From positions 1 through 61,544 of IMG/VR virus record IMGVR_UViG_3300037010_000926: DNA of 61,544 nucleotides; one strand, 5' to 3'. Under the pieces are notes generated by a model that worked only from the letters and a program-made list of their open reading frames with translations, had not been told where the DNA came from and made no database searches. This DNA comes from a virus. Shown here piece after piece: positions 1-61,544 of this stretch. The position numbers were made by a program, and so were the translations under genes. Every line of letters begins with the position of its first letter. Position 1 is the first letter of the stretch.

Positions 1-127
1 AAGGCCAAGGCCTTGCACGTCCACGAGCGCGAGGCCGCCATCGAGCACAACCGCAGGCTTGGTGGCCATGACCCGCTGCGCGTTGCCATCCCGGCAGTCT
101 GGGATGAGGCCAAGTACCTGCGCACCT
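1..127. repeat. Terminal direct repeat (circular overlap)
   Basis: Bases 1-127 are identical to 61418-61544. A gene starting at 61232 continues in frame through the join to 249, so the contig is circular. A length of 127 is what a k=127 assembler leaves on a circle, so I read it as an assembly overlap rather than a physical terminal repeat. Confidence 0.95.
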
Positions 128-249
128 CCAAGCCCTTCCGTGTGCGGACCAAGCCCTTCGAGCTGAAGGTCAACGCCGATGACTGCGCCGCCCTGGCGAT
201 CCGGTCTGGCTGGCTCAACGTCCAGGTCACCGAGGACATCCGGGCATGA
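1..249 (+). CDS. Hypothetical phage protein, C-terminal part (gene crosses the join)
   Basis: This is the 3' part of a 144-codon gene that starts at 61232. The frame enters at base 1 with KAKALHVHE and ends at the TGA at 247-249. The product is soluble and charged, with no signal peptide or membrane segment. The stop overlaps the next start (ATGA). I do not recognise a family. Confidence 0.85.
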   Translation, partial: KAKALHVHEREAAIEHNRRLGGHDPLRVAIPAVWDEAKYLRTSKPFRVRTKPFELKVNADDCAALAIRSGWLNVQVTEDIRA

Positions 250-620
250 GAGCGACCTACATCGGCGCCCGCAAGACATCCGCATTCACCAGCCTGTTCT
301 GGCTGGTGCTGTTCGCCGTCCATCAAGTGGTCGGCTTTGTCGGCTGGGCAGCCTTGGCTGCTTTGGCCATTCACCCCCTGCTTACCCACAGGAGTATTGC
401 CATGATTCCCTTGACCAGTGTTCAGTCGACGATGATCGACGGACAGGGCTATGACCCTGCCACCCAAACCCTCGCGCTGCGCTTCAAAGGCGGCAAGGTC
501 TACCACTACAAGGACGTGCCGCCCGAGACGGCGCAAGGCCTGGTGCAAGCCGAGTCGGCCGGCAAGTATTTCGGCGCCAACATCCGGGGCAAGTACAGCT
601 CCGAGGCAGTGGGCGAGTAA
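246..620 (+). CDS. KTSC-domain protein with optional N-terminal membrane segment
   Basis: A 124-aa frame. Residues 10-50 are hydrophobic, with one or two membrane helices (FWLVLFAVHQVVGFVGWAAL). From residue 53 (ATG 402) it is a typical short KTSC domain: MIPLTSVQSTMI, then YDPATQTLALRFKGGKVYHY and ADP-like C-terminal residues. A good Shine-Dalgarno (AGGAG) precedes ATG 402, so two products are possible: a 73-aa soluble KTSC protein and a longer membrane-anchored form. KTSC domains are named after the KTSC motif of lysyl-tRNA synthetase-linked proteins, and their function is unknown. The 246 start overlaps the previous stop. Confidence 0.75.
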   Translation: MRATYIGARKTSAFTSLFWLVLFAVHQVVGFVGWAALAALAIHPLLTHRSIAMIPLTSVQSTMIDGQGYDPATQTLALRFKGGKVYHYKDVPPETAQGLVQAESAGKYFGANIRGKYSSEAVGE

Positions 621-627
621 CGCTGCT

Positions 628-1131
628 GTGCGCTACGTCCCCCGCCTCAACAGTGCGATTCGCCGGCTGTGTGCCTACCTTGGCAAGCAGCCCGAAGGGT
701 ATGCCGTCAACGCTGCCATGGTGGTCACCATCACCGGCTCAGCCCAGGCGACGGTGTTCACCTCGGTGGACCACGCGGTCGAAGCGGGCTACCTGCGGGT
801 GGTGGATCGCAACCACTGGGCGCTGGGGCCGGTGCCAATGCCTGAGCCCAGGCCATTCGTGTCGCGCCCGGTCAAGGACGAATCGCACATGCACCTCAGG
901 GGCGCGCTGAAAGCCCTGGTCAGCCGCAGCAAGTCGGTGGACCGTGAGGAGTTCAGGCGCGGAATGGATGAGCTGCTGAAGGAGGCCGATGAGCTGATCT
1001 CTGCAGCACCAGCGCGTGGGCCAATTGGTGGCGCAGTCGTGGGGCTGGTGGTGGCCAATGAGCTGCGCACCGTGGCCCAGGTTGCCATCAAAGCCGCCTA
1101 CAAGCTGGCTGTGATGAAGGAGGCTCTGTGA
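628..1131 (+). CDS. Hypothetical protein, possible winged-helix N-terminus
   Basis: Read from GTG 628 (VRYVPRLNSAIRRLCAYLG), 167 aa. The N-terminal half looks like a DNA-binding or winged-helix fold: a helical start, then a strand-rich SVDHAVEAGYLRVVDRNHW. The C-terminal half is helical with a small-residue-rich segment near GPIGGAVVGLVVANELR. Part of a tight rightward operon; its TGA overlaps the next GTG. The start is uncertain because the Shine-Dalgarno is weak. Confidence 0.6.
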   Translation: MRYVPRLNSAIRRLCAYLGKQPEGYAVNAAMVVTITGSAQATVFTSVDHAVEAGYLRVVDRNHWALGPVPMPEPRPFVSRPVKDESHMHLRGALKALVSRSKSVDREEFRRGMDELLKEADELISAAPARGPIGGAVVGLVVANELRTVAQVAIKAAYKLAVMKEAL

Positions 1132-1790
1132 GCCACTACGACACACTGGGCTTGCGGCGTGATGCCACGCCCGAGCACATCGAGAAGGCCTGGAAGCGGG
1201 CCAGGAGCACGCTGCACCCTGACCGGCACCCCGACCTCAAAGGGGACGAGGTGCACTCCATGGCGGCAGCCTTTGCCCGCGCCAAGGACGCCTTCGATTG
1301 CCTGAGCGACCCAGCTCGACGAGCCGAGTACGACGCCACCGGCCGGGACAGCGGCAGTGCCGAGGACGCGGATGCGGGCGCGCGTAGCGTGCTGTGCACG
1401 CTGCTGATGCAGCACCTGGACTGCCAGGAGCCGCTGCTGCAGGTGGTGAACAGCCGACTCAAGGGCTCGATCTACGAGAAGGAGCAGCGGCTGGCCCAGA
1501 TGCGCAAGTCGCGCGAGCGCATGGTCATCAACCGTGGCGCTGTGACCCACAAGTCGGGTGGTGAAAACCTCATCCACTCCCTGGCCGACCAGGCGCTGGC
1601 CATGCTGGACGCGCATGTGGATCGCTCGGAAAAGAGTGTGGCCTTGCAGCGTCGTGCGCTGGCGCTGCTGGACGCCTACGAGGAGACGACTCGGATCGGT
1701 GGCGGCAGATCGCGTGGCATCACGCCCGAGATGATTGACAGCATGACCCAGGTCTTTGCGCAGGCCAACGCTGGCTGGGGTTCCCGATGA
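1128..1790 (+). CDS. DnaJ-domain protein
   Basis: 220 aa. Residues 3-70 are a J domain: YDTLGLRRDATPEHIEKAW, the catalytic HPD tripeptide in LHPDRHPDL, and FDCLSDPARRAEYD. No glycine/phenylalanine linker or zinc finger follows; the rest is helical and charged. J proteins stimulate DnaK ATPase, so it probably recruits the host Hsp70 to a phage process. Starts at GTG 1128 with a strong AAGGAGG Shine-Dalgarno, and overlaps the stop before it. Confidence 0.85.
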   Translation: MSHYDTLGLRRDATPEHIEKAWKRARSTLHPDRHPDLKGDEVHSMAAAFARAKDAFDCLSDPARRAEYDATGRDSGSAEDADAGARSVLCTLLMQHLDCQEPLLQVVNSRLKGSIYEKEQRLAQMRKSRERMVINRGAVTHKSGGENLIHSLADQALAMLDAHVDRSEKSVALQRRALALLDAYEETTRIGGGRSRGITPEMIDSMTQVFAQANAGWGSR

Positions 1791-2026
1791 GCCCCGTGGT
1801 CGTCGCCTATGACGCCAACCGGCGCGACATCGCCAAGATGCTGCGCCAGGCGGCCAGCGCGCTGGAGATGGGCGAGTTCCCTGGTGCCCAGTCGGCAGCC
1901 TTGGTGCTGGACGGCCGGGAGATCCAGGTCTACGGGTTCGGCGCTGCCACCAGCGGCGAAACCCACCTCTTGCTGCACGCTGGCGCTGCCAAGCTGGTGC
2001 GGTCCACCCTGGGTCAGGAGGGATGA
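1787..2026 (+). CDS. Small hypothetical protein
   Basis: 79 aa. Starts at ATG 1787, overlapping the DnaJ-like stop (ATGA). Alternating helix (IAKMLRQAASALEMG) and strand segments (AALVLDGREIQVYGFG). No motif recognised. It lies in the early small-gene operon. Confidence 0.7.
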   Translation: MSPVVVAYDANRRDIAKMLRQAASALEMGEFPGAQSAALVLDGREIQVYGFGAATSGETHLLLHAGAAKLVRSTLGQEG

Positions 2027-2028
2027 CC

Positions 2029-2370
2029 ATGCAACGACGCAGTTTCCTCGGTGCCATGCTGGCTGCAGCCGCCGCGCCGGCCATCATCACCACGCCAGGC
2101 CTGCTGATGCCAGTCAAGAAGCTGGTGGTGCCGGGCAACATCCTCATCGGCCAGACCCAGCTCGACTGGCTCGCTTGGGTGGCCCGCAATGGCCAGGTGT
2201 GGATGAGCGAGTCTGGCCGGATTGAGCGGGTGGTGACCCGCGACGAGACGCGCCACGGCGGGCTCATCGCGGTGGACAGCACGTTCTACGACGGCTACGC
2301 CTGGTCCATCGACGAGAAGGGCGACATACGTGCCCAGAACATCCCATTCGCCCTATGGGAGGTTGCATGA
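2029..2370 (+). CDS. Exported hypothetical protein with twin-arginine-like signal
   Basis: I chose ATG 2029 because AGGAGGG lies at the right distance; ATG 2023 is too close to it. The N-terminus MQRRSFLGAMLAAAAAP has paired arginines followed by a hydrophobic stretch, as in Tat signal peptides. The roughly 80-aa remainder has aromatic-rich strands (VWMSESGRIERVVTRDETRHG). Phage proteins of this kind occur beside MazG-like genes, but I know no assigned role. Confidence 0.7.
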   Translation: MQRRSFLGAMLAAAAAPAIITTPGLLMPVKKLVVPGNILIGQTQLDWLAWVARNGQVWMSESGRIERVVTRDETRHGGLIAVDSTFYDGYAWSIDEKGDIRAQNIPFALWEVA

Positions 2371-2738
2371 CCCAGAAGTGGATGGTTACCCAGGATCCCA
2401 AGTCGCTGCGCCGCTTGGGCAAGCTGTCCGAGGAGCTGGGCGAGCTGCTGGCCGTGATCGGCCGCACCGTGATCCAGGGCATCGACGGGGTGGACCCAGC
2501 AACCAAACAGGTCAACCGCCTGCGCCTGCAGAACGAGATGGCCGACGTGCTGGCCCAGCTCCAGTTGACAGCCGAGCACTTCGACCTGGACGCCAAGGCG
2601 GCGAGCGAGCGAGTCGCAGCCAAGCTGGTGCTGATGGCCGAGTGGGAAGCCTTCTTTGGGGAGTCCCCAGTGCAGACCGCCGATCCTCATGGCCACTGGA
2701 ATAAGCCGCTGGCTGGCCAGCCACAGGAGACGGCATGA
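2367..2738 (+). CDS. MazG-like / phage nucleotide pyrophosphohydrolase-fold protein
   Basis: 123 aa. The helical pattern RRLGKLSEELGELLAVIGR, then LQNEMADVLAQLQLTAEHF, follows the EExxE...ExxD arrangement of all-alpha NTP pyrophosphatases (SEELGE and NEMADV carry the acidic residues). Family members hydrolyse non-canonical or alarmone nucleotides. Starts at ATG 2367, overlapping the previous stop. Activity is inferred from the motif only. Confidence 0.75.
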   Translation: MTQKWMVTQDPKSLRRLGKLSEELGELLAVIGRTVIQGIDGVDPATKQVNRLRLQNEMADVLAQLQLTAEHFDLDAKAASERVAAKLVLMAEWEAFFGESPVQTADPHGHWNKPLAGQPQETA

Positions 2739-2825
2739 CTACCTGGGCTGACGAGTACGTGACGCAACTGGACGACTGCGAGCGGCGCAGCGAAAGGCTT
2801 TCCGACTGGGAATGCCAGTTGGGCG

Positions 2826-3005
2826 TCAGCGCTTACCGCCGCATCGCCGCTCTACCCAAGTTTGTAGCGTCAGGCCGGCAGCGGCAGCCTTTGCAAGCCA
2901 TTCGGCCTTGTCTGCCGGCGTCAACTTCAGTTGCACCCTGGCCGTTTTGCCTGCGCCATCGGGCAGGGGCTTGCGCCCAGGCTTGGCTTTCTCCGGGGCT
3001 TGCAT
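2826..3005 (-). CDS. Ribbon-helix-helix-like small protein (cassette-borne)
   Basis: 59 aa. A basic N-terminus (KAKPGRKPLPDG) precedes a core RVQLKLTPADKAEWLAKAAA that fits a ribbon-helix-helix DNA-binding domain: a strand with alternating residues, then two helices. The ATG overlaps the stop of the upstream gene (TGATG), so the two are translationally coupled. The stop lies two bases from the cassette edge. Best guess: antitoxin or autorepressor binding the repeats at the promoter; not proven. Confidence 0.65.
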   Translation of the reverse strand: MQAPEKAKPGRKPLPDGAGKTARVQLKLTPADKAEWLAKAAAAGLTLQTWVERRCGGKR

Positions 3006-3172
3006 CAGCCGTACACCCCGATGAGTTCCATCAGGCCCTGCTTCGTGAACAAGCCGTGCTTGCCTTCGACCTTGTACGCGGTCGCGCCGTTGACTTTGCT
3101 TGCCGACTTCGTGACAACCAGGCCAGCTTTCTTCGCGTCAGCCAGGACAACAGCGATGGTGGGTGCGTTCAT
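3005..3172 (-). CDS. Small cassette-borne protein, partner of the RHH gene
   Basis: 55 aa, MNAPTIAVVLADAKKAGLVV at the start and TKQGLMELIGVYG at the end. Shine-Dalgarno GGAG lies eight bases upstream. First gene of a two-gene operon behind a strong promoter at 3218-3246. It may be the toxin or second subunit of a small regulatory module. I do not recognise a family. Confidence 0.6.
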   Translation of the reverse strand: MNAPTIAVVLADAKKAGLVVTKSASKVNGATAYKVEGKHGLFTKQGLMELIGVYG

Positions 3173-3217
3173 GTTTCTCTCCGGTGGGTTGCTGCGGCGT
3201 CTTGCTGCAGTGGTGTT

Positions 3218-3246
3218 AATGTACTGCCAAAAATGCGTCGTGTCAA
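3218..3246 (-). promoter_or_regulatory. Sigma70-type promoter inside the cassette, with repeat operators
   Basis: On the minus strand: TTGACA (3241-3246), a 17-bp spacer, then TACATT (3218-3223). Two 20-bp near-identical direct repeats (17 of 20 bases), starting at 3215 and 3249, cover the -10 box and the region upstream of -35. They are likely operators for the cassette's own RHH protein. Confidence 0.75.
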
Positions 3247-3296
3247 GCGTTATCGTACTGCCAGAAATGTAAAGTTGCAGCGCTCCGGCAAGAGCC

Positions 3297-3355
3297 GCCA
3301 AACCACAGCTCAGCCGGACTTGCCTGGCGGCAAGCCGGCTAGCATGCCGTTCGTT
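3297..3355 (+). repeat. attC site of the single cassette
   Basis: R' GCCAAAC 3297-3303; L' GCTCAGCC 3308-3315; L'' GGCTAGC 3337-3343; G^TT cut at 3349. L' carries one extra C relative to the complement of L'', the canonical extrahelical base. The stem continues CCGG/CCGG and TTGCC/GGCAA. R'' is chimeric (GTT followed by phage gene sequence). Confidence 0.85.
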
Positions 3356-3459
3356 GACTCGCTGCGGCGCCAGATCACCGAGGGCCGCCGTCCAAGCGTC
3401 AAGCAGACCGAGACGCTGGGTAATGCGTGGGAGAAGGCGACCGCACGCGGTTGACACCC

Positions 3460-4323
3460 ATGCCAGGCAGTCCCAAGAAACGAGCCCGACGCCTTGCTGC
3501 AGCAGCAGCAAGCGAGGGCGCAGCTACACCTGTAGCGGCAAGTGACCCCCGTGAAGGGGTGAAGTCCTCACCGGACGGATTGTTGGACGGTGAGGCGGGT
3601 TCTTCCCCGGAGTGGGTTCCCGGGGCGGACGAGGCGAAGCCGAGGGCAGCACACAAGGCCAAGCCGAAGGGGACCGCAGCTCGATTGGTCGAGCAGGGCG
3701 CAGCAGTACGCGCCAAGGGTGCAGGTTCGATGCCTGCCGGTCCCGCCCCCAAACCCAAGGCGAACAAGGGTAAGGGTAAGACAGCGCCCCAGGATGAGCC
3801 CGAGGCGGTGGACGCGGACCCCCACACGCACGCACAGGCGAGCGCGCATGACGCGCCCCCGCGCGAGACAGCCCTGGTCTTGGCCTTCACCAGCAACAGG
3901 AAGCCAGGCCAGACGCTGGACCTGTCGGCCGAGTGGCCACAACTGCTTGACGCCCTGCATGAAGGGGAGTGGCTGGGCAAGCTGTGCCAGGCCATGAAAC
4001 TCAAGGTGAGGGAGGTCACTGACTGGATCCTGGCAGAGCCCTCGCGTGTGCGCGCGTATGACCTGGCGCTGGAGATGTCGGCCGAGGCCTTGCTGCAGAA
4101 GGCCACCGAGGCGTTGGACGGCGCCACGGTGACGACCACGGCCAAGGCCAGTGCCCAGGCTCACCACTTCCGCTGGCTGGCCAGCAAACGCAACGCGGCG
4201 AAGTTCGGCGACAAGCTGGACCTGACCAGCGGCAACAAGCCACTGGCACCGCGCACCCAAGCCGAGATCGACGCCGAGCTATTGGCCTTGGCCAACAAGG
4301 CACACAAGGGGAACCGAGCATGA
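3460..4323 (+). CDS. Terminase small subunit (putative)
   Basis: The first 130 residues are low-complexity, rich in Ala, Lys and Pro. The conserved part is the C-terminal 150 aa: a helix-turn-helix-like LGKLCQAMKLKVREVTDWI, then SRVRAYDLALEMSAEALL and FRWLASKRNAAKFGDKLDL, the layout of small terminase proteins that bind the packaging site. The start is uncertain: GTG 3427, ATG 3460 and ATG 3730 are all in frame. A tRNA-like sequence (3670-3745) lies inside the low-complexity part, so translation might begin at 3730. Followed closely by terL. Confidence 0.7.
   Translation: MPGSPKKRARRLAAAAASEGAATPVAASDPREGVKSSPDGLLDGEAGSSPEWVPGADEAKPRAAHKAKPKGTAARLVEQGAAVRAKGAGSMPAGPAPKPKANKGKGKTAPQDEPEAVDADPHTHAQASAHDAPPRETALVLAFTSNRKPGQTLDLSAEWPQLLDALHEGEWLGKLCQAMKLKVREVTDWILAEPSRVRAYDLALEMSAEALLQKATEALDGATVTTTAKASAQAHHFRWLASKRNAAKFGDKLDLTSGNKPLAPRTQAEIDAELLALANKAHKGNRA
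3670..3745 (+). other. tRNA-like cloverleaf inside terS
   Basis: 76 nt: acceptor stem GGGACCG/CGGTCCC (7 of 7), D arm GCTC/GAGC with a TTGG loop, T arm GCAGG/CCTGC around TTCGATG. The anticodon stem GGCGC/GCGCC is complete but closes an eight-base loop without U33, and no CCA follows. Probably a degenerate or repurposed tRNA rather than a decoding one. It overlaps the low-complexity N-terminal coding region of terS. Confidence 0.55.
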
Positions 4324-4544
4324 CCCTCAAGACCGACCTGGAGGAAGCCATCGCGGGCATCACGGCTGCGATCGACAAGAACCGGATGCTGTCGGAGCGC
4401 TACGCGGAGCAGGCCAAGTCCTACAAGGAGACGGCAGACCTCCACGCGGACATGGCGCGCGAGCTGGAAGCCAAGAAGGCTTTCACGCAGCAGCACCTGG
4501 ACGCTGAGGTTGCCCGCCTGGCCGCCGAGGAGCAGCAGCCATGA
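4320..4544 (+). CDS. Small coiled-coil protein
   Basis: 74 aa, almost entirely helical with heptad character (LEEAIAGITAAIDKNRM, AEQAKSYKETADLHADMA). Start overlaps the terS stop (ATGA). Located between the terminase subunits; perhaps a packaging accessory, which is context only. Confidence 0.7.
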   Translation: MTLKTDLEEAIAGITAAIDKNRMLSERYAEQAKSYKETADLHADMARELEAKKAFTQQHLDAEVARLAAEEQQP

Positions 4545-4753
4545 CCGAGCTTGAGCGGATCCTGACCGAGACGGCCGACTCCCTGGCCCAGGACATCGCC
4601 GAGGCGCAGGGCGCATTGACAGGCAGCACCATGGAGCTGGAAAGGGCTCAGGCCCGCAACGATGCCCTGGCTGCCTCAGTGGTCAGCCTGACCCAGCGGC
4701 TGGCCGATGTGAACGCCCAGATCGCCGCCGAGCGGCAAAGGAATACCCCGTGA
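4541..4753 (+). CDS. Small coiled-coil protein
   Basis: 70 aa, predicted long helix with heptads (ILTETADSLAQDIAEAQGAL, VVSLTQRLADVNAQIAAE). Overlaps both neighbours by four bases, suggesting translational coupling. No family recognised. Confidence 0.7.
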   Translation: MTELERILTETADSLAQDIAEAQGALTGSTMELERAQARNDALAASVVSLTQRLADVNAQIAAERQRNTP

Positions 4754-5034
4754 CGCTTTGTGTTGGTGACCGGGTGCGGTACTGGCCGCTGAAATTCGAG
4801 CGAACCATCCACGAGGCTCGCCCGCAGCCTTTCGCGGCCACGGTCACCCACGTCTGGGGTGTCGATGGCCAAGGTCAAATACACGCCAACGTCGTCGCCT
4901 TGCGTGATGACGGGCACCCACTCATCCGCTTGAGCGTGGTGATCGCTGCACCTGGTCAAGGCCAGCCAGGGCAGTGCGAGTTCGAGGCCATTCCCACAAC
5001 CCCACATCCCGTTCAACAGTTGAGGATCACATGA
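4750..5034 (+). CDS. Small hypothetical protein, beta-rich
   Basis: 94 aa from GTG 4750. Strand-rich: DRVRYWPLKFERTIHEAR, FAATVTHVWGVDGQGQIHAN. The pattern is that of a small SH3-like barrel seen in phage proteins handling substrate values. Not assignable further. Confidence 0.65.
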   Translation: MTLCVGDRVRYWPLKFERTIHEARPQPFAATVTHVWGVDGQGQIHANVVALRDDGHPLIRLSVVIAAPGQGQPGQCEFEAIPTTPHPVQQLRIT

Positions 5035-5885
5035 AACCATTTACCGGCGCCAAGGTGCTGTTCTTCGCCGCCACGCTTGGCAATCTCGTGGCAGCCAAGC
5101 CTGTCGTTGGCTTTATCACCTGCGTCTGGAGCGACACCTGCGTCAACCTGCGGGTGGACAGCGGTGTGACCCACACCTCGGTCTACTTCCTCAGTGGTGA
5201 CTACGCGGGCGCGTGCCCCACGGGCTACTACTGCACGCTGACCGAAGACCAGGAGCCTGAGCGCCCCACAGTCGAGCCTGTCGACGCCACTGGTGCACTG
5301 GGCCAGGCCGTCCTCGACAAAATCAAGGCAGAGCTGCAGGACAGCAAGCTGGAGGGCATGGCCGGTGCTGGCGCTGCCTGTGGTGACACCAACCAGCAAA
5401 AGGGCCTGTCAGACATCACGGTGGGCCAGACGATCCGAGGCGACTTTGACAAGTCAATCCAAGCCGTGAATCGGGCGTGCGATGTGCTGGGCACCACTCG
5501 GACTACCGCTATGGACAGGGACCGTACCGAGCTGCAAACCCTGCGCGACGAGGTGACCAGCCTCAGGACCACGGTGGCCAACCTGTCGGCCCAGAACTAC
5601 AGCCTGGAAAAGGTACTGGCATTGGCCAGCGCAGCCGGCAACGAGGACTCCTGGCGCGTGCCCGACGCCCAATCCGAGGACACCAGCTCCAAAACCGTCA
5701 CGCTCGCCACCCTGGAAGTGATGATCGACAAGATCAGGTGCCTGCGCAGTGGGCGCGACGAGTTCGTCACGGCTCGGGCTCAGGCCCTGCTCCTGGGTGA
5801 GGGCATCGAGTTCGCGCTCAACGAGGTGAACGACGAGCTGGCCAGCCTGGAAGGCGACCTGACTGCCCTGGGCATCGTGGCCTGA
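5031..5885 (+). CDS. Hypothetical protein with coiled coil
   Basis: 284 aa from ATG 5031. Residues 1-65 hold a strand-rich Cys-containing domain (FITCVWSDTCVNLRVDSGV); residues 155-200 form a coiled coil (RTELQTLRDEVTSLRTTVANL). Sits just before terL. Function unknown. Confidence 0.75.
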   Translation: MKPFTGAKVLFFAATLGNLVAAKPVVGFITCVWSDTCVNLRVDSGVTHTSVYFLSGDYAGACPTGYYCTLTEDQEPERPTVEPVDATGALGQAVLDKIKAELQDSKLEGMAGAGAACGDTNQQKGLSDITVGQTIRGDFDKSIQAVNRACDVLGTTRTTAMDRDRTELQTLRDEVTSLRTTVANLSAQNYSLEKVLALASAAGNEDSWRVPDAQSEDTSSKTVTLATLEVMIDKIRCLRSGRDEFVTARAQALLLGEGIEFALNEVNDELASLEGDLTALGIVA

Positions 5886-5887
5886 CC

Positions 5888-6010
5888 ATGGCTCAGGGGA
5901 GGTGGCTCAACCGCAACCTGGCCTGCGCTGTCCCGGCGCTGAAGCTGTGCCTGTCCGAGGCGGCTTTCAAGGCCGCTGATGTCACCACGACCTACCCATG
6001 GCTGACATGA
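5888..6010 (+). CDS. Very small ORF before terL
   Basis: 40 aa (MAQGRWLNRNLACAVPALK...). It fills the gap between 5885 and terL, and its stop overlaps the terL start region (5998), as expected in this compact operon. No homology recognised; it may simply carry translation into terL. Confidence 0.4.
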   Translation: MAQGRWLNRNLACAVPALKLCLSEAAFKAADVTTTYPWLT

Positions 6011-7518
6011 CCCTTCCCTTGAGCCCTGCCGACATCATGCTGCTTGGCCCTGAGGACCGGCGCAGGGCGTTGGCGCTGCTCAAGGAGCGCGACCAGTGGA
6101 TCCAGCAGAACCGCTTCGCGCTGATGTTCCCGGACACTGGCCCGCTGGCCCGCGAGAAGTACGTCAAGCACCTGGCCTTCTTTGGCTACGGCTCCAAGTT
6201 CCGCGTGCGTGGCTTCATGGCCGGCAACCGGATCGGCAAGACCGAGGCCGCCGTCTACGAGCTGGTGTGCCACATGACGGGCGACTACCCGTGGTGGTGG
6301 ATTGGCAAGCGGTTTCATTCGCCTGTGCGTGTGTGGGTCGCGGGCGAGACGGCCAAGCTGGTACGGGAAGGCCTACAGGTCAAGCTGTTTGGCCAGTGGG
6401 GTGAGTTCGGCACGGGGATGATCCCGTTCGCCAAGCTCAACAAGTGGTCACCCAAACAGGGTGTGCCCGAGACGGTGGACACCTTCACCGTGCGCCACGC
6501 CACGGGTGGCCTGTCCCGAGGTGAGTTGAAGTCCTACGACCAGGGCGCCGGCTCATTCGCATCCGTTGAGCGCGAGGTGATCCTCCTGGACGAGGAGCCG
6601 CCCGAGGACGTGATGAATGAGTGCGTCATGCGGACCATGACGACGGACGGCATGGTGATGCTGTCCTTCACCCCGCTCAAGGGTGTGACGCGGGTGGTGC
6701 ACAAGTTCTACACCCAAGGCAAGCCGATCGAGGGGCCGGTCACCGATCCTGAGACTGGTCTGGCTATGCGTGCGCTGGTGATGGCCGGCTGGAAGGATGC
6801 ACCCCACCTCGGACCCAAGGAGATCGCTGAGCTGTCATCGCAGTACGCGAGCAAGCCCAGCGAGCTGAAAGCTCGGATGGACGGCATCCCGGAGCTGGGC
6901 TCAGGCCTGGTGTTCCCGGTGGCCGAGGCGTCGATCACCGTCGAGCCCTTCGAGATCCCAGCGAGCTGGCCACGCATCGCTGGCATTGACTTTGGCTGGG
7001 ATCACCCTACGGGTGCTGCGGAGCTGGCCTGGGACCGCGACAACGACCGGATCTACCTTGTGCGCGATCTGCAGGAGCGCGAGATGCCGCCGCTGCTGTT
7101 CGCCGCCGCCGTGCTGCCCTGGGGAAAGTGGTTGCCGTGGGCCTGGCCACACGACGGCAAGCAGTCCGGTGGCAAGTTCGACGCCAAGGACCAGCGCACC
7201 CTCAAGGACACCTACGCTGGCCACGGGCTGGACATGCTCAGTGACCACGCCCAGTTCCCTGATGGTGGCAACGGGGTCGAGGCCGGGATCCTGGAGATGA
7301 TGGAGCGAATGATGACGGGCCGCTGGAAGGTGTTCAACACCTGCGTCAAGTGGCTGGGCGAGTTCCGCACCTACCACCGCGAGAACGGGTTGATCGTCAA
7401 GATCGGCGACGACGTGATTTCAGCCAGCCGCTACGGCTACATGATGCGCCGCTACGCCAGGTGCAAGCCCAAGCCCAAGTCGACCCTCAAGGTAAAGACC
7501 AACTGGAGGACCGCATGA
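5998..7518 (+). CDS. terL: Terminase large subunit
   Basis: 506 aa. N-terminal ATPase: Walker A GNRIGKT (about residue 78), Walker B VILLDEEPPED (about residue 195). C-terminal RNase H-like nuclease: GIDFGWDHPTGAAELAWD (about residue 328) supplies the first catalytic Asp, with later acidic residues near EAGILEMMERMMTGRW. Cuts and translocates concatemeric DNA into the prohead through the portal encoded at 12127. Length and motif order are normal for Terminase_6-type enzymes. Confidence 0.95.
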   Translation: MADMTLPLSPADIMLLGPEDRRRALALLKERDQWIQQNRFALMFPDTGPLAREKYVKHLAFFGYGSKFRVRGFMAGNRIGKTEAAVYELVCHMTGDYPWWWIGKRFHSPVRVWVAGETAKLVREGLQVKLFGQWGEFGTGMIPFAKLNKWSPKQGVPETVDTFTVRHATGGLSRGELKSYDQGAGSFASVEREVILLDEEPPEDVMNECVMRTMTTDGMVMLSFTPLKGVTRVVHKFYTQGKPIEGPVTDPETGLAMRALVMAGWKDAPHLGPKEIAELSSQYASKPSELKARMDGIPELGSGLVFPVAEASITVEPFEIPASWPRIAGIDFGWDHPTGAAELAWDRDNDRIYLVRDLQEREMPPLLFAAAVLPWGKWLPWAWPHDGKQSGGKFDAKDQRTLKDTYAGHGLDMLSDHAQFPDGGNGVEAGILEMMERMMTGRWKVFNTCVKWLGEFRTYHRENGLIVKIGDDVISASRYGYMMRRYARCKPKPKSTLKVKTNWRTA

Positions 7519-7856
7519 CTGACACCGCCACAGCCAACACCGACATCCTGAACCCGCTGCGGCTGCGCACCCTAGCCGACGAGGTTGAAAAGCTGGAGCG
7601 GATGGAGGAGCACCGTAGCACCCTTCCTGATGCTCCCGTGCTGACTGTCAACTGGGTTTACGGACCAGCCATGGAGGGCTACTCCGAGCTGTGCTCGGCG
7701 CTGGCAGCCGAGATGACCAAGCGCTTCAACGAGTTGTGCGAGCGGGCCTTGGATGCCCAACGCACTGCAGTCGCTGTGGCCAAGATCGAAGCGTTGCAGA
7801 ACCGCCGCGCCATCGTCTACCCGGACGGCACGGTGAAGCCAGGGGATCCGCTATGA
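7515..7856 (+). CDS. Hypothetical protein downstream of terL
   Basis: 113 aa from ATG 7515, overlapping the terL stop. Helical, including YSELCSALAAEMTKRFNELC and ALDAQRTAVAVAKIEALQN. No catalytic motif. Possibly a packaging or head accessory by position. Confidence 0.7.
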   Translation: MTDTATANTDILNPLRLRTLADEVEKLERMEEHRSTLPDAPVLTVNWVYGPAMEGYSELCSALAAEMTKRFNELCERALDAQRTAVAVAKIEALQNRRAIVYPDGTVKPGDPL

Positions 7857-8287
7857 GTGGTATTTTGTTGGGTGGGCCAAAGGCCTGGAAGGTGCGAGCC
7901 GTGGGTGACCTGGTGCTGGCGTACCACTGGTACAACGATGAGCCCACGATGTTCATCTACCCGCGCTACCGGCGCCTGCGGCTGACCAAGGCCACACCCT
8001 GGGGGCTGCCACTGACTGCGGCCCATGAGCTGGTCAACGCCGGCACCAAGGGGCACGGCGTCAACTCAGCAGAGCTGTTGGCCAAGTCCGAGCGCTGCGC
8101 CGAGCTGATGGGGTTCCAGAACGATCGCCAGGCGGTGTTCGCCATCGCTGACCTGATCCTGTCGGGGTTGACCGACCTCATCCACATGCCGCCAACGCCT
8201 GAGGCCTTCCTGCGCGAGGAGGCGCCCGTGGGCGGCACGATGCAGCTTGTGGTCGACGGCAAGACTGTGCTGGAGAAGGACGTATGA
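7853..8287 (+). CDS. Hypothetical protein
   Basis: 144 aa from ATG 7853 (ATGA overlap). Begins MSGILLGGPKAWKVRAVGDL; contains a helical middle (AELLAKSERCAELMGFQND) and an acidic C-terminus. Family unknown. Confidence 0.7.
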   Translation: MSGILLGGPKAWKVRAVGDLVLAYHWYNDEPTMFIYPRYRRLRLTKATPWGLPLTAAHELVNAGTKGHGVNSAELLAKSERCAELMGFQNDRQAVFAIADLILSGLTDLIHMPPTPEAFLREEAPVGGTMQLVVDGKTVLEKDV

Positions 8288-8553
8288 ACCTGAATGACCG
8301 CGCCCGGGAGGCCTTGCGCTACGGGGCTCAAGTCCCGTTCGACTGCGAGATTACTGGTGACCCCGACGAGTTCAAGCCACCCCGGGTCAAGGATTGGGCT
8401 GTGCGGGCCGCGCGTGGGGTCTGTGCTGAGCTGCAGGGCCGCGCCGGCATGAAGGAGATCATGGGCAACATCTACCCCACCCAGGCCCGCGACCTGGTGC
8501 AGGTGATCGCGGCCATCATCCGGGAGGCGGACAGGCGCCGCAAGAAACCCTGA
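8284..8553 (+). CDS. Hypothetical protein
   Basis: 89 aa, MNLNDRAREALRYGAQVPFD at the start. ATGA overlap with the previous gene; last gene of the packaging operon before a 319-bp gap. No motif recognised. Confidence 0.7.
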   Translation: MNLNDRAREALRYGAQVPFDCEITGDPDEFKPPRVKDWAVRAARGVCAELQGRAGMKEIMGNIYPTQARDLVQVIAAIIREADRRRKKP

Positions 8554-8872
8554 CTATCCCATGAATTTGGGGGTTTCATTCGCTTACGTGGGGTATACGT
8601 CGCAGGTAGACTCCCATCCAAGTTGTGCGGCCATAACACTATAAGAACGAGACAACGCAAGGCCTGAGCCCCGGGTCTATATGCCGAGCGGTGGCGACCA
8701 CGGAGCAGGGGAAAGCGGCCTGGCGGGTGAATACGAACAGGGCTAGGTAAGTAGTCAGGGGGGTGGGCGCTAACGCTTGACCGGGAGGTCGCGTTGCCCA
8801 TCTCCCTGGCAAAAGCTGAACACTCCAACCTGGCGTCAATCATGGATCATCTTCCGTATACCGGAGATGCCC
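8554..8872. other. 319-bp intergenic region with two promoter-like elements and a hairpin
   Basis: Holds a sigma70-like promoter (TTACGT 8584-8589, 17 bp, TAGACT 8607-8612), about 200 bp without a convincing gene, and a nested hairpin at 8765-8798 (GACC/GGTC inside AACGC/GCGTT inside GGGC/GCCC). It ends with the CTCCAACCT promoter motif at 8823. A short transcript from the first promoter could be a small RNA. A 21-codon ORF (ATG near 8680) has no supporting signal. Confidence 0.5.
8823..8850 (+). promoter_or_regulatory. CTCCAACCT promoter motif, copy 1
   Basis: CTCCAACCT 8823-8831; fifteen bases after its TCCAAC comes GATCAT (8845-8850), a -10-like hexamer. Precedes the gene at 8873. One of six identical motifs, all plus-strand and outside or at the very edge of genes. 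Confidence 0.55.
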
Positions 8873-9952
8873 ATGTCATCCAGCAATCCCAGGCGCGACT
8901 TCCTCACAGGCCCCAGCAACGCCCAGCTTGACGCGGGTGCCATTGGCACCTTGGCGGCCGACTCATCGGGCAGGCTGGTCGACCTGGACGGCAATGTCAT
9001 GGGGGCGCCGGCCAGCTTCAACAGCTCGGGCCGGCTGATCCTTCCCAGTGGTGGCGTGGCAGGTGCGCCGCCTGCCAACGGTGAGGCCGATGTCTTGCGC
9101 CTGGCCCAGGGTGGCGCACGCGGCACGCTGGCGCTGAGCTGCTACTTCCCGCTCGATGACGGCACTGGCGCCACTGCCAATGGCTACCCCAATGACACCC
9201 CCTTGACGCTGGCCGGTGGCATTGGCTGGGGGCCACAGCGAGGGCTCAACTTCAACGGTGCTGGCTACGCCCAGGTCGACCCGTCTGTCTCGCAAACCCT
9301 GCTGCGCTCCATCTTCAACCTGGACAGCCTGACCACCAGCGAGATGGTGATGTTCTACGGGGTGTTCACCCACGGTCTGTCGCTCACCGGCACGTCCACG
9401 ATCTTCGCCTGGGGTCGCACAGCGGGGTCCAACCCAGAAGGCTGGGGCCTGGAGGTCACCAACGCGCTGAACATGCGCTTTCGCCATCAGGGGCTGGGTG
9501 GGTCGACGACGTTCATCGGGCTGGGCATGACCAACCTGAACCAGTCGGACGCCAGCAACAACAACACCCAGACCGCCATCGCGGGGGCGGTCAGCCGGGC
9601 CGCCAACGGTGACCTGGAGCTGATGATTGCCACGCGCTTCCTGTCCAACCCTGGTCCTCCGGTCGCCGGCCTACTTCCTGGCGGCGTGAACCGCACCCAG
9701 GTGCTCACCCCGCTGGCCAAGCCAGGTGGCGCCAGCCGGTCCTGCCGCTACGTCTCTGACGTGTCCTTGACCTTGGGTGCCTTCCCCGGCACCGGCCCAG
9801 CCAGTGTCAACAACATCATGCCGGCCGGCACCGCCCTCTACGGCTGGGGCTTCGATCGCCGGCCACGGCACCCGGCACTGCTCTATCGCGTCGTGCGTGA
9901 GCTGTCCCAGTCCACCTACATCCGCCCGGCCTCGGCCAACGTCATCTCCTGA
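8873..9952 (+). CDS. Virion surface protein, LamG/jelly-roll-like
   Basis: 359 aa from ATG 8873 (GGAG at proper spacing). The N-terminus (RRDFLTGPSNAQLDAGAIG) resembles tail or neck decoration proteins. The middle region with ALSCYFPLDDGTGATANGY and GLNFNGAGYAQVDPS fits a concanavalin/LamG-like beta sandwich that binds glycans. Immediately followed by the PhoD-like virion protein. Role inferred from composition and position. Confidence 0.55.
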   Translation: MSSSNPRRDFLTGPSNAQLDAGAIGTLAADSSGRLVDLDGNVMGAPASFNSSGRLILPSGGVAGAPPANGEADVLRLAQGGARGTLALSCYFPLDDGTGATANGYPNDTPLTLAGGIGWGPQRGLNFNGAGYAQVDPSVSQTLLRSIFNLDSLTTSEMVMFYGVFTHGLSLTGTSTIFAWGRTAGSNPEGWGLEVTNALNMRFRHQGLGGSTTFIGLGMTNLNQSDASNNNTQTAIAGAVSRAANGDLELMIATRFLSNPGPPVAGLLPGGVNRTQVLTPLAKPGGASRSCRYVSDVSLTLGAFPGTGPASVNNIMPAGTALYGWGFDRRPRHPALLYRVVRELSQSTYIRPASANVIS

Positions 9953-9961
9953 GGCTACGCC

Positions 9962-12073
9962 ATGCAAGCAAGCCGCCCCCTTCTGGTCTATTCCTGCACC
10001 CGGATCCAGACCGCGCTATCGCTGTCGGTCCTGCTGGGCTTCAACCCGGTGGACACCTTCTGCCTGGGCGACGACGTGTACCTGGAGCAGGTGTTCGGCT
10101 CGACCACCGACCACTTCTATGGCCGCTACAGCGACTCGATCAGCGCGCCAGCCGGCGCTGGTGTGGGGGTTACGGTGGGCGCGGCAGTCAATGGCGCGCT
10201 GCCTGCTGGCGCTGCCACGGTGATTGCGGGCGGCGCGGGCTATCCAGCCGCAGGCGCCATTGGCTCACTGTCGGGTTGCACGATCAGCGCCTTTTTCCTG
10301 CCCATCGGTGGCCTGCAGCCTGGCCAGATCCCGGCCTCAGGCACGATCACCACGGACGGCACGCGGGCTGTGGTGAGTGCCAACGTGTACCACGGAGGCA
10401 CGCTCTACGACAACGTGGGCAGCGCCACCCAGATGCGTGTGGTGGCGAGCTGCAACCGTGAATACTGGCCATTGAAGTGGGCTCACCAGAAGGCTGGCGC
10501 CGAATGGGCTTTGCTGCAGGCTATGCGTGCGGCGGGCATGAAGCTCTACTGCATGTTCGACGATCACGAGCTGATCTCGAACCTGACCTTCGCCTCCACT
10601 GATCTGACCAGCCGCAGCGGTGGCGGCGCCCCGTGGTGGCAAAGCATGAGTGGCCAGACCAACCTGCTCAACTTCTGGCGCGAAGCCGTGGCGGGCTTCG
10701 GGCTGACCAGCGCGCTCTACTACGACAACCCCACACCCCAAGACAACCCGACCGACATTCCGGCTGGCCTGGTGGGGGCGCCTGGCGTAACGCCCAACGA
10801 CTTCAAGATCCGTTACCACTACGTCGATTACGGGGCGAAGATGGTGCGCGGCGGCAAGCTGCTGCGTGTCATGCAGTTCGACACAATGAGCTTCAAGTCG
10901 CCTTACAACGCGACTGACGACGGCACGGGCACCAGCGGCAAGACCATGCTGGGCTTCACCCAGATGCGCTGGGCCATCGAGAAGACCAAGGAGGCCAAGG
11001 CCCTGGGCATGAGTGTGGTCTGGCTCATGCCCAAGGATCCCGCCAACTTCGACAACGGGGATTCGTGGCGCGGCACGGGCGGCGGCGCCCTGGGTTACAA
11101 CGGGGAGTGGAACTACCTGCTGGGCCAGATCGAAGCGCTGGATCTGCCGGTGGCAGCCGTCCTGGGCGGCGACAGGCACCAGCCGCACGCGGCCTGGTTC
11201 GACATCCGCAACGGTGACGCTGGCTCACTGCTGACGCTGTGCCCCTGCCCGCTGGGCGCCGACCCGGCCGGCATGTCACCCTACCCGCAAAACATCTACG
11301 TCAACCGCGACCCGGATGTGTGCGTGGCTGGCCTGGTGTCCTTGCTGGATGATGCGGTGCGGGTCCAGATCGTGGATGCCCACACCGGCAAAGAGATGTT
11401 CGGTGCCGATGTGCCGTTGGGCCAGCGCCGGCCGCGCGAGATCCGCTGCGTGTCCCCTGATCCGCAAAAGCCGCTGACCATCCCATCGGTTTACGCCTAT
11501 GAGGGCACCTGGGCGCTGCGGCCCACCTCAGGCATTGCGCTCAACGCCAAGGCCTATTTCCGCGACATCGGCCCCAACGGCAGTGTCTGGAGCTGGGACG
11601 GCACCTACTGGGCGCCTCTGCAGCCGGTGGTGCTCTACCGGGGTTCGGGCAACCTGGCCAACTACCTGGCCACCCTGAGTGCCGTATCTGGCACTTTTGT
11701 GGCACCCGGCAGCGTCCCGGCTGGAATGTTCATCAAGCCCGGCATGTGCCTGGAGGTGGACGCCGACCTGGTTCGCACGACCGCCATTGCCACCAGCGAC
11801 CTGAACGTGACACTGGGCGGTGTGATCGTCGAGACGTACACCACCACCGCCACCGCTAGCTTGCACGTTCGCCTCAACACCAACGTCTGGTGCCGTACCT
11901 CGGCATCGCAATTGGCTGAGGGCAACACCCCGCCCGGCGGATCCGGCGTGTCGACGTTCTCGGACAAGACGATCAACTTCGCCAACGCGGCGGCTTTCGC
12001 CTTGTCACTGGCCAACGCCAGTGCCAGCGACACCCACCGCCTGGTGACCTACAGCCTGATCCTCTACCCGTAA
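9962..12073 (+). CDS. PhoD-like metallophosphoesterase domain protein, virion-associated
   Basis: 703 aa. Metal-site motifs of the PhoD-type calcineurin-like family appear in order: CTRIQ near residue 17, GDDVYLEQ near 38, FDDHELIS near 200, and GGDRHQPHAAW near 403. The C-terminal 200 aa are beta-rich, with Ig-like or jelly-roll character (LNVTLGGVIVETYTTTATA). Family members hydrolyse phosphodiesters or phosphomonoesters, including cell-surface polymers. In a virion-gene setting it could act on surface phosphate groups at adsorption; that role is inference. Confidence 0.75.
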   Translation: MQASRPLLVYSCTRIQTALSLSVLLGFNPVDTFCLGDDVYLEQVFGSTTDHFYGRYSDSISAPAGAGVGVTVGAAVNGALPAGAATVIAGGAGYPAAGAIGSLSGCTISAFFLPIGGLQPGQIPASGTITTDGTRAVVSANVYHGGTLYDNVGSATQMRVVASCNREYWPLKWAHQKAGAEWALLQAMRAAGMKLYCMFDDHELISNLTFASTDLTSRSGGGAPWWQSMSGQTNLLNFWREAVAGFGLTSALYYDNPTPQDNPTDIPAGLVGAPGVTPNDFKIRYHYVDYGAKMVRGGKLLRVMQFDTMSFKSPYNATDDGTGTSGKTMLGFTQMRWAIEKTKEAKALGMSVVWLMPKDPANFDNGDSWRGTGGGALGYNGEWNYLLGQIEALDLPVAAVLGGDRHQPHAAWFDIRNGDAGSLLTLCPCPLGADPAGMSPYPQNIYVNRDPDVCVAGLVSLLDDAVRVQIVDAHTGKEMFGADVPLGQRRPREIRCVSPDPQKPLTIPSVYAYEGTWALRPTSGIALNAKAYFRDIGPNGSVWSWDGTYWAPLQPVVLYRGSGNLANYLATLSAVSGTFVAPGSVPAGMFIKPGMCLEVDADLVRTTAIATSDLNVTLGGVIVETYTTTATASLHVRLNTNVWCRTSASQLAEGNTPPGGSGVSTFSDKTINFANAAAFALSLANASASDTHRLVTYSLILYP

Positions 12074-12101
12074 CTCCAACCTCGTCACCTGCTGACATCA
12101 T
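12074..12101 (+). promoter_or_regulatory. CTCCAACCT promoter motif, copy 2
   Basis: Motif 12074-12082, -10-like CATCAT at 12096-12101, fifteen bases after TCCAAC. Drives or precedes the portal gene at 12127. Confidence 0.55.
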
Positions 12102-12126
12102 CCCCGTGTAAACCACGCGGGATGCT

Positions 12127-14349
12127 ATGTCTACCATTGAGGGCTACCAGGGGATCCAAAAGCCAGAGCCCAATCTGTTTGGGGACGCTACCTTGGACGA
12201 TGGGATGGACCAGCAGGAGGTCCAGGACGCCGACCTGGACAGCGAGGAATCCCAGGCGCTGCTGCGCCAAATCCTGACCTGGCTCGCTCACGAACGCGAT
12301 CGCCAGTCTGCCAACCGGGTCGAGATGGCCCGGGACCACGACTTCTACGATGGCCTGCAGTGGACCGAGGCTGATGCCCAGGTGCTCAGCGATCGCGGCC
12401 AGGCGCCGCTGGTGTTCAACCAGGTCAAGGTCGCTGTGGACTGGCTGCTGGGCAGCGAGAAGCGCAACCGCGTGGACTGGCGTGTGCTTCCCCGCGAGGA
12501 AGACGACTTCGAGATGGCCACGGTCAAGACCAAGGTCTTGAAATACGTCAGCGACGTGAACCTGCTGCCGTTCGCGCGCAGCCAGGCCTTCGCCGAGGCG
12601 GCCATCGCGGGCATGTCCTGGCTGGAGGACAGCCTCAACTCCGACGCCACGGGAGACATCCTCTACTCTGGTTACGAGTCCTGGCGCAACTGCCTGGGGG
12701 ATTCGCACTCCAGGCGGCTCGACTACAAGGACGGTCGCTACCATTTCCGCTGGAAAGTCATGGACCTGGACGTGGCCCAGGCCATGTTCAAGACGCGCAA
12801 GGGGCAACTGGCCAAGGCGGCAATGAGTGCGTCCCAGATCGCGTCCGAGCTGGACAAGGAGCTGTGGTATCTCGGGGAGAACCTGTCCGAGACGACCATG
12901 AACGCCTCGGGCGACCGTGCCTACAACTCCGACATCAACACCGGCAACAACCGGCGCACGCGGGTGCGCGTGTTCGAGTGCTGGTACAAGATGCCCGAGG
13001 AAGTGCAGACGGTGAGCGGCGGCACCTTCCACGGGGAAAAGTTCGACCCGCAGCACGCCGGCATGGCCAAGTCCATCGACCAGGGCTACGCCGAGGTCAT
13101 CAAGAGCACGCGCCTGGTGATGAAGGTGATCTTCTTCACTGAGCGCGACGTGCTGGCCATGGGCGACAGCCCGTTCAAGCACAACGACTTCCCATTCACC
13201 CCGGTCTACTGCTTCCGTCGTGGCCGCGACATGGCGCCCTACGGCTACGTGCGCAACATGCGCGATGCTCAGGATGACCTGAACAAGCGCATGAGCAAGT
13301 CGCTGTTCCTGCTGTCGGTAAACCAGATCATCACCGAGGTCAACGCCTTCGACACCGAGGGTGAGTACACCCTGGAAAACGCGATCGAGAACGCATCCAA
13401 CCCGCAGGGCGTGTTCGTCCTGAAGGATGGGAACAAGAAGTTCGAGATCCGCCGCGACTTCGCCGAGATCAATGGCCAGCACCAGCAGATCGAGCTGGAC
13501 ATGCGCTTCATGCAGACCGGCTCGGGCATCACCGATGAGCTGCTGGGCCGCAAGACCAACGCCGTGTCTGGCAAGGCGGTGGAGGCCCGCCAGGACCAGG
13601 GCTCGATGACCACTTCGGGCATCTTCGACACCTACCGGCTGGCCATCAACATCTCTGGCCAGAAGCAGCTCAGCAACAGCGAGAAGTTCTACAGCACGCC
13701 CAAGGTGATCCGGCTGACCCAGTGGGCGCCATCGGTCCCTGACCAGCCCACACCAGAGAACCCTAAGCCCGCCGGCACGGGGCTGGACTGGGTTCGCATC
13801 AATCAGCCCGAGGTGCAGCCTGACGGCAGCGTGCGCTTCCTCAATGACATGACCGCGAGCGTGGCTGACTTCATCGTGGACGAGCAGGACTTCCGGGCCA
13901 ACATGCGCCAGGCGATGTTCGAGAGCCTGTCGGCCATGCTCGACACGATCGGCAAGTTCTCGCCGCAATTCGCCGTCTCGATGCTGGACATGGTGGTCGA
14001 CCTGGCCGACTTCCCTGGCAAGGAGGGCATGGTCCAGCGGCTCAAGCAGCTCATCGCCGAGGCGCGTGGCGAGACGCCGGCTGCGCAGCAGGCTGCCGTG
14101 GCGCAGCAGGCTGAGCTGGCCAAGAAGTCCAACCTCCAGGACCAGGCCACCGCGACCTCGATCGTCAAGGATCAGACCGCTGCTGACCTGAACGATGCCA
14201 AGGCCGACCAGATCCGCACCTCGCTGATCCCGGGCGCTGTGGCGCTGGATCCGCAGCGCACGCCTGAGCCCACGGCGGGGGCTGCGTCCGCGTCCACCCC
14301 GACGCCTACCCCGACGCCTACCCCGGCGCCACCGCCGCAGGTAGCTTGA
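12127..14349 (+). CDS. Portal protein (P22-type)
   Basis: 740 aa. Typical P22-like portal landmarks: DHDFYDGLQWTEADAQVL near residue 70, NQVKVAVDWLLGSEKRNRVD near 98, WRNCLGDSHSRRLDYKDG, and RNMRDAQDDLNKRMSKSLF near 376. The C-terminus has a helical barrel-like, Gln/Ala-rich stretch and ends in a Thr-Pro repeat (PTPTPTPTPA). It forms the dodecameric DNA channel at one vertex and docks TerL. Confidence 0.9.
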   Translation: MSTIEGYQGIQKPEPNLFGDATLDDGMDQQEVQDADLDSEESQALLRQILTWLAHERDRQSANRVEMARDHDFYDGLQWTEADAQVLSDRGQAPLVFNQVKVAVDWLLGSEKRNRVDWRVLPREEDDFEMATVKTKVLKYVSDVNLLPFARSQAFAEAAIAGMSWLEDSLNSDATGDILYSGYESWRNCLGDSHSRRLDYKDGRYHFRWKVMDLDVAQAMFKTRKGQLAKAAMSASQIASELDKELWYLGENLSETTMNASGDRAYNSDINTGNNRRTRVRVFECWYKMPEEVQTVSGGTFHGEKFDPQHAGMAKSIDQGYAEVIKSTRLVMKVIFFTERDVLAMGDSPFKHNDFPFTPVYCFRRGRDMAPYGYVRNMRDAQDDLNKRMSKSLFLLSVNQIITEVNAFDTEGEYTLENAIENASNPQGVFVLKDGNKKFEIRRDFAEINGQHQQIELDMRFMQTGSGITDELLGRKTNAVSGKAVEARQDQGSMTTSGIFDTYRLAINISGQKQLSNSEKFYSTPKVIRLTQWAPSVPDQPTPENPKPAGTGLDWVRINQPEVQPDGSVRFLNDMTASVADFIVDEQDFRANMRQAMFESLSAMLDTIGKFSPQFAVSMLDMVVDLADFPGKEGMVQRLKQLIAEARGETPAAQQAAVAQQAELAKKSNLQDQATATSIVKDQTAADLNDAKADQIRTSLIPGAVALDPQRTPEPTAGAASASTPTPTPTPTPAPPPQVA

Positions 14350-14350
14350 G

Positions 14351-14770
14351 ATGCCGCAGGTTTTCCTGGCCCGATCCTCATGGCCAAACTCACCCTACCT
14401 GGGCACCCAGGTCACGGTCTTCGACGAGAACGACGTGCCAGGCCTGTGGACGGGTCGCGGCTACGCGCCCGAGGATTCGACCCAGGCCATCCCGCTGTAT
14501 GGCGACTACGCCCTCAAGGCGACGGATGCTGACAGCAGGTTTGCCGCCATGGTGGCGTTGACCTTGACCATCCCGGCGGGGCTGTCACCCATGCCGAGCT
14601 GCATCGTGTTGGCTCCCCCTGATCCCGGGATCGTGACGCTCAATTTCACGGGCGGCGCCAAGGGCAACGGCAGCGTGGCATCCATCGGGCGTATGCGCAA
14701 CGCCAACCCGGCCGGCGTGGGCATCGTGGCGCTCTACGAACAAGACCAGTACGGCATCACCGGGGTCTGA
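14351..14770 (+). CDS. Hypothetical virion protein
   Basis: 139 aa, beta-rich (LSPMPSCIVLAPPDPGIVTL, NANPAGVGIVALYEQDQYG). Sits between portal and a 672-aa protein in the structural operon. Probably a minor virion component; no family recognised. Confidence 0.65.
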   Translation: MPQVFLARSSWPNSPYLGTQVTVFDENDVPGLWTGRGYAPEDSTQAIPLYGDYALKATDADSRFAAMVALTLTIPAGLSPMPSCIVLAPPDPGIVTLNFTGGAKGNGSVASIGRMRNANPAGVGIVALYEQDQYGITGV

Positions 14771-14772
14771 TC

Positions 14773-16791
14773 GTGGGCAAAAAGATCGACCGGCTGCTGC
14801 TGACGCTGCTGGACACGCCAGTGGTCCAGGTCGACTTTTCCCAGGTCCACCAGCAGCCGCTGCTGCACAGCCGCCTGGGCTTTGCCCAGAACCTGCTCAG
14901 CCTGGGTGGCCTGCTGGAGGGCTCTGTGCCCTACCTGCTGGCGCTGGGTGCCAACCACTTCTGCGGTGCGGCCGAGGGGGACGCCTACTTCAAGAACGGC
15001 CCGATTTTCCTGCCGTTCCTGAACGCGACCTATGACGTGACCGGGCGCGCGATCTCCATGACCACGACGCCTCCGAGCTTGGTCACCGACTGGCCCACGA
15101 TGTTGCGGGCCATTGGTTGCCGGGCTGGCATCGAGATCATTGGCGAGACGCCACAGACACAGCGCCTGTACTCCAGCGGCGCCAGGCGTCACCCGGATTG
15201 CGTTGACATCGCCAGCAGCGCCGCCACCTGGGCGCAGTTCATCAAGTACGGCAACTGGAACGTGTACGTTGACTGGTTCATCGGCAACGAGTGGTTGCGG
15301 ACCATGCTCGACATCGACCAGGGCATCGGCTTCAACACGGACGGCAGCACCTACACCTTTGCCGAGACGGTTGACCAGTACACCCTGCGCCGCCAAACCA
15401 TGAAGGAGCTGGCTGTCACAGTGGAGGGCGCCAAGTTTCTGGGCATGTACTCAACGGCTGGTGGCCTGGGCGTAGGCAAGTGGAGCACCGCCAACGCGGG
15501 GCCGCACGTCAACGGTGACCAGCGCACTTTCAGCGACAGGTCCATGCTCGATGGCCGCTCGGCCCGCAAGGGCTGGTGGGACTTCTACAACGCCAACATC
15601 CTGACAGCCAGCCAGGTGGCGCTGGCTGCGTATGTGGCCTGCAACGACTTCAAGAACCGCGCCAACAACATGGTGGCCGGTGACGTGAATGACTTCGGCG
15701 GCCTGGACGTGCTGTTCTACATCACGCAATGCGCGCCGTCGCTGCTGAAGGTCACCACCGCTGACGACGACGGTGGCGGTGAGGGCGGCCCACCGTCCTC
15801 CGACACACGCATGGGGCCGGCGTGCGAGATGCTGACGATGATGGCGGCCGACACCTGGCTCAGCGCCCTGTCTGTTCGCTGCTGGTCCTACTGGGTGGGG
15901 GGCCAGGATGCCTTCCTGACCTACGTCAGCCCAGGCGTCTACACCATCAACCACCGCTACACCGCGATGCAAATGTGGGTCAGCGTGCCGTCGCGCCGCG
16001 TGCCCGTGACCAAGGTGTGCCAGGTGCCGCTGGCCGATGGCAGCCTCTACGGGGTGCAAGGTTTGATGGGCGTAGCCGGCATCGACCCTGGTGGCCAGAC
16101 CGCTTCCATCCTGCTGTGGAACGAGGGCAAGACCTCGGTGACGGTCAAGCTGCAGCCGATGTCTTTGCCTGGCCCGCTGGCTGGAGCAACACCCAGCCAC
16201 ATGGTCCTGGACGAGGACCACGCCCTGGGCACCAGCGGCACCTGGGATGGCGGCCCCATCACCTTGGCGCCGCGCACCATCCACCGCATCACCTGGAGTG
16301 TGGGCACCAGCCCGCACACCCGCCGCGATCCGCTGGACGACGGGGTGCACCTGCCGGTGTTCCAGCGCCGCTCGGATGCGTACAAGCGGCCCAAGGTGGC
16401 TGCCGCCAATACCTGCGCCGTCACGGGGGAGGCTTGGGTAATGCCCACCTCATCCAACTCAACGGCAATGGCAACGGGGGCGGCCTGGTCCAACGCGCCT
16501 GACAGCGTATGGCTGACCCTGTGGGTCCACAACCTGGACCTCGGATCGGCCCAGGTCAAGGCCACCTGCGACTACGGCAGCGGCCCGGTGACTTTGCTGA
16601 ACACCACCGCCGGGGCGATCGCCGCCGGCCAGGTGACCCAGCTCAATCTTCTGGCCAGCGCGCCTGGTGGCTGGGCGGCTGGTGCGCGTGAGGCCGACAT
16701 CCAAGTGTCGTTGGGGGGTTCTTGCAACCAGCGCCTGGAGTGCTGGTTCAGCGGCACCCAGACCAAAGCAAATGCAGTGAAAGGGGCATGA
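14773..16791 (+). CDS. Large hypothetical protein, possibly glycosidase-like
   Basis: 672 aa from GTG 14773. Residues 1-400 read like a TIM-barrel enzyme: LGFAQNLLSLGGLLEGSVPY, then GIEIIGETPQTQRLY, WNVYVDWFIGNEWLRTMLD and GDVNDFGGLDVLFYITQ. The WFIGNEW stretch resembles the acid/base NE motif of clan GH-A glycosidases. Residues 430-670 look like beta sandwiches. It may be a virion-borne polysaccharide hydrolase; fold assignment is from pattern only. Confidence 0.5.
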   Translation: MGKKIDRLLLTLLDTPVVQVDFSQVHQQPLLHSRLGFAQNLLSLGGLLEGSVPYLLALGANHFCGAAEGDAYFKNGPIFLPFLNATYDVTGRAISMTTTPPSLVTDWPTMLRAIGCRAGIEIIGETPQTQRLYSSGARRHPDCVDIASSAATWAQFIKYGNWNVYVDWFIGNEWLRTMLDIDQGIGFNTDGSTYTFAETVDQYTLRRQTMKELAVTVEGAKFLGMYSTAGGLGVGKWSTANAGPHVNGDQRTFSDRSMLDGRSARKGWWDFYNANILTASQVALAAYVACNDFKNRANNMVAGDVNDFGGLDVLFYITQCAPSLLKVTTADDDGGGEGGPPSSDTRMGPACEMLTMMAADTWLSALSVRCWSYWVGGQDAFLTYVSPGVYTINHRYTAMQMWVSVPSRRVPVTKVCQVPLADGSLYGVQGLMGVAGIDPGGQTASILLWNEGKTSVTVKLQPMSLPGPLAGATPSHMVLDEDHALGTSGTWDGGPITLAPRTIHRITWSVGTSPHTRRDPLDDGVHLPVFQRRSDAYKRPKVAAANTCAVTGEAWVMPTSSNSTAMATGAAWSNAPDSVWLTLWVHNLDLGSAQVKATCDYGSGPVTLLNTTAGAIAAGQVTQLNLLASAPGGWAAGAREADIQVSLGGSCNQRLECWFSGTQTKANAVKGA

Positions 16792-16793
16792 CC

Positions 16794-17030
16794 ATGTTCG
16801 ACCAGGTTTTCTTGAATTGGCTGTTTGTAGCGGTGGGCGCAATGGGGGGATTCATCCTCAAAGCTACCTGGGACGCACTGGTCCAACTGCGTGAAGACAT
16901 GAGTGCGCTGCAAAAGTCCATTGCCGAAAGTTACGTCCGTCGAGACGATTTCAAGGACCACGCCCAGCGAGTGGTTGGCTTGCTCGATCGGATTTACGAA
17001 AAGCTGGAACACAAGGCGGACAAGCAATGA
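16794..17030 (+). CDS. Small membrane-anchored coiled-coil protein of the lysis region
   Basis: 78 aa from ATG 16794, with AAAGGGG at good distance; ATG 16788 is too close to it. One transmembrane helix (NWLFVAVGAMGGFILKATW), then a charged helical tail (VQLREDMSALQKSIAESY). Precedes the endolysin. Could be a holin or accessory lysis protein. Confidence 0.65.
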   Translation: MFDQVFLNWLFVAVGAMGGFILKATWDALVQLREDMSALQKSIAESYVRRDDFKDHAQRVVGLLDRIYEKLEHKADKQ

Positions 17031-17965
17031 AACGACTCATTCGCGACGTTTGGCGCACCGTGGCGCCTATCCTGGCCGGCGTGGCACTGATGCACTGGGC
17101 TGAGCCTGTCGGCTTGGCCACTGGCATCTCCAGCCTGGCCCCATTGATGATGATGACGGGGCTGTCGCTTGGCGCCATCGGCGCTGTTCACCCGCTGCGC
17201 AGGCTGCTGTTCATGGGCCTGGACATGCGCGAGTTCGCCAGCAAGGCCAAGGAGACGCCGATCTCCTCGGCGCTGGTGTTCGTGGGTATGTGCATCGTGG
17301 TGGCGGCGATGCTGTCGGTGCTAGGCCCCTCGGCCCGAGCCGCTGAGCTGCCGCCCAACGCCAGGCTGTACCTGCCGGTGCTGATCCAGGAGCAACAGCA
17401 GTGGTGGTCACTGGGCGACGTGAGTGTGATGGCTGCTCAGGTGGAGCAGGAAACGTGCATCACCCTCAAGCACAGCAAGTGCTGGAGCCCGCGTGCTGAG
17501 CTGCGCACCTCGCGCGAGCGAGGGGTGGGCCTGGGGCAGATCACCAAGACGGCTCGCTTCGACGCGCTGGCTGAGATGCGTGCAGCCAACCCGCAGGCGC
17601 TGGCGGCCTGGTCCTGGGACTCGCCCAACCTGTATGACCCACGGCTGCAGCTCACCGCCCTGGTGCTGATGGACCGGCGCAACTACACCACCATCCAGGG
17701 CGCCGCCACCGAGCTGGACCACCAGGCAATGATGCTGGTGGCATACAACGCCGGCCCGGGGCGCGTCATCAGCGACCGAGCCATGTGTGGGGCAACGCCT
17801 GCCTGCGACAGGCGCCGCTGGTTCGACAACGCCGAGCACACCTCGGTGCTGCCCAAGCAGCCCGCCTCAGGGTATGGCCAGAGCTTCTACGCAATTTCAC
17901 GCCACTACCCGCGCGCCATCCTGTTCGATCGCCGGCCACGCTACGTCCAAGGGGATGTGCTGTGA
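17027..17965 (+). CDS. Membrane-anchored lytic transglycosylase endolysin
   Basis: 312 aa. Residues 1-110 hold three hydrophobic segments (ILAGVALMHWAEPVGLA, APLMMMTGLSLGAIGAV, ALVFVGMCIVVAAMLSVLG). From residue 125 there is an SLT-type fold: AAQVEQETCI with the catalytic Glu, GVGLGQITKTARFDA, and MLVAYNAGPGRV. It cleaves peptidoglycan at lysis. The three helices suggest fusion of a holin-like membrane domain to the enzyme, or an elaborate anchor. Overlaps both neighbours. Confidence 0.8.
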   Translation: MKRLIRDVWRTVAPILAGVALMHWAEPVGLATGISSLAPLMMMTGLSLGAIGAVHPLRRLLFMGLDMREFASKAKETPISSALVFVGMCIVVAAMLSVLGPSARAAELPPNARLYLPVLIQEQQQWWSLGDVSVMAAQVEQETCITLKHSKCWSPRAELRTSRERGVGLGQITKTARFDALAEMRAANPQALAAWSWDSPNLYDPRLQLTALVLMDRRNYTTIQGAATELDHQAMMLVAYNAGPGRVISDRAMCGATPACDRRRWFDNAEHTSVLPKQPASGYGQSFYAISRHYPRAILFDRRPRYVQGDVL

Positions 17966-18468
17966 CCGGCTTTGCTGTGAGGGCTGTGCTGGCGCTGGTA
18001 GCCAGCCTGCTGCTGGGCTCAGGCCTGGCCTACGTAGCCCATCAGCAGCGCGACATCGGCCGCGCCGAGATCCAGTCCCAGTGGGATGCAGCCAAGGCCA
18101 AGGCCAACGCTGACGCCCTTATCCAGACCCAGCAATGGGCCGCCAACCAGAAGGAGATCCAACGTGTTACTTCGCTCTCTCGCACTCTTGCTGATGATGA
18201 TGCTCGTGCTGCCGCTGCTGTCAGCTTGCGGCACATCGCCGCCGACTTCGCCGCCCGATCTGCAGCCAGTCGCCCCGCCCCTGAGCCCGGAATCGCGCCA
18301 GCCGCCCCTCCCGAAGTGGTGCTCGCCGACGTGCTCGGCGGGGTTGATGAAGCTGCGGGAGAGCTGGCGCACTCGCTTGACCTTGCCTACGTCGCGGGAG
18401 TGAGCTGCGAGCACGAATACAGCTCGGCAACTTCACGACTCCAACCTCAGCCAGGTTCGGGACACTGA
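17962..18468 (+). CDS. Rz: Inner-membrane spanin (Rz-like)
   Basis: 168 aa from GTG 17962, overlapping the endolysin stop. N-terminal transmembrane helix (AVRAVLALVASLLLGSGLAY), then a periplasmic helix rich in Ala, Lys and Gln (AAKAKANADALIQTQQWAAN). The Rz1-like gene is embedded in another frame. Spanin pairs fuse inner and outer membranes in the last step of lysis. Confidence 0.85.
   Translation: MTGFAVRAVLALVASLLLGSGLAYVAHQQRDIGRAEIQSQWDAAKAKANADALIQTQQWAANQKEIQRVTSLSRTLADDDARAAAAVSLRHIAADFAARSAASRPAPEPGIAPAAPPEVVLADVLGGVDEAAGELAHSLDLAYVAGVSCEHEYSSATSRLQPQPGSGH
18164..18403 (+). CDS. Rz1: Outer-membrane spanin lipoprotein (Rz1-like), embedded in Rz
   Basis: 79 aa from GTG 18164, preceded by AAGGAG at seven bases. 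Signal peptide VLLRSLALLLMMMLVLPLLS ends in a lipobox LSAC, so the mature protein starts at a lipid-modified Cys. Pro-rich thereafter (TSPPTSPPDLQPVAPPLSP), typical of Rz1. Fully nested in the Rz gene in another frame. Confidence 0.85.
   Translation: MLLRSLALLLMMMLVLPLLSACGTSPPTSPPDLQPVAPPLSPESRQPPLPKWCSPTCSAGLMKLRESWRTRLTLPTSRE
18439..18466 (+). promoter_or_regulatory. CTCCAACCT promoter motif, copy 3
   Basis: Motif 18439-18447 at the end of Rz, -10-like GACACT 18461-18466. Precedes the 18486 gene and the scaffold. Confidence 0.5.
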
Positions 18469-18485
18469 GGTTTTTGGAGTGCGTC

Positions 18486-18710
18486 ATGGGTAAATCAAAT
18501 GCTGTAGCAGTCGAAGGTCCAGACAACTGGCAAGCCAGGATGGACTGCGACACCCTGATCTCGGCTGAGCAGATCACCATGGACAAGAAGCGCTACAAGG
18601 CCGCCCTGGCTGAGGCCAAGAAGCGCCAGGTGGCGCTGGCCGACGTGCTCGACGACGAGGCCGAGGAAAACTCCGAAAGCTCCAGCACCTCCAAGAAATC
18701 CGCCGGCTGA
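18486..18710 (+). CDS. Small hypothetical head protein
   Basis: 74 aa. WQARMDCDTLISAEQITMDK, helical middle, acidic Ser-rich tail (DDEAEENSESSSTSKK). Immediately before the scaffold; probably a head-assembly accessory by position. Confidence 0.7.
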   Translation: MGKSNAVAVEGPDNWQARMDCDTLISAEQITMDKKRYKAALAEAKKRQVALADVLDDEAEENSESSSTSKKSAG

Positions 18711-18754
18711 GCCGGGCGCACCGGGCGCTTCCCGGACCAATGTGAAGGACTCAC

Positions 18755-19714
18755 ATGGCAAAGCATGAAGGGCTGACCTCAGCCGAGCAGGAAGCCATCG
18801 GCGACGACTCCGATGCAGACACCGAGATCGCCGCCATCAAGGCGCTGGCCAACAAGCTGGACAAGGATGACGACGACGACCAGGCAACCGGCGCCACCGG
18901 CACTGCCGATGACGACGCTGCCGCAACCGCTGCAGCCGCCGCAGGTAGCACCAAGGACGATGCTGCTGGCGCTGGTGACCAGGCCAACGATGAGGCGACC
19001 GACATTGTGGTTGCTGAGCCGTTTACCGCCACGCTGCCGACCGGCGATGTCAGCAAGTACGAGGAGGAGCGCAGCGCCCTGCTCGACGAGCGCAAGGCGC
19101 TGCGTGCCAAGCACAAGAACGGCGAGCTGGCCGAGGACGACTTCGAGGCCGCCTTCGACGACGTGACCGACCGCATTGGCAGGCTCGACACGGCCCATGC
19201 CGTGGCCCAGAGCCAGGCGGCCAGCAACGAGAGCCTGGGCCAGCAGAAGTGGCTGTGGACCGTGGGCATGTTCAAGCAGACCCTGCGCGACCAGGGCGGC
19301 ATTGACTACGACGCGAACGATGGCGCCCGCTCGATCTGGGACCACCACGTCAAGGCGCTGGCTGCCAAGGACGAGAACCGCACCAAGCCTGGCAACTGGT
19401 TCCTGTCCGAGGCCCACAAGCTCACCTTGCGTGACATCCGCGCCACTGCCGAGTCTTTGGGCATGAAAGCCGGTGCGCCGGCCACTCCCGCCCCCGCCCC
19501 CGCCCCAGGCGCAGTCAAGGCAGCCGTGGACGCGCGTCGGCCCAAGGTCGACGCCACTCCGTCGCTGGCCAACGTACCCACCTCGGGTGCGGCCGACGAC
19601 GGCGCCGCCTCCACCGAGTTCGCTTACCTGGACAGCCTCAGCGGCATGGCGCTGGAACGCGCCCTGGCCAAGCTGCCCGAGGAAGCGCGAGACCGCTGGC
19701 TGGAGGCGCGATGA
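18755..19714 (+). CDS. Scaffolding protein (putative)
   Basis: 319 aa, very acidic and Ala-rich N-terminus (LDKDDDDDQATGATGTADDD), helical charged middle (EEERSALLDERKALRAKHKN), Pro/Ala linker and a short C-terminal helix. Composition and position just upstream of the major capsid gene are those of a scaffold. No protease motif seen. Confidence 0.75.
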   Translation: MAKHEGLTSAEQEAIGDDSDADTEIAAIKALANKLDKDDDDDQATGATGTADDDAAATAAAAAGSTKDDAAGAGDQANDEATDIVVAEPFTATLPTGDVSKYEEERSALLDERKALRAKHKNGELAEDDFEAAFDDVTDRIGRLDTAHAVAQSQAASNESLGQQKWLWTVGMFKQTLRDQGGIDYDANDGARSIWDHHVKALAAKDENRTKPGNWFLSEAHKLTLRDIRATAESLGMKAGAPATPAPAPAPGAVKAAVDARRPKVDATPSLANVPTSGAADDGAASTEFAYLDSLSGMALERALAKLPEEARDRWLEAR

Positions 19715-19908
19715 CAGGCAAGGTGGTGGTCGTTGATCTGCGTGTGGACCAGTCCATGCGCGTGGGTGATTCGACCATCACCTTGCGCGAGAAGTCGGGC
19801 CGCCGCGTCAAGCTGGTGATCGAGGCCAGGCCAGGTGTGGTGATCGAGACACCCCGCGATGTTGACCTGGCCAGGTCTGGTGTTGGAGATCCGCTCCAAC
19901 CTCGTTGA
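19711..19908 (+). CDS. CsrA-like small protein between scaffold and capsid
   Basis: 65 aa. Residues 9-55 follow the CsrA pattern: RVDQSMRVGDSTITLREKSG, then RRVKLVIEARPGVVIETP (compare the family's GDxVxVxVxxxxGxxVRxGIxAPxxVxVxR). The Arg usually near position 44 is not obvious. Start overlaps the scaffold stop. If genuine, it would bind GGA-containing mRNA leaders and could tune head-gene translation. Family call is tentative. Confidence 0.45.
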   Translation: MTGKVVVVDLRVDQSMRVGDSTITLREKSGRRVKLVIEARPGVVIETPRDVDLARSGVGDPLQPR

Positions 19909-19921
19909 GCGGTGACAAGAT
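19894..19921 (+). promoter_or_regulatory. CTCCAACCT promoter motif, copy 4
   Basis: Motif 19894-19902 overlaps the end of the CsrA-like gene; -10-like CAAGAT 19916-19921. Precedes the major capsid gene by about 75 bp, leaving a long leader. Confidence 0.5.
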
Positions 19922-19997
19922 AGTCAAAACGGTGCCGGGCCTTATCCCGGTGGATGGAGCGCAAGACGTGCTCGAACTGTGAAAGCAGGAGCACGTC

Positions 19998-21137
19998 ATG
20001 GCACGGACCATTGTTGGCTTGGGTGACCCGAAAGCAGTACGCAAGTACAGCGCCTTCCTCGCGCTGGACGTGGGTCGCATCAGCTACTTCAACAAGAAAT
20101 TCATGGGTGTCGGCGTTGACGCGCAGACCCCGATCCAGATGCTCCCGCAACTGGAGAATGACGCTGGCGACAGTATTTCCTACGACCTCGTGCTGCAACT
20201 CCGTATGCAGCCCATCGAAGGTGACAACACCCTCGAAGGCAACGAGGAGGACATGAAGTTCTACAGCGATGCGGTCTTCATCGACCAGGCTCGCGGTGGT
20301 GTGAACACGGGTGGCCGCATGACCCGTAAGCGCACTCTGCACGACTTGCGCAAGATTGCGCGGGCACGCCAGGGTGAATGGTGGGCGCGGATCTTTGACG
20401 AGCTGCTGTTCCTGTACCTGTCTGGCGGTTTCCGCACCTCGGGCTCGGGCGCTTGCAACTTCGTCAACGGTGACTACACCTACGGTTCCGGGTATCCCGG
20501 CTTCGCCACCAACACCTTCGTCGCACCGGATTCGCTGCACAGCTACGTCTCGAACAAGAAGACGTTTGGCACGATCCTGGCCAGCGACAAGATGACGCTG
20601 ACGGACATCGACCGCTGCGTGGCCAACGCCTCGACGCTGGGCGGTGGCACCTCGGGTGTGCCGGCGATCCAGCCCTGCTCGATCGACGGCGAGGACACCT
20701 ACATCACGGTCATGCACCCGTGGTCGGAGTTCGACGTTCGCACCAACGCCGGCTCTGGCCAGTGGCTGGACATCCAGAAGGCGGCTGCTGCGGCCGAGGG
20801 CCGCAACAACCCGATCTTCAAGGGTGCCTTGGGCATGTACAACGGGGTGGTGATGCACAAGCATCGCGGCGTGCTGAACCGCACGGACGGCGGCGCGAGC
20901 AGCAACATCTCGGTGGTGCGCAACCTGTTCATGGGTCGCCAGGCTGGCGTGGTCGCCTTCGGTTCTCCGGGCACCGGCCTGCGCTTCGACTGGAACGAGG
21001 AGTCGCGCGACAACGGCAACCAAGCCGTCATCACCACCAGCTCGATCTTCGGCGTGAAGAAGACCAGCTTTGCGATCGACGGCACGAGCTACGACTTCGG
21101 CACCTACACCATCGACAGCGCTGCTGTGGCGCCCTGA
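19998..21137 (+). CDS. Major capsid protein (N4 gp56 family)
   Basis: 379 aa. The N4-gp56-family signature is clear: ALDVGRISYFNKKFMGVGVD, TPIQMLPQLENDAGDSISYD, GNEEDMKFYSDAVFIDQARG and KRTLHDLRKIARARQGEWWA. HK97-fold capsid subunit. Shine-Dalgarno AGGAG lies upstream of ATG 19998. Long 5' leader after the promoter motif at 19894. Confidence 0.92.
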   Translation: MARTIVGLGDPKAVRKYSAFLALDVGRISYFNKKFMGVGVDAQTPIQMLPQLENDAGDSISYDLVLQLRMQPIEGDNTLEGNEEDMKFYSDAVFIDQARGGVNTGGRMTRKRTLHDLRKIARARQGEWWARIFDELLFLYLSGGFRTSGSGACNFVNGDYTYGSGYPGFATNTFVAPDSLHSYVSNKKTFGTILASDKMTLTDIDRCVANASTLGGGTSGVPAIQPCSIDGEDTYITVMHPWSEFDVRTNAGSGQWLDIQKAAAAAEGRNNPIFKGALGMYNGVVMHKHRGVLNRTDGGASSNISVVRNLFMGRQAGVVAFGSPGTGLRFDWNEESRDNGNQAVITTSSIFGVKKTSFAIDGTSYDFGTYTIDSAAVAP

Positions 21138-21182
21138 TCGGCGGGCGTCCTTTCCTGATCCCTTCGGCTACTGGAGAACACG

Positions 21183-21710
21183 ATGGCCACCCTGTACAAA
21201 ACCGACTTCGCCACCGGCAAGAAGACGCTCCCCAACGCGCAGGGCCGCGAGGTCTTGTCCGCCAAGATGGACTTTGCCGTCAGCACCGCGATGGTCAACT
21301 ACTTGGGCGCTGTGGCTGCGGCCTTGACGACCAACGACGTGATCGAGTTCGGTCGGCTGCCGGCGGGCCATGTGCTGACCAACATCGAGCTGGTGAGCGA
21401 CGACATCGACAGCAACGGTTCGCCTGCGGCGCTGATGTCGGCGGGCATCTTGAACAGCGGCAAGACCGGCCTGTCCACTGATGCCAACGGGGACGGCGGC
21501 AACATCTCGGGCACCCTCATCTCTGGCTCGAACGTGGGCCAGACTGGCGGTAACGCGCGGCCTGCGGCCACGAACACGTCGATGTGGCGCCTCAAGCCGC
21601 TGGAGACGGATCGCTCGGTGGGTGTCTTGATTGGCACCGTGCCGGCGACCCAGCAGTCCGGGACCATCTCGCTGGTCATCAGCTACCGCGCCAGCCTCTA
21701 CGGTCTGTGA
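21183..21710 (+). CDS. Capsid-associated protein (putative decoration)
   Basis: 175 aa, beta-rich, directly after the capsid gene. VSTAMVNYLGAVAAALTTND and GHVLTNIELVSDDIDSNG; the C-terminus GTISLVISYRASLYGL is a strand pair. Position and composition fit a head decoration or stabilising protein. Confidence 0.6.
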   Translation: MATLYKTDFATGKKTLPNAQGREVLSAKMDFAVSTAMVNYLGAVAAALTTNDVIEFGRLPAGHVLTNIELVSDDIDSNGSPAALMSAGILNSGKTGLSTDANGDGGNISGTLISGSNVGQTGGNARPAATNTSMWRLKPLETDRSVGVLIGTVPATQQSGTISLVISYRASLYGL

Positions 21711-21747
21711 TCCAGGTGCGGGCAGGACGCCCGCCTGAGGAGTGTTC

Positions 21748-22239
21748 ATGCGAATCGAGTGTACGATCCCTGAGATCGACAACCATGTCACGCTGGACGG
21801 CGTGACGTACAAGTTTGAGCGGCGCAGCGGCAATCGGTCTACCCCCATGCTGGCCACCGTGGACAACGACACCCACGCAGCCGACATCCTCAGCCGGCCT
21901 GGCTTCAGCGCCTGGCGCGACTCGGACGGCGCGCTGAGCGACAGCGACGACGAGCTGCCCCCGGATGATGAGGACGAGCTGCCGCCCGATGAGGACGACG
22001 CTCTGCCGCCTGACGCCGCCACGGGTCAAGCCCCGCAGACTGCACCGGCTGCACCGGCCGAGCAAACGGTTGCTGGCGCTGGCCAACAGGGTGACAGCAC
22101 GCCGCCTGACCGCTTCGAGAACATGACCTTCGACGAGCTGAAGGATGAATACAAGCGGGCCTTCCACCGTGCCGCACCCACCCAGGCCAAGTACGAGACG
22201 CTGCTCAACCGACTGCATGAAGCGGCCGGCAAGGTGTGA
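21748..22239 (+). CDS. Hypothetical head-region protein with acidic linker
   Basis: 163 aa from ATG 21748 (GAGGAG five bases upstream). N-terminal strands (ECTIPEIDNHVTLDGVTYKF), central acidic Pro-rich repeat (LPPDDEDELPPDEDDALPPD), C-terminal helices. Small structural or assembly protein. Confidence 0.65.
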   Translation: MRIECTIPEIDNHVTLDGVTYKFERRSGNRSTPMLATVDNDTHAADILSRPGFSAWRDSDGALSDSDDELPPDDEDELPPDEDDALPPDAATGQAPQTAPAAPAEQTVAGAGQQGDSTPPDRFENMTFDELKDEYKRAFHRAAPTQAKYETLLNRLHEAAGKV

Positions 22240-22245
22240 TGACAC

Positions 22246-23001
22246 ATGCCCTCTGCCCTGGTCAAGGATGTCCTCTACCGGGCTGGCGTGCTGTTGAACG
22301 ATGCCGCTCCCGCGCAGTACACCTCATTCCCCGAGATTGATCTCGTCCAGACGCTGAACGACGCCCAGGTAGCGGTCTGCAAGATCGCCCCCTGGGCTTC
22401 GTCGCGCGTTGATTCGATCAAGCTCACCGCGAACAAGTCGCGCCAGCACATCAGTTCGATCGCGTCCGCCAACATGATCCCCATGGACGGCAGCGCGTCC
22501 GTCACGGTGAGGGGCATGTTCCTCACGAGCCTGATCTGCAACATGGGCTCGGACGGCCTGACCGAGGGAAGCGCGATCCGCCTGGTGTCGCTTGACACCG
22601 CCACGGCAGCCAACCCCGATTGGCCAACGCAGTCCTCGGACATGGTTGAGGAGTACGTGTTCGATGCACGCTACCCCCAGGTGTTCCTGACCCTGCCCAA
22701 GCCCAACGCGGCGATCTGGGTGTTGGCGGCTTACCAGTCCTTGCCGGTGGCCATCCCTGCGGGGGGCAACCCAGGGGCTGAGGTTTACGCCTTTGGCGGC
22801 TCCTCGACACAGACCATCACGATCGACGACCGCTACGTGGACGACCTGGTGCACTACGTCGTGGGCCGCACGCTGCTGGAGCAAGTCGAACAGGCTGCCG
22901 ACCAGCCGCGCGGCGAGTTCTTCTTTGGTCTGTTTGGTAGCTCACTCAAGGCTCACGCCGACATGATGCGCGCCATGGATCCGTCGCTGGCCAGGAGCTG
23001 A
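22246..23001 (+). CDS. Head-tail connector-type protein (DUF6682-like)
   Basis: 251 aa. LVKDVLYRAGVLLNDAAPAQ, then TLNDAQVAVCKIAPWASSR and HYVVGRTLLEQVEQAADQPR, the pattern of phage adaptor proteins annotated DUF6682 (from memory). Expected to sit below the portal. Confidence 0.65.
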   Translation: MPSALVKDVLYRAGVLLNDAAPAQYTSFPEIDLVQTLNDAQVAVCKIAPWASSRVDSIKLTANKSRQHISSIASANMIPMDGSASVTVRGMFLTSLICNMGSDGLTEGSAIRLVSLDTATAANPDWPTQSSDMVEEYVFDARYPQVFLTLPKPNAAIWVLAAYQSLPVAIPAGGNPGAEVYAFGGSSTQTITIDDRYVDDLVHYVVGRTLLEQVEQAADQPRGEFFFGLFGSSLKAHADMMRAMDPSLARS

Positions 23002-23003
23002 GC

Positions 23004-23654
23004 ATGACCTTGTGGAAAGCTCTGCGCACCGACCTCCTGCCCGACGCGAGTGGGTGCCCTGTGGCCAAGGTCGACGATGCCGTCAAGCGCACCGTGATCG
23101 AGTGGTGCAAGAAGACCCGCTGCTACCGGCTGCGCGGATCCGTGGCCGACGCGGGTGGCCTGGGCGCACGCGCGAACCCCAACCCCCTGGTGCCGGCCGG
23201 CACGCGCCTGGTGTCCATCATTGCCGCGTCCTGGCTGGGCAAACCGCTGCTGCCCAAGAGCGAAGCCTACATGGTGGACCTGTATGGCGAGTGGGCCGCC
23301 AGGCAGGGCGTGCCGCTCTACCTGGTGCGTGAGCGCGCCGACGTGGCGGCTGGCCAGTTCTGGCTGGCGCCTGCGCCCGCTGATGCCACCACCACCAGTC
23401 TGGTGATGACCGTGGCGCTGACGCCCACCGAGGACGCCACAGGCGTGGATGACAGCGTGCTCGACGAGTACCGGGAGGACATCATCGTGGGCGCCCTGGC
23501 ACGGCTGCTGAGCATGTCCGACCGCCCCTGGTCCCAGGCTGGCCTGGCCGCCAGCAAGCGCGATGAGTTCATGCGCCGCATGGCCGCCACCAGGATCAGC
23601 GCCGACCGTGGGGTCGACAGCCAGCCGCTGACGACCAAGCCTTACCCGTTCTGA
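23004..23654 (+). CDS. Hypothetical connector/tail protein
   Basis: 216 aa. LWKALRTDLLPDASGCPVAK at the start, EYREDIIVGALARLLSMSDR near the C-terminus. Such proteins follow DUF6682 adaptors and form part of the neck or tail. Call by position and pattern. Confidence 0.6.
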   Translation: MTLWKALRTDLLPDASGCPVAKVDDAVKRTVIEWCKKTRCYRLRGSVADAGGLGARANPNPLVPAGTRLVSIIAASWLGKPLLPKSEAYMVDLYGEWAARQGVPLYLVRERADVAAGQFWLAPAPADATTTSLVMTVALTPTEDATGVDDSVLDEYREDIIVGALARLLSMSDRPWSQAGLAASKRDEFMRRMAATRISADRGVDSQPLTTKPYPF

Positions 23655-23661
23655 GGCCGCC

Positions 23662-25278
23662 ATGCTGCTTCAGTTCTCAGGCTTCAAGGGTGCAGCCACC
23701 AAGGAGTCGGCACGCCTGCTGCCTGTACAGATCGGTGTGGACAGCCAGAACCTGCGGCCCGACTTTGTAGACTTCCGCCCCTGGGGTGCACCCACCAACA
23801 AGGCCACGGTCCCGGCCAGCCAGAAAACGATCTACCGGCTGGGCCGAGACGCCCCCAGCGACACCGCCTACTGGTGCTCCTGGGGTGCGGATGTGGATGC
23901 GGTCACGGGATTCCTGGGGTCGGACTCCGCTGAGCGCACCTTCATCACAGGCGACGGCATCCCCAAGTGGTTTGACAACACCATGCTGGGTGGTGGCCCA
24001 CCCTATCCGGTCACCTCGCGCCCACTGGGGATGCCGCCCCCCATCAACCCGCCGCTGCCCAGCATCACCGTGGCCGGCACGGGAGACGCTGAAACCCGCT
24101 ACTACCTGGCTACCTGGGTCAGCGACAAAAGGGAGGAGTCGGCCCCGTCTCCTGTGTCGATCAAGCTGACGTGCAACACCGACGCCGAGGTGTCGATCAA
24201 CAGGGTTTCGACCGTGCCGTCTGATGGCCGGGTGTACACCACCTGGCGCCTGTACCGAACCCAGCCCAACGCCAACGGGGCGGCCACTTTCTACTTCCAG
24301 GCCGAGCTTCCGGTGGCTACCAGCACCTACACCGAGGCGGCCGGCAGTGCGAGCTTTGTGGAGACGCTGCCCTCGCTGTACTGGGACATGCCTGACCCTG
24401 GGCTCACGGGCATCACTGCCTTGTGGGACGGGATCTTTGCGGCCTTCGTTGGCAAGAAGCTGTACTTCTGTGAGGCCTACCGGCACTTCGCCTGGCCCAA
24501 TGCGTATGCGTTGTCCACCAAGGACACCATCGTCGGCCTGGGGGTGTGGAACAAGAACCTGATCGTGCTGACCACTGGCCAGCACTACGTCGTGACCGGC
24601 GGCATCCCATCGTCGATGTCGATGGCGCCACTCAGGTTCAAGCAGGCCTGCGTGTCCAAGCGCTCGATCGTCAGCTCGGCCATGGGGGTTGTCTGGGCTT
24701 CGCCGGCCGGGCTGGTGATGGTGGGCGACAACGGGGGCGTCGTGCTGACCGACGCGGTGCTGAGCCTGCAGCAGTGGACGGCCTTGGCGCCCAGCACCAT
24801 GCGTGCCGCCCAGCTCCTCAACACGCTCTACGTGGCTTCGTACACGGTGTCCGGTGAGGACCACAGCTTTGTCATCGACCTGGCCAACCCGGGCGGGATC
24901 TACTACTACACCACCGGCTTTGCCGACCTGTACTGGGACGAGATCCAGGCCGCGCTGTTCGTGCTGAGTGGCACCAATGTGCAAAAGTGGGACACCGGAG
25001 CGCTGCTCACCGGCCTGCACAAGAGCGGTGTGCGTCGCGCTGAAAAGCCCACTCACTTCAAGCTGGTCCAGGTGATCGCCGACAGCTACCCGGTCACGGT
25101 GACGGTATGGAATGACGGGGTGGCTCTGGTCACCAACAAGACCATCCCCAGTCGCGCAGCCCAGAAGCTGCCCCCCGGCCTTCTTTGCGATGAGTGGCAG
25201 GTGTCACTGTCTGGCGCCACGGGTGTGCAAGTGGTCAACCTGGCCACGGGGATCGGTGAGCTGAAGGCGATCAAGTGA
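23662..25278 (+). CDS. Tail/neck structural protein
   Basis: 538 aa, strand-rich with propeller-like repeats (FVGKKLYFCEAYRHFAWPNA, LIVLTTGQHYVVTGGIPSSM, GLVMVGDNGGVVLTDAVLSL). Similar architecture is seen in tubular tail or nozzle proteins of podoviruses. Stop overlaps the tail-fibre start. Confidence 0.65.
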   Translation: MLLQFSGFKGAATKESARLLPVQIGVDSQNLRPDFVDFRPWGAPTNKATVPASQKTIYRLGRDAPSDTAYWCSWGADVDAVTGFLGSDSAERTFITGDGIPKWFDNTMLGGGPPYPVTSRPLGMPPPINPPLPSITVAGTGDAETRYYLATWVSDKREESAPSPVSIKLTCNTDAEVSINRVSTVPSDGRVYTTWRLYRTQPNANGAATFYFQAELPVATSTYTEAAGSASFVETLPSLYWDMPDPGLTGITALWDGIFAAFVGKKLYFCEAYRHFAWPNAYALSTKDTIVGLGVWNKNLIVLTTGQHYVVTGGIPSSMSMAPLRFKQACVSKRSIVSSAMGVVWASPAGLVMVGDNGGVVLTDAVLSLQQWTALAPSTMRAAQLLNTLYVASYTVSGEDHSFVIDLANPGGIYYYTTGFADLYWDEIQAALFVLSGTNVQKWDTGALLTGLHKSGVRRAEKPTHFKLVQVIADSYPVTVTVWNDGVALVTNKTIPSRAAQKLPPGLLCDEWQVSLSGATGVQVVNLATGIGELKAIK

Positions 25279-27035
25279 GCACCGACATCCCCGATCTCCC
25301 ATCGGTCGATCGTCAGGACTTCACGACCGACAACGCTTATGCCTTCGCCCGCGCGCTGACCGAGATGCTGCAGGTGCGCTGCGGCCTGCGCGGCAAGCCT
25401 GATGCGCAGATGATCCTGCGGCGCGACCTGATCGCCCTGGGCTACATCAAGGAGATCGGCGGCGGCACCATCAGCACCGGGGGCGGGATTGAGGTGGGGG
25501 AGGGCGGCCCACCAGATAGCTCGCCACCCACCCCCATCACGGGCTTGGCGGTGACCAGCTTGTTTGCTGGTGCGTTTGTGAAATGGGATGCTCCGACCTA
25601 CACCCAAGGGGGAGGCAACGCCATCACCGAGGTCTATGAGGCGGTGTACTCGGGCAGCGGCCCGCTGCCCACCTTCGGTGACGCCATCCTGATCGGCTCG
25701 GCCGCGCTGTCTACCAATTCTTTCATTGCCGCCGGGCGGCTAGGTACACGGCGCCACTACTGGGTCAAGGCGGTGACGGCTGGCAATGTGAGCCAGGCCA
25801 CCCCCACAGGTGGAACGAATGGCGTGTCCATCGTCATTGGCCAGGTAGGCAACTCTGACCTGGGTGCGCAGATCGTTGAGGCCCAGAACATCGCGGACGG
25901 CAACATCACGCCGATCAAGTTCGCCACCGGCACGAACCCCGTGTTCATGGTGGCGTTACTGCCCGCGCTGCCCAGTGCGACTTACCCGCCGGGCACCATT
26001 GCTGTCAACACCACCGACACCAAGGTCTACCGGGTGGACGCAGCCGGCACGACCTGGACGGCGCAGCAGGACGGCGCCGACATCGTGGCCGGCACGATTG
26101 CAGCAGCCAGCCTGATCGCCGGCACCATCACCGCCGGCTCGGGCGTGATCGCCAATGCGGCTATCAGCACGGCCATGATCCAGACCTTGGCGGTCACCGA
26201 CGCATTGATCGCCTCCTGCAACATCAACAAGCTGGAGGCCGGCTCGCTGCAGGTGGGTGCCTACCTGGACAGTTCCAACTACGTGGGTGGCACGGCCGGC
26301 TTCTACCTGGGCGCCACCGGCTACGCCGAGTTCAACGACGTGGTGGTGCGCGGTACGGTCTATGCAAGCGCGGGGACGTTTGCCGGTTCGCTCAGCGCTG
26401 CCACCGGCAGCTTTGCTGGCAGCCTGTCGGCCGCCACCGGGAGTTTTGCTGGCAGCCTGTCGGCCGCCACCGGGAGTTTTAACGGTACTGTCCAGGTGGG
26501 GTCATCCCCGCTGGTTTCTGGCACATCCATGACCGGCACCGGGGCAGTATTTAACCCGTCTGGCACCTGGGCCGCAGGTAATAGCACCAAGAATATCAGC
26601 TTCAACGGCACCACAGTAACCATCAATGGCGCGCTGGTAGTTACCGACAATTTGGTGCCGGAGGCCGTCACTGTACAGGCGGCTGCCTATACAACCGGAA
26701 GTGCCATTGGAACCATAGGGTATTGGACAACCATTCAGTCGGTGACCATAGATTCAACTGGCGCAGTTGTTCTCTTGCTGGCTGGGTTTGTCACGGACAT
26801 TCCGTTCGATGGTACCTATGCTTGGAAATTGAGCCGCGACGGCACAGTGGTATTTCGCGTCGGCGGCGGGTCGCCTGGTATCGGACAAATAGGCGGTGGA
26901 AGTATGCCGCCATTCACTGATCTACCGGGCGCCGGATCGCATACCTACACCCTGGAGGTGTATGACAACGGTGATGGGACATACCCACTCTATTGCTGTA
27001 ATCGGGGCCTGTACGCCATCGAGGTTAAAAGATGA
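25275..27035 (+). CDS. Tail fibre / receptor-binding protein
   Basis: 586 aa from GTG 25275. N-terminal virion-binding region, a fibronectin-like part (SPPTPITGLAVTSLFAGAFV), a shaft with three 11-residue repeats (AGSLSAATGSF), then a C-terminal head domain (TVQAAAYTTGSAIGTIGYWT). From about 26,500 the DNA becomes less GC-rich and codon use changes, suggesting recent exchange of the receptor-binding tip. Followed by its assembly factor. Confidence 0.85.
   Translation: MSTDIPDLPSVDRQDFTTDNAYAFARALTEMLQVRCGLRGKPDAQMILRRDLIALGYIKEIGGGTISTGGGIEVGEGGPPDSSPPTPITGLAVTSLFAGAFVKWDAPTYTQGGGNAITEVYEAVYSGSGPLPTFGDAILIGSAALSTNSFIAAGRLGTRRHYWVKAVTAGNVSQATPTGGTNGVSIVIGQVGNSDLGAQIVEAQNIADGNITPIKFATGTNPVFMVALLPALPSATYPPGTIAVNTTDTKVYRVDAAGTTWTAQQDGADIVAGTIAAASLIAGTITAGSGVIANAAISTAMIQTLAVTDALIASCNINKLEAGSLQVGAYLDSSNYVGGTAGFYLGATGYAEFNDVVVRGTVYASAGTFAGSLSAATGSFAGSLSAATGSFAGSLSAATGSFNGTVQVGSSPLVSGTSMTGTGAVFNPSGTWAAGNSTKNISFNGTTVTINGALVVTDNLVPEAVTVQAAAYTTGSAIGTIGYWTTIQSVTIDSTGAVVLLLAGFVTDIPFDGTYAWKLSRDGTVVFRVGGGSPGIGQIGGGSMPPFTDLPGAGSHTYTLEVYDNGDGTYPLYCCNRGLYAIEVKR
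26382..26480 (+). repeat. Three 33-bp tandem repeats in the tail-fibre gene
   Basis: Three in-frame copies encoding AGSLSAATGSF. Copies two and three are nearly identical at DNA level, implying recent duplication; they lengthen the fibre shaft and could expand or contract by slippage. Confidence 0.85.
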
Positions 27036-27625
27036 CTATTCACCGCTCCATCATTGACGCCATGGGTGAACTGGTCAAAACCCTGCGCTGCGGAACGCAG
27101 GAAACGCTTGCCCTGAACACCCCGCCAGACTGCACTGACGTGGACCCCTGCCCGGACACGCTTGATGCCTGGTGGGATGGCGGCCAGTGGGTGGCCAAGG
27201 GTGATCGCCCTGAGCCCTGGGCGGTGTGGGACGTGCAAGGCAAGCAGTGGGTGGACCCACGCGACTTGCCAGCGATCAAGGCGGCGCAGTGGGAGGCGAT
27301 CAAGGCTGAGCGCGCGGCCCGTGAGTACAGCACGTACGCCTGGGATGGGTCCGAGTTCGACTGTGACCGGGACAGCACGGCCAAGGTGATGGGCGCCGTG
27401 CAAACAGCCATGCTCGCAGCGCAAGCCGGGCAGTCGTTTTCGATTGACTGGACGCTGGCTGACAACACGGAGCGAACCCTGTCAGGTGCCGACATGATCG
27501 GCGCCGGCCTGGCGCTGTCAGCACAGGTCAGCGCGATCTATGACACGGCCCGCGCGCTACATAAACAGATCGATACCGCCACTACAGCGCAGGAAGTGCT
27601 GGCCATCACCTGGCCAGGCGCCTGA
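27032..27625 (+). CDS. Tail fibre assembly protein (DUF4376-like)
   Basis: 197 aa. N-terminal half with a Gly/Trp-rich region (LDAWWDGGQWVAKGDRPEPW). The C-terminal half matches the DUF4376 pattern: AWDGSEFDCDRDSTAKVMGA and WTLADNTERTLSGADMIGAG. Such proteins help trimerise the adjacent fibre. Overlaps the fibre stop. Confidence 0.8.
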   Translation: MTIHRSIIDAMGELVKTLRCGTQETLALNTPPDCTDVDPCPDTLDAWWDGGQWVAKGDRPEPWAVWDVQGKQWVDPRDLPAIKAAQWEAIKAERAAREYSTYAWDGSEFDCDRDSTAKVMGAVQTAMLAAQAGQSFSIDWTLADNTERTLSGADMIGAGLALSAQVSAIYDTARALHKQIDTATTAQEVLAITWPGA

Positions 27626-27696
27626 AGGTGGCGGGCTTTACGCTGGACGCCATCCACTCCGAAGGCCCGGTCGGCGGCTCCGAGTGAAGCTGACCA

Positions 27697-27724
27697 CTCC
27701 AACCTGAGCACTCGCTGCTACTTT
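27697..27724 (+). promoter_or_regulatory. CTCCAACCT promoter motif, copy 5
   Basis: Motif 27697-27705, -10-like TACTTT 27719-27724, six bases before ATG 27731. The transcript would be almost leaderless. Confidence 0.55.
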
Positions 27725-27730
27725 GCCAGG

Positions 27731-28201
27731 ATGGACGACCTGATCCTTCCTGACGCCCTGCAGCCCATGCTGCCCAAAGTCCCCACGATCGCCCAGATTC
27801 GGCGGCTGGAGGAGTACATCGCGTCCGATCTGCCTGAGGTGGCCACGGTCACCCGCCACCACTTCGCGCCTGGCATTTACCTGCGCGAGCTGGAGATCCC
27901 GGCTGGCACGCTGCTGACCGGGCGGACCCACACGACCGAGCACTACTGCATCGTGTCCAAGGGCCGGATCGCTGTGTGGACCGAGCAGGGCATGAAGATG
28001 CTGGAGGCGGGTGCACACCTGCCGTCCTACCCGGGCGCCAAGCGCGTAGGCCTGACGCTGGAGCACACGGTCTGGACCACCATTCACCTGAACCCGGACG
28101 ATGAGCAAGACCTGGCGGTGATCGAGGCCAAGCTGTTTGCGGAGCCCATGTATGTGCGGCCAGCGCCCCCCATTGAGGCGCTTGAGATGTTGGAGGACTG
28201 A
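27731..28201 (+). CDS. Cupin-like protein
   Basis: 156 aa. The core LYLRELEIPAG-type strand, TLLTGRTHTTEHYCIVSKG and MKMLEAGAHLPSYPGAKRVG follow the double-psi cupin layout with candidate metal His residues (HTTEH). Seen in phages near ejected proteins; role unknown. Confidence 0.65.
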   Translation: MDDLILPDALQPMLPKVPTIAQIRRLEEYIASDLPEVATVTRHHFAPGIYLRELEIPAGTLLTGRTHTTEHYCIVSKGRIAVWTEQGMKMLEAGAHLPSYPGAKRVGLTLEHTVWTTIHLNPDDEQDLAVIEAKLFAEPMYVRPAPPIEALEMLED

Positions 28202-29338
28202 ATGGCTGGGGCTTTCATTGCGGGTGGTTTGGTGGGTGGCCTGGTGCTGGGGGCGATGTCTGGCGGCGGCGGCTCGGGCGCGGCTGACGCTGCCTCGCAG
28301 GCCAACTACCAGCTCGGCCGGGACCAGCTCAGCTTCAACAAGCAGCAGTACCAGGACCAGAAGGATTACCTGGCCAAGCTGCAGCCCTACATCGACAAGT
28401 ACATGGAGTCCAACCAGACCAATCTGGGATACACGGACGCCCTGAACAAGCAGAACTTCGAGAACCAGACGAACATCTTTCAGCCCAACCTGGAGGCGTA
28501 CTCCAAGGATGTGGCTGAGATGGGGTCGTCGGCCCGCCAGGAGCAGGCCGCTGCCACGGCTGGCTCTGGGGTCCAGTCCCAGATCGACGCCCAGCGCGGC
28601 GCCACCGAGCGCTACCAGGCTTCGATGGGGGTGGCCCCTGACTCCGGTGCCGCCACCTCGGCCAACCGTGTGCAGGACGTGCTGGGTGCCGCCGCTCGCG
28701 CTGGCGCTGAAAACTCGGCTCGAATTGGCGAGCAGCAACGCGGCGTGGCGGCCCGTGCCGGCTTGATCGGCGTGGGCCAGGGTCAGGCCTCGACGGCATT
28801 GGCCGGCGTGCAGGTGGGCAACCAGACGGCTGGATCCGGGACAGGCATTGGCTCGACCCCAATCAACCTGAACGGCGGCATTGGCCAGCAGTACACCAGC
28901 GGCCAACTGGGCGCTTCGAGCATGTTCAATTCGTCGGGGCAACTTGGCCTGGCCAGCGACCAGTTCGGGATGCAGTCTGACCAGAACACCATGAAAGGCC
29001 TGGGCAGCATCGCCGCGCTGTTCGCCAGCAAAGGGGTGTTCCCGTCCGACGAAAACATCAAGACGGGCAAGGCGCCGATCGAGGGCCGCAAGCTGACCAA
29101 GGCCATCAAGTCCATGCGCCTGGAACGCTGGACCTACATGCCAGGGTTTGGCGATGAGGGTGAGCACATCGGCACCTATGCCCAGGACTTTGCCAAGGCC
29201 ACGGGTGTGGGCGACGGCAAGACGATCAGCATCATCGACGCCATCGGTGTGCTGCAGGGCGCGCTCAAGCAGAACATCGAAGACGTGGAGCGGCTGCAGC
29301 GCAGCAACCGCAGCGTTGCCATCACGGGAGTCAACTGA
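28202..29338 (+). CDS. Virion protein with S74-type intramolecular chaperone
   Basis: 378 aa. Glycine-rich hydrophobic N-terminus (FIAGGLVGGLVLGAMSGGGG), long Gln/Ala-rich middle, and a C-terminal domain resembling peptidase S74: SDENIKTGKAPIEGRKLTKA, LERWTYMPGF, GTYAQDFAKATG, IIDAIGVLQGALKQ. S74 domains trimerise a virion fibre and then cut themselves off at a Ser. Here it lies in the ejection-protein cluster. Confidence 0.7.
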   Translation: MAGAFIAGGLVGGLVLGAMSGGGGSGAADAASQANYQLGRDQLSFNKQQYQDQKDYLAKLQPYIDKYMESNQTNLGYTDALNKQNFENQTNIFQPNLEAYSKDVAEMGSSARQEQAAATAGSGVQSQIDAQRGATERYQASMGVAPDSGAATSANRVQDVLGAAARAGAENSARIGEQQRGVAARAGLIGVGQGQASTALAGVQVGNQTAGSGTGIGSTPINLNGGIGQQYTSGQLGASSMFNSSGQLGLASDQFGMQSDQNTMKGLGSIAALFASKGVFPSDENIKTGKAPIEGRKLTKAIKSMRLERWTYMPGFGDEGEHIGTYAQDFAKATGVGDGKTISIIDAIGVLQGALKQNIEDVERLQRSNRSVAITGVN

Positions 29339-30939
29339 TGGGCATCCAGCTTGGTTCCTTCATGGATGGCTACGAGGAGACTGGCCGCTACCTCGATTCG
29401 CGGGCAGCCTCCAAGGGAGTCTCCGATGCACGCAAGATCCAGAACGAGCTGGATCAGCGCCGGCTTGATTCAGAAAAGGCCTCGGACAGCTACCTCAACG
29501 CCGCGACCAAGAGCAGCAACAGCGCGGCTGCCAGCGGCGTGGATGGCCCCGGTGTGCCGGTGGCCAGCGGCAGCGCCGCCAGCCGCCCCCAGGGCACTGC
29601 GCAGGATGAGTCGAGCTTCGACGGCGTGAACCCGACCGGCAGCAACGCCGAGGCGGTGCGCTCCTACGGTGTCAACTCGGGCAGCGTGGCCGCGCGCGAC
29701 CTGTCCGACCAGGCGCCCCCGCCGCCCGCCCCTGCTCCTGCGCCAATGGCCCAGCCTGCCGCAGCGGACAGCAGCACACCCACCGCGCCCACCGCACCGC
29801 CGCCCACTGCGCCCATGGCCTCCATGGGGGTCCAACCCCAGGCCGACATCCCCAACCCCGGTCAGGCCAGCTCGTCGCCCCTGGTGCAGGCGGTGACCAC
29901 GGGCCAGGCGCCCGGTGCCCGCGCACCTGCGCCGGCACCCGATCCGTTGGCCAACTACAAGACTGCCATCGACAACGCCTTGCGTGACGGCAACGGCAAG
30001 GCCGCCGAGAGCCTACGCCGCCGCTACACCGCCGAGCTGGCCAACAGCCTGGAGACGGCCAACCTGGAGTTCAAGAAAAAGATCCAGCCGCTGCTGGAAG
30101 GCGAGAACCACGATCAGGTGGTTCATGCCGTGATGACTGGGCCAGCAGCCCGTAGCCAGGCCGCACTGGGCAGCGCTTTGCTGGCGCTGCAGACCGACCC
30201 CGATTCCGACGCCACCAAGAGCTTGGTCAAAAACGTCTTCCATAACGACCAGATCGCCGGCATTCGCTACGCCCCCGACAAGGAGAGCGGCCAGATCATG
30301 GCGGTGATGGTGGACAAGAAGGGCAAGCCCATCATGGACCAGAGTGGCCAGCCTGTGGCCAGGCCCGCTGACCTGGTGCGCAAGCTGGCCATGTCCGCGC
30401 CTGGTGGTCAGGTGCTCGCGCCGCAGATGGTCGACACCAAGGTGACCTCGCTGGGCGACGGCAGCGCGGCGGTCTACAACGGGCAGCACCCGCTGGGGAC
30501 GGCTCCGTCCGTCAACGTGGTGGGCGCAGCGCCTGGTGGCCTGCGTGATGAACGCATCGCTTCTTTGCGCGAGAAGGCGGTGGCGCCAGCACTGAAGACC
30601 CTGGACACCCGGATGCGTCAGCCTCCTGGCCCGATGCAGTCCATTGGCGCGGTCAAGCCTGAGTACAGCGACCTGTACGAGTCGGCGCAGGCGCTGGCCG
30701 AAAAGATGGCGCTGCAGTCCAGTCAGAGTGGTCAGTCCCAGGTACAGCCCCAGGCGATCGCCAGCTCCATCGGCAAGTTGCTGGACCGCGTGCTCGCCAT
30801 GCGCAAGACCAGCCCCAAGTACAGCTTGGAGGATGCCATGCGCGATAGCGGCACCCAGCCCGGTGCAGCTCCCGCCGCTCCCACCCAAGGGGGCACGCCC
30901 CCCACTGCTGCGGACGTGCAAAGCAAGTTCGGCTTCTGA
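29338..30939 (+). CDS. Internal/ejected virion protein, Pro/Ala-rich
   Basis: 533 aa. Low-complexity Ala/Pro linkers (QAPPPPAPAPAPMAQPAAAD) between helical blocks (SLRRRYTAELANSLETANLE). Sits directly upstream of the giant SLT-bearing protein, so probably ejected with the DNA. No enzyme motif. Confidence 0.65.
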   Translation: MGIQLGSFMDGYEETGRYLDSRAASKGVSDARKIQNELDQRRLDSEKASDSYLNAATKSSNSAAASGVDGPGVPVASGSAASRPQGTAQDESSFDGVNPTGSNAEAVRSYGVNSGSVAARDLSDQAPPPPAPAPAPMAQPAAADSSTPTAPTAPPPTAPMASMGVQPQADIPNPGQASSSPLVQAVTTGQAPGARAPAPAPDPLANYKTAIDNALRDGNGKAAESLRRRYTAELANSLETANLEFKKKIQPLLEGENHDQVVHAVMTGPAARSQAALGSALLALQTDPDSDATKSLVKNVFHNDQIAGIRYAPDKESGQIMAVMVDKKGKPIMDQSGQPVARPADLVRKLAMSAPGGQVLAPQMVDTKVTSLGDGSAAVYNGQHPLGTAPSVNVVGAAPGGLRDERIASLREKAVAPALKTLDTRMRQPPGPMQSIGAVKPEYSDLYESAQALAEKMALQSSQSGQSQVQPQAIASSIGKLLDRVLAMRKTSPKYSLEDAMRDSGTQPGAAPAAPTQGGTPPTAADVQSKFGF

Positions 30940-30951
30940 CCTGGAGCAGGC

Positions 30952-33900
30952 ATGGATCTCGACCTGTCGAACCTCTCGACGACCTATGACCCGTACAGCG
31001 CGCCGGCCCCGCAGCCGGCGCCTGCTGCTGCGCCCGCTGCTACCCCACTCCAGGCCGGCACGTCCAACATCGACGACCTGATCCGCCAGGAGGGCGCCGA
31101 CAAGTACGCGCCCGTGATCCGTGCCCTGTATGGTCAGGAGTCTGGCTCGGGCGCCAACGCCAAGACCTCGGTGGACGGCGCACAAGGCGGGATGCAGGTG
31201 CTGCCCAAAACCTTCAAGGCCATGCTGCCTGACGGTGACCCCAACAACCCGACGCACCAGATCATTGCCGGGATCCGCTACGCCAAGATGTTGGGCGACA
31301 GGACCAACGGGGATCCAGCACGCATGGCCGCCGGCTACTTCAGCGGCCCCGGCAACATCAACGCCAAAGGGGGCACCCCGTTCATCCATGACGCGGTGGA
31401 CGGCAACGGCAAGTCGGTGTCGAGCTATGTGGCCGACGTGCTGGGCCGCATTGACAAGGGGGATGCGCCGGCTGCTGGCGCTGCCCCATCCCAGCCGCCG
31501 CAGTGGTCTGCCATCGCGGCTGATCCTGATTTCAATCGGCTCAGCGACGACGACCAGGAGCAGGTGCGCCAGAACTACCTGAACAAGGTGGTGCTGCCCA
31601 CGGTGCCAACCGACCAGATTGGCGCTGTCACAGAGCTGTTCAACAAGCGCACGGCGCCGTCCATGGTGGCGGGCGCCCTGCGGGTGGCCAAGGATCTGGG
31701 GATCGACGCTGCCAGCCAGGTGGTGGGCAACGTCGGCGGCAGCCTGGTGCGCGGGGTGGGCTCGATGATGGCCGACCCCTCGAACACCGAGGCTGAGCTG
31801 GCACAGCAGCCTGACCAGGCCAGCCAGCAAGCTGCCAAGGAGCTGAAGGACCGGCGCGAGTCTGGTGTGGCCAACACTGTCGGAGAGTGGTTGAAATCGC
31901 GCGGCCAAAACGCCCAGGCCTTTGGCGCGCTGATGCGCGAACAGATGTCCGACAAGGGGCAGCGAGAGGCCGCCAAGTCGGCGGTGGAGGGGAGCATCCT
32001 CAAGGGGGAGTTCCACGTCAACCCGGATGCCTCGGCGGAAACCTACGCCCACATTTTTCCTGGCCTGTTGGGCTCCTTGGCGGACATCGTGGTGGGTGGC
32101 GCTGTGGCTGGCCCACCAGGAGCGATGGCTGTAGGGGCAGCCCAGATGAGTGGGCAAGCCCAGGAGGCTGCTGATGCAGTCACTGACCAGCAGCTCAGGG
32201 ATACCCCGATGTACAAGGGGTTGGTTGAGTCCGGGGCGAGCACCGACAGTGCGCTGAGTGACACGCGGGCGTTGGTGACGCAAGCGGCTGGCCGCTCCGG
32301 TGAGGTCATGGGTGCAGCCGGCGGGGGCTTGCTCACCGATATATTCAGCAAGGCGGGGGCGAGCTGGCTGCTCAACCACATCAAGGGCACAGCCTCCCGG
32401 TTCGCGGCCAGGACCGCCGCTGGCTCGGCCGAGGGTTCAGCCTTCATGGTGGGACAGGGTGTGGCCACCAACGAGTCCATGAACCAGGCCGCCGGCTCGC
32501 AGCTTGTGGATCCCGGCCAGGGCTCGGCGCAAAACCTGGCGCTGGGCGCTGCGATGGGGCCGCTCGCTGGTATGCGCGAGCTGCATGGTGGCGCCAAGCC
32601 AGCCCCGGGCGATGCGATCCCCGCCAAGGACGTGATCGACAACCCACCCGAAGGGGGTGCGCCTCGGCTCGAAGCTCCGGTAGTGCGCCCCGACTGGGAG
32701 GTGGTGGACGGCCAGCAGCAGCTTGGCGGCCCACCCGGCGATCAGGGCGGAGGCCCGGGCATTGATCCCAATGCTCCGCGCCTGCCACCCCCTGATGCCA
32801 GCAGCCGCACGATCGTGGCCAACGAGGCGGGTGACGCCCGGGTGATGTCAGCCGCTCAGGTGGCTGAGCTGCACAACCAGTGGGTTGAGCGCGAGATCGC
32901 GGCGGCCCAGGGCCAGTCCACGCGCCAGACGGCCCGCCAGCAGCGTGCCGAGATGGGCCTGACGGATGACGTGCTGCAGGCCCAGCATCGCCGCGACCAG
33001 TCACAGGAGGTGACCGATGTCCCCAGCAAAGAAGTTGCGCCAAAGCCTGAAGCGCCAGCTCCCCGGGTGGCTGAGGCGCCCAGTGGAGGCGCGGCAGATG
33101 AGTCTGGCCGAGGCCAGGTATCTCCTGTGGTGGCGGACGAACACACCTCAGGGGGAAAGCCTGGCGCTCCCCAGGGTGCTGCAGCGGGCAGCGGGGAGGT
33201 TGTATCTGATGGAGCAGGACGCGGCGAACAAGCTGCCCCTGTAGCTGGTGACGCGGCTGGCGAGCACCCCTTTGTGGGCAGCGTGGTGAGCTTCCGCTAC
33301 CGGGGCAAGACCATCCGTGGCCGGGTTGCTTCTGTCGACGACAACAACCGCGCCAACGTGATGCTGGGTGAGGAGCCCATCGGCAACGCGCCAGGCTACC
33401 GGGCCGGGATGCAGGTGCCGCTGACGCGCTTGAAGAAGATCGGCTTCAGTGCCTTTGACCTGTCCATGCCCGAGGGCAAGGCGGTGGGGGCCGACGACGC
33501 TGGCGCTGCCCACACGGTCAGCACTTTCCGCGACACCTTCCCGGGCGCCGACAAGCTCGACGTGCAGTTGGTGCGCAGTGAGGCTGATGTGCCCGATGGT
33601 GCGGTCAGGTCCAACAACACCGAGGCCTGGTATGACCGTGCCACCGGCAAGGTGACCGTGGTGCTGGACGCGATCGGCGGCAAGGATGAGGCCACGCGCC
33701 AGCGCCGCCTGGCCGAGGTGCTGGCCCATGAGGTGGTGGGCCACCACGGCATGGAAAGCCTGCTGATGGCCAAGGATCCCAGCGGTGCGCTGCTGCGCCG
33801 CACGCTGGCCGACGTGAGCCGCGTGCTCAGCGATGAGGTGCAGCCCAGTGACCTGGGCTCGGACGGCCAGGTCAAGATCGGCAACCCTCGCTACGTCAGC

Positions 33901-36900
33901 ACCGAGGCGGTGCGCCTGATGTACCCGGACGCCACCCCTAACGAGGTGGCCATGGAGACGCTGGCCAGGGCTGCTGAGATGGGCATCAAGCCCGGCCTGG
34001 TCGATTCGCTGGTCACCGCCGTCCGCCAGGCGCTGCGCCCGCTGCTGAACAAGCTGGGCATCAAGCTGGCCTTCAGCCGGGCCGAGATCCTGAGCCTGGT
34101 GCAGGCCGCCCGCAAGCATGTCCAGGAGCGTGCCAACAAGGTGCTGTCCAAAAACCAGGCCGCCAAGGTCAGCGAGATCCAGGGCGACACCCAGGTCGCG
34201 TCCCAGCGCGCACCCAAGGACGACAAGGTGGCCATCAACCTGTCGGCCGCAACCGACACCATCCCGGGGCTCAAGCAGGCCCGGGAGCGGGCCAATGCCG
34301 GCGTGCCTGGCGCAGCCGAGCACCTGAACGCCATCGCTAAGAACGCCATCGAGCACCTGACCTCGGGCATCAAGGGTGTCAAGATCGCCTTCCATGACAA
34401 CAAGGGGCTGTACTTCGGCGAGCTGGAACCCAGCCTGGGCATGGAGCTGAGCTTCCCCCCAGAGTCGCGCGGGCAGGTGCTCGCGGCCATGGCGCGTTTC
34501 GCCGATAATTTCAACCAGCAGCAGATCCATGTGCTGCAACCCGCCAAGGAGATCGAGGGCACCACCCACCCTGACGGATCCTTCAACACCGTGGTGCGGC
34601 GCATCGACCTGGCCAAACCACTGGAGCGCAGCCGCGTCCAGCAGGTGATTGACGAGTCCGGTCTGGGTGGCTTGAACTTCAGCGGCAAACACATTGAGGC
34701 CTACTATGTCGGCGACCCCGAAAAATCAGACGCCATCACCGAGTTCGAGCACGGATTCGACCGAGCAGTTGCCGCTGTTGGCGCAGATGGCGCGAGCACA
34801 CGACGAGCGGTTGCGCGCCTCTGGCGTTACGGTGAACCTGGAGACGCCAGCGACCGAGGAGTCATCCCCTACGCAGACATTGCGGGCGATGTTCGTCCCC
34901 GGCAAGCGCTCGCCAGCGAAACCGCCAAGCGGGTCGCCCAGCAGCTCCACGGGCAAGAAGTAAAGCCGGCCGACACCCGCGAGATCACGCCCGAGCAGCG
35001 CAAGCTGCATAAGCGCATCGCCGCCGACTACGAGGCGATGCCGCAGGATGACCTGGCCAACCCGCTGGTGCGCAAGGCCTACGCCGCGTTGGGCAAGGAG
35101 GTCAAGCGTCAGTACGATGCGCTGCCCATCAAGGTCGAGGTCTACAAGGGTGACGGTGAGCCCTACGCCAATTCCCAGGCCATGCGTCAGGACGTGGCTG
35201 ACCACAACCACCTGTTCATCTACGGCACCGACAAGGACAGCTTCGGCCCGCCCGGCGTCAAGTACGACAACCACCCACTGCTCAAGGCCTCGGGGCGCAA
35301 GGACATCAACGGTGTCCCGCTGCTCAACAACGACTTGCTGCGGGCGGTGCACGACTACTTCGCCCACAACGTCAGCGATGCCCAGTTCGGCCCCAAGGGG
35401 GAGGAGGCCGCCTGGCGCAACCACATGGCCATGACCAACGATCCGCTGGCCCGCTGGGCGCTGACCAGCGAGACGCGGGGCCAGAACTCCTGGGTGAATT
35501 TCAGCGGTGACCGCACGGGTGAGCGCGGCGCCGGCCCGCTGATCGAACGTGGCTTTGCCGAGCAGAAGGTGGGCCTGCTGCCCATCGAGCACGCCATGAC
35601 CGGGGACGCTTCGGTGGACGCCGGGATGCGTGAGCTGGAGCGCTCGCTGCCGGCCAAGGACAAGCAGGGCTCGCTGGGCAAGACGGTCGAGTCGCGTGGC
35701 GCCAAGGACCGCGAGGAGTACGACGCCTTCAACCTGGACCGCGATCTCACCGATAAGGTCAAGGACAAGAAGCCAGGCCTGTCCAAAGACGACAAGATCG
35801 CGCTGCAATCCGAGCTGCAAGCCCAACAGTCGGGCTTCAACGACATGGACCTGGCACGCCAGGCCGCCAAGGATGTGCAGCAGATCAGCGACGACAAGAT
35901 CGCTGCGATGGGCGTGCACGCTGAGGACGCCTTTCCGAAGCTCAAGTTCACCAAGAGCAAGGACGGAGACGAATACGAGAAGTGGACCGCGCCGCTGTGG
36001 ATCCAGGGTCACCCCGACGAGGGGCAGATCATCCAGCGGATGGGCAAGAAGTCCTGGAATGCTGCGCCACCCACTCTCCTGGGCGCTGGCCATGCACTGA
36101 GCCTGCTGGGGCTTGAGACGGTCAAGGCGGGCCAAGCGTACATCCAGCGCATTGCCGCCTCGGTCGAATTGTTCCGGCGTGGCTATGACCTGTTGAGCAG
36201 CGTGGACAGCAAAGCGGTGACCCGGCTGACCAAGGCCTGGCGCCAGATCGCAGCCAACCGGGGTGCCTTCGAGTTTTCCGGCAGGATGTCGCAGGCTGAG
36301 GGCAGCACCACGCTGGAAGTGATGAACGACGTGGGCGAACAGTTGCTGCTGGGGACCGGGTACAGGCTCAATGTTGAGCGTGCAGGCTCGCATCACTTCG
36401 AGGTGACCATCCGCGACCTCAAAGGGGTGACTCACGAGGCCAGTTTGGAGCACCGTGGCGCGGGCGCACATGCCAACTTCGTGGTCCACGCTGCCGGCCT
36501 GGATCGCGGCACTGGCGCTGGCAAGGTGCTGTACCAGTTCGCTCAGGCGGTAGCTGACGAGTACCACATGAAGATCCTGCCTGACCCCAACGGGTTGACC
36601 GGCGTGAACACCTACCGGCGCACCGAGCAGATGTTCAGCGGCGCAGCCAGGCTAGGCAAGTCCGGGCCGATGCAGCCTGGCGTTGGCCAACGCATCTACG
36701 GCTGGGACAGCAAGGCCACCACGGCCAAAGCGCACGAGGCAAACTTCGCGCGCCTGGCGTTGGCCATCAAGCGCAACGTGGGTGAGCTGGTCCCGGAGTT
36801 TCGCGCGGGCGACATCCACTACGACCCCACCAAGGATGTGTTCACCCAGGACGGCAAGGACGCCGAGCCGCTTGTCAAGGAGATCCTGGCCAGGCCCGAC

Positions 36901-39900
36901 GTGCGGGCTGCGAGCGTGAGCCGCAGCACACTGGCTCGCGCCGCGATCACTGCCGACGCGCTCGAAGGGAACATGCCGATCAAGGCCCGTGAGCCGCTTA
37001 AAAGGCCGGTGCTCTACAGCAAGGGTGCCGCCGAGCGCGAGGCGCCACCCACCAAGCGCAGCATTGCTGACTTCGTGAAGCGCGCCTGGAACATGAAGTC
37101 CCACGACCAGACGGGTGCAGTCATTGCTGACCAGGCGCCACACGCCGCCTATCTGATGGGGGAGAAAAGCCTGGGCGCTCGCCAGCCTTGGGTCATCACC
37201 CGCGACGTGGTGAACCACATCCGCACCCGGCACGCCGATGACGGGGTGACTGAGGCGATGCTGTCCAACCTGCCAGACCTCCTGAACCGCCCGCGTGCGG
37301 TGATCTATACCGAGGATGGGGTGAGTGTGTTGCTGCCTGCGCGTGACGCCAAGGGGGCGCCAATGCTGGCGCACTTCAAGCGTGAGACGTTGAGCAATGG
37401 GGACCGGCAAATGAAGCTGGTCCGCATGGCCTCGGTCTACCCCAAGGAGAACTCGGCGAGCTACCTGGCCAGCGCAATGAAGGACGGCAGCCGGATGTGG
37501 CTGCCGTCAGGGGAGTTGTCTCGGGCCAGGGCACTTCTACAGGAGGGGCCTGATGCCCATCAACCCGGCGATCAACCGGGGCTATCCCAACCTGAGTCCA
37601 GCTCTCCACCTGTTCAGGCGGCGCAACGAACCCCAAAGACAACGGACGCCAGTGTACTGTCCGACGAGGCGCTGCGCAAGTTTAGGGAGGGCGAGAAAGA
37701 CTGGGCCAAGGCTGTTGAAAACATCAGTGTCCCGAATGATGCGCCGGCTCGCTTGCGGGGCGTGAACTTTTCCAAGGGTGCCGGCGAGCGCGAGGCTGAC
37801 TACAGCTCCGGTCCCCTGGACTGGATCATGAAGAAGGCCGGCGGCAGCCTGGTGCGGGACTGGGTGACCAACCCGGTGTTCGACCTGGCCAGCAAGCTGG
37901 TGGACAAGGTGGTGCCCGAGCGGGTCAAGATGGGCCTGGTGTCCGACTTCGGCCTGGACAGGCCCTACCTGGACGCCAGGCTGGACCGGGACATCGGGAT
38001 CCACAAGGAGCTGCGCCGGGCCACCAAGACCCTGGACGGCCTGGCTGACCTGAGCCGCGATGAGTCCCGGGTGGCCTACCTGTGGATGCAGCAGGAGCCC
38101 AACACCAAGCTCGAAGCCGAGCTGCTGGCTAAGCTGCCTGAGGCATCGCGCCTGCGGCTGCAGCAGATGCGCAGCACCATCGACAACCTGGGCCGCGAGG
38201 CGGTGGCCGCCGGCCTGCTGACGCAGGACAGCTATGCCCGCAACAAGCTGGCCTACCTGCACCGCTCCTACGCTGAGCACGAGGCGCTGAAAGCCAGGGC
38301 TGGCTCGGTGTCGTCGCGCCAGGCGGCCACGGTGCGGGCTGACACCTACAAGGGGCGCGGGATCCGCGACGACGTGGCCCAGGAGAAGCTGATCCAGCAT
38401 GTCGACGAGATCAAGGCAGGCGACAAGCTGCTGCGCGTGGAGCGCCGCGACAGTACCGGCCGGGTCAACAAGGTCGAGTACATCCGGCCCGACGACAAGG
38501 TTCCGATCGGATTTACGCCAGAGCACATCTGGGAAGCCCGTTGGCTGGGTGGCCCTTCGGCCACCAAGGTGGGCCTGTGGCGCGACCTGACGCCCGAGGA
38601 GCGCCAGCGCCTGGGGGAGATCGACGAGGTGCGCTTTGCCTTTGCCAAGACCGTGCTGGGTGCCACGCGCGACATCGAGAACCAAAAGTTCCTGGGCTGG
38701 ATCGCCGACACCTACGGCAAGGACACCGTGCCCGAGGACAAGATCGCCAGCGGCGCGGACACCTACCTCAGCTCCAAGGCCTACAAGCTCGACGAGTTTG
38801 TCAAGGTGCCTGACACCACGATCGCCAAAACCGGCGGGCTCAAGAAATACGGGCGGGCCGCCGGCAAGTACGTCCCAGCGGTGGTCTGGAATGACATGCG
38901 CAACCGGATGGCTGTGCCTGAGTCTGAGCTGGCCCAGTGGTGGCACAGCCTGACCCGGGCCTGGAAGATCAGCAAGACGGCGCTGAGCCCGGCTGTGCAC
39001 ATGAATAACGTGATGTCCAACGTCATCATGGCCGACATGGCAGACCTGGGCGCGCACCACATTCTAAGCTCGCTCAAGACGCTTGTGGACGCGCACCGGG
39101 GCAAGGCTGAGGCCCAGGCCCTGCTGGAGCGCTACGAGGATTCTGGGGCCGAGCTGGGTTCGATGGCTGCCCGCGAGCTGAACCTGCGCTTCATTGAGCC
39201 TTTGCTGGCTGAGCTGGAAGCCAAGCAGGCCGACGAGCTGGGCATGACGCGGCTGAGCCAGATCATCAACATGGCGGCCCACGGCAGGATCAGTGAGGCT
39301 TTCACGGCACTGGGCGCCAGGAAGGAGGTGCGCCTGGCCGCGCTGCCCTTCAAGAAAATGGTCCAAGTCTACCAGGCCGAGGACGGCGTGTTCCGCCTGG
39401 CCAAGTTCCTGCGTGAGGTGGAGGCTGGCCGGTCGGACAAGGACGCCGGCACTGCCGCGCGTGAGGCCTTCCTCGACTACAACATCAACGCGCCCTGGGT
39501 CCAGACCCTGCGCAAGACCGGGCTGCCCTTCGTGGCCTTCAGCTACCGTGCCATCCCGCTGGTGGTCAACGCGCTGCGCGGGAAGCCCTGGAAAATCGCC
39601 AAGTACATGGCCACCGCCGCTGCGCTCAACGCGATGTTCTACGCCATGCTGGGGATGTCCAAGGAGGACGCGGACAAGGAGCGCAAGCGCAACCTGCCGC
39701 CCGAGCTGCAGGGCTCTACCTGGGGCGTGTTCCCGCGTGCGATGCGGATGCCTTGGAATGACAAGAACGGCCAGCCCGTGTTCCTGGACACCCGGCGCTG
39801 GGTTCCGGCGGCTGACGTGTTCGATCTGCAGGGCAACCACTCAGCGCTGCCGATCCCTGGCTGGCTGCAGGCCGCCGGCCCGCTGGCGCTATTCGGCGAG

Positions 39901-40383
39901 CTGATGCTCAACAAGTCCAGCTTCACCGGCCAACCCATCATCCTGGACACCGACACGCCGGCCGAGGCGACGGCCAAGGTCGCCGACTACCTGTTCAAGT
40001 GGATGGCGCCCAACCTACCGCTGCCTGGGCCTGGCTACCTCATCCCTGGCACCGACAGTGGGCAGATGCAGACCTACTCCTGGCAGTCGATGATGAACGC
40101 GGGCAAGGGCAAGACGGACCCCTTTGGTCGGGAGCAGAGCCTGCCCCAAGCCATGGCCAGCTCAATCGGCGTCAAGGTCAAGACCTACCCCGAGGACACT
40201 GCCAGGCTGCGCCTGGTGCAGAAGCTGTCCAGTGACACCAGCGAGATCCAGCGCAACATGAGTTCGATCGCCCGCCAGTACGGCACCAACGGCATCGACA
40301 AAGAGGAGTTCGATTCCCGCATGAAGCGCCAGACTGACAAGCTGGAGAAGGCCACCAAGGAAGCGAAGGAGGCGCTGGACTGA
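30952..40383 (+). CDS. Giant polyvalent ejected virion protein with SLT domain
   Basis: 3,143 aa. Residues about 43-170: SLT transglycosylase (LYGQESGSGANAKTSVDGAQ, catalytic Glu). About 925: HEVVGHHG, a zincin-like metallopeptidase motif. About 1,460: HDYFAH domain of polyvalent proteins. About 2,080: TRDVVNHIRTRHADD, resembling barnase/EndoU-type phage nuclease (PBECR) domains. The C-terminal 1,000 aa are helical with hydrophobic stretches. Such proteins are packaged, injected with DNA and carry several host-takeover activities. Linkers hold three nested ORFs. Confidence 0.85.
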   Translation: MDLDLSNLSTTYDPYSAPAPQPAPAAAPAATPLQAGTSNIDDLIRQEGADKYAPVIRALYGQESGSGANAKTSVDGAQGGMQVLPKTFKAMLPDGDPNNPTHQIIAGIRYAKMLGDRTNGDPARMAAGYFSGPGNINAKGGTPFIHDAVDGNGKSVSSYVADVLGRIDKGDAPAAGAAPSQPPQWSAIAADPDFNRLSDDDQEQVRQNYLNKVVLPTVPTDQIGAVTELFNKRTAPSMVAGALRVAKDLGIDAASQVVGNVGGSLVRGVGSMMADPSNTEAELAQQPDQASQQAAKELKDRRESGVANTVGEWLKSRGQNAQAFGALMREQMSDKGQREAAKSAVEGSILKGEFHVNPDASAETYAHIFPGLLGSLADIVVGGAVAGPPGAMAVGAAQMSGQAQEAADAVTDQQLRDTPMYKGLVESGASTDSALSDTRALVTQAAGRSGEVMGAAGGGLLTDIFSKAGASWLLNHIKGTASRFAARTAAGSAEGSAFMVGQGVATNESMNQAAGSQLVDPGQGSAQNLALGAAMGPLAGMRELHGGAKPAPGDAIPAKDVIDNPPEGGAPRLEAPVVRPDWEVVDGQQQLGGPPGDQGGGPGIDPNAPRLPPPDASSRTIVANEAGDARVMSAAQVAELHNQWVEREIAAAQGQSTRQTARQQRAEMGLTDDVLQAQHRRDQSQEVTDVPSKEVAPKPEAPAPRVAEAPSGGAADESGRGQVSPVVADEHTSGGKPGAPQGAAAGSGEVVSDGAGRGEQAAPVAGDAAGEHPFVGSVVSFRYRGKTIRGRVASVDDNNRANVMLGEEPIGNAPGYRAGMQVPLTRLKKIGFSAFDLSMPEGKAVGADDAGAAHTVSTFRDTFPGADKLDVQLVRSEADVPDGAVRSNNTEAWYDRATGKVTVVLDAIGGKDEATRQRRLAEVLAHEVVGHHGMESLLMAKDPSGALLRRTLADVSRVLSDEVQPSDLGSDGQVKIGNPRYVSTEAVRLMYPDATPNEVAMETLARAAEMGIKPGLVDSLVTAVRQALRPLLNKLGIKLAFSRAEILSLVQAARKHVQERANKVLSKNQAAKVSEIQGDTQVASQRAPKDDKVAINLSAATDTIPGLKQARERANAGVPGAAEHLNAIAKNAIEHLTSGIKGVKIAFHDNKGLYFGELEPSLGMELSFPPESRGQVLAAMARFADNFNQQQIHVLQPAKEIEGTTHPDGSFNTVVRRIDLAKPLERSRVQQVIDESGLGGLNFSGKHIEAYYVGDPEKSDAITEFEHGFDRAVAAVGADGASTRRAVARLWRYGEPGDASDRGVIPYADIAGDVRPRQALASETAKRVAQQLHGQEVKPADTREITPEQRKLHKRIAADYEAMPQDDLANPLVRKAYAALGKEVKRQYDALPIKVEVYKGDGEPYANSQAMRQDVADHNHLFIYGTDKDSFGPPGVKYDNHPLLKASGRKDINGVPLLNNDLLRAVHDYFAHNVSDAQFGPKGEEAAWRNHMAMTNDPLARWALTSETRGQNSWVNFSGDRTGERGAGPLIERGFAEQKVGLLPIEHAMTGDASVDAGMRELERSLPAKDKQGSLGKTVESRGAKDREEYDAFNLDRDLTDKVKDKKPGLSKDDKIALQSELQAQQSGFNDMDLARQAAKDVQQISDDKIAAMGVHAEDAFPKLKFTKSKDGDEYEKWTAPLWIQGHPDEGQIIQRMGKKSWNAAPPTLLGAGHALSLLGLETVKAGQAYIQRIAASVELFRRGYDLLSSVDSKAVTRLTKAWRQIAANRGAFEFSGRMSQAEGSTTLEVMNDVGEQLLLGTGYRLNVERAGSHHFEVTIRDLKGVTHEASLEHRGAGAHANFVVHAAGLDRGTGAGKVLYQFAQAVADEYHMKILPDPNGLTGVNTYRRTEQMFSGAARLGKSGPMQPGVGQRIYGWDSKATTAKAHEANFARLALAIKRNVGELVPEFRAGDIHYDPTKDVFTQDGKDAEPLVKEILARPDVRAASVSRSTLARAAITADALEGNMPIKAREPLKRPVLYSKGAAEREAPPTKRSIADFVKRAWNMKSHDQTGAVIADQAPHAAYLMGEKSLGARQPWVITRDVVNHIRTRHADDGVTEAMLSNLPDLLNRPRAVIYTEDGVSVLLPARDAKGAPMLAHFKRETLSNGDRQMKLVRMASVYPKENSASYLASAMKDGSRMWLPSGELSRARALLQEGPDAHQPGDQPGLSQPESSSPPVQAAQRTPKTTDASVLSDEALRKFREGEKDWAKAVENISVPNDAPARLRGVNFSKGAGEREADYSSGPLDWIMKKAGGSLVRDWVTNPVFDLASKLVDKVVPERVKMGLVSDFGLDRPYLDARLDRDIGIHKELRRATKTLDGLADLSRDESRVAYLWMQQEPNTKLEAELLAKLPEASRLRLQQMRSTIDNLGREAVAAGLLTQDSYARNKLAYLHRSYAEHEALKARAGSVSSRQAATVRADTYKGRGIRDDVAQEKLIQHVDEIKAGDKLLRVERRDSTGRVNKVEYIRPDDKVPIGFTPEHIWEARWLGGPSATKVGLWRDLTPEERQRLGEIDEVRFAFAKTVLGATRDIENQKFLGWIADTYGKDTVPEDKIASGADTYLSSKAYKLDEFVKVPDTTIAKTGGLKKYGRAAGKYVPAVVWNDMRNRMAVPESELAQWWHSLTRAWKISKTALSPAVHMNNVMSNVIMADMADLGAHHILSSLKTLVDAHRGKAEAQALLERYEDSGAELGSMAARELNLRFIEPLLAELEAKQADELGMTRLSQIINMAAHGRISEAFTALGARKEVRLAALPFKKMVQVYQAEDGVFRLAKFLREVEAGRSDKDAGTAAREAFLDYNINAPWVQTLRKTGLPFVAFSYRAIPLVVNALRGKPWKIAKYMATAAALNAMFYAMLGMSKEDADKERKRNLPPELQGSTWGVFPRAMRMPWNDKNGQPVFLDTRRWVPAADVFDLQGNHSALPIPGWLQAAGPLALFGELMLNKSSFTGQPIILDTDTPAEATAKVADYLFKWMAPNLPLPGPGYLIPGTDSGQMQTYSWQSMMNAGKGKTDPFGREQSLPQAMASSIGVKVKTYPEDTARLRLVQKLSSDTSEIQRNMSSIARQYGTNGIDKEEFDSRMKRQTDKLEKATKEAKEALD
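33017..33244 (+). CDS. Nested ORF 1 within the giant gene
   Basis: 75 aa in the +1 frame relative to the giant gene, preceded by a perfect AGGAGG seven bases before ATG. Product MSPAKKLRQSLKRQLPGWLR... is basic and helical with sensible composition, while the giant protein here is a low-complexity linker (APKPEAPAPRVAEAPSGG). Probably a real overlapping gene or the relic of a gene absorbed by fusion. Confidence 0.55.
   Translation: MSPAKKLRQSLKRQLPGWLRRPVEARQMSLAEARYLLWWRTNTPQGESLALPRVLQRAAGRLYLMEQDAANKLPL
34706..34963 (+). CDS. Nested ORF 2 within the giant gene
   Basis: 85 aa, same +1 frame as nested ORF 1, GAGG six bases before ATG. LPLLAQMARAHDERLRASG reads as a genuine helix; flanks are Ser/Pro-rich. 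The giant frame is again linker-like here. Confidence 0.45.
   Translation: MSATPKNQTPSPSSSTDSTEQLPLLAQMARAHDERLRASGVTVNLETPATEESSPTQTLRAMFVPGKRSPAKPPSGSPSSSTGKK
37553..37765 (+). CDS. Nested ORF 3 within the giant gene
   Basis: 70 aa, same +1 frame, AGGAGG six bases before ATG 37553. The first 20 residues (MPINPAINRGYPNLSPALHL) look protein-like; the rest is Arg-rich and may be shadow. Lies just after the nuclease-like domain of the giant protein. Confidence 0.35.
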   Translation: MPINPAINRGYPNLSPALHLFRRRNEPQRQRTPVYCPTRRCASLGRARKTGPRLLKTSVSRMMRRLACGA

Positions 40384-40505
40384 TCGCGGAATCGCGCCAG
40401 CGCTATCGCGGAATCCATCGCGGAATGGGACCATTCCAGCCCTTTATAGACCACTTCACCGGGCCACCCCACCGGGCTACGGTGGTCTGCAGCGGGCTCG
40501 CTTTG

Positions 40506-40531
40506 GGGTTCGATTCCCTTCACCCGCTCCA
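40506..40531. other. attP core matching a tRNA-Gly 3' end
   Basis: 26 bp running from the T arm (GGGTTCGATTCCC) through CACCCGCT to CCA. It matches the T arm, acceptor strand, discriminator U and CCA of bacterial tRNA-Gly (CCC/UCC type) as I remember them. No 5' tRNA half is present, so this is an attachment core, not a gene. Integration would restore the host tRNA. Confidence 0.85.
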
Positions 40532-40537
40532 GTCAAG

Positions 40538-40560
40538 CCGTTGATTCACAACGGTTTTCC
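40538..40560 (+). terminator. Possible terminator after attP
   Basis: CCGTTG (40538-40543), five-base loop, CAACGG (40549-40554), then TTTT. The stem is short, so it is a weak candidate; it may instead be part of the attP structure. Confidence 0.35.
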
Positions 40561-40576
40561 CTGACTGGCCGCTGAG

Positions 40577-41815
40577 CTATCGCGGTCCTATCGCGGAATC
40601 GGGCTCGACCCCGCCACCCAGCGCGGCATTCACGGCAGCCAGGTTGCGCCCTCGATCGGCCTTGGGGATCCAGCCGGCGTAGTCCTTCATCATGGTCTGG
40701 ACCGAGTGGCCATGCTGCCTGGCCACCCAGTACGGATCCGCCCCGGCTGCCAGCGCCATGGTCACCGAGGTATCGCGCAGCTCCTTGGGCGGCCGGTGGC
40801 GCACGCCCACGCGGCGCAGGCTGGCCTGCCACTCGCGGCGCTGCTCCTCCCCGGTGTTCCAGGGCCGATCGGTAAAGGGGTTGAGGAACACCAGGCCCTC
40901 GGGGCGCATCTGCGTGCGGGCGCGCTGGCGCTCCACCACTGACCAGGCCAGGTCATTCAGCTCGACGGTGCGGGCGGTGTGGGTCTTGGTGCGCTCCTTG
41001 GTCTGCTTGAGCACACTGGAGCGGCTGACCCGGGCGGTGCGTTGCCTGAAGTCCACGTCGACCCAGCGCAGCGCGATCTGTTCGCTGGGCCGCAGGCCGG
41101 CGTAAGCGGCGAAGGCGTAGTAGTCGGTCAGGGCCAACGCCTGCTCCTGGCTCATCTTGCCGCGTGGCCGGCGAAGGTCGGCCAGGATCAGCTCGATCTC
41201 CTGGGGTGTAAAAGGATCCGGGGCGCCCCCCTGGACTTTCAGGCACTTGATGCCGTCCGTGGGGTTGGGCATGGCCAGCGACTTGCAGATCAGCTCGAAC
41301 ACAGCACGCAACGGGATCAGGATGTTGTTCTGGGTCTTGCGGCTGAGCCCTTTGGTGGTGAGCCCCGTCTGGTCATCGAACTTGTCCGTCGCCAAGGCTG
41401 ATAGCCTGGTGAGCACCATCTCGTGGCTGATCTTGCGCGGCGCCAGCGAGCCCCAGGCCGAGGTCCAGTAGGCGGCCAGGTGGGTGCGGTAGATTTTGAT
41501 GGTGGAGTGCTCCAGGTCGCGCGCCGCGAGCTGGCCCCACAGCTCAGCCCATTGGCCAAAGCTGCGGGTGCTAGCGCTGTCGGTGGCCTGGTGGCGATCG
41601 GCGAAGCGGTAGTCGGGGAAATAGTCGGCCAACCTGAAGGTGCCGGCCTTAATTGCGTCCTGGATGGTCTGACGTAGGCGCTGGGCATGGCGTAGGTTGG
41701 CAGCGGTGGGCTTGAGGTCCAGGGTGGGTCGCAGATCCTGGCCCTGCCATGTGAAGCGCACGGTGATGCGGTCGCCTGCCGGTACTACCCCGCCCGTCGT
41801 TGGCCTTCTACCCAT
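40577..41815 (-). CDS. int: Phage tyrosine integrase
   Basis: 412 aa. N-terminal arm-binding domain of the DUF3596 type (GDRITVRFTWQGQDLRPTLD). Catalytic domain: box I AAYAGLRPSEQIALRWVDVD; box II KELRDTSVT, with Lys where His is usual; then ARQHGHSVQTMMKDYAGW with the His and Tyr. It lacks what I recognise as the extra integron-integrase helix, so it is not IntI. Acts on the attP next to its 3' end. Start overlaps xis. Confidence 0.9.
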   Translation of the reverse strand: MGRRPTTGGVVPAGDRITVRFTWQGQDLRPTLDLKPTAANLRHAQRLRQTIQDAIKAGTFRLADYFPDYRFADRHQATDSASTRSFGQWAELWGQLAARDLEHSTIKIYRTHLAAYWTSAWGSLAPRKISHEMVLTRLSALATDKFDDQTGLTTKGLSRKTQNNILIPLRAVFELICKSLAMPNPTDGIKCLKVQGGAPDPFTPQEIELILADLRRPRGKMSQEQALALTDYYAFAAYAGLRPSEQIALRWVDVDFRQRTARVSRSSVLKQTKERTKTHTARTVELNDLAWSVVERQRARTQMRPEGLVFLNPFTDRPWNTGEEQRREWQASLRRVGVRHRPPKELRDTSVTMALAAGADPYWVARQHGHSVQTMMKDYAGWIPKADRGRNLAAVNAALGGGVEPDSAIGPR

Positions 41816-42033
41816 CGCTCGTACCCCACCAGATCCACCAGCACGTTGCCATCTGGGGCGCGAATGTACTCATACCCCTCCAGCCAGACGCCACGCTTGA
41901 TCTTGGTCTGTATCGCCTCAATGGTGTAGCCCGTGGCCGCTTGGGCGGTGGCTAGGCGCACATAGCGGGACGGGCTCACCGGCAGGTAGGCCACGCGAGC
42001 CTTGCGATCATCGGGGGTGTCCGGGTTGGGCAC
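41785..42033 (-). CDS. xis: Excisionase
   Basis: 82 aa from GTG 42033. Residues 20-75 form a winged-helix excisionase-like domain: LATAQAATGYTIEAIQTKIK, then GVWLEGYEYIRAPDGNVLVD. It overlaps the int start by 31 bases, giving translational coupling. It would bend attL/attR to favour excision. Confidence 0.85.
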   Translation of the reverse strand: MPNPDTPDDRKARVAYLPVSPSRYVRLATAQAATGYTIEAIQTKIKRGVWLEGYEYIRAPDGNVLVDLVGYERWVEGQRRAG

Positions 42034-42118
42034 AGCTTACACCTCACTGGTAGACGACTCAAGGTGTCGCATAACCTGGTCAATCTTGGTCTGACGCCCG
42101 GGGCGGCGACGTGTTACA

Positions 42119-42149
42119 CAACAGGGTTGTCGTAGAACTTGTGTTAGGC
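42119..42149 (+). other. Left edge of the array, attI-like or eroded attC
   Basis: R''-like GTTAGGC at 42143-42149 ends one base before the stop of the first cassette gene. Upstream is a small hairpin ACAAC/GTTGT (around 42120) within GTTAC...GTAGAAC. This could be the original insertion site (attI-like) or a decayed attC. No integrase gene lies beside it. Confidence 0.45.
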
Positions 42150-42150
42150 C

Positions 42151-42414
42151 CTAGAGCCCGTTTCGCAGTTCGGCCACGATAGGGTCAATCTGCTGGCGGT
42201 TGTAGTCGTTGCGGTGCCACTCCACGATCTGCACTGCCCGCGCCTTGCACCGCTCGCGCTCTGCGGCAACTGCTGCGTCGAGCGCGGAGCGCATGTCTCT
42301 TTCCCATGCCGGATAAGTTCCATGCTCGATAGCCATCCCCCACTTCTGGCTGAACTCCACTACTGGGCCTAACAGGTCGTTCGAGGCCACAGCCTTCGGT
42401 ACGTTGTCGTTCAT
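42151..42414 (-). CDS. Cassette gene 1, hypothetical
   Basis: 87 aa. FSQKWGMAIEHGTYPAWERD, then LDAAVAAERERCKARAVQIV and a short helical end. Phage-type small protein of unknown role. Shine-Dalgarno AAAGGA lies in the eroded attC 1 just upstream; stop lies at the array edge. Confidence 0.7.
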   Translation of the reverse strand: MNDNVPKAVASNDLLGPVVEFSQKWGMAIEHGTYPAWERDMRSALDAAVAAERERCKARAVQIVEWHRNDYNRQQIDPIVAELRNGL

Positions 42415-42416
42415 CG

Positions 42417-42665
42417 TTAGTCCTTTCGAGGCTGGGCCTCAACTCCGAAGTTGGGCGTCTTGCTGCACGCCGCCGCCGGGTATTCCAGCGCATCGGTCGG
42501 GTGGTACAGGTGAGATCGCTTGCCGCCAGGAATCCACAGCCGCAAGTACTGGCCGCGTGAACCGACGATGCGCGCTTGAATGCGCGCGCCGTCACCGACA
42601 ATCGTGACGGTCATTCCGCGCTTGGCCGGAACCTTGTAGGCTCTGCGGATGTAGTCCATGCTCAT
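42417..42665 (-). CDS. Cassette gene 2b, hypothetical
   Basis: 82 aa from ATG 42665. MSMDYIRRAYKVPAKRGMTV, VGSRGQYLRLWIPGGKRSHL: a small beta-barrel-like protein common in phages. The reading frame runs through eroded attC 1 (C-terminus ACSKTPNFGVEAQPRKD), so its tail is encoded by the recombination site. The start overlaps the upstream stop (TGATG). Confidence 0.7.
   Translation of the reverse strand: MSMDYIRRAYKVPAKRGMTVTIVGDGARIQARIVGSRGQYLRLWIPGGKRSHLYHPTDALEYPAAACSKTPNFGVEAQPRKD
42428..42456 (+). repeat. attC site 1 (eroded)
   Basis: Hairpin GAGGC/GCCTC 42428-42440, then L''-like CCTCAAC, spacer TCCGAA and R'' GTTGGGC 42450-42456. No R'/L' half is recognisable. The upstream gene reads through it. 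Confidence 0.55.
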
Positions 42666-42880
42666 CACCGGCTCCCGCAGCGCCAGCATCCGGCCACCTT
42701 GCCCCAAGCGCACTCGTGGCAACCTGCCGAGCGCACGGGGCCAGCGTTGGGGCCGCTGGAAATCAGGCGCGCTCGCTGTTCAGGCGTCAGCGTGCCGGCG
42801 CTGGCGCGCTGTTCCACCGGCCGCCCAACCCCTCGCTCGAAAGGAGGCGCAACGGCCGGTGTCTCGTTTTCGGGCTTCAT
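42665..42880 (-). CDS. Cassette gene 2a, Cys-containing small protein
   Basis: 71 aa from ATG 42880. Acidic/Pro N-terminus, TLTPEQRARLISSGPNAGPV, then CHECAWGKVAGCWRCG, a four-Cys pattern able to bind zinc. Coupled to gene 2b by overlap. Starts just inside eroded attC 2. Confidence 0.6.
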   Translation of the reverse strand: MKPENETPAVAPPFERGVGRPVEQRASAGTLTPEQRARLISSGPNAGPVRSAGCHECAWGKVAGCWRCGSR

Positions 42881-42910
42881 CGCGCGCACCTTTCAGCTCG
42901 AACGTTATGC
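42847..42910 (+). repeat. attC site 2 (eroded)
   Basis: R'' GTTATGC 42904-42910 with spacer TCGAAC is clear and contains the TAA of cassette gene 3. A possible R' GCGCAAC lies at 42847-42853, one mismatch from the complement of R'' at 42450. L boxes are not convincing. Confidence 0.4.
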
Positions 42911-43186
42911 AGCACCAACAGCCGCATCCCACTGCCGCCGCATCTTGTCCAGCATCTCCACGTCGTCGCTGGTTAGTGCGTGGCCTGGCTTCTGCGCCAG
43001 GTTGTAGGCAAAGTTCGCCAGCAGTCCGCCGGCTGACCTCGCGACAGCGTGCCGCTTGTCGCACCCAGCTATCGCCAGCGCTTCCACGCGCTGCGCGAAC
43101 GCATGCACCGTTCGGCCGGTCGGTGCGCCTTCCGGGGCGCCTCGCGTCACATCGCGCCATTCCCTGTTCGCCGTCTTTCTGTCCAT
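42905..43186 (-). CDS. Cassette gene 3, phage-type hypothetical
   Basis: 93 aa. MDRKTANREWRDVTRGAPEG, then RSAGGLLANFAYNLAQKPGH and a helical end. This small protein is familiar from Burkholderiales prophages, function unknown. Shine-Dalgarno AAAGGAA upstream; its stop TAA lies in R'' of attC 2. Confidence 0.75.
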   Translation of the reverse strand: MDRKTANREWRDVTRGAPEGAPTGRTVHAFAQRVEALAIAGCDKRHAVARSAGGLLANFAYNLAQKPGHALTSDDVEMLDKMRRQWDAAVGAA

Positions 43187-43226
43187 CTCAGTTCCTTTCG
43201 TTGTTGCCCAGCATGGGCCGGGCGCT

Positions 43227-43292
43227 GCCTAACATCCGCTCAACCTGACCCATCCGGCAAGCCGGCCGTGCTGGTTAGCTCAATCGTTAGGC
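43227..43292 (+). repeat. attC site 3
   Basis: R' GCCTAAC 43227-43233, L' GCTCAACC 43238-43245, L'' GGTTAGC 43273-43279, spacer TCAATC, R'' GTTAGGC 43286-43292. L' has one extra C relative to the complement of L''. Inner hairpin CCGGC/GCCGG. Confidence 0.9.
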
Positions 43293-43586
43293 CACGCACT
43301 CTGTCGGCGGCGTCACTTCGCGGTTTGCTCTGAGCCTGTCGATGGTGCGCTGAAGATTGACGGCTTCAGCTTCGCGCTTCTCCGCTTGAATTCGCACCGC
43401 ATCGTGTAGCCAGTCGAGCCGACGCCCCAGGCCCTCTACGATGTTGTTCGCGTTTTCACGCGCATACGATCCCGGCTCCAACAGTTGCGCCATGCTGCTC
43501 ACGGCAAACTTGAGGCGGTCAAGCTCAGAGAGCACTTCATTTGGCCCGTAGAACTCATTCCCGAGGGTTCTGTTTCGCTGCCCCAT
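43287..43586 (-). CDS. Cassette gene 4, helical hypothetical
   Basis: 99 aa from ATG 43586 (GGAAAGGA upstream). MGQRNRTLGNEFYGPNEVLS, then coiled-coil-like stretches (RRLDWLHDAVRIQAEKREAE). Its TAA lies within R'' of attC 3. Confidence 0.7.
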   Translation of the reverse strand: MGQRNRTLGNEFYGPNEVLSELDRLKFAVSSMAQLLEPGSYARENANNIVEGLGRRLDWLHDAVRIQAEKREAEAVNLQRTIDRLRANREVTPPTECVA

Positions 43587-43609
43587 CTGCTTCCTTTCCG
43601 GCCAACGTG

Positions 43610-43696
43610 GCCTAACTGGTAGTTGCATCGGACCCGCATCGCGGGCATTGGTTACTCGGTCGGGTCAGCGGCGGGCCGCTGAACTCCACGTTATCC
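43610..43696 (+). repeat. attC site 4
   Basis: R' GCCTAAC 43610-43616 and R'' GTTATCC 43690-43696 are clear; L boxes are weak. The interior holds two hairpins, CCCGC/GCGGG and TCAGCGGC/GCCGCTGA. A 35-codon ORF (43612-43719, minus) spans the site. Confidence 0.65.
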
Positions 43697-43719
43697 AGAC
43701 ACCAATACCGGCTCGTCAT
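43612..43719 (-). CDS. Zinc-ribbon-like micro-ORF across attC 4
   Basis: 35 aa: YWCLDNVEFSGPP then QCPRCGSDATTS, with one WC and one CPRC knuckle. It overlaps the end of cassette gene 5 and ends at the TAG in R' of attC 4. Composition is protein-like, but it may be incidental. Confidence 0.35.
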   Translation of the reverse strand: MTSRYWCLDNVEFSGPPLTRPSNQCPRCGSDATTS

Positions 43720-44137
43720 CGGCTCCAGCGCTTTGCGGGGCCTTGGTGGTGTCCACGTCAAAGGCCAGCCGCATGAACCGCGCCGCCGCAGCATTGGCCG
43801 CGTCGTGCGGCGCCCCCTCGTCCATCATCGAAACCGCGACGTTGCAATGCCAAGTCCACGCATAGTGCGGGTCGTCACGCATCGCGCTCTTGATGATGTT
43901 CATGGTTTCGCCGCACGGTGAGGCTGCCCTGCCAGGTCTGCACCGTGCAGGCCACTGGAAGAAAGGATCGCAGGCCTGGTCCACGCCGCGCAGCGTGAGA
44001 AACGCTTTCACGGCATCGGCGGCTGGTGCTGCGTCGTCGGTGGCTGAAAGCGTGATGCGCTCATCGCGGGTTGTCAAAAAACCGGCAAAGTCGTAGATCG
44101 CGCCAGAAACAATATGGTCAAGGCTTTCAATGCTCAT
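43691..44137 (-). CDS. Cassette gene 5, apparent fusion of two phage-type proteins
   Basis: 148 aa. Residues 1-62 (YDFAGFLTTRDERITLSATD, then DPFFQWP) and residues 79-148 (MNIIKSAMRDDPHYAWTWHC, HDAANAAAARFMRLAFDVD) each look like a separate small phage protein. The joining stretch ARCRPGRAASPCGET is encoded by a GCACGGTG/CACCGTGC inverted repeat, perhaps a lost site between two cassettes. TAA lies in R'' of attC 4. Confidence 0.7.
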   Translation of the reverse strand: MSIESLDHIVSGAIYDFAGFLTTRDERITLSATDDAAPAADAVKAFLTLRGVDQACDPFFQWPARCRPGRAASPCGETMNIIKSAMRDDPHYAWTWHCNVAVSMMDEGAPHDAANAAAARFMRLAFDVDTTKAPQSAGADDEPVLVSG

Positions 44138-44174
44138 TGGATTTCCATTCGCTTGCCAGCATTTACAGGGTGCT

Positions 44175-44235
44175 GGCTAACCCTTCGTTTAAGGCCCGAC
44201 TGCCTTCGGCAGCGGCCTTAACTCAATCGTTCGGC
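44175..44235 (+). repeat. attC site 5 (textbook)
   Basis: R' GGCTAAC 44175-44181, spacer CCTTC, L' GTTTAAGG, inner stem CTGCC/GGCAG, L'' CCTTAAC, spacer TCAATC, R'' GTTCGGC 44229-44235. L' has one extra T relative to the complement of L''; spacers are 5 and 6 bases as in aadA-type sites. Polarity: plus. Confidence 0.95.
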
Positions 44236-44236
44236 C

Positions 44237-44563
44237 TCACGCGGCGCGGTCCAGCCGCTCAATCTCGGCGACGATCAGCGCGCCAGCCCGCACCAGGTCT
44301 GCACGCGGGTTTTTCGGCTTGAGCCATTGCAAGGACCATCCAGACCAGCGCCAGATCAAACGCTGCAGGTCTGACCCTGCGGTGTAGGGTCCAACGGCAT
44401 ACGATGCGGCGGCAACAGCCATGTTGCCGGCCATGTGCTTGTCATCGTGCTCGGGCGTCCAGCCCTCAACCTCGATCTGCCGTCGCCGCTCGGTAGCAAT
44501 GTCGCGCAGGGCATCCGATCCCCAAGCAATCGGGGGCGGTGCTTCGTGTGTTCCTTGGTCCAT
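44237..44563 (-). CDS. Cassette gene 6, phage-type hypothetical
   Basis: 108 aa from ATG 44563 (MDQGTHEAPPP; AAAGGAAAG upstream). Core DIATERRRQIEVEGWTPEHD, then AGNMAVAAASYAVGPYTAGS, a widespread phage protein of unknown role. The stop is two bases from R'' of attC 5. An upstream in-frame ATG at 44587 is possible. Confidence 0.75.
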   Translation of the reverse strand: MDQGTHEAPPPIAWGSDALRDIATERRRQIEVEGWTPEHDDKHMAGNMAVAAASYAVGPYTAGSDLQRLIWRWSGWSLQWLKPKNPRADLVRAGALIVAEIERLDRAA

Positions 44564-44581
44564 CGTCTTTCCTTTCGTGTC

Positions 44582-44613
44582 GGCCACAAGCGGGCCTAAT
44601 TCAAACGTTGGGC
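44582..44613 (+). repeat. attC site 6 (eroded)
   Basis: GGCC/GGCC hairpin remnant, L''-like GCCTAAT, spacer TCAAAC and R'' GTTGGGC 44607-44613. The R'/L' half is missing. Confidence 0.5.
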
Positions 44614-44617
44614 AGCA

Positions 44618-44803
44618 TCAGTCTTCGGTGCTGTCGCAGCTTAGGCACTCAACGTCGTCGCCCATGTCGCACATGCAGCACTTCTCTGCACCGCAATGCG
44701 GGCATTCATCAAGTCCCTGTGGCTCGTTCGGTTTGTTGTGCTTTCGGTCGTGCGTAGTAGCGCCACAGCTTGGGCATTCATCATCGGTTTCGCGGTAGTT
44801 CAT
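44618..44803 (-). CDS. Cassette gene 7, multi-zinc-knuckle protein
   Basis: 61 aa from ATG 44803 (AAGGAAAAAC upstream). Four Cys pairs: CPSC, CPHC, CCMC and CLSC; acidic C-terminus. Probably two zinc ribbons. Could bind nucleic acid or act as a small adaptor; no family assigned. Confidence 0.7.
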   Translation of the reverse strand: MNYRETDDECPSCGATTHDRKHNKPNEPQGLDECPHCGAEKCCMCDMGDDVECLSCDSTED

Positions 44804-44824
44804 GTTTTTCCTTCCGGGCGTGCT

Positions 44825-44884
44825 GCCCAATAGTTCAATCAAGCCGACCTCCCTGCGGTCGGCAACTTATCTCAGGCGTTGTGC
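44825..44884 (+). repeat. attC site 7
   Basis: R' GCCCAAT 44825-44831 (one base off), L' ATCAAG with stem GCCGACC/GGTCGGC, L'' CTTAT, R'' GTTGTGC 44878-44884. The extra C in L' is again present. The C-terminus and stop of the methyltransferase gene lie in this site. Confidence 0.8.
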
Positions 44885-45357
44885 CCTACTACCACGAAGC
44901 CGAGGCCGCTTTGCCTGAGTGCGTCCAGGTTCGCGCTTCCGTAGGCCACCAGTGCTATCGGGGCGCCGCTGTTGAAATCCGCCCGCCGTCCGTCCACGTA
45001 GTGGAAGTGCGGGCGCCCTTTGAGGAACAGCACGCCGTCTGCCGCTCCCCAGATCGTTTCGTAAAACATCGCCGTCTCGGTGCGCGCCGGAATCAAGGCC
45101 ACCCCGTTCCCGTGGTCGCGCATCTTCCGAAGCCACTTCACGGCCTCGCGCCCGAATGGTGGGTTGCACCACACGCGGCCAAACCACGGCAACGCCAGCC
45201 CATCGTCGTGCGCCGTGTAGTGCTGTGCCGCCGTTTCCCAAGGCCGCACCACTGGCGCGCACGGGTCAAGATCGAAGGCGCCTAGCGCCCGCAGGATCTC
45301 CGGTGGAGTCAGCCATTCGTCGTGTCCGCCATTCTTCTGGTGCGCGCTCAAACCCAT
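44872..45357 (-). CDS. Cassette gene 8, phage N6-adenine DNA methyltransferase
   Basis: 161 aa. DEWLTPPEILRALGAFDLDP, then GRVWCNPPFGREAVKWLRKM with the catalytic NPPF motif, and an AdoMet-site Asp in DLDPCAP; matches the phage Dam-type family (PF05869 from memory). Length is normal. It would methylate adenine, perhaps masking phage DNA from restriction. Its last codons (GHNA) are contributed by attC 7. Confidence 0.88.
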   Translation of the reverse strand: MGLSAHQKNGGHDEWLTPPEILRALGAFDLDPCAPVVRPWETAAQHYTAHDDGLALPWFGRVWCNPPFGREAVKWLRKMRDHGNGVALIPARTETAMFYETIWGAADGVLFLKGRPHFHYVDGRRADFNSGAPIALVAYGSANLDALRQSGLGFVVVGHNA

Positions 45358-45376
45358 CTCACTTGTCCCCCGTGTG

Positions 45377-45446
45377 GCACAACCTGTCGCGCGAAGGGAC
45401 GCGCCGCGATGAAGCTGCGTCGCGCCCCTCCACTCTGTCGGTAGGC
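45377..45446 (+). repeat. attC site 8 (degenerate)
   Basis: R' GCACAAC 45377-45383 is the exact complement of the unit's left R'' (GTTGTGC, 44878). R'' reads GGTAGGC 45440-45446, one mismatch from the complement of R' at 45710. Interior stem GGGaCGCG/CGCGcCCC with mismatches. Confidence 0.6.
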
Positions 45447-45450
45447 CCGC

Positions 45451-45687
45451 TCAAGTGAAGGCGCTCCACCCGTTGTCCGGGTCGTACTCGCCGCCGTCCT
45501 CGGACAAGCCGCCTTCCGACTGGAACCAGCCAAGCTCGCACATGCGCTGCTGGTCTGCTGGCGTCAGGGGCTTGTCGGTCTTGTAGGCGTAAAACTGGTC
45601 GTGCTCGGCGCCGATGTGGAAGCCGTCGCCGTCCGTGTAGTACGGGCGCAGCGTGTTCAGGCCGTCAATGAATTTGCTCAGTCTCAT
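45451..45687 (-). CDS. Cassette gene 9, phage-type hypothetical
   Basis: 78 aa. RLSKFIDGLNTLRPYYTDGD, then GFHIGAEHDQFYAYKTDKPL and an acidic Gly-rich tail (GGLSEDGGEYDPDNGWSAF). Known among phages and bacteria as a short conserved protein; function unknown. GAGAGGA upstream. Confidence 0.75.
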   Translation of the reverse strand: MRLSKFIDGLNTLRPYYTDGDGFHIGAEHDQFYAYKTDKPLTPADQQRMCELGWFQSEGGLSEDGGEYDPDNGWSAFT

Positions 45688-45763
45688 GCTTTTCCTCTCC
45701 AGCCCGCAGGCCTAACTGGTCGCTCAAGCGGCGCGCTGCCGGCGTGCTGTCGTTGTCCATCAT
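45665..45763 (-). CDS. Micro-ORF starting in the loop of attC 9
   Basis: 32 codons (MMDNDSTPAARRLSDQLGLR...), with AGGAGG almost touching its double ATG. It starts in the attC 9 loop and overlaps the start of gene 9 in another frame. Might couple translation across the site; product function unlikely to be guessed. Confidence 0.35.
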   Translation of the reverse strand: MMDNDSTPAARRLSDQLGLRAGEEKHETEQIH

Positions 45764-45805
45764 TCCTCCTGTGCGGGCAGCGCCCGCTTAGCTCCAAAGT
45801 TGGGC
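45710..45805 (+). repeat. attC site 9
   Basis: R' GCCTAAC 45710-45716, spacer TGGTC, L' GCTCAAGC 45722-45729, L'' GCTTAGC 45786-45792, spacer TCCAAA, R'' GTTGGGC 45799-45805. About 17 paired bases with the canonical extra C in L'. The 34-base loop holds a minus-strand AGGAGG and ATG. Confidence 0.92.
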
Positions 45806-45835
45806 GGCTTGCTGCGGGGCCAGCAGGGCACCAGC

Positions 45836-45928
45836 TCATCCGGCACGTCCGCAGAGCCCCAACAGCAGGCACGGCCTGAGCTGGCCCAGGGTCATCAACC
45901 CGGCGCGGTTGATGGGCGTGGTGCTCAC
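45836..45928 (-). CDS. Short ORF at the right edge of the array
   Basis: 30 aa from GTG 45928 (VSTTPINRAGLMTLGQLRPC...), overlapping the stop of the DUF1351-like gene. May be the remnant of a gene truncated where the array joins the phage backbone. Confidence 0.35.
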   Translation of the reverse strand: MSTTPINRAGLMTLGQLRPCLLLGLCGRAG

Positions 45929-46797
45929 GCCGCCACCTTGCGGATGGACACGGACTCCTTGAACTCGGCGTGGCAGCCGGGCACCTTGAAGTTTTCGCGC
46001 TGCAGATCGGCCAGCTTGTTCAGGGCCGACTGGTCCACGCTCAGCACACCGACCAGCGAGAGGTCACCCTTCTCGATCAGCACGGCCACATGGGCGATCA
46101 GCTTCGGGGCATTGGTGCACTCAGCCACATACTTGCCACGCACACCTTTGGTTTTGGGTGCTGCGTGCCCGCCGCCGCTGCTGTAGCTGACAACCTTCTG
46201 GGCCTGATGCAGCGCCGTGTCGGACGCCACTGCAGCGCGCTCCATCAGATCGTTGGCGGCGACCACGCTGCCCGCCTGGCGCGCTTCCTGGGCCTGCTGA
46301 GCCAGGTTCAGCGCCTCGGTCTGGGCTGCGGCCTCAACCAAAGCAGCGGCGGCCACCGCTTCCTCGTGCGCCTTGCGCTCGATCTCTGCCTGCTCGGCGG
46401 CCTTGCGCTGCACCTCCTTGTTGTAGCCGAGGATCTTGGTCTTGGTGCCGTCGACCTTGGTGTTGATGAAGGTGCCGGCCGCGTTGTAGCCGTCGTTGAT
46501 GCGGGAGGCCAGGTCGCGCAGGGGCTTGGTGCGCTCCAGGCGCTCCTTCTCGATCGCGACTGAGACGCCAGACAGGCGGCCCGCCATTTGCTGGGCCTCG
46601 GCCAGCATCTCGGGCGAGTCGATGATGATGGCGTCGATCACCTCCAGGTCGGGACCGATACGGTTGACGTATTCCTGCAGCCCCGGACTGACGATGGTGA
46701 TGCTGCTCGGCTCGGCGAGCACCTTGGCCACCAGGGCTTGCAGATCGGCCATCGGGCCGGTGGTGGCGAGGGTGGCGACGGTGATGTCTTGTGTCAT
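45925..46797 (-). CDS. DUF1351-like protein of the recombination cluster
   Basis: 290 aa. Helical, with a coiled coil around GYNKEVQRKAAEQAEIERKA and KERLERTKPLRDLASRINDG near residue 85. Similar proteins sit beside RecT/Erf/Sak annealing genes and Cas4-like nucleases in phages. Starts 4 bases inside the nuclease stop. Confidence 0.65.
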   Translation of the reverse strand: MTQDITVATLATTGPMADLQALVAKVLAEPSSITIVSPGLQEYVNRIGPDLEVIDAIIIDSPEMLAEAQQMAGRLSGVSVAIEKERLERTKPLRDLASRINDGYNAAGTFINTKVDGTKTKILGYNKEVQRKAAEQAEIERKAHEEAVAAAALVEAAAQTEALNLAQQAQEARQAGSVVAANDLMERAAVASDTALHQAQKVVSYSSGGGHAAPKTKGVRGKYVAECTNAPKLIAHVAVLIEKGDLSLVGVLSVDQSALNKLADLQRENFKVPGCHAEFKESVSIRKVAA

Positions 46798-47384
46798 GAC
46801 TTGCTCCAGCGGTAGACGTTAAGGAGGGAGCAGAACGCCGGCCAGTCGGCCGGGTTGTCCCACGAGAGAAATCGGTAGCGGCCATCGGGCCTGAGCTGCA
46901 CCGAGCCGCGCCTGGCGCGGATGTAGCGCGGATCCTGGTTGGCACGCATGGCCCGGTAGGCTGCGGTCTGCATCCCCCAGGCCTTGTGGTCTTGCAGGCT
47001 GCTCTTGATGTCGATGACCCAGGGCTCAGGCTCGCCGTCCAGCGTGCCGGTGCGGTCCCAGGTGCCGGCAAACCCGGCGTCGTGGTAGTCGCGCTCCTCG
47101 ACCGAATCCCAGACCGGCTTGCGGTCGCGGATAAAGGCCTTCCACGCCTTGAGGTAGCCCATGTACAGGCCGTCCTCCATCAAGGCCAGCGCCTCCTCGT
47201 CCAGCTCACCCAGGTCATAGGCCTCGGTCATGGCGTGCACAAACGTGCCCCGCTCCTGGGCCACTTCGAGGATGTGCTTGGGCACACCCGCGAAAGGCTG
47301 CAGCAGATTCAGCACCTGGGTCACGCTGGGCACCACCTGTCCGTGCCAGCGGTAGGTGTGCGAGGAGGGCTCGAAGGTCAGCAT
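46794..47384 (-). CDS. PD-(D/E)XK exonuclease, Cas4/RecB-like
   Basis: 196 aa. YRWHGQVVPSVTQVLNLLQP, AQERGTFVHAMTEAYDLG (the GxxxH motif), FAGTWDRTGTLDGEPEPW then VIDIKSSLQDHK, the D...DxK catalytic core. Would resect DNA ends for phage recombination together with the neighbouring 393-aa protein. Confidence 0.75.
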   Translation of the reverse strand: MLTFEPSSHTYRWHGQVVPSVTQVLNLLQPFAGVPKHILEVAQERGTFVHAMTEAYDLGELDEEALALMEDGLYMGYLKAWKAFIRDRKPVWDSVEERDYHDAGFAGTWDRTGTLDGEPEPWVIDIKSSLQDHKAWGMQTAAYRAMRANQDPRYIRARRGSVQLRPDGRYRFLSWDNPADWPAFCSLLNVYRWSKS

Positions 47385-48565
47385 CAGGCGAGCCGGCGGC
47401 GCAGTTTGGCGAAGTCATCCTGGGTCAAGCCTTCCAGGGTGACGGGATCCTTCACCGAGGTGATGCCCAGCTCATCAAGCACCGTGATGAGGTCGAGCGA
47501 CTTGACGCGCGCCTTGACCCGGATGTTGGCCTTTTCACCGTCACTGGCCAGCGGGCTACCCTCGGCCACCGCCGGTTCGTCAGGTGCTGGCGCTGGCGTA
47601 GGGGATGGAGCCGGCGCCGGGGAGGGGGCAGCAACGGGCTCAGCGGCCTGCACGGGGGCCGCATCGGCGGCTGGTGCAGGGGTGGGTGCCTGAGCGGGCT
47701 CGGACGCCACAGCGGGCTCAGGAGCCGGCGCCGGGGCGTCGGCCTTCTTGCGCGGCACGGCCGGCGCCTGGCTGGCCTGGGGTTCCTCGGCGCCCTCCAT
47801 GGCAAAGGCACGCTCGGGCGTGGTGTCGCCTTCACGCAGCGAGGTCAAGATGCCGCGCAGGGTGACCAAGTTGTCCAGGCTGATGTCGTCGATGCCGGCG
47901 ATGCCCAGGAAGGAGTAGACCGTGGTGGGCTGCACGCCAAAGCGCAGCAGATCCTGCATGGCGTTGGCCCGGCGGGTGCCCAGGGTCTTGAAGTCGCCCA
48001 TGGCGCACTCTCTGGCGGCGGTTTGCAGGTCAGCCCAGAAGGCCTTGGGCACCCCCTTGAGCGCCGCGTTGCGCAGGGCGATCGAGCTGGCGGCGTTGCC
48101 GGTGACGCCGATCATGTCGGCGCTGAAGCGCCGACCCTCCGCGTCCACGATGCGGCGCTGCACCTCGTAGGTGATGGCCACGTTGCGCTCCAGGTCGTGA
48201 AACACGCCCTGGGCGGTGATGTAGTCACCCTGGTCGCTGACCACACGGGCGCCAGCACGGCAGTTGCCCCAGGCGCTGAGCACGATCTCGGCAAAGCGAG
48301 CGCTCGGGCCTTCGATGCTGACATCGACGTAGCGGCGCGTCACCTTGTCGTACTTCTTGCGCGGGAGCACGTAGAAGCACTCGGACGCGATCACCTCGTT
48401 GAGGGTGACCATTTGCAGCGCCTCGTCGCGGAAGCGTTTGATGGAGCGTGGCCACTTCTTGGCCGTGCTGATCTGCATGTCGATCTCGCCGCGATTGAGT
48501 AGCGCGACCGTGCCACTCTCAGCAACCAGATGTTCCCGGGCAGAGCCGGTGCTGTCGTCGTCCAT
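47384..48565 (-). CDS. Putative single-strand-annealing recombination protein
   Basis: 393 aa. Conserved core FRDEALQMVTLNEVIASECF, GPSARFAEIVLSAWGNCRAG, VTGNAASSIALRNAALKGV, then an Ala/Pro-rich tail and a short C-terminal domain. Proteins of this type sit before a Cas4-like nuclease and DUF1351, where an annealing protein is expected. The biochemical call is from gene context, not a recognised motif. Confidence 0.55.
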   Translation of the reverse strand: MDDDSTGSAREHLVAESGTVALLNRGEIDMQISTAKKWPRSIKRFRDEALQMVTLNEVIASECFYVLPRKKYDKVTRRYVDVSIEGPSARFAEIVLSAWGNCRAGARVVSDQGDYITAQGVFHDLERNVAITYEVQRRIVDAEGRRFSADMIGVTGNAASSIALRNAALKGVPKAFWADLQTAARECAMGDFKTLGTRRANAMQDLLRFGVQPTTVYSFLGIAGIDDISLDNLVTLRGILTSLREGDTTPERAFAMEGAEEPQASQAPAVPRKKADAPAPAPEPAVASEPAQAPTPAPAADAAPVQAAEPVAAPSPAPAPSPTPAPAPDEPAVAEGSPLASDGEKANIRVKARVKSLDLITVLDELGITSVKDPVTLEGLTQDDFAKLRRRLA

Positions 48566-48606
48566 GGGTTCTCCTAGTAACTCGTCTGGGTTGACGGTGT
48601 ACCTAG

Positions 48607-48635
48607 AAGGTATACCAAATGCCGACAGAGGTCAA
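48607..48635 (-). promoter_or_regulatory. Leftward promoter of the recombination/array operon
   Basis: Minus strand: TTGACC (48630-48635), 17 bp, TACCTT (48607-48612). About 40 bp before the 48565 start. With no strong terminator seen downstream, the transcript could run through the cassette array to xis-int. Confidence 0.45.
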
Positions 48636-48654
48636 CCATTTTGGATTAAAGGTT

Positions 48655-49002
48655 TTAGGGATTGGAGGCCAGCCGCCGACAGGTTTGCAACAGCGTTGTG
48701 CGCTGCTGCACAGCCAGCTTGGTCAGGGCGTCTGCCATGGCCAGCGAGGTGTCGTGGATCACGGGCACCTGCTGGTCCATGGGACTGTCGGCTTGCAGGG
48801 CCGCCTGTTGGGCCTGGTAGAGCAGGACCAGGGCGCTGCGCTCCTGGTCTTGCCGGTAGGCCAGCTCAGCCAGGGCAGGGTGGCTGAGCAGTTGCTCTGG
48901 GGTGCTGTGGGCGCAGGGATCCTCCTGGTGCCGGCTCCGGTCGGCCCAGCCCACCAGGACGGCAAAGGCTGCCCAGGCTGCCAGGCTATAGGCGCACCGC
49001 AT
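48655..49002 (-). CDS. Small membrane/exported protein downstream of CI
   Basis: 115 aa from ATG 49002, overlapping the CI stop by 17 bases. N-terminal hydrophobic helix (MRCAYSLAAWAAFAVLVGW), then a helical soluble part (SALVLLYQAQQAALQADSP). Co-expression with the repressor suggests a lysogenic function such as superinfection exclusion; inference only. Confidence 0.55.
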   Translation of the reverse strand: MRCAYSLAAWAAFAVLVGWADRSRHQEDPCAHSTPEQLLSHPALAELAYRQDQERSALVLLYQAQQAALQADSPMDQQVPVIHDTSLAMADALTKLAVQQRTTLLQTCRRLASNP

Positions 49003-49657
49003 TGAAGGCTGCCACGACGCGCCCGATGATCGCCATGCCGGATTCGGCGGGGTTGTCGACGATCTGCTGGGGGTAGGCGCTGTTGTCACTGATGAGCAGG
49101 AGGGATCCGTCCAGGCGCCGGGAGATGCGCTTGACAAACACCTCCTCACCACTGTGGAAGGCATACACCGCGTCAGCACTGGTGTGCCGCACACCCCGGT
49201 CGACCAGCAGGATCGCACCATCGCTCAAGGTTGGAGACATCCCATCCCCGGCGTAGGTCATCAGCGCGAGCTTTTCCAGGTTGGGCGTGTTGCACAGCGA
49301 CTTGAGCCAGTCCTTCGAGGCCCTGGCCATCAACATCCCGGGCGGTGGCAGCTTGAGTTCCACCAGGGTTGTGGACCCGGATTTATCCAGGGCCACCAGG
49401 TCGATGCTGACCTCATCCTCGCGGCCCGCCTCCAGTTCGTTGTGCTCACGGTCCAGCCAGCCCGTGGGTTTATCGAAGGCCTGCTCGAAACGCCTAGCCA
49501 CGGCATTGCCGATCCCCTTGATCGGGCTCTTGCCGATGTAGTGGTTCAGGAGCTGCTTTTTCATGCCCAGGCGCATGGCCAGGCGAGTCTGATCGCCCTG
49601 CTCTGATCCGCACAATTCGCGTGCGTTGGCCAGGCGGATCTCATGGATCGTTTTCAT
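48986..49657 (-). CDS. CI-type repressor (HTH + S24 peptidase)
   Basis: 223 aa from ATG 49657. Helix-turn-helix about residues 15-60 (DQTRLAMRLGMKKQLLNHYI). S24/LexA-like domain from residue 100: YAGDGMSPTLSDGAILLVDR with the catalytic Ser, and EVFVKRISRRLDGSLLLISD with the Lys. Damage-induced autocleavage is therefore expected. It binds the operators in the 96-bp gap to the Cro-like gene. Confidence 0.9.
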   Translation of the reverse strand: MKTIHEIRLANARELCGSEQGDQTRLAMRLGMKKQLLNHYIGKSPIKGIGNAVARRFEQAFDKPTGWLDREHNELEAGREDEVSIDLVALDKSGSTTLVELKLPPPGMLMARASKDWLKSLCNTPNLEKLALMTYAGDGMSPTLSDGAILLVDRGVRHTSADAVYAFHSGEEVFVKRISRRLDGSLLLISDNSAYPQQIVDNPAESGMAIIGRVVAAFNAVRL

Positions 49658-49684
49658 GCCACGATCTTGCGGTATCCGTGGTGG

Positions 49685-49745
49685 TTGACGGGTGTCCAAA
49701 TGGGTTGTCATTTGCCCTCCAACCTGGACACCAGATGGGTAGACT
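49685..49745. promoter_or_regulatory. CI/Cro operator-promoter region
   Basis: TGGACACC occurs as an inverted pair (49691-49698 minus; 49725-49732 plus). The minus copy overlaps the -35 of a leftward promoter (TTGGAC-17-GATACC) for CI; the plus copy lies between TCCAAC (49718-49723) and TAGACT (49740-49745) for the Cro-like gene. Both start codons follow their -10 boxes by only about 7-15 bases, so both messages would be leaderless or nearly so. Confidence 0.65.
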
Positions 49746-49752
49746 GGTGGCC

Positions 49753-50001
49753 ATGGAAATACGCGATGTCTGGAAAACCTTCGATGAGCCGGCGCGTCAG
49801 CGCTTCCTGCGCAAGGCCGGGACGACCGAGGGCTACGTGGAAAAGCTCAACGGTGGCTACTGCTGTCCCAGCCTGGAGATGGCTGCGAAGCTGATAGCGG
49901 CCGACCGGCGCTTGACCTATGAGGGGTTCTTGGTTTCCCGGCGCCGCCGCCTTGCGGCCGACCGGGAGCGAGAGAAGAAGCGCAAACCGGAGACTGTGTG
50001 A
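49753..50001 (+). CDS. Cro-like regulator
   Basis: 82 aa. Helix-turn-helix-like FDEPARQRFLRKAGTTEGYV, then PSLEMAAKLIAADRRLTYEG and a basic tail. Divergent from CI, first gene of the rightward lytic operon. ATG lies seven bases after TAGACT, suggesting a leaderless transcript. Confidence 0.75.
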   Translation: MEIRDVWKTFDEPARQRFLRKAGTTEGYVEKLNGGYCCPSLEMAAKLIAADRRLTYEGFLVSRRRRLAADREREKKRKPETV

Positions 50002-50198
50002 CCCTGGAATGCGCCAGGTTGAGTGGCGCATTGATATACCCCTGAGGTGGAAAACGCCACCACATTGGGGCCAATCGACCTGGACCGGGAAAGAATTTCT
50101 AGGGATACGGTTGACACCTAGTTTGTATACCTGTACGGTTGACGCATTTGCTACCCAACAAGCTCGTTTGGGTGCGCGTTCAACGGGAAGGGCGGGTC
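50002..50198 (+). promoter_or_regulatory. 197-bp gap with promoter-like repeats
   Basis: Contains TTGACA (50111-50116), 17 bp, TACGGT (50134-50139), and a repeated TACGGTTGAC at about 50107 and 50135. A TATACC lies between. Probably a promoter/operator for the replication genes. No gene seen. Confidence 0.4.
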
Positions 50199-50963
50199 AT
50201 GATGGCCAATCGCGTAGTCAGGGATGGGGTGCTCGATTCGGAGCGGTATCTGGGGTTGGCACACGACTCTGAGCGCTTGCTCTTTTTGGAGCTGCTGCTG
50301 TTGGCCGATGACTTCGGCCTGGTGCCCACCAACTTCATCTTCCTATCGCGCAAGGCGGCTTCGTGTCTGGGCAAGGGGGACGGCGCGGTGGCCGCCATGG
50401 TCAGCGCGCTGGCCGACAAGGACTTGCTGCGGTGCTACACCAGCGAGAGCGACACGCGGCACGGCTGGATCCCGCGCTTTCGCAATCCGCCACGAGCGCG
50501 AAAACCCAAGTTCGCGCTGCCGCCACGCACCCCTGCGTTTGAGGAGGTGCACAAGCTGATCGAGAGCCGCGCCCTGGCCGAGGGGGAGGACATCTTGACC
50601 GAGGGCGGCGGCAAGAAGGGGGCGGTGCCGACGTGCCCCCACAAGGAGATCGTCGACCTGTACATGCAGATCCTGGGCAAGTCTCTGGGAGAGGTCCGGT
50701 CCTGGCATGACGCTCGGCGCAAAGCGCTTCACGCCAGGTGGGAGTGGGTGGCCAAGCGCAAGGGCTGGACCAGCGCCGAGGAAGGGGTGGAGTGGTTCAA
50801 GCTGTTCTTTGAAGCCGTCACCGAGGACGACTTCCTGATGGGCCGCACCAAGCCTGGCCAAGGCCACGCCAACTGGCGAGCCACGATCGACTACCTGCTG
50901 AGCCCCAAGGGCTTCTTGCGCGTATTCGAGGGCCACGGCAGGCGCCAGGCGGTGGCTGCATGA
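50199..50963 (+). CDS. Replication initiator / helicase loader (winged helix)
   Basis: 254 aa from ATG 50199. N-terminal winged helix (RVVRDGVLDSERYLGLAHDS, RLLFLELLLLADDFGLVPTN) of the O/DnaD-type phage initiator kind; the C-terminal half has AHARWEWVAKRKGWTSAEEG and a conserved LLSPKGF end. Overlaps dnaB, which it would load at the origin. Confidence 0.75.
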   Translation: MMANRVVRDGVLDSERYLGLAHDSERLLFLELLLLADDFGLVPTNFIFLSRKAASCLGKGDGAVAAMVSALADKDLLRCYTSESDTRHGWIPRFRNPPRARKPKFALPPRTPAFEEVHKLIESRALAEGEDILTEGGGKKGAVPTCPHKEIVDLYMQILGKSLGEVRSWHDARRKALHARWEWVAKRKGWTSAEEGVEWFKLFFEAVTEDDFLMGRTKPGQGHANWRATIDYLLSPKGFLRVFEGHGRRQAVAA

Positions 50964-52291
50964 CCCCCGACTTCGACCCCGCCACGCTGCCGTGGAACGA
51001 GATGGCCGAGCGCGCCGTGCTCGGGTCCATGATGATCGACCCCGACGCCTTCGACCGGGCTGGCCCGCTGCAACGCCGCAGCTTCTACGATAGCCGCAAC
51101 GGCATGATCTACGCGGCGATCGCGGTGCTGGCGCTGGCCCGCAAGGCGGTGGATCCGCTGACGGTGCTGGACAAGCTGGGCGATGAGGCTCACGAGTGTG
51201 GCGGCCTGAGTTACCTCAACGAGCTGATGCAGGGTGTGGGCAGCACCCGCAGCGTGGACACCTACGCCGAGCTGGTGCGCGAGCGTGCGGCCCACCGGGC
51301 GCTGATCGAGACGGCCGACGAGGCGCTGGAGTTGGCGCGCGGCACCATGCTGCTGGAGGACAAGCTCGACCGCATCCTGGGCTGGTTCATGAAGCTGCAG
51401 CGCCAGGGCATGAAGAAGGCGCCCGTGCTGCTGAGCGAGCTGGTGATGCAGCGCGTCGACCACATCACCGCGCTGGCCAATGGCGAGATCCAGCCAGGCT
51501 GGCGCACCCACATCCCTCGGCTGACGCGGATGCTGTCGGGTGGCCTGCGGCCTGGCCTGACCTACATCGTCGCGGCCCGGCCGTCCATCGGCAAGTCCAG
51601 CTTTGCCCAGGATCTAGGCATCGCCCTGGCCCAGGATGGCCTGCCCACGCTGATGCTCAGCATGGAGATGCCCGACACCCAGGTGGCCGACCGGGGCATC
51701 TCGCGGCTGGGCCAGGTCCACAACGATGCCGTCCTGACGGGCCGACTGTCCAACGATGAGTGGGGCAGGATCACCAAGGCCTGCGATGCCACCATAGACC
51801 TCCCGTTCTACGTCGATGACACCCCGGCGCTGCGCCTGGCTGACATCCGCGCCAAGGCCCGCCAGGTGCCCGGCCTGAAGGTGTTGATCCTGGACTACCT
51901 GCAGCTCAGCAAGGGCAACGGTGGGTCCAACCGCAACGCCGATCTGGAGGAGATCAGCCGGGGCATGAAGGAGCTGGCCAAGGAGCTGGGCATCGCGGTG
52001 ATCGAGCTGTCCCAGCTCAACCGCGCAGTAGAGGGCCGGGCCGACAAGCGGCCGATGCTGGCCGACTTGCGCGACTCGGGCGCCATCGAGCAGGACGCCG
52101 ACGTGGTGCTGCTGATGTGGCTGGCCAGGGAGTTCGAGATCGACGGGCTGAGGATCATCGGCTGCGACATCGCCAAGAACCGCGAGGGTGCTGTGGGCGC
52201 CTTCTGCCTGGGCTTCCATGGCCCCACCCACACCTGGCAGGAAACCGACCACAGCGTTGAGGTGAACAACACCGGGGGGACCAGGTTGTGA
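50960..52291 (+). CDS. dnaB: Replicative DNA helicase
   Basis: 443 aa. N-terminal DnaB domain (NEMAERAVLGSMMIDPDAFD). RecA-like helicase core: Walker A ARPSIGKSSFAQDLG, Walker B VLILDYLQLSKG, arginine finger region near KRPMLADLRDSGAIEQDADV. Full length for DnaB. Drives phage theta replication with the upstream initiator. Confidence 0.92.
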   Translation: MTPDFDPATLPWNEMAERAVLGSMMIDPDAFDRAGPLQRRSFYDSRNGMIYAAIAVLALARKAVDPLTVLDKLGDEAHECGGLSYLNELMQGVGSTRSVDTYAELVRERAAHRALIETADEALELARGTMLLEDKLDRILGWFMKLQRQGMKKAPVLLSELVMQRVDHITALANGEIQPGWRTHIPRLTRMLSGGLRPGLTYIVAARPSIGKSSFAQDLGIALAQDGLPTLMLSMEMPDTQVADRGISRLGQVHNDAVLTGRLSNDEWGRITKACDATIDLPFYVDDTPALRLADIRAKARQVPGLKVLILDYLQLSKGNGGSNRNADLEEISRGMKELAKELGIAVIELSQLNRAVEGRADKRPMLADLRDSGAIEQDADVVLLMWLAREFEIDGLRIIGCDIAKNREGAVGAFCLGFHGPTHTWQETDHSVEVNNTGGTRL

Positions 52292-52476
52292 GCGAGCCCT
52301 TGCCCTGTGATGGCAAGAAGCTCTACCTGACCAAGGTGGCGGCCGACAAGGCTGCCAAGTACACGCGCCGGCTGCGCGAGTACCCCCACATGGCCTACCA
52401 CTGCAACCACTGCCACGGCTGGCATGTGGGCTCATCTGAAGGACGCAATCGTGCCCACCGTCGACCAGGACAGTGA
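52288..52476 (+). CDS. Small zinc-finger-like protein
   Basis: 62 aa. AADKAAKYTRRLREYPHMAY, then CNHCHGWHVGSS, a CxxCxxxH pattern typical of small phage zinc proteins beside ninB. Overlaps dnaB and the next gene. Confidence 0.65.
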   Translation: MSEPLPCDGKKLYLTKVAADKAAKYTRRLREYPHMAYHCNHCHGWHVGSSEGRNRAHRRPGQ

Positions 52477-52933
52477 CCAAGCGGTGACGCTGCTGATGTC
52501 TTCCCCTGAGGAAGCGCACCAGCACGTCACCGAGCTGTACCGCAACTTGCTCAAGCCCATGACCGCACGCGGCAAGGTGATGCAGGTGACGGCGTGCGAG
52601 GCCGAGGACAACCGCAGCGTCCTGGCCAACCGCTACTACTGGGGCTTCGTGCTCAAGGACATCAGCGAGCAGGGCGCCATTGAGGGGCAGCGCTGGGCGG
52701 TGGAGGCCTGGCATGAGCTGTTCAAGCGCCAGTTCCTGGGCTACCGGGTGCGCAAGTTCAAGGTGGCCGGCAGCAAGCGGGTGAGGGTGGTGCGCGAGCT
52801 GCGCTCGACCACCGACCTGAAGACCCGCGCCTGGCACAAGTACCTGGACCAGCTCATGGCGTTTGCGGCCAACGAGCTGGGCGTGGTGTTCTCCTCCCCT
52901 CCCGCCTACTGGAGTCAAGATGACCGGCGATGA
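52451..52933 (+). CDS. ninB: NinB recombination protein
   Basis: 160 aa from GTG 52451 (AAGGA seven bases upstream; an ATG at 52424 is in frame). RYYWGFVLKDISEQGAIEGQ, VEAWHELFKRQFLGYRVRK and TRAWHKYLDQLMAFAANELG are the NinB pattern, a single-strand-DNA-binding recombination accessory of lambda-like phages. Confidence 0.82.
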   Translation: MPTVDQDSDQAVTLLMSSPEEAHQHVTELYRNLLKPMTARGKVMQVTACEAEDNRSVLANRYYWGFVLKDISEQGAIEGQRWAVEAWHELFKRQFLGYRVRKFKVAGSKRVRVVRELRSTTDLKTRAWHKYLDQLMAFAANELGVVFSSPPAYWSQDDRR

Positions 52934-53114
52934 CTTGCTGATGACCGTGGCCGACCAAGCCAACCAGATCCGCCTGATGCGCAATGAGCTGATGAACCTG
53001 AGCCAGGCCAACCAGATCCTGACCAGGGACAAGAAGGCGCTGGAGCAGCAGCTCCAGAAATTTGACCACGCCGATGTTCAAGCGCAAGACCCCAACAAGG
53101 CCTACGCGACCTGA
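52920..53114 (+). CDS. Small coiled-coil protein
   Basis: 64 aa, MTGDDLLMTVADQANQIRLM then a long helix (NQILTRDKKALEQQLQKFD). Overlaps ninB and the next gene. No family. Confidence 0.6.
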   Translation: MTGDDLLMTVADQANQIRLMRNELMNLSQANQILTRDKKALEQQLQKFDHADVQAQDPNKAYAT

Positions 53115-53529
53115 TCGCAGCGAGGAGTTCGCCTCCTGGCAACCCAAGGCATCACCCACACGGGCGGTGATGGCCAGGATCGACGACACGCCGCCGGCCA
53201 AGGCTGCGCCGCCCAAGCTGGAGCGCCGCATGCAGCAGAGCATCCGCGACTCGGCCAAGGGGGAGGCCTGCCTGGTGCGCTTGCCCATGGTGTGCGCCAA
53301 CGACAGCGCGTACACGATCTGGAGCCACGCCCCGTTCAAGGCGGCCGGCAAAGGTATGGGCATCAAAGCGCTGGACCTGTGTGGTGCCTACGCTTGCACA
53401 CGTTGCGATGCAGTGATCGACCGGCAGGCGCCGCTGCCCATGGGCATGTCACGCGAGCAGGTGGAGATCGCCTGGTTCATGGGGCACCTGCGGTCGCTGG
53501 TGCGGCTGAGAGAGCTGGGATTGGTGTAG
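53074..53529 (+). CDS. YbcO/DUF1364-like putative nuclease
   Basis: 151 aa from ATG 53074. Core MQQSIRDSAKGEACLVRLPM, SAYTIWSHAPFKAAGKGMGI, LCGAYACTRCDAVIDRQAPL: the His and Cys pattern matches YbcO-type HNH-like nucleases of lambdoid nin regions. The His normally in AH is SHAP here. Confidence 0.75.
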   Translation: MFKRKTPTRPTRPDRSEEFASWQPKASPTRAVMARIDDTPPAKAAPPKLERRMQQSIRDSAKGEACLVRLPMVCANDSAYTIWSHAPFKAAGKGMGIKALDLCGAYACTRCDAVIDRQAPLPMGMSREQVEIAWFMGHLRSLVRLRELGLV

Positions 53530-53560
53530 CGCGAACAGGTGACCCGCGTTGCACGGGCTG

Positions 53561-53609
53561 CGCTTGGTAAACCAAGAAGGTATACTTTGCACCCCAAGAG
53601 GTGGTGCAA
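53561..53609 (+). promoter_or_regulatory. Two palindromes around a promoter
   Basis: CTTGG TAAA CCAAG, a TATACT -10 box in AAGGTATACT, then TTGCACC...GGTGCAA just before ATG 53609. A regulator binding these could control the 53609 gene. Confidence 0.5.
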
Positions 53610-53890
53610 TGAGTAAACCGGCATTCTTGGCAGCCATCGAACCCATGGTCGACAGGGACCAGTGGTTCGATGCCTTCATGGTGTCATGCGGCCTGAAGCT
53701 GCAGCCAGACACCGAGACAGTGAAGTGGGTCAGCCAGAACCTGGCCAACCTCGGGCGCTTCGGCCACCTGGAGAGGCGCGAGGTGGAGGCCCAAGGCAAT
53801 GCGCGCAATCGGTACGAGTACCGCATCACACGCCAGCCTCAGGAGTCCACCTCGGCGCCCGCTTCCTGGATCCCGTTCGGGATCATCTGA
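53609..53890 (+). CDS. Small hypothetical, possible winged helix
   Basis: 93 aa. FLAAIEPMVDRDQWFDAFMV, VKWVSQNLANLGRFGHLERR, ending RNRYEYRITRQ: a wing-like C-terminus. Its 3' end overlaps the opposing TrfB-like gene by 52 bases. Confidence 0.6.
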   Translation: MSKPAFLAAIEPMVDRDQWFDAFMVSCGLKLQPDTETVKWVSQNLANLGRFGHLERREVEAQGNARNRYEYRITRQPQESTSAPASWIPFGII

Positions 53891-54090
53891 CCGCACGTAG
53901 GGCACACCGCCGAGCACTGACCCAACAGCTTCAGCCGCGCCCGAGACATCCCCGACAGACTGACCCGATTGGCCTTGGCCGCCGTGCGCCACGGCTGCCC
54001 CTCCACCAGCACCAGGCGCAACGCCGCACGCATCCGGTGACTGAGCCGGATCCGCTTGGCCCGAGCGTCGAACTCCCGCCCGGCGATCAT
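53839..54090 (-). CDS. TrfB/KorA-like transcriptional regulator
   Basis: 83 aa from ATG 54090. RLSHRMRAALRLVLVEGQPW, RTAAKANRVSLSGMSRARLK resemble the TrfB/KorA helix-turn-helix; a CPTCG knuckle follows. Start overlaps the HDAC-like stop. Convergent overlap with the 53609 gene. Confidence 0.6.
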   Translation of the reverse strand: MIAGREFDARAKRIRLSHRMRAALRLVLVEGQPWRTAAKANRVSLSGMSRARLKLLGQCSAVCPTCGQMIPNGIQEAGAEVDS

Positions 54091-54977
54091 GCGACCTCCG
54101 CAACCCGCAGGCACGCTTCGAGCGTCAGCAGGTGCAGGTACAGCACCGGGCCAATGTCGCCGGCCTCGTCACGGGCATAGCCGCCGGCCAGGTTCCAGAC
54201 CAGGCCATAACCGTACTGGGCTTGGTGCTTGAACACCGTGGCATCGCGTTCTGCCATGCCAACGGTGTCCAGCAAGCCGCCCAGCGGGTCGTCCTTGTGC
54301 ATGTCGGCGCCAGCCTGGTAGAGCACCAGGTCGCAGCCCGCCATGTCATCCAGGGCGCGGTTGAGCCAGCCACGGAAGCCCCGAGCGGTTTGCAGGTGCT
54401 CGGATCCGATGCTGCGGTGCACGATGGTGTCGTTGCACAGCAGTGCGCCGGCATCGGTCATGCGGTCCAGGATGTCCTGGGTGCCGTTGCCCTCGTGGAA
54501 GTCACAGTCCAGGATGCCGACCTTGATGGCCCGGCCCTCGGCCAGCATCTGCAGCGCGGCGACCATGAGCCCGTTGAAGGTGCAGAAGCCCTCAGCGTGG
54601 TTCCAGCCGGCGTGGTGGAAGCCGCTGGTGGGCGAGCAGGCCACGTTGCTGGAGCGCCGACGCTTCACGCCAGGGGCATCCGTGGCCCAGCGGGCGGCGC
54701 ACACCATCGAGCCCACCGTCCAGGGCAGCGAGTCCGCCACCGAACGGCAGGTGTTGTGGAACCCGTTGGGGATGGTGCAGTTCATCACGCCACGGATGTA
54801 GTCAATGTCATGTGCCCAGCGCAGTTGGTCCTCGGTTGCCGGGGTGACGGGCTCGATGCGGATGGCGTCGGGGTGGTGGCGCAGCCAGTGGTTGACCACA
54901 CGCGCCGGCTTGGCTGCACTGGGCGAAAAGCTCTTGGCTTGTGCCGTCATGCGGGTGTCGAAAAAGACGGGAATCAT
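54087..54977 (-). CDS. Histone-deacetylase-superfamily hydrolase
   Basis: 296 aa. Conserved zinc-deacetylase motifs in order: SPTSGFHHAGWNHAEGFCTF (the HH pair), VGILDCDFHEGNGTQDILD (zinc Asp and His), YQAGADMHKDDPLGGLLD (second zinc Asp), VWNLAGGYARDE (catalytic Tyr). All key residues are present. The family cleaves acetyl-lysine, acetylpolyamine or related amides; the phage substrate is unknown. Strong AAGGAGGG precedes ATG 54977. Confidence 0.85.
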   Translation of the reverse strand: MIPVFFDTRMTAQAKSFSPSAAKPARVVNHWLRHHPDAIRIEPVTPATEDQLRWAHDIDYIRGVMNCTIPNGFHNTCRSVADSLPWTVGSMVCAARWATDAPGVKRRRSSNVACSPTSGFHHAGWNHAEGFCTFNGLMVAALQMLAEGRAIKVGILDCDFHEGNGTQDILDRMTDAGALLCNDTIVHRSIGSEHLQTARGFRGWLNRALDDMAGCDLVLYQAGADMHKDDPLGGLLDTVGMAERDATVFKHQAQYGYGLVWNLAGGYARDEAGDIGPVLYLHLLTLEACLRVAEVA

Positions 54978-55036
54978 GAGAACCCTCCTTGACTATGGTA
55001 GATCGCCCCCGGCCACAAGGCCAGGGGCAGCGTGGC

Positions 55037-56110
55037 TTAGGCGGCGAGCACCAGAGCCTTGGCGTTGGACACTGCATTCCAGTCACGCTGGGGCAGCTCG
55101 ATCAGCCGGTAGCCCAGCGTCTCGATCTCGGTGGCCCGGTCGTAGGATTCAATGTCCTCGGCGGTGCGGGTCACCGCATTGGCCAGGCCATAGCGGCTCA
55201 GGTCACCGCCCTGGATCAGGTGGCGCAGCACCGACTGGCGCTCACCCACTTGCAGGCCCAGGGTCGGCCCCAGCGCCTCGACGGCGGCGTTGACATCGCC
55301 CTCGATCACCTGCTTGGTGGTGTTGCCCAGCTCGTCCAGGAACTTGCGGAAAGCCGCCTCGTTGAAGGCATGGGAGATCACGTCCCGGACCTTACGCAGG
55401 ACCACCTCGTCCTCCATGCGGCGGGTCTTGTCGGACAGCAGGCCCTCCAGGTCCATGTCGATGCGCCGGCCGACGTGAGCGGCACGCAGGCCACCCTTGT
55501 CACGCACCATGCCGTTGGTGCAGACCAGGAAGTGAGCGAACGGCTTGATGCTCACCGCACCCAGGCCCACCTCGCTGTTCTGGATCAGCACACCCGTCTC
55601 GACCAGATCCCCCACCCGGCGGCTGCCAGGCACCGGGAGCTGCAGGTTGGACGACACCGCCTTGATGTACAGGCGGGACTCGGTGACTGCCGAGGACACG
55701 ATCTGCAGGCCGGGGATGTCGGACAGCACGTTGAGTGCCACCTCGGCCACTTCCAGGTTGTCCACACGCTGGTAGCGATCGGACAGCAGGGCACGGACCT
55801 GGCCATTCAGGGTGCGGACCATGCGCCGCTCGCTGGCTTTGTCCTTCAGCCAGCGGTTGACGTTGCTGGCCAGCAGGGCTTGGTCGTTGCTGCGCAGCCG
55901 GTCGTAGTAGGCGGCGGGGATGCCGGTGAACTCGCCCAGTTGCTTGTGGCCCAGGTTGGTGGAGGTCGCACTGGTGATCGAGCCGGCCACGGTGATCGTG
56001 GCGTCGTCATTCATCTGCACGGTCCCCACGGGGGCAACGTAGTCGGCCTTGGTCGCAGCCTGGTCCTGGAGGGTGGCGGCGAGTTGGCTCAGGGACAGCA
56101 TTTGCTTCAT
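55037..56110 (-). CDS. DUF932-domain phage protein
   Basis: 357 aa. LGEFTGIPAAYYDRLRSNDQ, RALLSDRYQRVDNLEVAEVA, FAHFLVCTNGMVRDKGGLR: the DUF932 pattern common in phages and plasmids. Role unknown. Preceded by a terminator at 56135, so it is expressed by readthrough or from its own leader. Confidence 0.78.
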   Translation of the reverse strand: MKQMLSLSQLAATLQDQAATKADYVAPVGTVQMNDDATITVAGSITSATSTNLGHKQLGEFTGIPAAYYDRLRSNDQALLASNVNRWLKDKASERRMVRTLNGQVRALLSDRYQRVDNLEVAEVALNVLSDIPGLQIVSSAVTESRLYIKAVSSNLQLPVPGSRRVGDLVETGVLIQNSEVGLGAVSIKPFAHFLVCTNGMVRDKGGLRAAHVGRRIDMDLEGLLSDKTRRMEDEVVLRKVRDVISHAFNEAAFRKFLDELGNTTKQVIEGDVNAAVEALGPTLGLQVGERQSVLRHLIQGGDLSRYGLANAVTRTAEDIESYDRATEIETLGYRLIELPQRDWNAVSNAKALVLAA

Positions 56111-56134
56111 GGTGAACTTTCAAAGTTGCGGGAA

Positions 56135-56159
56135 CAAAAAAGCCACCCGAAGGTGGCTT
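56135..56159 (-). terminator. Intrinsic terminator
   Basis: On the minus strand AAGCCACC, four-base loop, GGTGGCTT, followed by a run of six T. Lies between the small-gene operon and the DUF932 gene. Confidence 0.85.
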
Positions 56160-56183
56160 GGTGGGTCGGGATGACCTCACTCG

Positions 56184-56426
56184 TCAGCGCCCCGGGGTGG
56201 GGCGCTGCACGGCTGGGGTCGCACACTGAAGCGAGGTGAGGGTGGGTCCAGGCAGACCCACACAAGGGCGGTGGAGCCGGTCAATGGACCCTGGGTGCCA
56301 CTTGCTGGGTTCGCTTGGCAGGCTGTGGGTGGACACCGTAATTTGCTCGCCGTTCGTGGCCTTGGCCTGGATCCTGGATGGCAGCCGAGCTGTGTACGGC
56401 ATGTATCGCGTCGTGATCGTTTGCAT
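56184..56426 (-). CDS. Conserved small phage protein (MQTI type)
   Basis: 80 aa from ATG 56426 (CAGGAG upstream). MQTITTRYMPYTARLPSRIQ, AKATNGEQITVSTHS: the start of a widespread short phage protein; the usual C-terminal helix is replaced by a Pro-rich tail (HRPCVGLPGPTLTSLQC). The 3' end overlaps hairpin B1. Confidence 0.7.
   Translation of the reverse strand: MQTITTRYMPYTARLPSRIQAKATNGEQITVSTHSLPSEPSKWHPGSIDRLHRPCVGLPGPTLTSLQCATPAVQRPTPGR
56185..56207 (-). repeat. Hairpin element B1
   Basis: CAGCGCCCC/GGGGCGCTG, nine pairs, five-base loop; flanks GTG and ACGAG on the minus strand. One of three B elements sharing GTGCAGCGC...GCGCTGAC. See the finding on A and B hairpins. Confidence 0.7.
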
Positions 56427-56454
56427 AAAAACTCCTGGTGTGAATAGTTCAGCC

Positions 56455-56565
56455 TCAGGCATTTACCTGGGTGGCCGGCTCTGGGGTGAATAGTTCGGCG
56501 GTGGCCACAAACAGAGCGCCGCGATCGACCAGATCACGGATGTGTGCGCCCATTGCCTGCTCCAT
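56455..56565 (-). CDS. Micro-ORF
   Basis: 36 aa, MEQAMGAHIRDLVDRGALFV then ATAELFTPEPATQVNA. Fills the gap between the 56534 and 56426 genes with sensible composition but no clear Shine-Dalgarno. Confidence 0.35.
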   Translation of the reverse strand: MEQAMGAHIRDLVDRGALFVATAELFTPEPATQVNA

Positions 56566-56809
56566 GAAAAAGCCAACCCACCCGGATCGCCATGCGGGGG
56601 TAAAACTCACACACAAAGCCCAGCTTGCTGGCGCTGTCCATCACCCCTTGCTGGCTGCTGTTGCCATAGCTGCCGGCGTTGGCGATCAGGTTGGCCACTA
56701 CGGTGCAGATCGAGCTGACCGCCCCATCGCTCTTGCAGAGCTTGGCGGCGTCGGCCAGATCAGCCAGCGTGGCCTGCAGCACGTCATCGTGCAAAGTCAC
56801 TTTGGGCAT
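56534..56809 (-). CDS. Small hypothetical protein
   Basis: 91 aa. VTLHDDVLQATLADLADAAK, VSSICTVVANLIANAGSYGN. Helical. Overlaps the upstream gene. No family. Confidence 0.6.
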   Translation of the reverse strand: MPKVTLHDDVLQATLADLADAAKLCKSDGAVSSICTVVANLIANAGSYGNSSQQGVMDSASKLGFVCEFYPRMAIRVGWLFHGAGNGRTHP

Positions 56810-57032
56810 CTCGCACTCCTTTGTTGAAGACCATGGCGTTGACCACGCCGGTCAGGTTCTGATTGCTGACCTTCAGCGATGCGCCCAAGCCCTCCATGGC
56901 CAGGCGAATCGTTTTTGGTTCCAGCGTCTTGGTGCCGGCGATGTTGGCCAGCGCTTTGGCGTGGTCGTTGACCGGGTACAGCCGCCAGACCCCGTAGGTT
57001 TGACGGGGCTCGATGTAGACGGTGATGGGCAT
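56784..57032 (-). CDS. Small conserved phage protein
   Basis: 82 aa. MPITVYIEPRQTYGVWRLYP, VNDHAKALANIAGTKTLEPK, a short phage protein seen in many siphoviruses and podoviruses. Function unknown. Confidence 0.7.
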   Translation of the reverse strand: MPITVYIEPRQTYGVWRLYPVNDHAKALANIAGTKTLEPKTIRLAMEGLGASLKVSNQNLTGVVNAMVFNKGVRDAQSDFAR

Positions 57033-57229
57033 CAGCCCTCCTTGTGAATGACGGGGTCGCCCTTCACCTCGTAGCCAATCTGACGCAGGATGCGTCTGGC
57101 TTCGAGGATGTTTTGGCGATCGGTGTTCGTGGCCCCGAGCATCAGGTCGAAGTCGCGGGCCTTGAACGGGTTGTGGGACTCAGGCTGTTTCACCTGAGCG
57201 GTGACGCGGCGTGATGTGACGTGGCTCAT
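57032..57229 (-). CDS. Small hypothetical protein
   Basis: 65 aa from ATG 57229. VKQPESHNPFKARDFDLMLG, TNTDRQNILEARRILRQIGY. Start overlaps the stop of the 57-aa gene (CAATGAG); its stop overlaps the next ATG. Confidence 0.65.
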   Translation of the reverse strand: MSHVTSRRVTAQVKQPESHNPFKARDFDLMLGATNTDRQNILEARRILRQIGYEVKGDPVIHKEG

Positions 57230-57399
57230 TGCCGGCACCGCCACGCCGAGCCGGGCACCAGCACCTTGAGCGTCACCTCCAGCGGGATGCCTTGCTTGCG
57301 CATCGCCTTGGCGGTGGCTAGGGTGCCGCAGGTGATCTGGCGGTTGCGCCACTTGTAGAGCAGCACCAGGGCTGCCTGGATCACAGCGTCAGCCCGCAT
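57226..57399 (-). CDS. Very small protein
   Basis: 57 aa: MRADAVIQAALVLLYKWRNR, GTLATAKAMRKQGIPLEVTL. Helical. Both ends overlap neighbours in the operon style, which supports it as a gene despite its size. Confidence 0.6.
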   Translation of the reverse strand: MRADAVIQAALVLLYKWRNRQITCGTLATAKAMRKQGIPLEVTLKVLVPGSAWRCRQ

Positions 57400-57658
57400 G
57401 GCTCGGCTGCTCCAGCGGGGTCACGGAGCGACCACTGACAAGGTGGATGACCCACGCCACTGGAACCATCTCGCTCAGCTTGCCGACGTTCACGGTGTTG
57501 GGGTGCAGGGCGTTGATCGCCGTCATGGCCCCGGTGAAAAACTCGATCTCGGCCCGCTTATAGGCCATGGTGTTGGGGGCGAGGCCTCGCGCCTTGGCGC
57601 GGCTGTGCCAAGTGTTTTCGATGTCCAGTTGCAGCCTGGCTTTATCGGGTGTTGACAT
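57389..57658 (-). CDS. Small hypothetical protein
   Basis: 89 aa. LDIENTWHSRAKARGLAPNT, YKRAEIEFFTGAMTAINALH. AAGGAGAG upstream. Conserved-looking phage helical protein of unknown function. Confidence 0.65.
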   Translation of the reverse strand: MSTPDKARLQLDIENTWHSRAKARGLAPNTMAYKRAEIEFFTGAMTAINALHPNTVNVGKLSEMVPVAWVIHLVSGRSVTPLEQPSHAG

Positions 57659-57679
57659 GAACTCTCCTTGTCGTGCGGG

Positions 57680-57723
57680 GATCGCACTCGCAAGCCCACC
57701 GAGGTGGGCAAGCGGCTGAGATC
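57680..57723 (-). repeat. Hairpin element A1
   Basis: Minus strand: GATCTCAGCC, stem GCCCACC/GGTGGGC, GAGTGCGATC. Copy 1 of 4. Confidence 0.75.
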
Positions 57724-57751
57724 GGTAGACGGTCAGCCTGTCAGGTAGACC

Positions 57752-57895
57752 TTAGGGCGTGGGCAAGCTGTAGAAGGCTGCTGCGATCGAGCCACCAAAC
57801 ACGGCCAGCACAATCACAGCGTCGACCACCGTGGCAGCGGCTTCCATCAGCCGCTCGGCCCAGTCGTCTTCCTCGGGTTTGTAGTCATCAATCAC
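57752..57895 (-). CDS. Small single-pass membrane protein
   Basis: 47 aa from GTG 57895, overlapping the previous stop. Acidic N-terminus (IDDYKPEEDDWAERLMEAA), then one transmembrane helix (VVDAVIVLAVFGGSIAAAF). Confidence 0.6.
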   Translation of the reverse strand: MIDDYKPEEDDWAERLMEAAATVVDAVIVLAVFGGSIAAAFYSLPTP

Positions 57896-58371
57896 AGCCA
57901 GCCCTCCTTCGAGCTGAAGCCCAGACCCATGGCGCCTTTGTGCTGGCCGTTCTTGGGCTGGAAAAACGCCTCCCCGTTGCTGAAGGTGCCTTGCTTGACC
58001 AGATCCTGGCCAAACACGCCTGACACCGTGGCGGTGAACTTGGGACCGATCGAGTCGATCCAGCGGTCCCGCAGGCCTTCCCAGCCGGGCCGCTCACACC
58101 AGTCGGGCTCCTTGGGGACCACCCAGATGGCCACCAGGCCGTAGTATTCGCTCACACCAAAGTAGGCGAAGCTGTTGCCGGCAATAGCGCGGTCCTCGCG
58201 GTCCAGCCAGCGGTCGTCGGGGGAGACGCTGGCAAAGGTGGCGCACAGGGCATCGCGCAAATCACCCAGCTTGAATCGGAAAACGTAGCTGGCGCAGTCG
58301 TCGTCCTCACACTCAAAGGACTGGTAAACGACGTGCCGGGCGTCGGTTGGGGTTGAAACTGATCGGCCCAT
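57892..58371 (-). CDS. Hypothetical protein
   Basis: 159 aa from ATG 58371. VVYQSFECEDDDCASYVFRF, SEYYGLVAIWVVPKEPDWCE. Two Cys near the N-terminus (CEDDDC). AAGGAG upstream. Family unknown. Confidence 0.7.
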   Translation of the reverse strand: MGRSVSTPTDARHVVYQSFECEDDDCASYVFRFKLGDLRDALCATFASVSPDDRWLDREDRAIAGNSFAYFGVSEYYGLVAIWVVPKEPDWCERPGWEGLRDRWIDSIGPKFTATVSGVFGQDLVKQGTFSNGEAFFQPKNGQHKGAMGLGFSSKEGWL

Positions 58372-58402
58372 AGGGGTTCTCCTTATATGGCGATGCACAG
58401 CG

Positions 58403-58440
58403 CATCGGTCAGCGCTCCTGGGTGAAGCGCTGCACCGATG
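58403..58440 (-). repeat. Hairpin element B2
   Basis: Two stacked stems CATCGGT/ACCGATG and CAGCGCT/AGCGCTG separated by one unpaired base. Follows the stop of the 58446 gene. Confidence 0.8.
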
Positions 58441-58445
58441 GGTTG

Positions 58446-58679
58446 TCAGTTGAAGGGCACCCAGGTGCCATCGGCGTAGTGGCCTGCGGTGCCGGCTATC
58501 ACCAGTGGCAGGGTGTTGAAGCCGCCACTGGCGTCCATGCACAACCTGTAGCCAGCCAATGGGCCATTGAGGCAAAAGACCATGCGGCGGCTGATGCGGC
58601 GGGTGCGGACCACCCTGGGTGGGCTCATCTTCCTGCCCACTCGGCCGGTGTAGATGCAGGGGTTGCGGGGGCGTCTCAT
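58446..58679 (-). CDS. Small hypothetical protein
   Basis: 77 aa from ATG 58679. Very basic start (MRRPRNPCIYTGRVGRKMSP), then FCLNGPLAGYRLCMDASGGF and a Gly-rich end. Shine-Dalgarno AAGGAGAG. Confidence 0.65.
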   Translation of the reverse strand: MRRPRNPCIYTGRVGRKMSPPRVVRTRRISRRMVFCLNGPLAGYRLCMDASGGFNTLPLVIAGTAGHYADGTWVPFN

Positions 58680-58702
58680 CGGGGCTCTCCTTTCGACGTG
58701 GT

Positions 58703-58741
58703 GACACTGGTCAGCGCCCCGCAAGGCGCTGCACCGCTGTC
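58703..58741 (-). repeat. Hairpin element B3
   Basis: GACA...GGT/ACC...TGTC outer pairs and CAGCGCC/GGCGCTG inner stem; same GTGCAGCGC and GCGCTGAC bases as B2. Confidence 0.78.
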
Positions 58742-58742
58742 A

Positions 58743-59027
58743 TCAGAGGAAGTCGGGGCCGACGATGAAGCCGGCGTCACGCAGGGCGTGGCCCACCTCA
58801 CCAGGCAAGGCCATGGCCCCGTCGAAGTCGGTCAGCTCATTGCCGTTGAACCACAGGCCGCCGCCACACTCATCGCCGCGCTGCTTGTGCTCAAAGTGAC
58901 CGTGGCCTTCGGCCTGGTCGACCTTGATGGTGAAGTTCGCTGTCGAGCAGTCACGCTCAGGCAACATCGACGCCAGCGCTTGCGCCGCTGGGTGTTCGAC
59001 GTTCTTGTGTGCAGGGATATGGAACAT
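58743..59027 (-). CDS. Small hypothetical protein
   Basis: 94 aa from ATG 59027 (AGGAG upstream). FHIPAHKNVEHPAAQALASM, FTIKVDQAEGHGHFEHKQRG. His-rich; no clear family. Confidence 0.65.
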   Translation of the reverse strand: MFHIPAHKNVEHPAAQALASMLPERDCSTANFTIKVDQAEGHGHFEHKQRGDECGGGLWFNGNELTDFDGAMALPGEVGHALRDAGFIVGPDFL

Positions 59028-59050
59028 GGCATCTCCTGGTGATGTGCGGG

Positions 59051-59091
59051 GATCGCACTCACTTGGGCTGGTTGCCCAAGTGGCTGAGATC
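59051..59091 (-). repeat. Hairpin element A2
   Basis: GATCTCAGCC, stem CTTGGGC/GCCCAAG (compensated relative to A1), GAGTGCGATC. The TGA of the upstream gene is formed by the first bases of the element. Confidence 0.78.
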
Positions 59092-59302
59092 AAGCGGTGG
59101 TGGGGGCCGAGCGGATGGCGGCAGCCTCGGCGGCGTACTTCTCGAACAGGTCCGGGAAGGCGTCGTGTAGGCGCTGCTGGTTGTAGGCATCGGCATACAG
59201 GAGGGCCGAGCCGATGTTGTGAGCGAAGCTGCCACCGCCGGTCTTCATGAGCTGGGCGGCACGCAGCGCTACGTCAAACTGCTGGCTGGTCATGCGGGAC
59301 AT
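59090..59302 (-). CDS. Small hypothetical protein
   Basis: 70 aa. MSRMTSQQFDVALRAAQLMK, then AAEAAAIRSAPTTA. Helical. AGGAG upstream. Stop is inside element A2. Confidence 0.65.
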   Translation of the reverse strand: MSRMTSQQFDVALRAAQLMKTGGGSFAHNIGSALLYADAYNQQRLHDAFPDLFEKYAAEAAAIRSAPTTA

Positions 59303-59522
59303 CGCTACTCCTTGGGGTTGAGGGCAGCACCACCTCCTTGAGGAGGTCTACTGCCATGGCCGGGCTGTGACCGTTGCCCAGAAGGCGCCGGTAGAAAGGC
59401 TCAACGGCATCCCGGATGCGCCGCTGGGTTTGGGGATCGCGCTGGTCCAGGTCACGCAGCGAGTGCATCGCTACGTTGGCCTGGATCAGGATGAAAGCGT
59501 CGGTGTCTTGCAGTCGCTGCAT
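59274..59522 (-). CDS. Small hypothetical protein
   Basis: 82 aa. MQRLQDTDAFILIQANVAMH, AVEPFYRRLLGNGHSPAMAV. Overlaps both neighbours. Confidence 0.65.
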   Translation of the reverse strand: MQRLQDTDAFILIQANVAMHSLRDLDQRDPQTQRRIRDAVEPFYRRLLGNGHSPAMAVDLLKEVVLPSTPRSSDVPHDQPAV

Positions 59523-59767
59523 GGCGCCTCCTGGCTCAGGGGTTGGACCAGATGCCGCATCGCTGAGCCGATGTGGTCATCGTTGAGGTAGGGGTACAGC
59601 TCGCTGCACACAAAGGGGATCAGGCCGGCGGCACGCAGCAGATCCCAGTGATAGCGAAGGTCGCTGAGGTTGGAGGCCACATACCCCGCACGGTTTGCTG
59701 GGGTGTCCAGGGGCTTGATCGCTTCCTGGATCCGGGCCTGGTGCTCGGGGGTCATCTTCAGAGCCAT
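59486..59767 (-). CDS. Conserved small phage protein
   Basis: 93 aa from ATG 59767. MTPEHQARIQEAIKPLDTPA, RYHWDLLRAAGLIPFVCSEL, YLNDDHIGSAMRHLV: a common short phage protein with a helical fold. AGGAGAAC upstream. Confidence 0.72.
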   Translation of the reverse strand: MALKMTPEHQARIQEAIKPLDTPANRAGYVASNLSDLRYHWDLLRAAGLIPFVCSELYPYLNDDHIGSAMRHLVQPLSQEAPCSDCKTPTLSS

Positions 59768-59780
59768 GCGTTCTCCTGTT

Positions 59781-59825
59781 GATCGCACTCACCAGCCCAC
59801 CGTGATGGGCTGCGTGGCTGAGATC
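59781..59825 (-). repeat. Hairpin element A3
   Basis: GATCTCAGCC, stem CAGCCCA/TGGGCTG, GAGTGCGATC. The upstream gene's TGA is again contributed by the element. Confidence 0.78.
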
Positions 59826-60114
59826 AGTGCTGGAGCTGGGCAGCCAGCTCACCGAGGGACTTCTTGCCCTTGCCCTTGGCCACCGCAGGGGTGGGTGCCG
59901 GGGCAGGGGCAGGGGCCGCCTCGACAGCGGCACCGTTGACCCAGCCGTCGACCAGCGCCTGGTGCTCACCAGCCTTCACGGCACGGATGGCACGGCGGGG
60001 GGACTCGGCACAGGCATGGACCAGGTGGCGATAGTCCCGGTCGGTGAAGTGGGGGACGATGTGACCGACGTGGCGACGAACACGGGCGGTCTTGGAGGCA
60101 AGCAGAGTGGCCAT
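59824..60114 (-). CDS. Hypothetical protein, first gene of the leftward operon
   Basis: 96 aa from ATG 60114. VRRHVGHIVPHFTDRDYRHL, then an Ala/Pro linker (AAPAPAPAPTPAVAKGKGKK). AAGGAG upstream. Promoter candidate at 60514-60543. Confidence 0.7.
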   Translation of the reverse strand: MATLLASKTARVRRHVGHIVPHFTDRDYRHLVHACAESPRRAIRAVKAGEHQALVDGWVNGAAVEAAPAPAPAPTPAVAKGKGKKSLGELAAQLQH

Positions 60115-60144
60115 GTGATGGCTCCTTGAGTGGGTGACAGTGCG

Positions 60145-60188
60145 GATCGCACTCACAAGCCCAGCGAGCTGGGCAAGTGGCTGAAATC
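60145..60188 (-). repeat. Hairpin element A4
   Basis: GATTTCAGCC, stem GCCCAGC/GCTGGGC, GAGTGCGATC, in the leader of the first gene, with no upstream gene. Confidence 0.75.
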
Positions 60189-60513
60189 AGCCTCGCTGCG
60201 TCTCCACCACTCATCCCGAGCGGCACGCAGCCCCACCAGTCACATCGGTGGGGGGGGGTGTCCTTGATTCGTTGGTCCCAAGTTGTGGGATCACCTCTCG
60301 CCACGGGCCAGGGCCTTGGGCTTCCCTTCGGTCACATGACCTCCGGAGTCCGACGATTGCTGCGCCGTTCAGGTCGGTACGTTCGGTTCGCTGCAGGTGG
60401 TGGGCTCTGCTTCGCTCGGCTTCAGGTGCTGCCTCACTCGGCCTATCGGCGCCACCAGGCTGGTCCCAGCTACTGGCCGTCTCATTCAGCGTTGCCGCCG
60501 AATCGACGACCAA

Positions 60514-60543
60514 ATTGTCTGCCGAAAAGGTATACCGAGTCAA
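60514..60543 (-). promoter_or_regulatory. Leftward promoter candidate
   Basis: Minus strand TTGACT (60538-60543), 18 bp, GACAAT (60514-60519). Would give a roughly 400-nt leader before the 60114 gene. Confidence 0.35.
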
Positions 60544-60674
60544 CCAAAACGAAACGACGGCAACCCCCTAAAGGGGCAATTCCCGACTGGTTTGGAGGGG
60601 CAATCCGAAGGATTCAGATGCGCGATCACGTCGCACAAGGCCTGGATACCCAGATGGTGTACATGATGCGTGAC

Positions 60675-60893
60675 AAGCACTTAGCGCATTTCTGCAGTGC
60701 ATCTGCGCAGCAGGTTTGGGCCTGTGTACAAGTTGTGCACACCTTATCAACAAGTAATGGAATCAAGCACTTAGGCGATTTCTGCAGTGCATCTGCGTGC
60801 AAGTCTGTTACGCTGACAGTAACTAATCGTTTCAAAATCTGTGGATAACTTATCCACAACGCGCGCCTGACAACAACTTAGGCCATTTCTGCA
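60675..60893. other. Replication origin candidate with iterons and DnaA boxes
   Basis: Two 33-bp repeats (60675-60707, 60765-60797; starts exactly 90 bp apart, differing only near AGCGC/AGGCG) and a partial third (60875-60893). Between them: TTATCAACA (60744) and, at 60840-60858, TGTGGATAA-C-TTATCCACA, two perfect inverted DnaA boxes. Locally AT-rich, and it separates diverging transcripts. Confidence 0.75.
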
Positions 60894-60988
60894 CACGAAA
60901 CCGATACATAGGTAAGGTGTTCTTCCTACGTCAGAACCCCTTACCCGTCGACTGGCGTCGACCGGCTGGAGCTTTGGTTGACAAAAGG

Positions 60989-61016
60989 TTGACAAATTGC
61001 ACCGCGCAGGTAGACT
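60989..61016 (+). promoter_or_regulatory. Rightward promoter
   Basis: TTGACA (60989-60994), 16 bp, TAGACT (61011-61016). A second GGTTGACAAA lies just upstream (60976). ATG 61024 follows the -10 box by seven bases, so the message is probably leaderless. Confidence 0.65.
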
Positions 61017-61023
61017 GCGCAGC

Positions 61024-61239
61024 ATGTTGACCGTTTCGTCTACCTCACCGACGGATGCCAGGGAGCAGTGCTACTGGCTTTTGACCAAGGAATCCCCTCG
61101 CCGGGTGGTCGTTGACAGCGACCTGGGGCCTGGCCAGTGGTACGTGGTCCGGGCACCGTCCGAGTACGAGCTGGCCGCCGCGCGGCGCCTGAACGGGGTG
61201 CAAGGCACCACTCAGGCTCAGGAGCCGGCCCATGGCTGA
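61024..61239 (+). CDS. Small hypothetical protein
   Basis: 71 aa. MLTVSSTSPTDAREQCYWLL, VVVDSDLGPGQWYVVRAPSE. No Shine-Dalgarno; start chosen because it is at the expected first base of the transcript. Confidence 0.65.
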   Translation: MLTVSSTSPTDAREQCYWLLTKESPRRVVVDSDLGPGQWYVVRAPSEYELAAARRLNGVQGTTQAQEPAHG

Positions 61240-61544
61240 GGTCACGTTCATGGTCGGTGGCCGGGAGGTCACAGCCGGTGATCTGGCCAAGGTGGCGGCG
61301 GCCCAACCCAAGGCCAAGCGGGCGCCATCGGATCGACCCAAGAAGGTGGCCAACCGCGCTGACGCGAAGTACAGCATGGGCTTCCTGGTCACCGGCTTCA
61401 CCCGCGAGCACATCGAGAAGGCCAAGGCCTTGCACGTCCACGAGCGCGAGGCCGCCATCGAGCACAACCGCAGGCTTGGTGGCCATGACCCGCTGCGCGT
61501 TGCCATCCCGGCAGTCTGGGATGAGGCCAAGTACCTGCGCACCT
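61232..61544 (+). CDS. Hypothetical phage protein, N-terminal part (continues at 1-249)
   Basis: First 104 residues of a 144-aa protein: MAEVTFMVGGREVTAGDLAK, basic linker KPKAKRAPSDRPKKVANRAD, then YSMGFLVTGFTREHIEKAK. Overlaps the previous gene. Only whole when the contig is closed. Confidence 0.85.
   Translation, partial: MAEVTFMVGGREVTAGDLAKVAAAQPKAKRAPSDRPKKVANRADAKYSMGFLVTGFTREHIEKAKALHVHEREAAIEHNRRLGGHDPLRVAIPAVWDEAKYLRT
61418..61544. repeat. Terminal direct repeat, second copy
   Basis: Identical to 1-127; see that entry. The unique genome length is therefore 61,417 bp. Confidence 0.95.

What the first reader, a model, noticed from the sequence alone, without database searches (positions are those of the whole stretch)
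42143..45805. Integron cassette array (CALIN) inside a temperate phage genome
Nine GTTRRRY/RYYYAAC-bounded units lie between xis and the recombination genes. Sites at 43227, 44175, 44825 and 45710 show the full R'-L'-L''-R'' layout with the extrahelical base. No integron integrase is seen in the genome; the only tyrosine recombinase has a phage-type arm-binding domain. I know of cassette arrays without integrase in chromosomes, but not of one this long in a phage.
Basis: partly seen in the sequence, partly recalled or inferred. Interest (0 to 1): 0.95.

Follow-up and report, generated by a model that had tools for sequence, protein, structure and literature searches.

The report
Mirror-image integron array in a phage
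This phage carries a row of nine exchangeable gene cassettes of the kind bacteria use to shuffle antibiotic-resistance genes, but, like every phage array found with the same kind of site, it has each gene pointing the opposite way from bacterial cassettes, and some sister phages carry their own cassette-shuffling enzyme, which suggests that phages keep a separate integron system of their own.

Summary
The array is real. A covariance model built only from bacterial attC sites scores six sites in 42.3-45.8 kb at 34-47 bits and two at 22 bits; nothing else in the 61.5 kb genome exceeds 10 bits. No integron integrase (IntI) is present. CALINs in phages are already published (Qi 2023, PMC9892861), so that part is not new.

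(1) Every cassette ORF is inverted relative to its attC. In 25 distinct phage contigs with such arrays 169 array genes are reversed and 1 is not; bacterial arrays found with the same pattern give 35 reversed and 585 forward. (2) A weak attI-like site (42111-42149) sits at the array edge beside xis/int, where sister phages carry intI. (3) A clade of 21 phage-encoded IntI (SH-aLRT 95) accompanies such inverted arrays.

Cassettes move: the window's Dam-methyltransferase cassette recurs in other phages, homology starting exactly at the G|TT core; other phage pairs share whole cassettes between G|TT cores.

Best reading: an intI-less member of a phage integron lineage with a mirror-image cassette pool, transcribed by the early operon and enriched in counter-defence genes. 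Recombination in trans and function are inferred.

The parts
42111..42149 (+). attI-like site (GTGTTACACAACAGGGTTGTCGTAGAACTTGT|GTTAGGC), left edge of the array; first G|TT core at 42143
   Evidence: Best hit in the whole genome, both strands, of a profile of 14 phage attI sites plus attI1: 11.6 bits, E 0.017; position and strand as in intI-bearing phages
42151..42414 (-). cassette 1 ORF, 87 aa, unknown function; its N-terminus is encoded inside the attC at 42367
   Evidence: gene call; no Pfam or PHROG hit
42367..42456 (+). attC 1
   Evidence: 41.1 bits; bottom-strand fold z -2.37
42417..42689 (-). cassette 2 ORF
   Evidence: gene call; PHROG 2730, unknown function
42823..42910 (+). attC 2
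   Evidence: 43.5 bits
42905..43186 (-). cassette 3 ORF, stop codon inside the R' box
   Evidence: gene call
43227..43292 (+). attC 3, the best site
   Evidence: 46.7 bits; textbook bottom-strand hairpin
43287..43586 (-). cassette 4 ORF, stop codon inside the R' box
   Evidence: gene call
43610..43696 (+). attC 4, weak
   Evidence: 22.1 bits, E 4e-4
43691..44137 (-). cassette 5 ORF, stop codon inside the R' box
   Evidence: gene call
44175..44235 (+). attC 5
   Evidence: 34.0 bits; fold z -2.22
44237..44563 (-). cassette 6 ORF, small conserved phage protein
   Evidence: PHROG 11504 and relatives, E 1e-33; 152 phage records
44594..44646 (+). degenerate attC with eroded 5' half; R' core GTTGGGC at 44609
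   Evidence: 9.4 bits; read directly from the sequence
44618..44803 (-). cassette 7 ORF, zinc-ribbon-like
   Evidence: PHROG 5584, E 3e-10
44825..44884 (+). attC 7
   Evidence: 39.4 bits
44872..45357 (-). cassette 8 ORF, DNA N6-adenine methyltransferase (Dam type); the same cassette occurs in other phages
   Evidence: PF05869 E 6e-10, PHROG 111; shared with L327, L329, L361, L328 and L331 from G|TT onward
45377..45446 (+). attC 8, weak, degenerate R' box GGTAGGC
   Evidence: 22.2 bits
45451..45687 (-). cassette 9 ORF
   Evidence: gene call
45710..45805 (+). attC 9
   Evidence: 44.5 bits; fold z -2.48
45925..46797 (-). recombination-module gene upstream of the array in the same operon (PHROG 10477, listed as exonuclease)
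46794..47384 (-). exonuclease
   Evidence: PHROG 298, E 2e-24
41785..42033 (-). excisionase (xis)
   Evidence: PHROG 539
40577..41815 (-). phage tyrosine integrase with arm-binding domain, not IntI
   Evidence: PF12167 and PF00589; TIGR02249 only 20 bits against a cut-off of 265

Best explanation
The region is an integron platform that belongs to phages: an attI-like edge plus nine gene cassettes, each made of [TTRRRY - inverted ORF - attC - G]. It is built into the leftward early operon (recombination genes, array, xis, int) of a temperate podovirus-type phage. The attC sites are ordinary integron sites and point in the usual direction away from attI, but each cassette's ORF is inverted. The operon promoter therefore reads the cassettes toward attI, with the stop codon usually in the R' box and the next start codon 20-39 nt beyond R''. 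Cassettes are gained and lost by IntI acting on folded attC bottom strands and joining at G|TT of R'. This phage lacks intI, so the enzyme must come in trans, from a co-infecting or co-resident phage of the IntI-bearing lineage or from a host integron. The cargo is a rotating set of small accessory genes, probably largely counter-defence. SHOWN here: attC identity, inversion, anatomy, absence of IntI, cassette-exact sharing between phages, a phage IntI clade with the same layout. INFERRED: IntI catalysis for this array, supply in trans, operon expression, counter-defence role, and that the weak attI match is a true attI.
For: attC model hits, all on one strand. Array genes reversed:forward 169:1 in 25 distinct phage contigs, against 35:585 in bacterial loci fetched with the same pattern. 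Genes flanking each site: both reversed 167, both forward 0 in phages; both forward 552, both reversed 2 in bacteria. The contigs carry terminase, portal or major head genes. 28 viral loci encode relatives of the G012 IntI, and 18 of these loci have attC upstream of intI. There attC lies on the strand opposite intI as in bacteria (47:2 against 62:1) while cassette genes lie on the intI strand (68:4, against 6:55 in bacteria). 21 phage IntI form one clade, SH-aLRT 95. Conserved phage attI and its best window match at the array edge. Cassette-exact exchange: G027/G031, G005/G017, G002/G021, and the window's Dam cassette in L327, L329, L361, L328. Single-cassette differences between near-identical phages G018/G030 and G009/G027. 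Cargo among 141 array proteins includes about 5 DNA methyltransferases, 2-3 Lar restriction-alleviation proteins and one Acb2/Tad1 domain.
Against: No IntI in this genome. The attI match is weak (E 0.017). Two of the nine boundaries are degenerate, so the array may be decaying. No relative of this phage with a different array was found; the only close record, L005, is 100% identical over 15 kb. In several shared cassettes the right-hand breakpoint lies in the R''/spacer part of attC, and G009/G027 joins at R'', which simple bottom-strand recombination does not predict. Most array proteins have no known function.
Confidence: 0.8

Rival explanations
1. Ordinary CALIN: a fragment of a bacterial integron array captured by the phage, as in the Vibrio anguillarum and Shewanella prophages.
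For: The attC sequences are of a type also found in bacteria such as Rubrivivax; such captures are published.
Against: Gene orientation relative to attC is opposite to bacterial arrays in essentially every case. None of 187 phage array proteins matches the 119 bacterial loci (a limited sample). The window's Dam and cassette 6 proteins match phage genes. The array is embedded in the phage early operon.
Confidence: 0.06
2. Fossil: the sites once were attC, but the block is now a fixed part of the phage operon, the hairpins being kept as mRNA or operator elements.
For: No IntI; two degenerate boundaries; two attC sites are translated through by ORFs.
Against: Six of nine sites remain strong. The Dam cassette recurs in other phages next to unrelated attC sequence, with homology starting at G|TT. 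Sister phages differ by single cassettes.
Confidence: 0.1
3. Phage annealing recombination (exonuclease plus single-strand annealing protein) shuffles genes through the short conserved attC boxes, so the boxes act as homology linkers rather than IntI substrates.
For: Recombination genes lie next to the array; some junctions lie in R''/spacer with about 9 bp of identity; attC bodies are sometimes swapped between related cassettes.
Against: Does not explain conservation of the extrahelical base and spacers, the co-occurring phage IntI clade and attI, or left breakpoints repeatedly at G|TT.
Confidence: 0.04

Closest known systems
CALINs and integrons in phages (Qi et al. 2023, PMC9892861)
   Same: attC arrays without integrase in temperate and virulent phages; some active with IntI1
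   Different: Reported cassettes in TJE1 and PH101 run in the usual direction; no inverted-cassette rule, no phage-specific IntI clade and no attI in an intI-less phage were described in the text read here
Sedentary chromosomal integrons of Xanthomonadales and Burkholderiales
   Same: attC architecture, attI and intI geometry, G|TT boundaries
   Different: Cassette ORFs run with attC, away from intI; here they run against attC, toward intI
Treponema-type integrons (PMC3607928)
   Same: Cassette genes run in the same direction as intI
   Different: There intI itself is flipped and reads toward attI (that the cassettes are then normal relative to attC is my inference); here attC keeps its normal direction relative to intI and attI, and the ORFs are flipped inside the cassettes
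Class 1 integron (IntI1/attI1)
   Same: Same wider IntI neighbourhood in the tree; attI1 end resembles the phage attI
   Different: Mobile resistance platform with Pc reading away from intI; none of that here

Membership tests
CALIN (cluster of attC lacking integrase) | At least two attC sites close together | tested here: met
   Eight sites of 22 bits or more within 3.5 kb
CALIN (cluster of attC lacking integrase) | No integron integrase nearby | tested here: met
   TIGR02249 negative in the whole closed genome
Complete integron | intI gene of the integron integrase family | tested here: not met
   Absent from the window; present in sister phages such as G012, 428 bits
Complete integron | attI site at the head of the array | tested here: inconclusive
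   Best profile hit in the genome lies at the expected place, but only 11.6 bits, E 0.017
Canonical integron cassette | ORF oriented with attC (attC downstream of the gene) | tested here: not met
   All genes in the array are opposite to attC
Integron cassette in general | Mobile unit bounded at G|TT of R' | tested here: met
   Dam cassette shared with other phages from G|TT; whole-cassette sharing in sister phages
Integron cassette in general | Recombination by IntI on the folded bottom strand | not testable with these tools
   Only structure and junctions were examined
Phage inverted-cassette integron (group defined here) | Inverted ORFs, location in the phage early operon near int | tested here: met
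Phage inverted-cassette integron (group defined here) | IntI of the phage clade | tested here: not met
   Window lacks it; most CALIN phages found here also lack it

The most novel reading that the evidence does not exclude
Phages have their own integron lineage: a phage-specific IntI clade and attI, and a cassette pool that is the mirror image of the bacterial one (ORF inverted inside the cassette). The pool stays separate from bacterial integrons because a cassette that is expressed in one context is antisense in the other. It serves as a shuffled library of counter-defence and accessory genes, the phage counterpart of bacterial integrons that store defence genes; intI-less phages such as this one use the enzyme in trans.
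Probability: 0.65. Interest if true: 0.92.

Novelty: new variant of a known kind. Interest (0 to 1): 0.86.

Why it matters
Integrons are a main route by which bacteria assemble resistance and defence genes. If phages carry a parallel system with reversed cassettes and their own integrase, that gives a site-specific mechanism for phage mosaicism in the accessory region, a ready way to mine small counter-defence genes (everything between attC sites), and a test of what fixes gene direction in cassettes. Annotation pipelines that assume genes run with attC would misread such arrays.

Tried and rejected
Rfam has no match in the window. Isolated phages: megablast found only part of an Acidovorax phage integrase, and a blastn search with one phage attC found nothing, so no cultured phage with this array type is known to me. 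The closest integrase relative, ACF1, has an ordinary gene block beside int. Relatives of this phage through rec, exo and int in IMG/VR: only the identical contig and distant exonucleases. Crude longest-ORF orientation was too noisy in high-GC phages (73 reversed, 52 forward) because antisense ORFs compete; a codon-model gene caller was used for phages and, with slightly different training, for bacteria. I considered that the sites might be canonical cassettes recombining on the other strand, with the crossover at R''. Left breakpoints at R' argue against it as the main mode, but R'' breakpoints remain unexplained. Two further attC patterns gave few loci: one contig with one forward array gene (L324), one uninformative, and none for the other. 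The literature held here has no report of inverted phage cassettes or a phage IntI clade; bioRxiv and most subscription journals are not covered.
Full report
CHECK OF THE OBSERVATION. The window is a closed phage genome (127-bp terminal direct repeat) held as an IMG/VR record. It has podovirus-type head genes: portal, major head and large terminase. The relevant stretch is a leftward block: CI-like repressor, exonuclease and a recombination-module gene, then the finding, then xis and int. I built a covariance model from 61 attC sites of bacterial genomes only, with the structure R''/R' and L''/L' plus the extrahelical base. In the window it gives 42367 (41.1 bits), 42823 (43.5), 43227 (46.7), 44175 (34.0), 44825 (39.4), 45710 (44.5) and two weak sites, 43610 and 45377 (22 bits). 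All are on the + strand and nothing else exceeds 10 bits, apart from a 14-bit reverse reading of 43227. Controls: class 1 integron sites 41-71 bits, a TJE1 phage site 26 bits. A separate scanner gives five high-scoring sites in the region against 0.01 per shuffle. Four of eight bottom strands fold better than shuffles at z below -2. The nine units are there; two boundaries are degenerate. Caveat: the training sites came from loci found with a pattern modelled on these sites, but all are from bacteria.

INVERSION. The extrahelical base lies in the 5' half of the + strand, so + is the top strand, and in a normal array the genes would run on +. All array ORFs are on -. I searched IMG/VR and the genome collection with one attC pattern that carries no information about genes. 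It returned 32 viral loci and more than 119 stretches of bacterial genomes, of which 119 loci were used. With codon-model gene calling, array genes in bacteria are 596 forward and 36 reversed including one viral-collection locus that is a bacterial integron (L031), or 585:35 without it. In phages they are 1 forward and 186 reversed, or 1:169 after removing near-duplicate contigs, and 1:161 without the window. Genes in one operon are not independent, so the safer unit is the array: all the phage contigs with informative arrays are reversed, including G002, G003 and G024, which each carry two arrays facing opposite ways. Per site, both flanking genes are reversed 167 times in phages and forward 552 times in bacteria, with 0 and 2 exceptions of the opposite kind. 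The anatomy is stereotyped: the stop codon commonly falls inside the R' box (61 sites at the same offset) and the next start codon usually lies 20-39 nt from R''. In the window, two sites contain the start codon inside the attC loop (42367 and 45710). The contigs are phages: terminase, portal, major head, tail or endolysin genes were found in most of those checked.

INTEGRASE AND attI. The window has no IntI; its own integrase is of the arm-binding phage type. One pattern-found phage, G012, carries major head, tail and phage integrase genes and a full IntI (428 bits against a cut-off of 265) next to four inverted cassettes; G015 has an IntI remnant in the same place. Searching with the G012 IntI gave 28 viral loci. 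Relative to intI, attC points the same way as in bacteria (phage 47:2, bacteria 62:1 on the strand opposite intI), but the cassette genes lie on the intI strand (68:4) where bacterial ones lie opposite (55:6). So the platform is normal and only the ORF inside the cassette is flipped. This differs from Treponema, where intI itself reads toward attI. In a tree of 107 IntI, 21 of 23 phage sequences form one clade (SH-aLRT 95) within a mostly betaproteobacterial radiation and next to a group that includes class 1 IntI; L229 and L230 lie elsewhere (quick method, no bootstrap). The nearest bacterial IntI in a sample of 299 proteobacterial genomes are 54-59% identical. Just upstream of intI these phages share GTGTTACGCCGC...GCGGTCGAATT followed by GTTRGGC, which resembles the end of attI1. 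A profile of it has its best hit in the window at 42111-42149, on the + strand, ending in the first G|TT of the array beside xis: 11.6 bits, E 0.017. The score is weak, but the place and strand are as predicted. G024 has a clear attI (31 bits) and no IntI. I read the window as a platform that has lost intI.

MOVEMENT. Unrelated phages share single cassettes. G027 and G031 are 91% identical from GTTAGGC of one site through the next whole attC and diverge on both sides; G005/G017 do the same; G002/G021 share the left junction. Near-identical phages G018 and G030 differ by exactly one cassette; G009 and G027 by another, although that junction lies at R''. The window's own cassette 8 (Dam methyltransferase) recurs in L327 (91% DNA), L361 (90%), L329 (85%) and L328 (82%). 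In each case homology starts at the G|TT box while the preceding sequence is unrelated, and only that block matches the window. L327 and L329 sit in attC arrays on the expected strand. Not explained: in several pairs the shared block ends a few bases inside R''/spacer, so the attC body has been replaced. Recombination of the top strand, gene conversion or annealing by the phage recombination genes could do this.

FUNCTION. Of 141 phage array proteins few match Pfam. Those that do include N6/N4 DNA methyltransferases (4), a D12-class methyltransferase, Lar restriction alleviation (2, or 3 by PHROGs) and an Acb2/Tad1 domain. With the window's Dam gene this suggests counter-defence cargo; for the rest it is inference. 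None of 187 array proteins matches the 119 bacterial array loci, consistent with separate pools, but that bacterial sample is small and mostly Xanthomonadales.

MECHANISM. Most likely IntI, supplied by another phage or a host integron, recombines folded attC bottom strands at R'. Cassettes are read by the phage early operon, so only inverted ORFs are sense-expressed and kept; a bacterial cassette landing here would be antisense, and a phage cassette landing in a host integron would be antisense to Pc. That would keep the pools apart. Why the first phage integron was oriented this way is not known. Bouvier et al. (PMC2727003) showed that the extrahelical base selects the strand so that captured genes are expressed; phages appear to have kept the base and turned the gene.

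NOVELTY. CALINs and integrons in phages are published (PMC9892861). Inverted cassettes as a rule, a phage IntI clade with its own attI, and intI-less members were not found in the literature held here. I class it as a new variant of a known kind. Limits: one attC sequence class was searched, canonical-orientation arrays do occur in phage records (TJE1, L031, probably L324), hosts are unknown, and nothing was tested at the bench.

Noticed in passing
window 1-127 and 61418-61544: A 127-bp direct terminal repeat, so the genome is complete or circularly permuted. An identical contig is present in another record, IMGVR_UViG_3300035661_000125 (100% over 15 kb).
   Followed up: yes
window 45684-45763: Short ORF starting with ATG inside the attC loop at 45710 and running through its L''/R'' half into the start of cassette 9, as if translationally coupled; attC 42367 likewise encodes the N-terminus of cassette 1. 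About 18 phage attC sites show this start-inside-attC form.
   Followed up: partly
L194 17549-18658 and 16072-17364 (record G012): A phage with two tyrosine recombinases in a row: an integron integrase followed by a phage integrase, both at the end of the cassette operon.
   Followed up: partly
L029 3602-3640 (record G024): Clear attI (31 bits) with an inverted array but no intI in the contig, parallel to the window.
   Followed up: partly
G009 6373-6841 against G027 4796-4891: Single-cassette difference whose junction lies at R'' rather than R'; similar attC-body swaps are seen in other shared cassettes, including the right end of the window's Dam cassette.
   Followed up: partly
window 30952-40383: A 3143-aa ORF filling the space before int; function not examined. 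A comparable giant gene in record G005 matches a DarB-like antirestriction family.
   Followed up: no
window 3670-3747: ARAGORN reports an odd tRNA-like gene with a four-base anticodon (cagt) inside a coding region; probably spurious.
   Followed up: no
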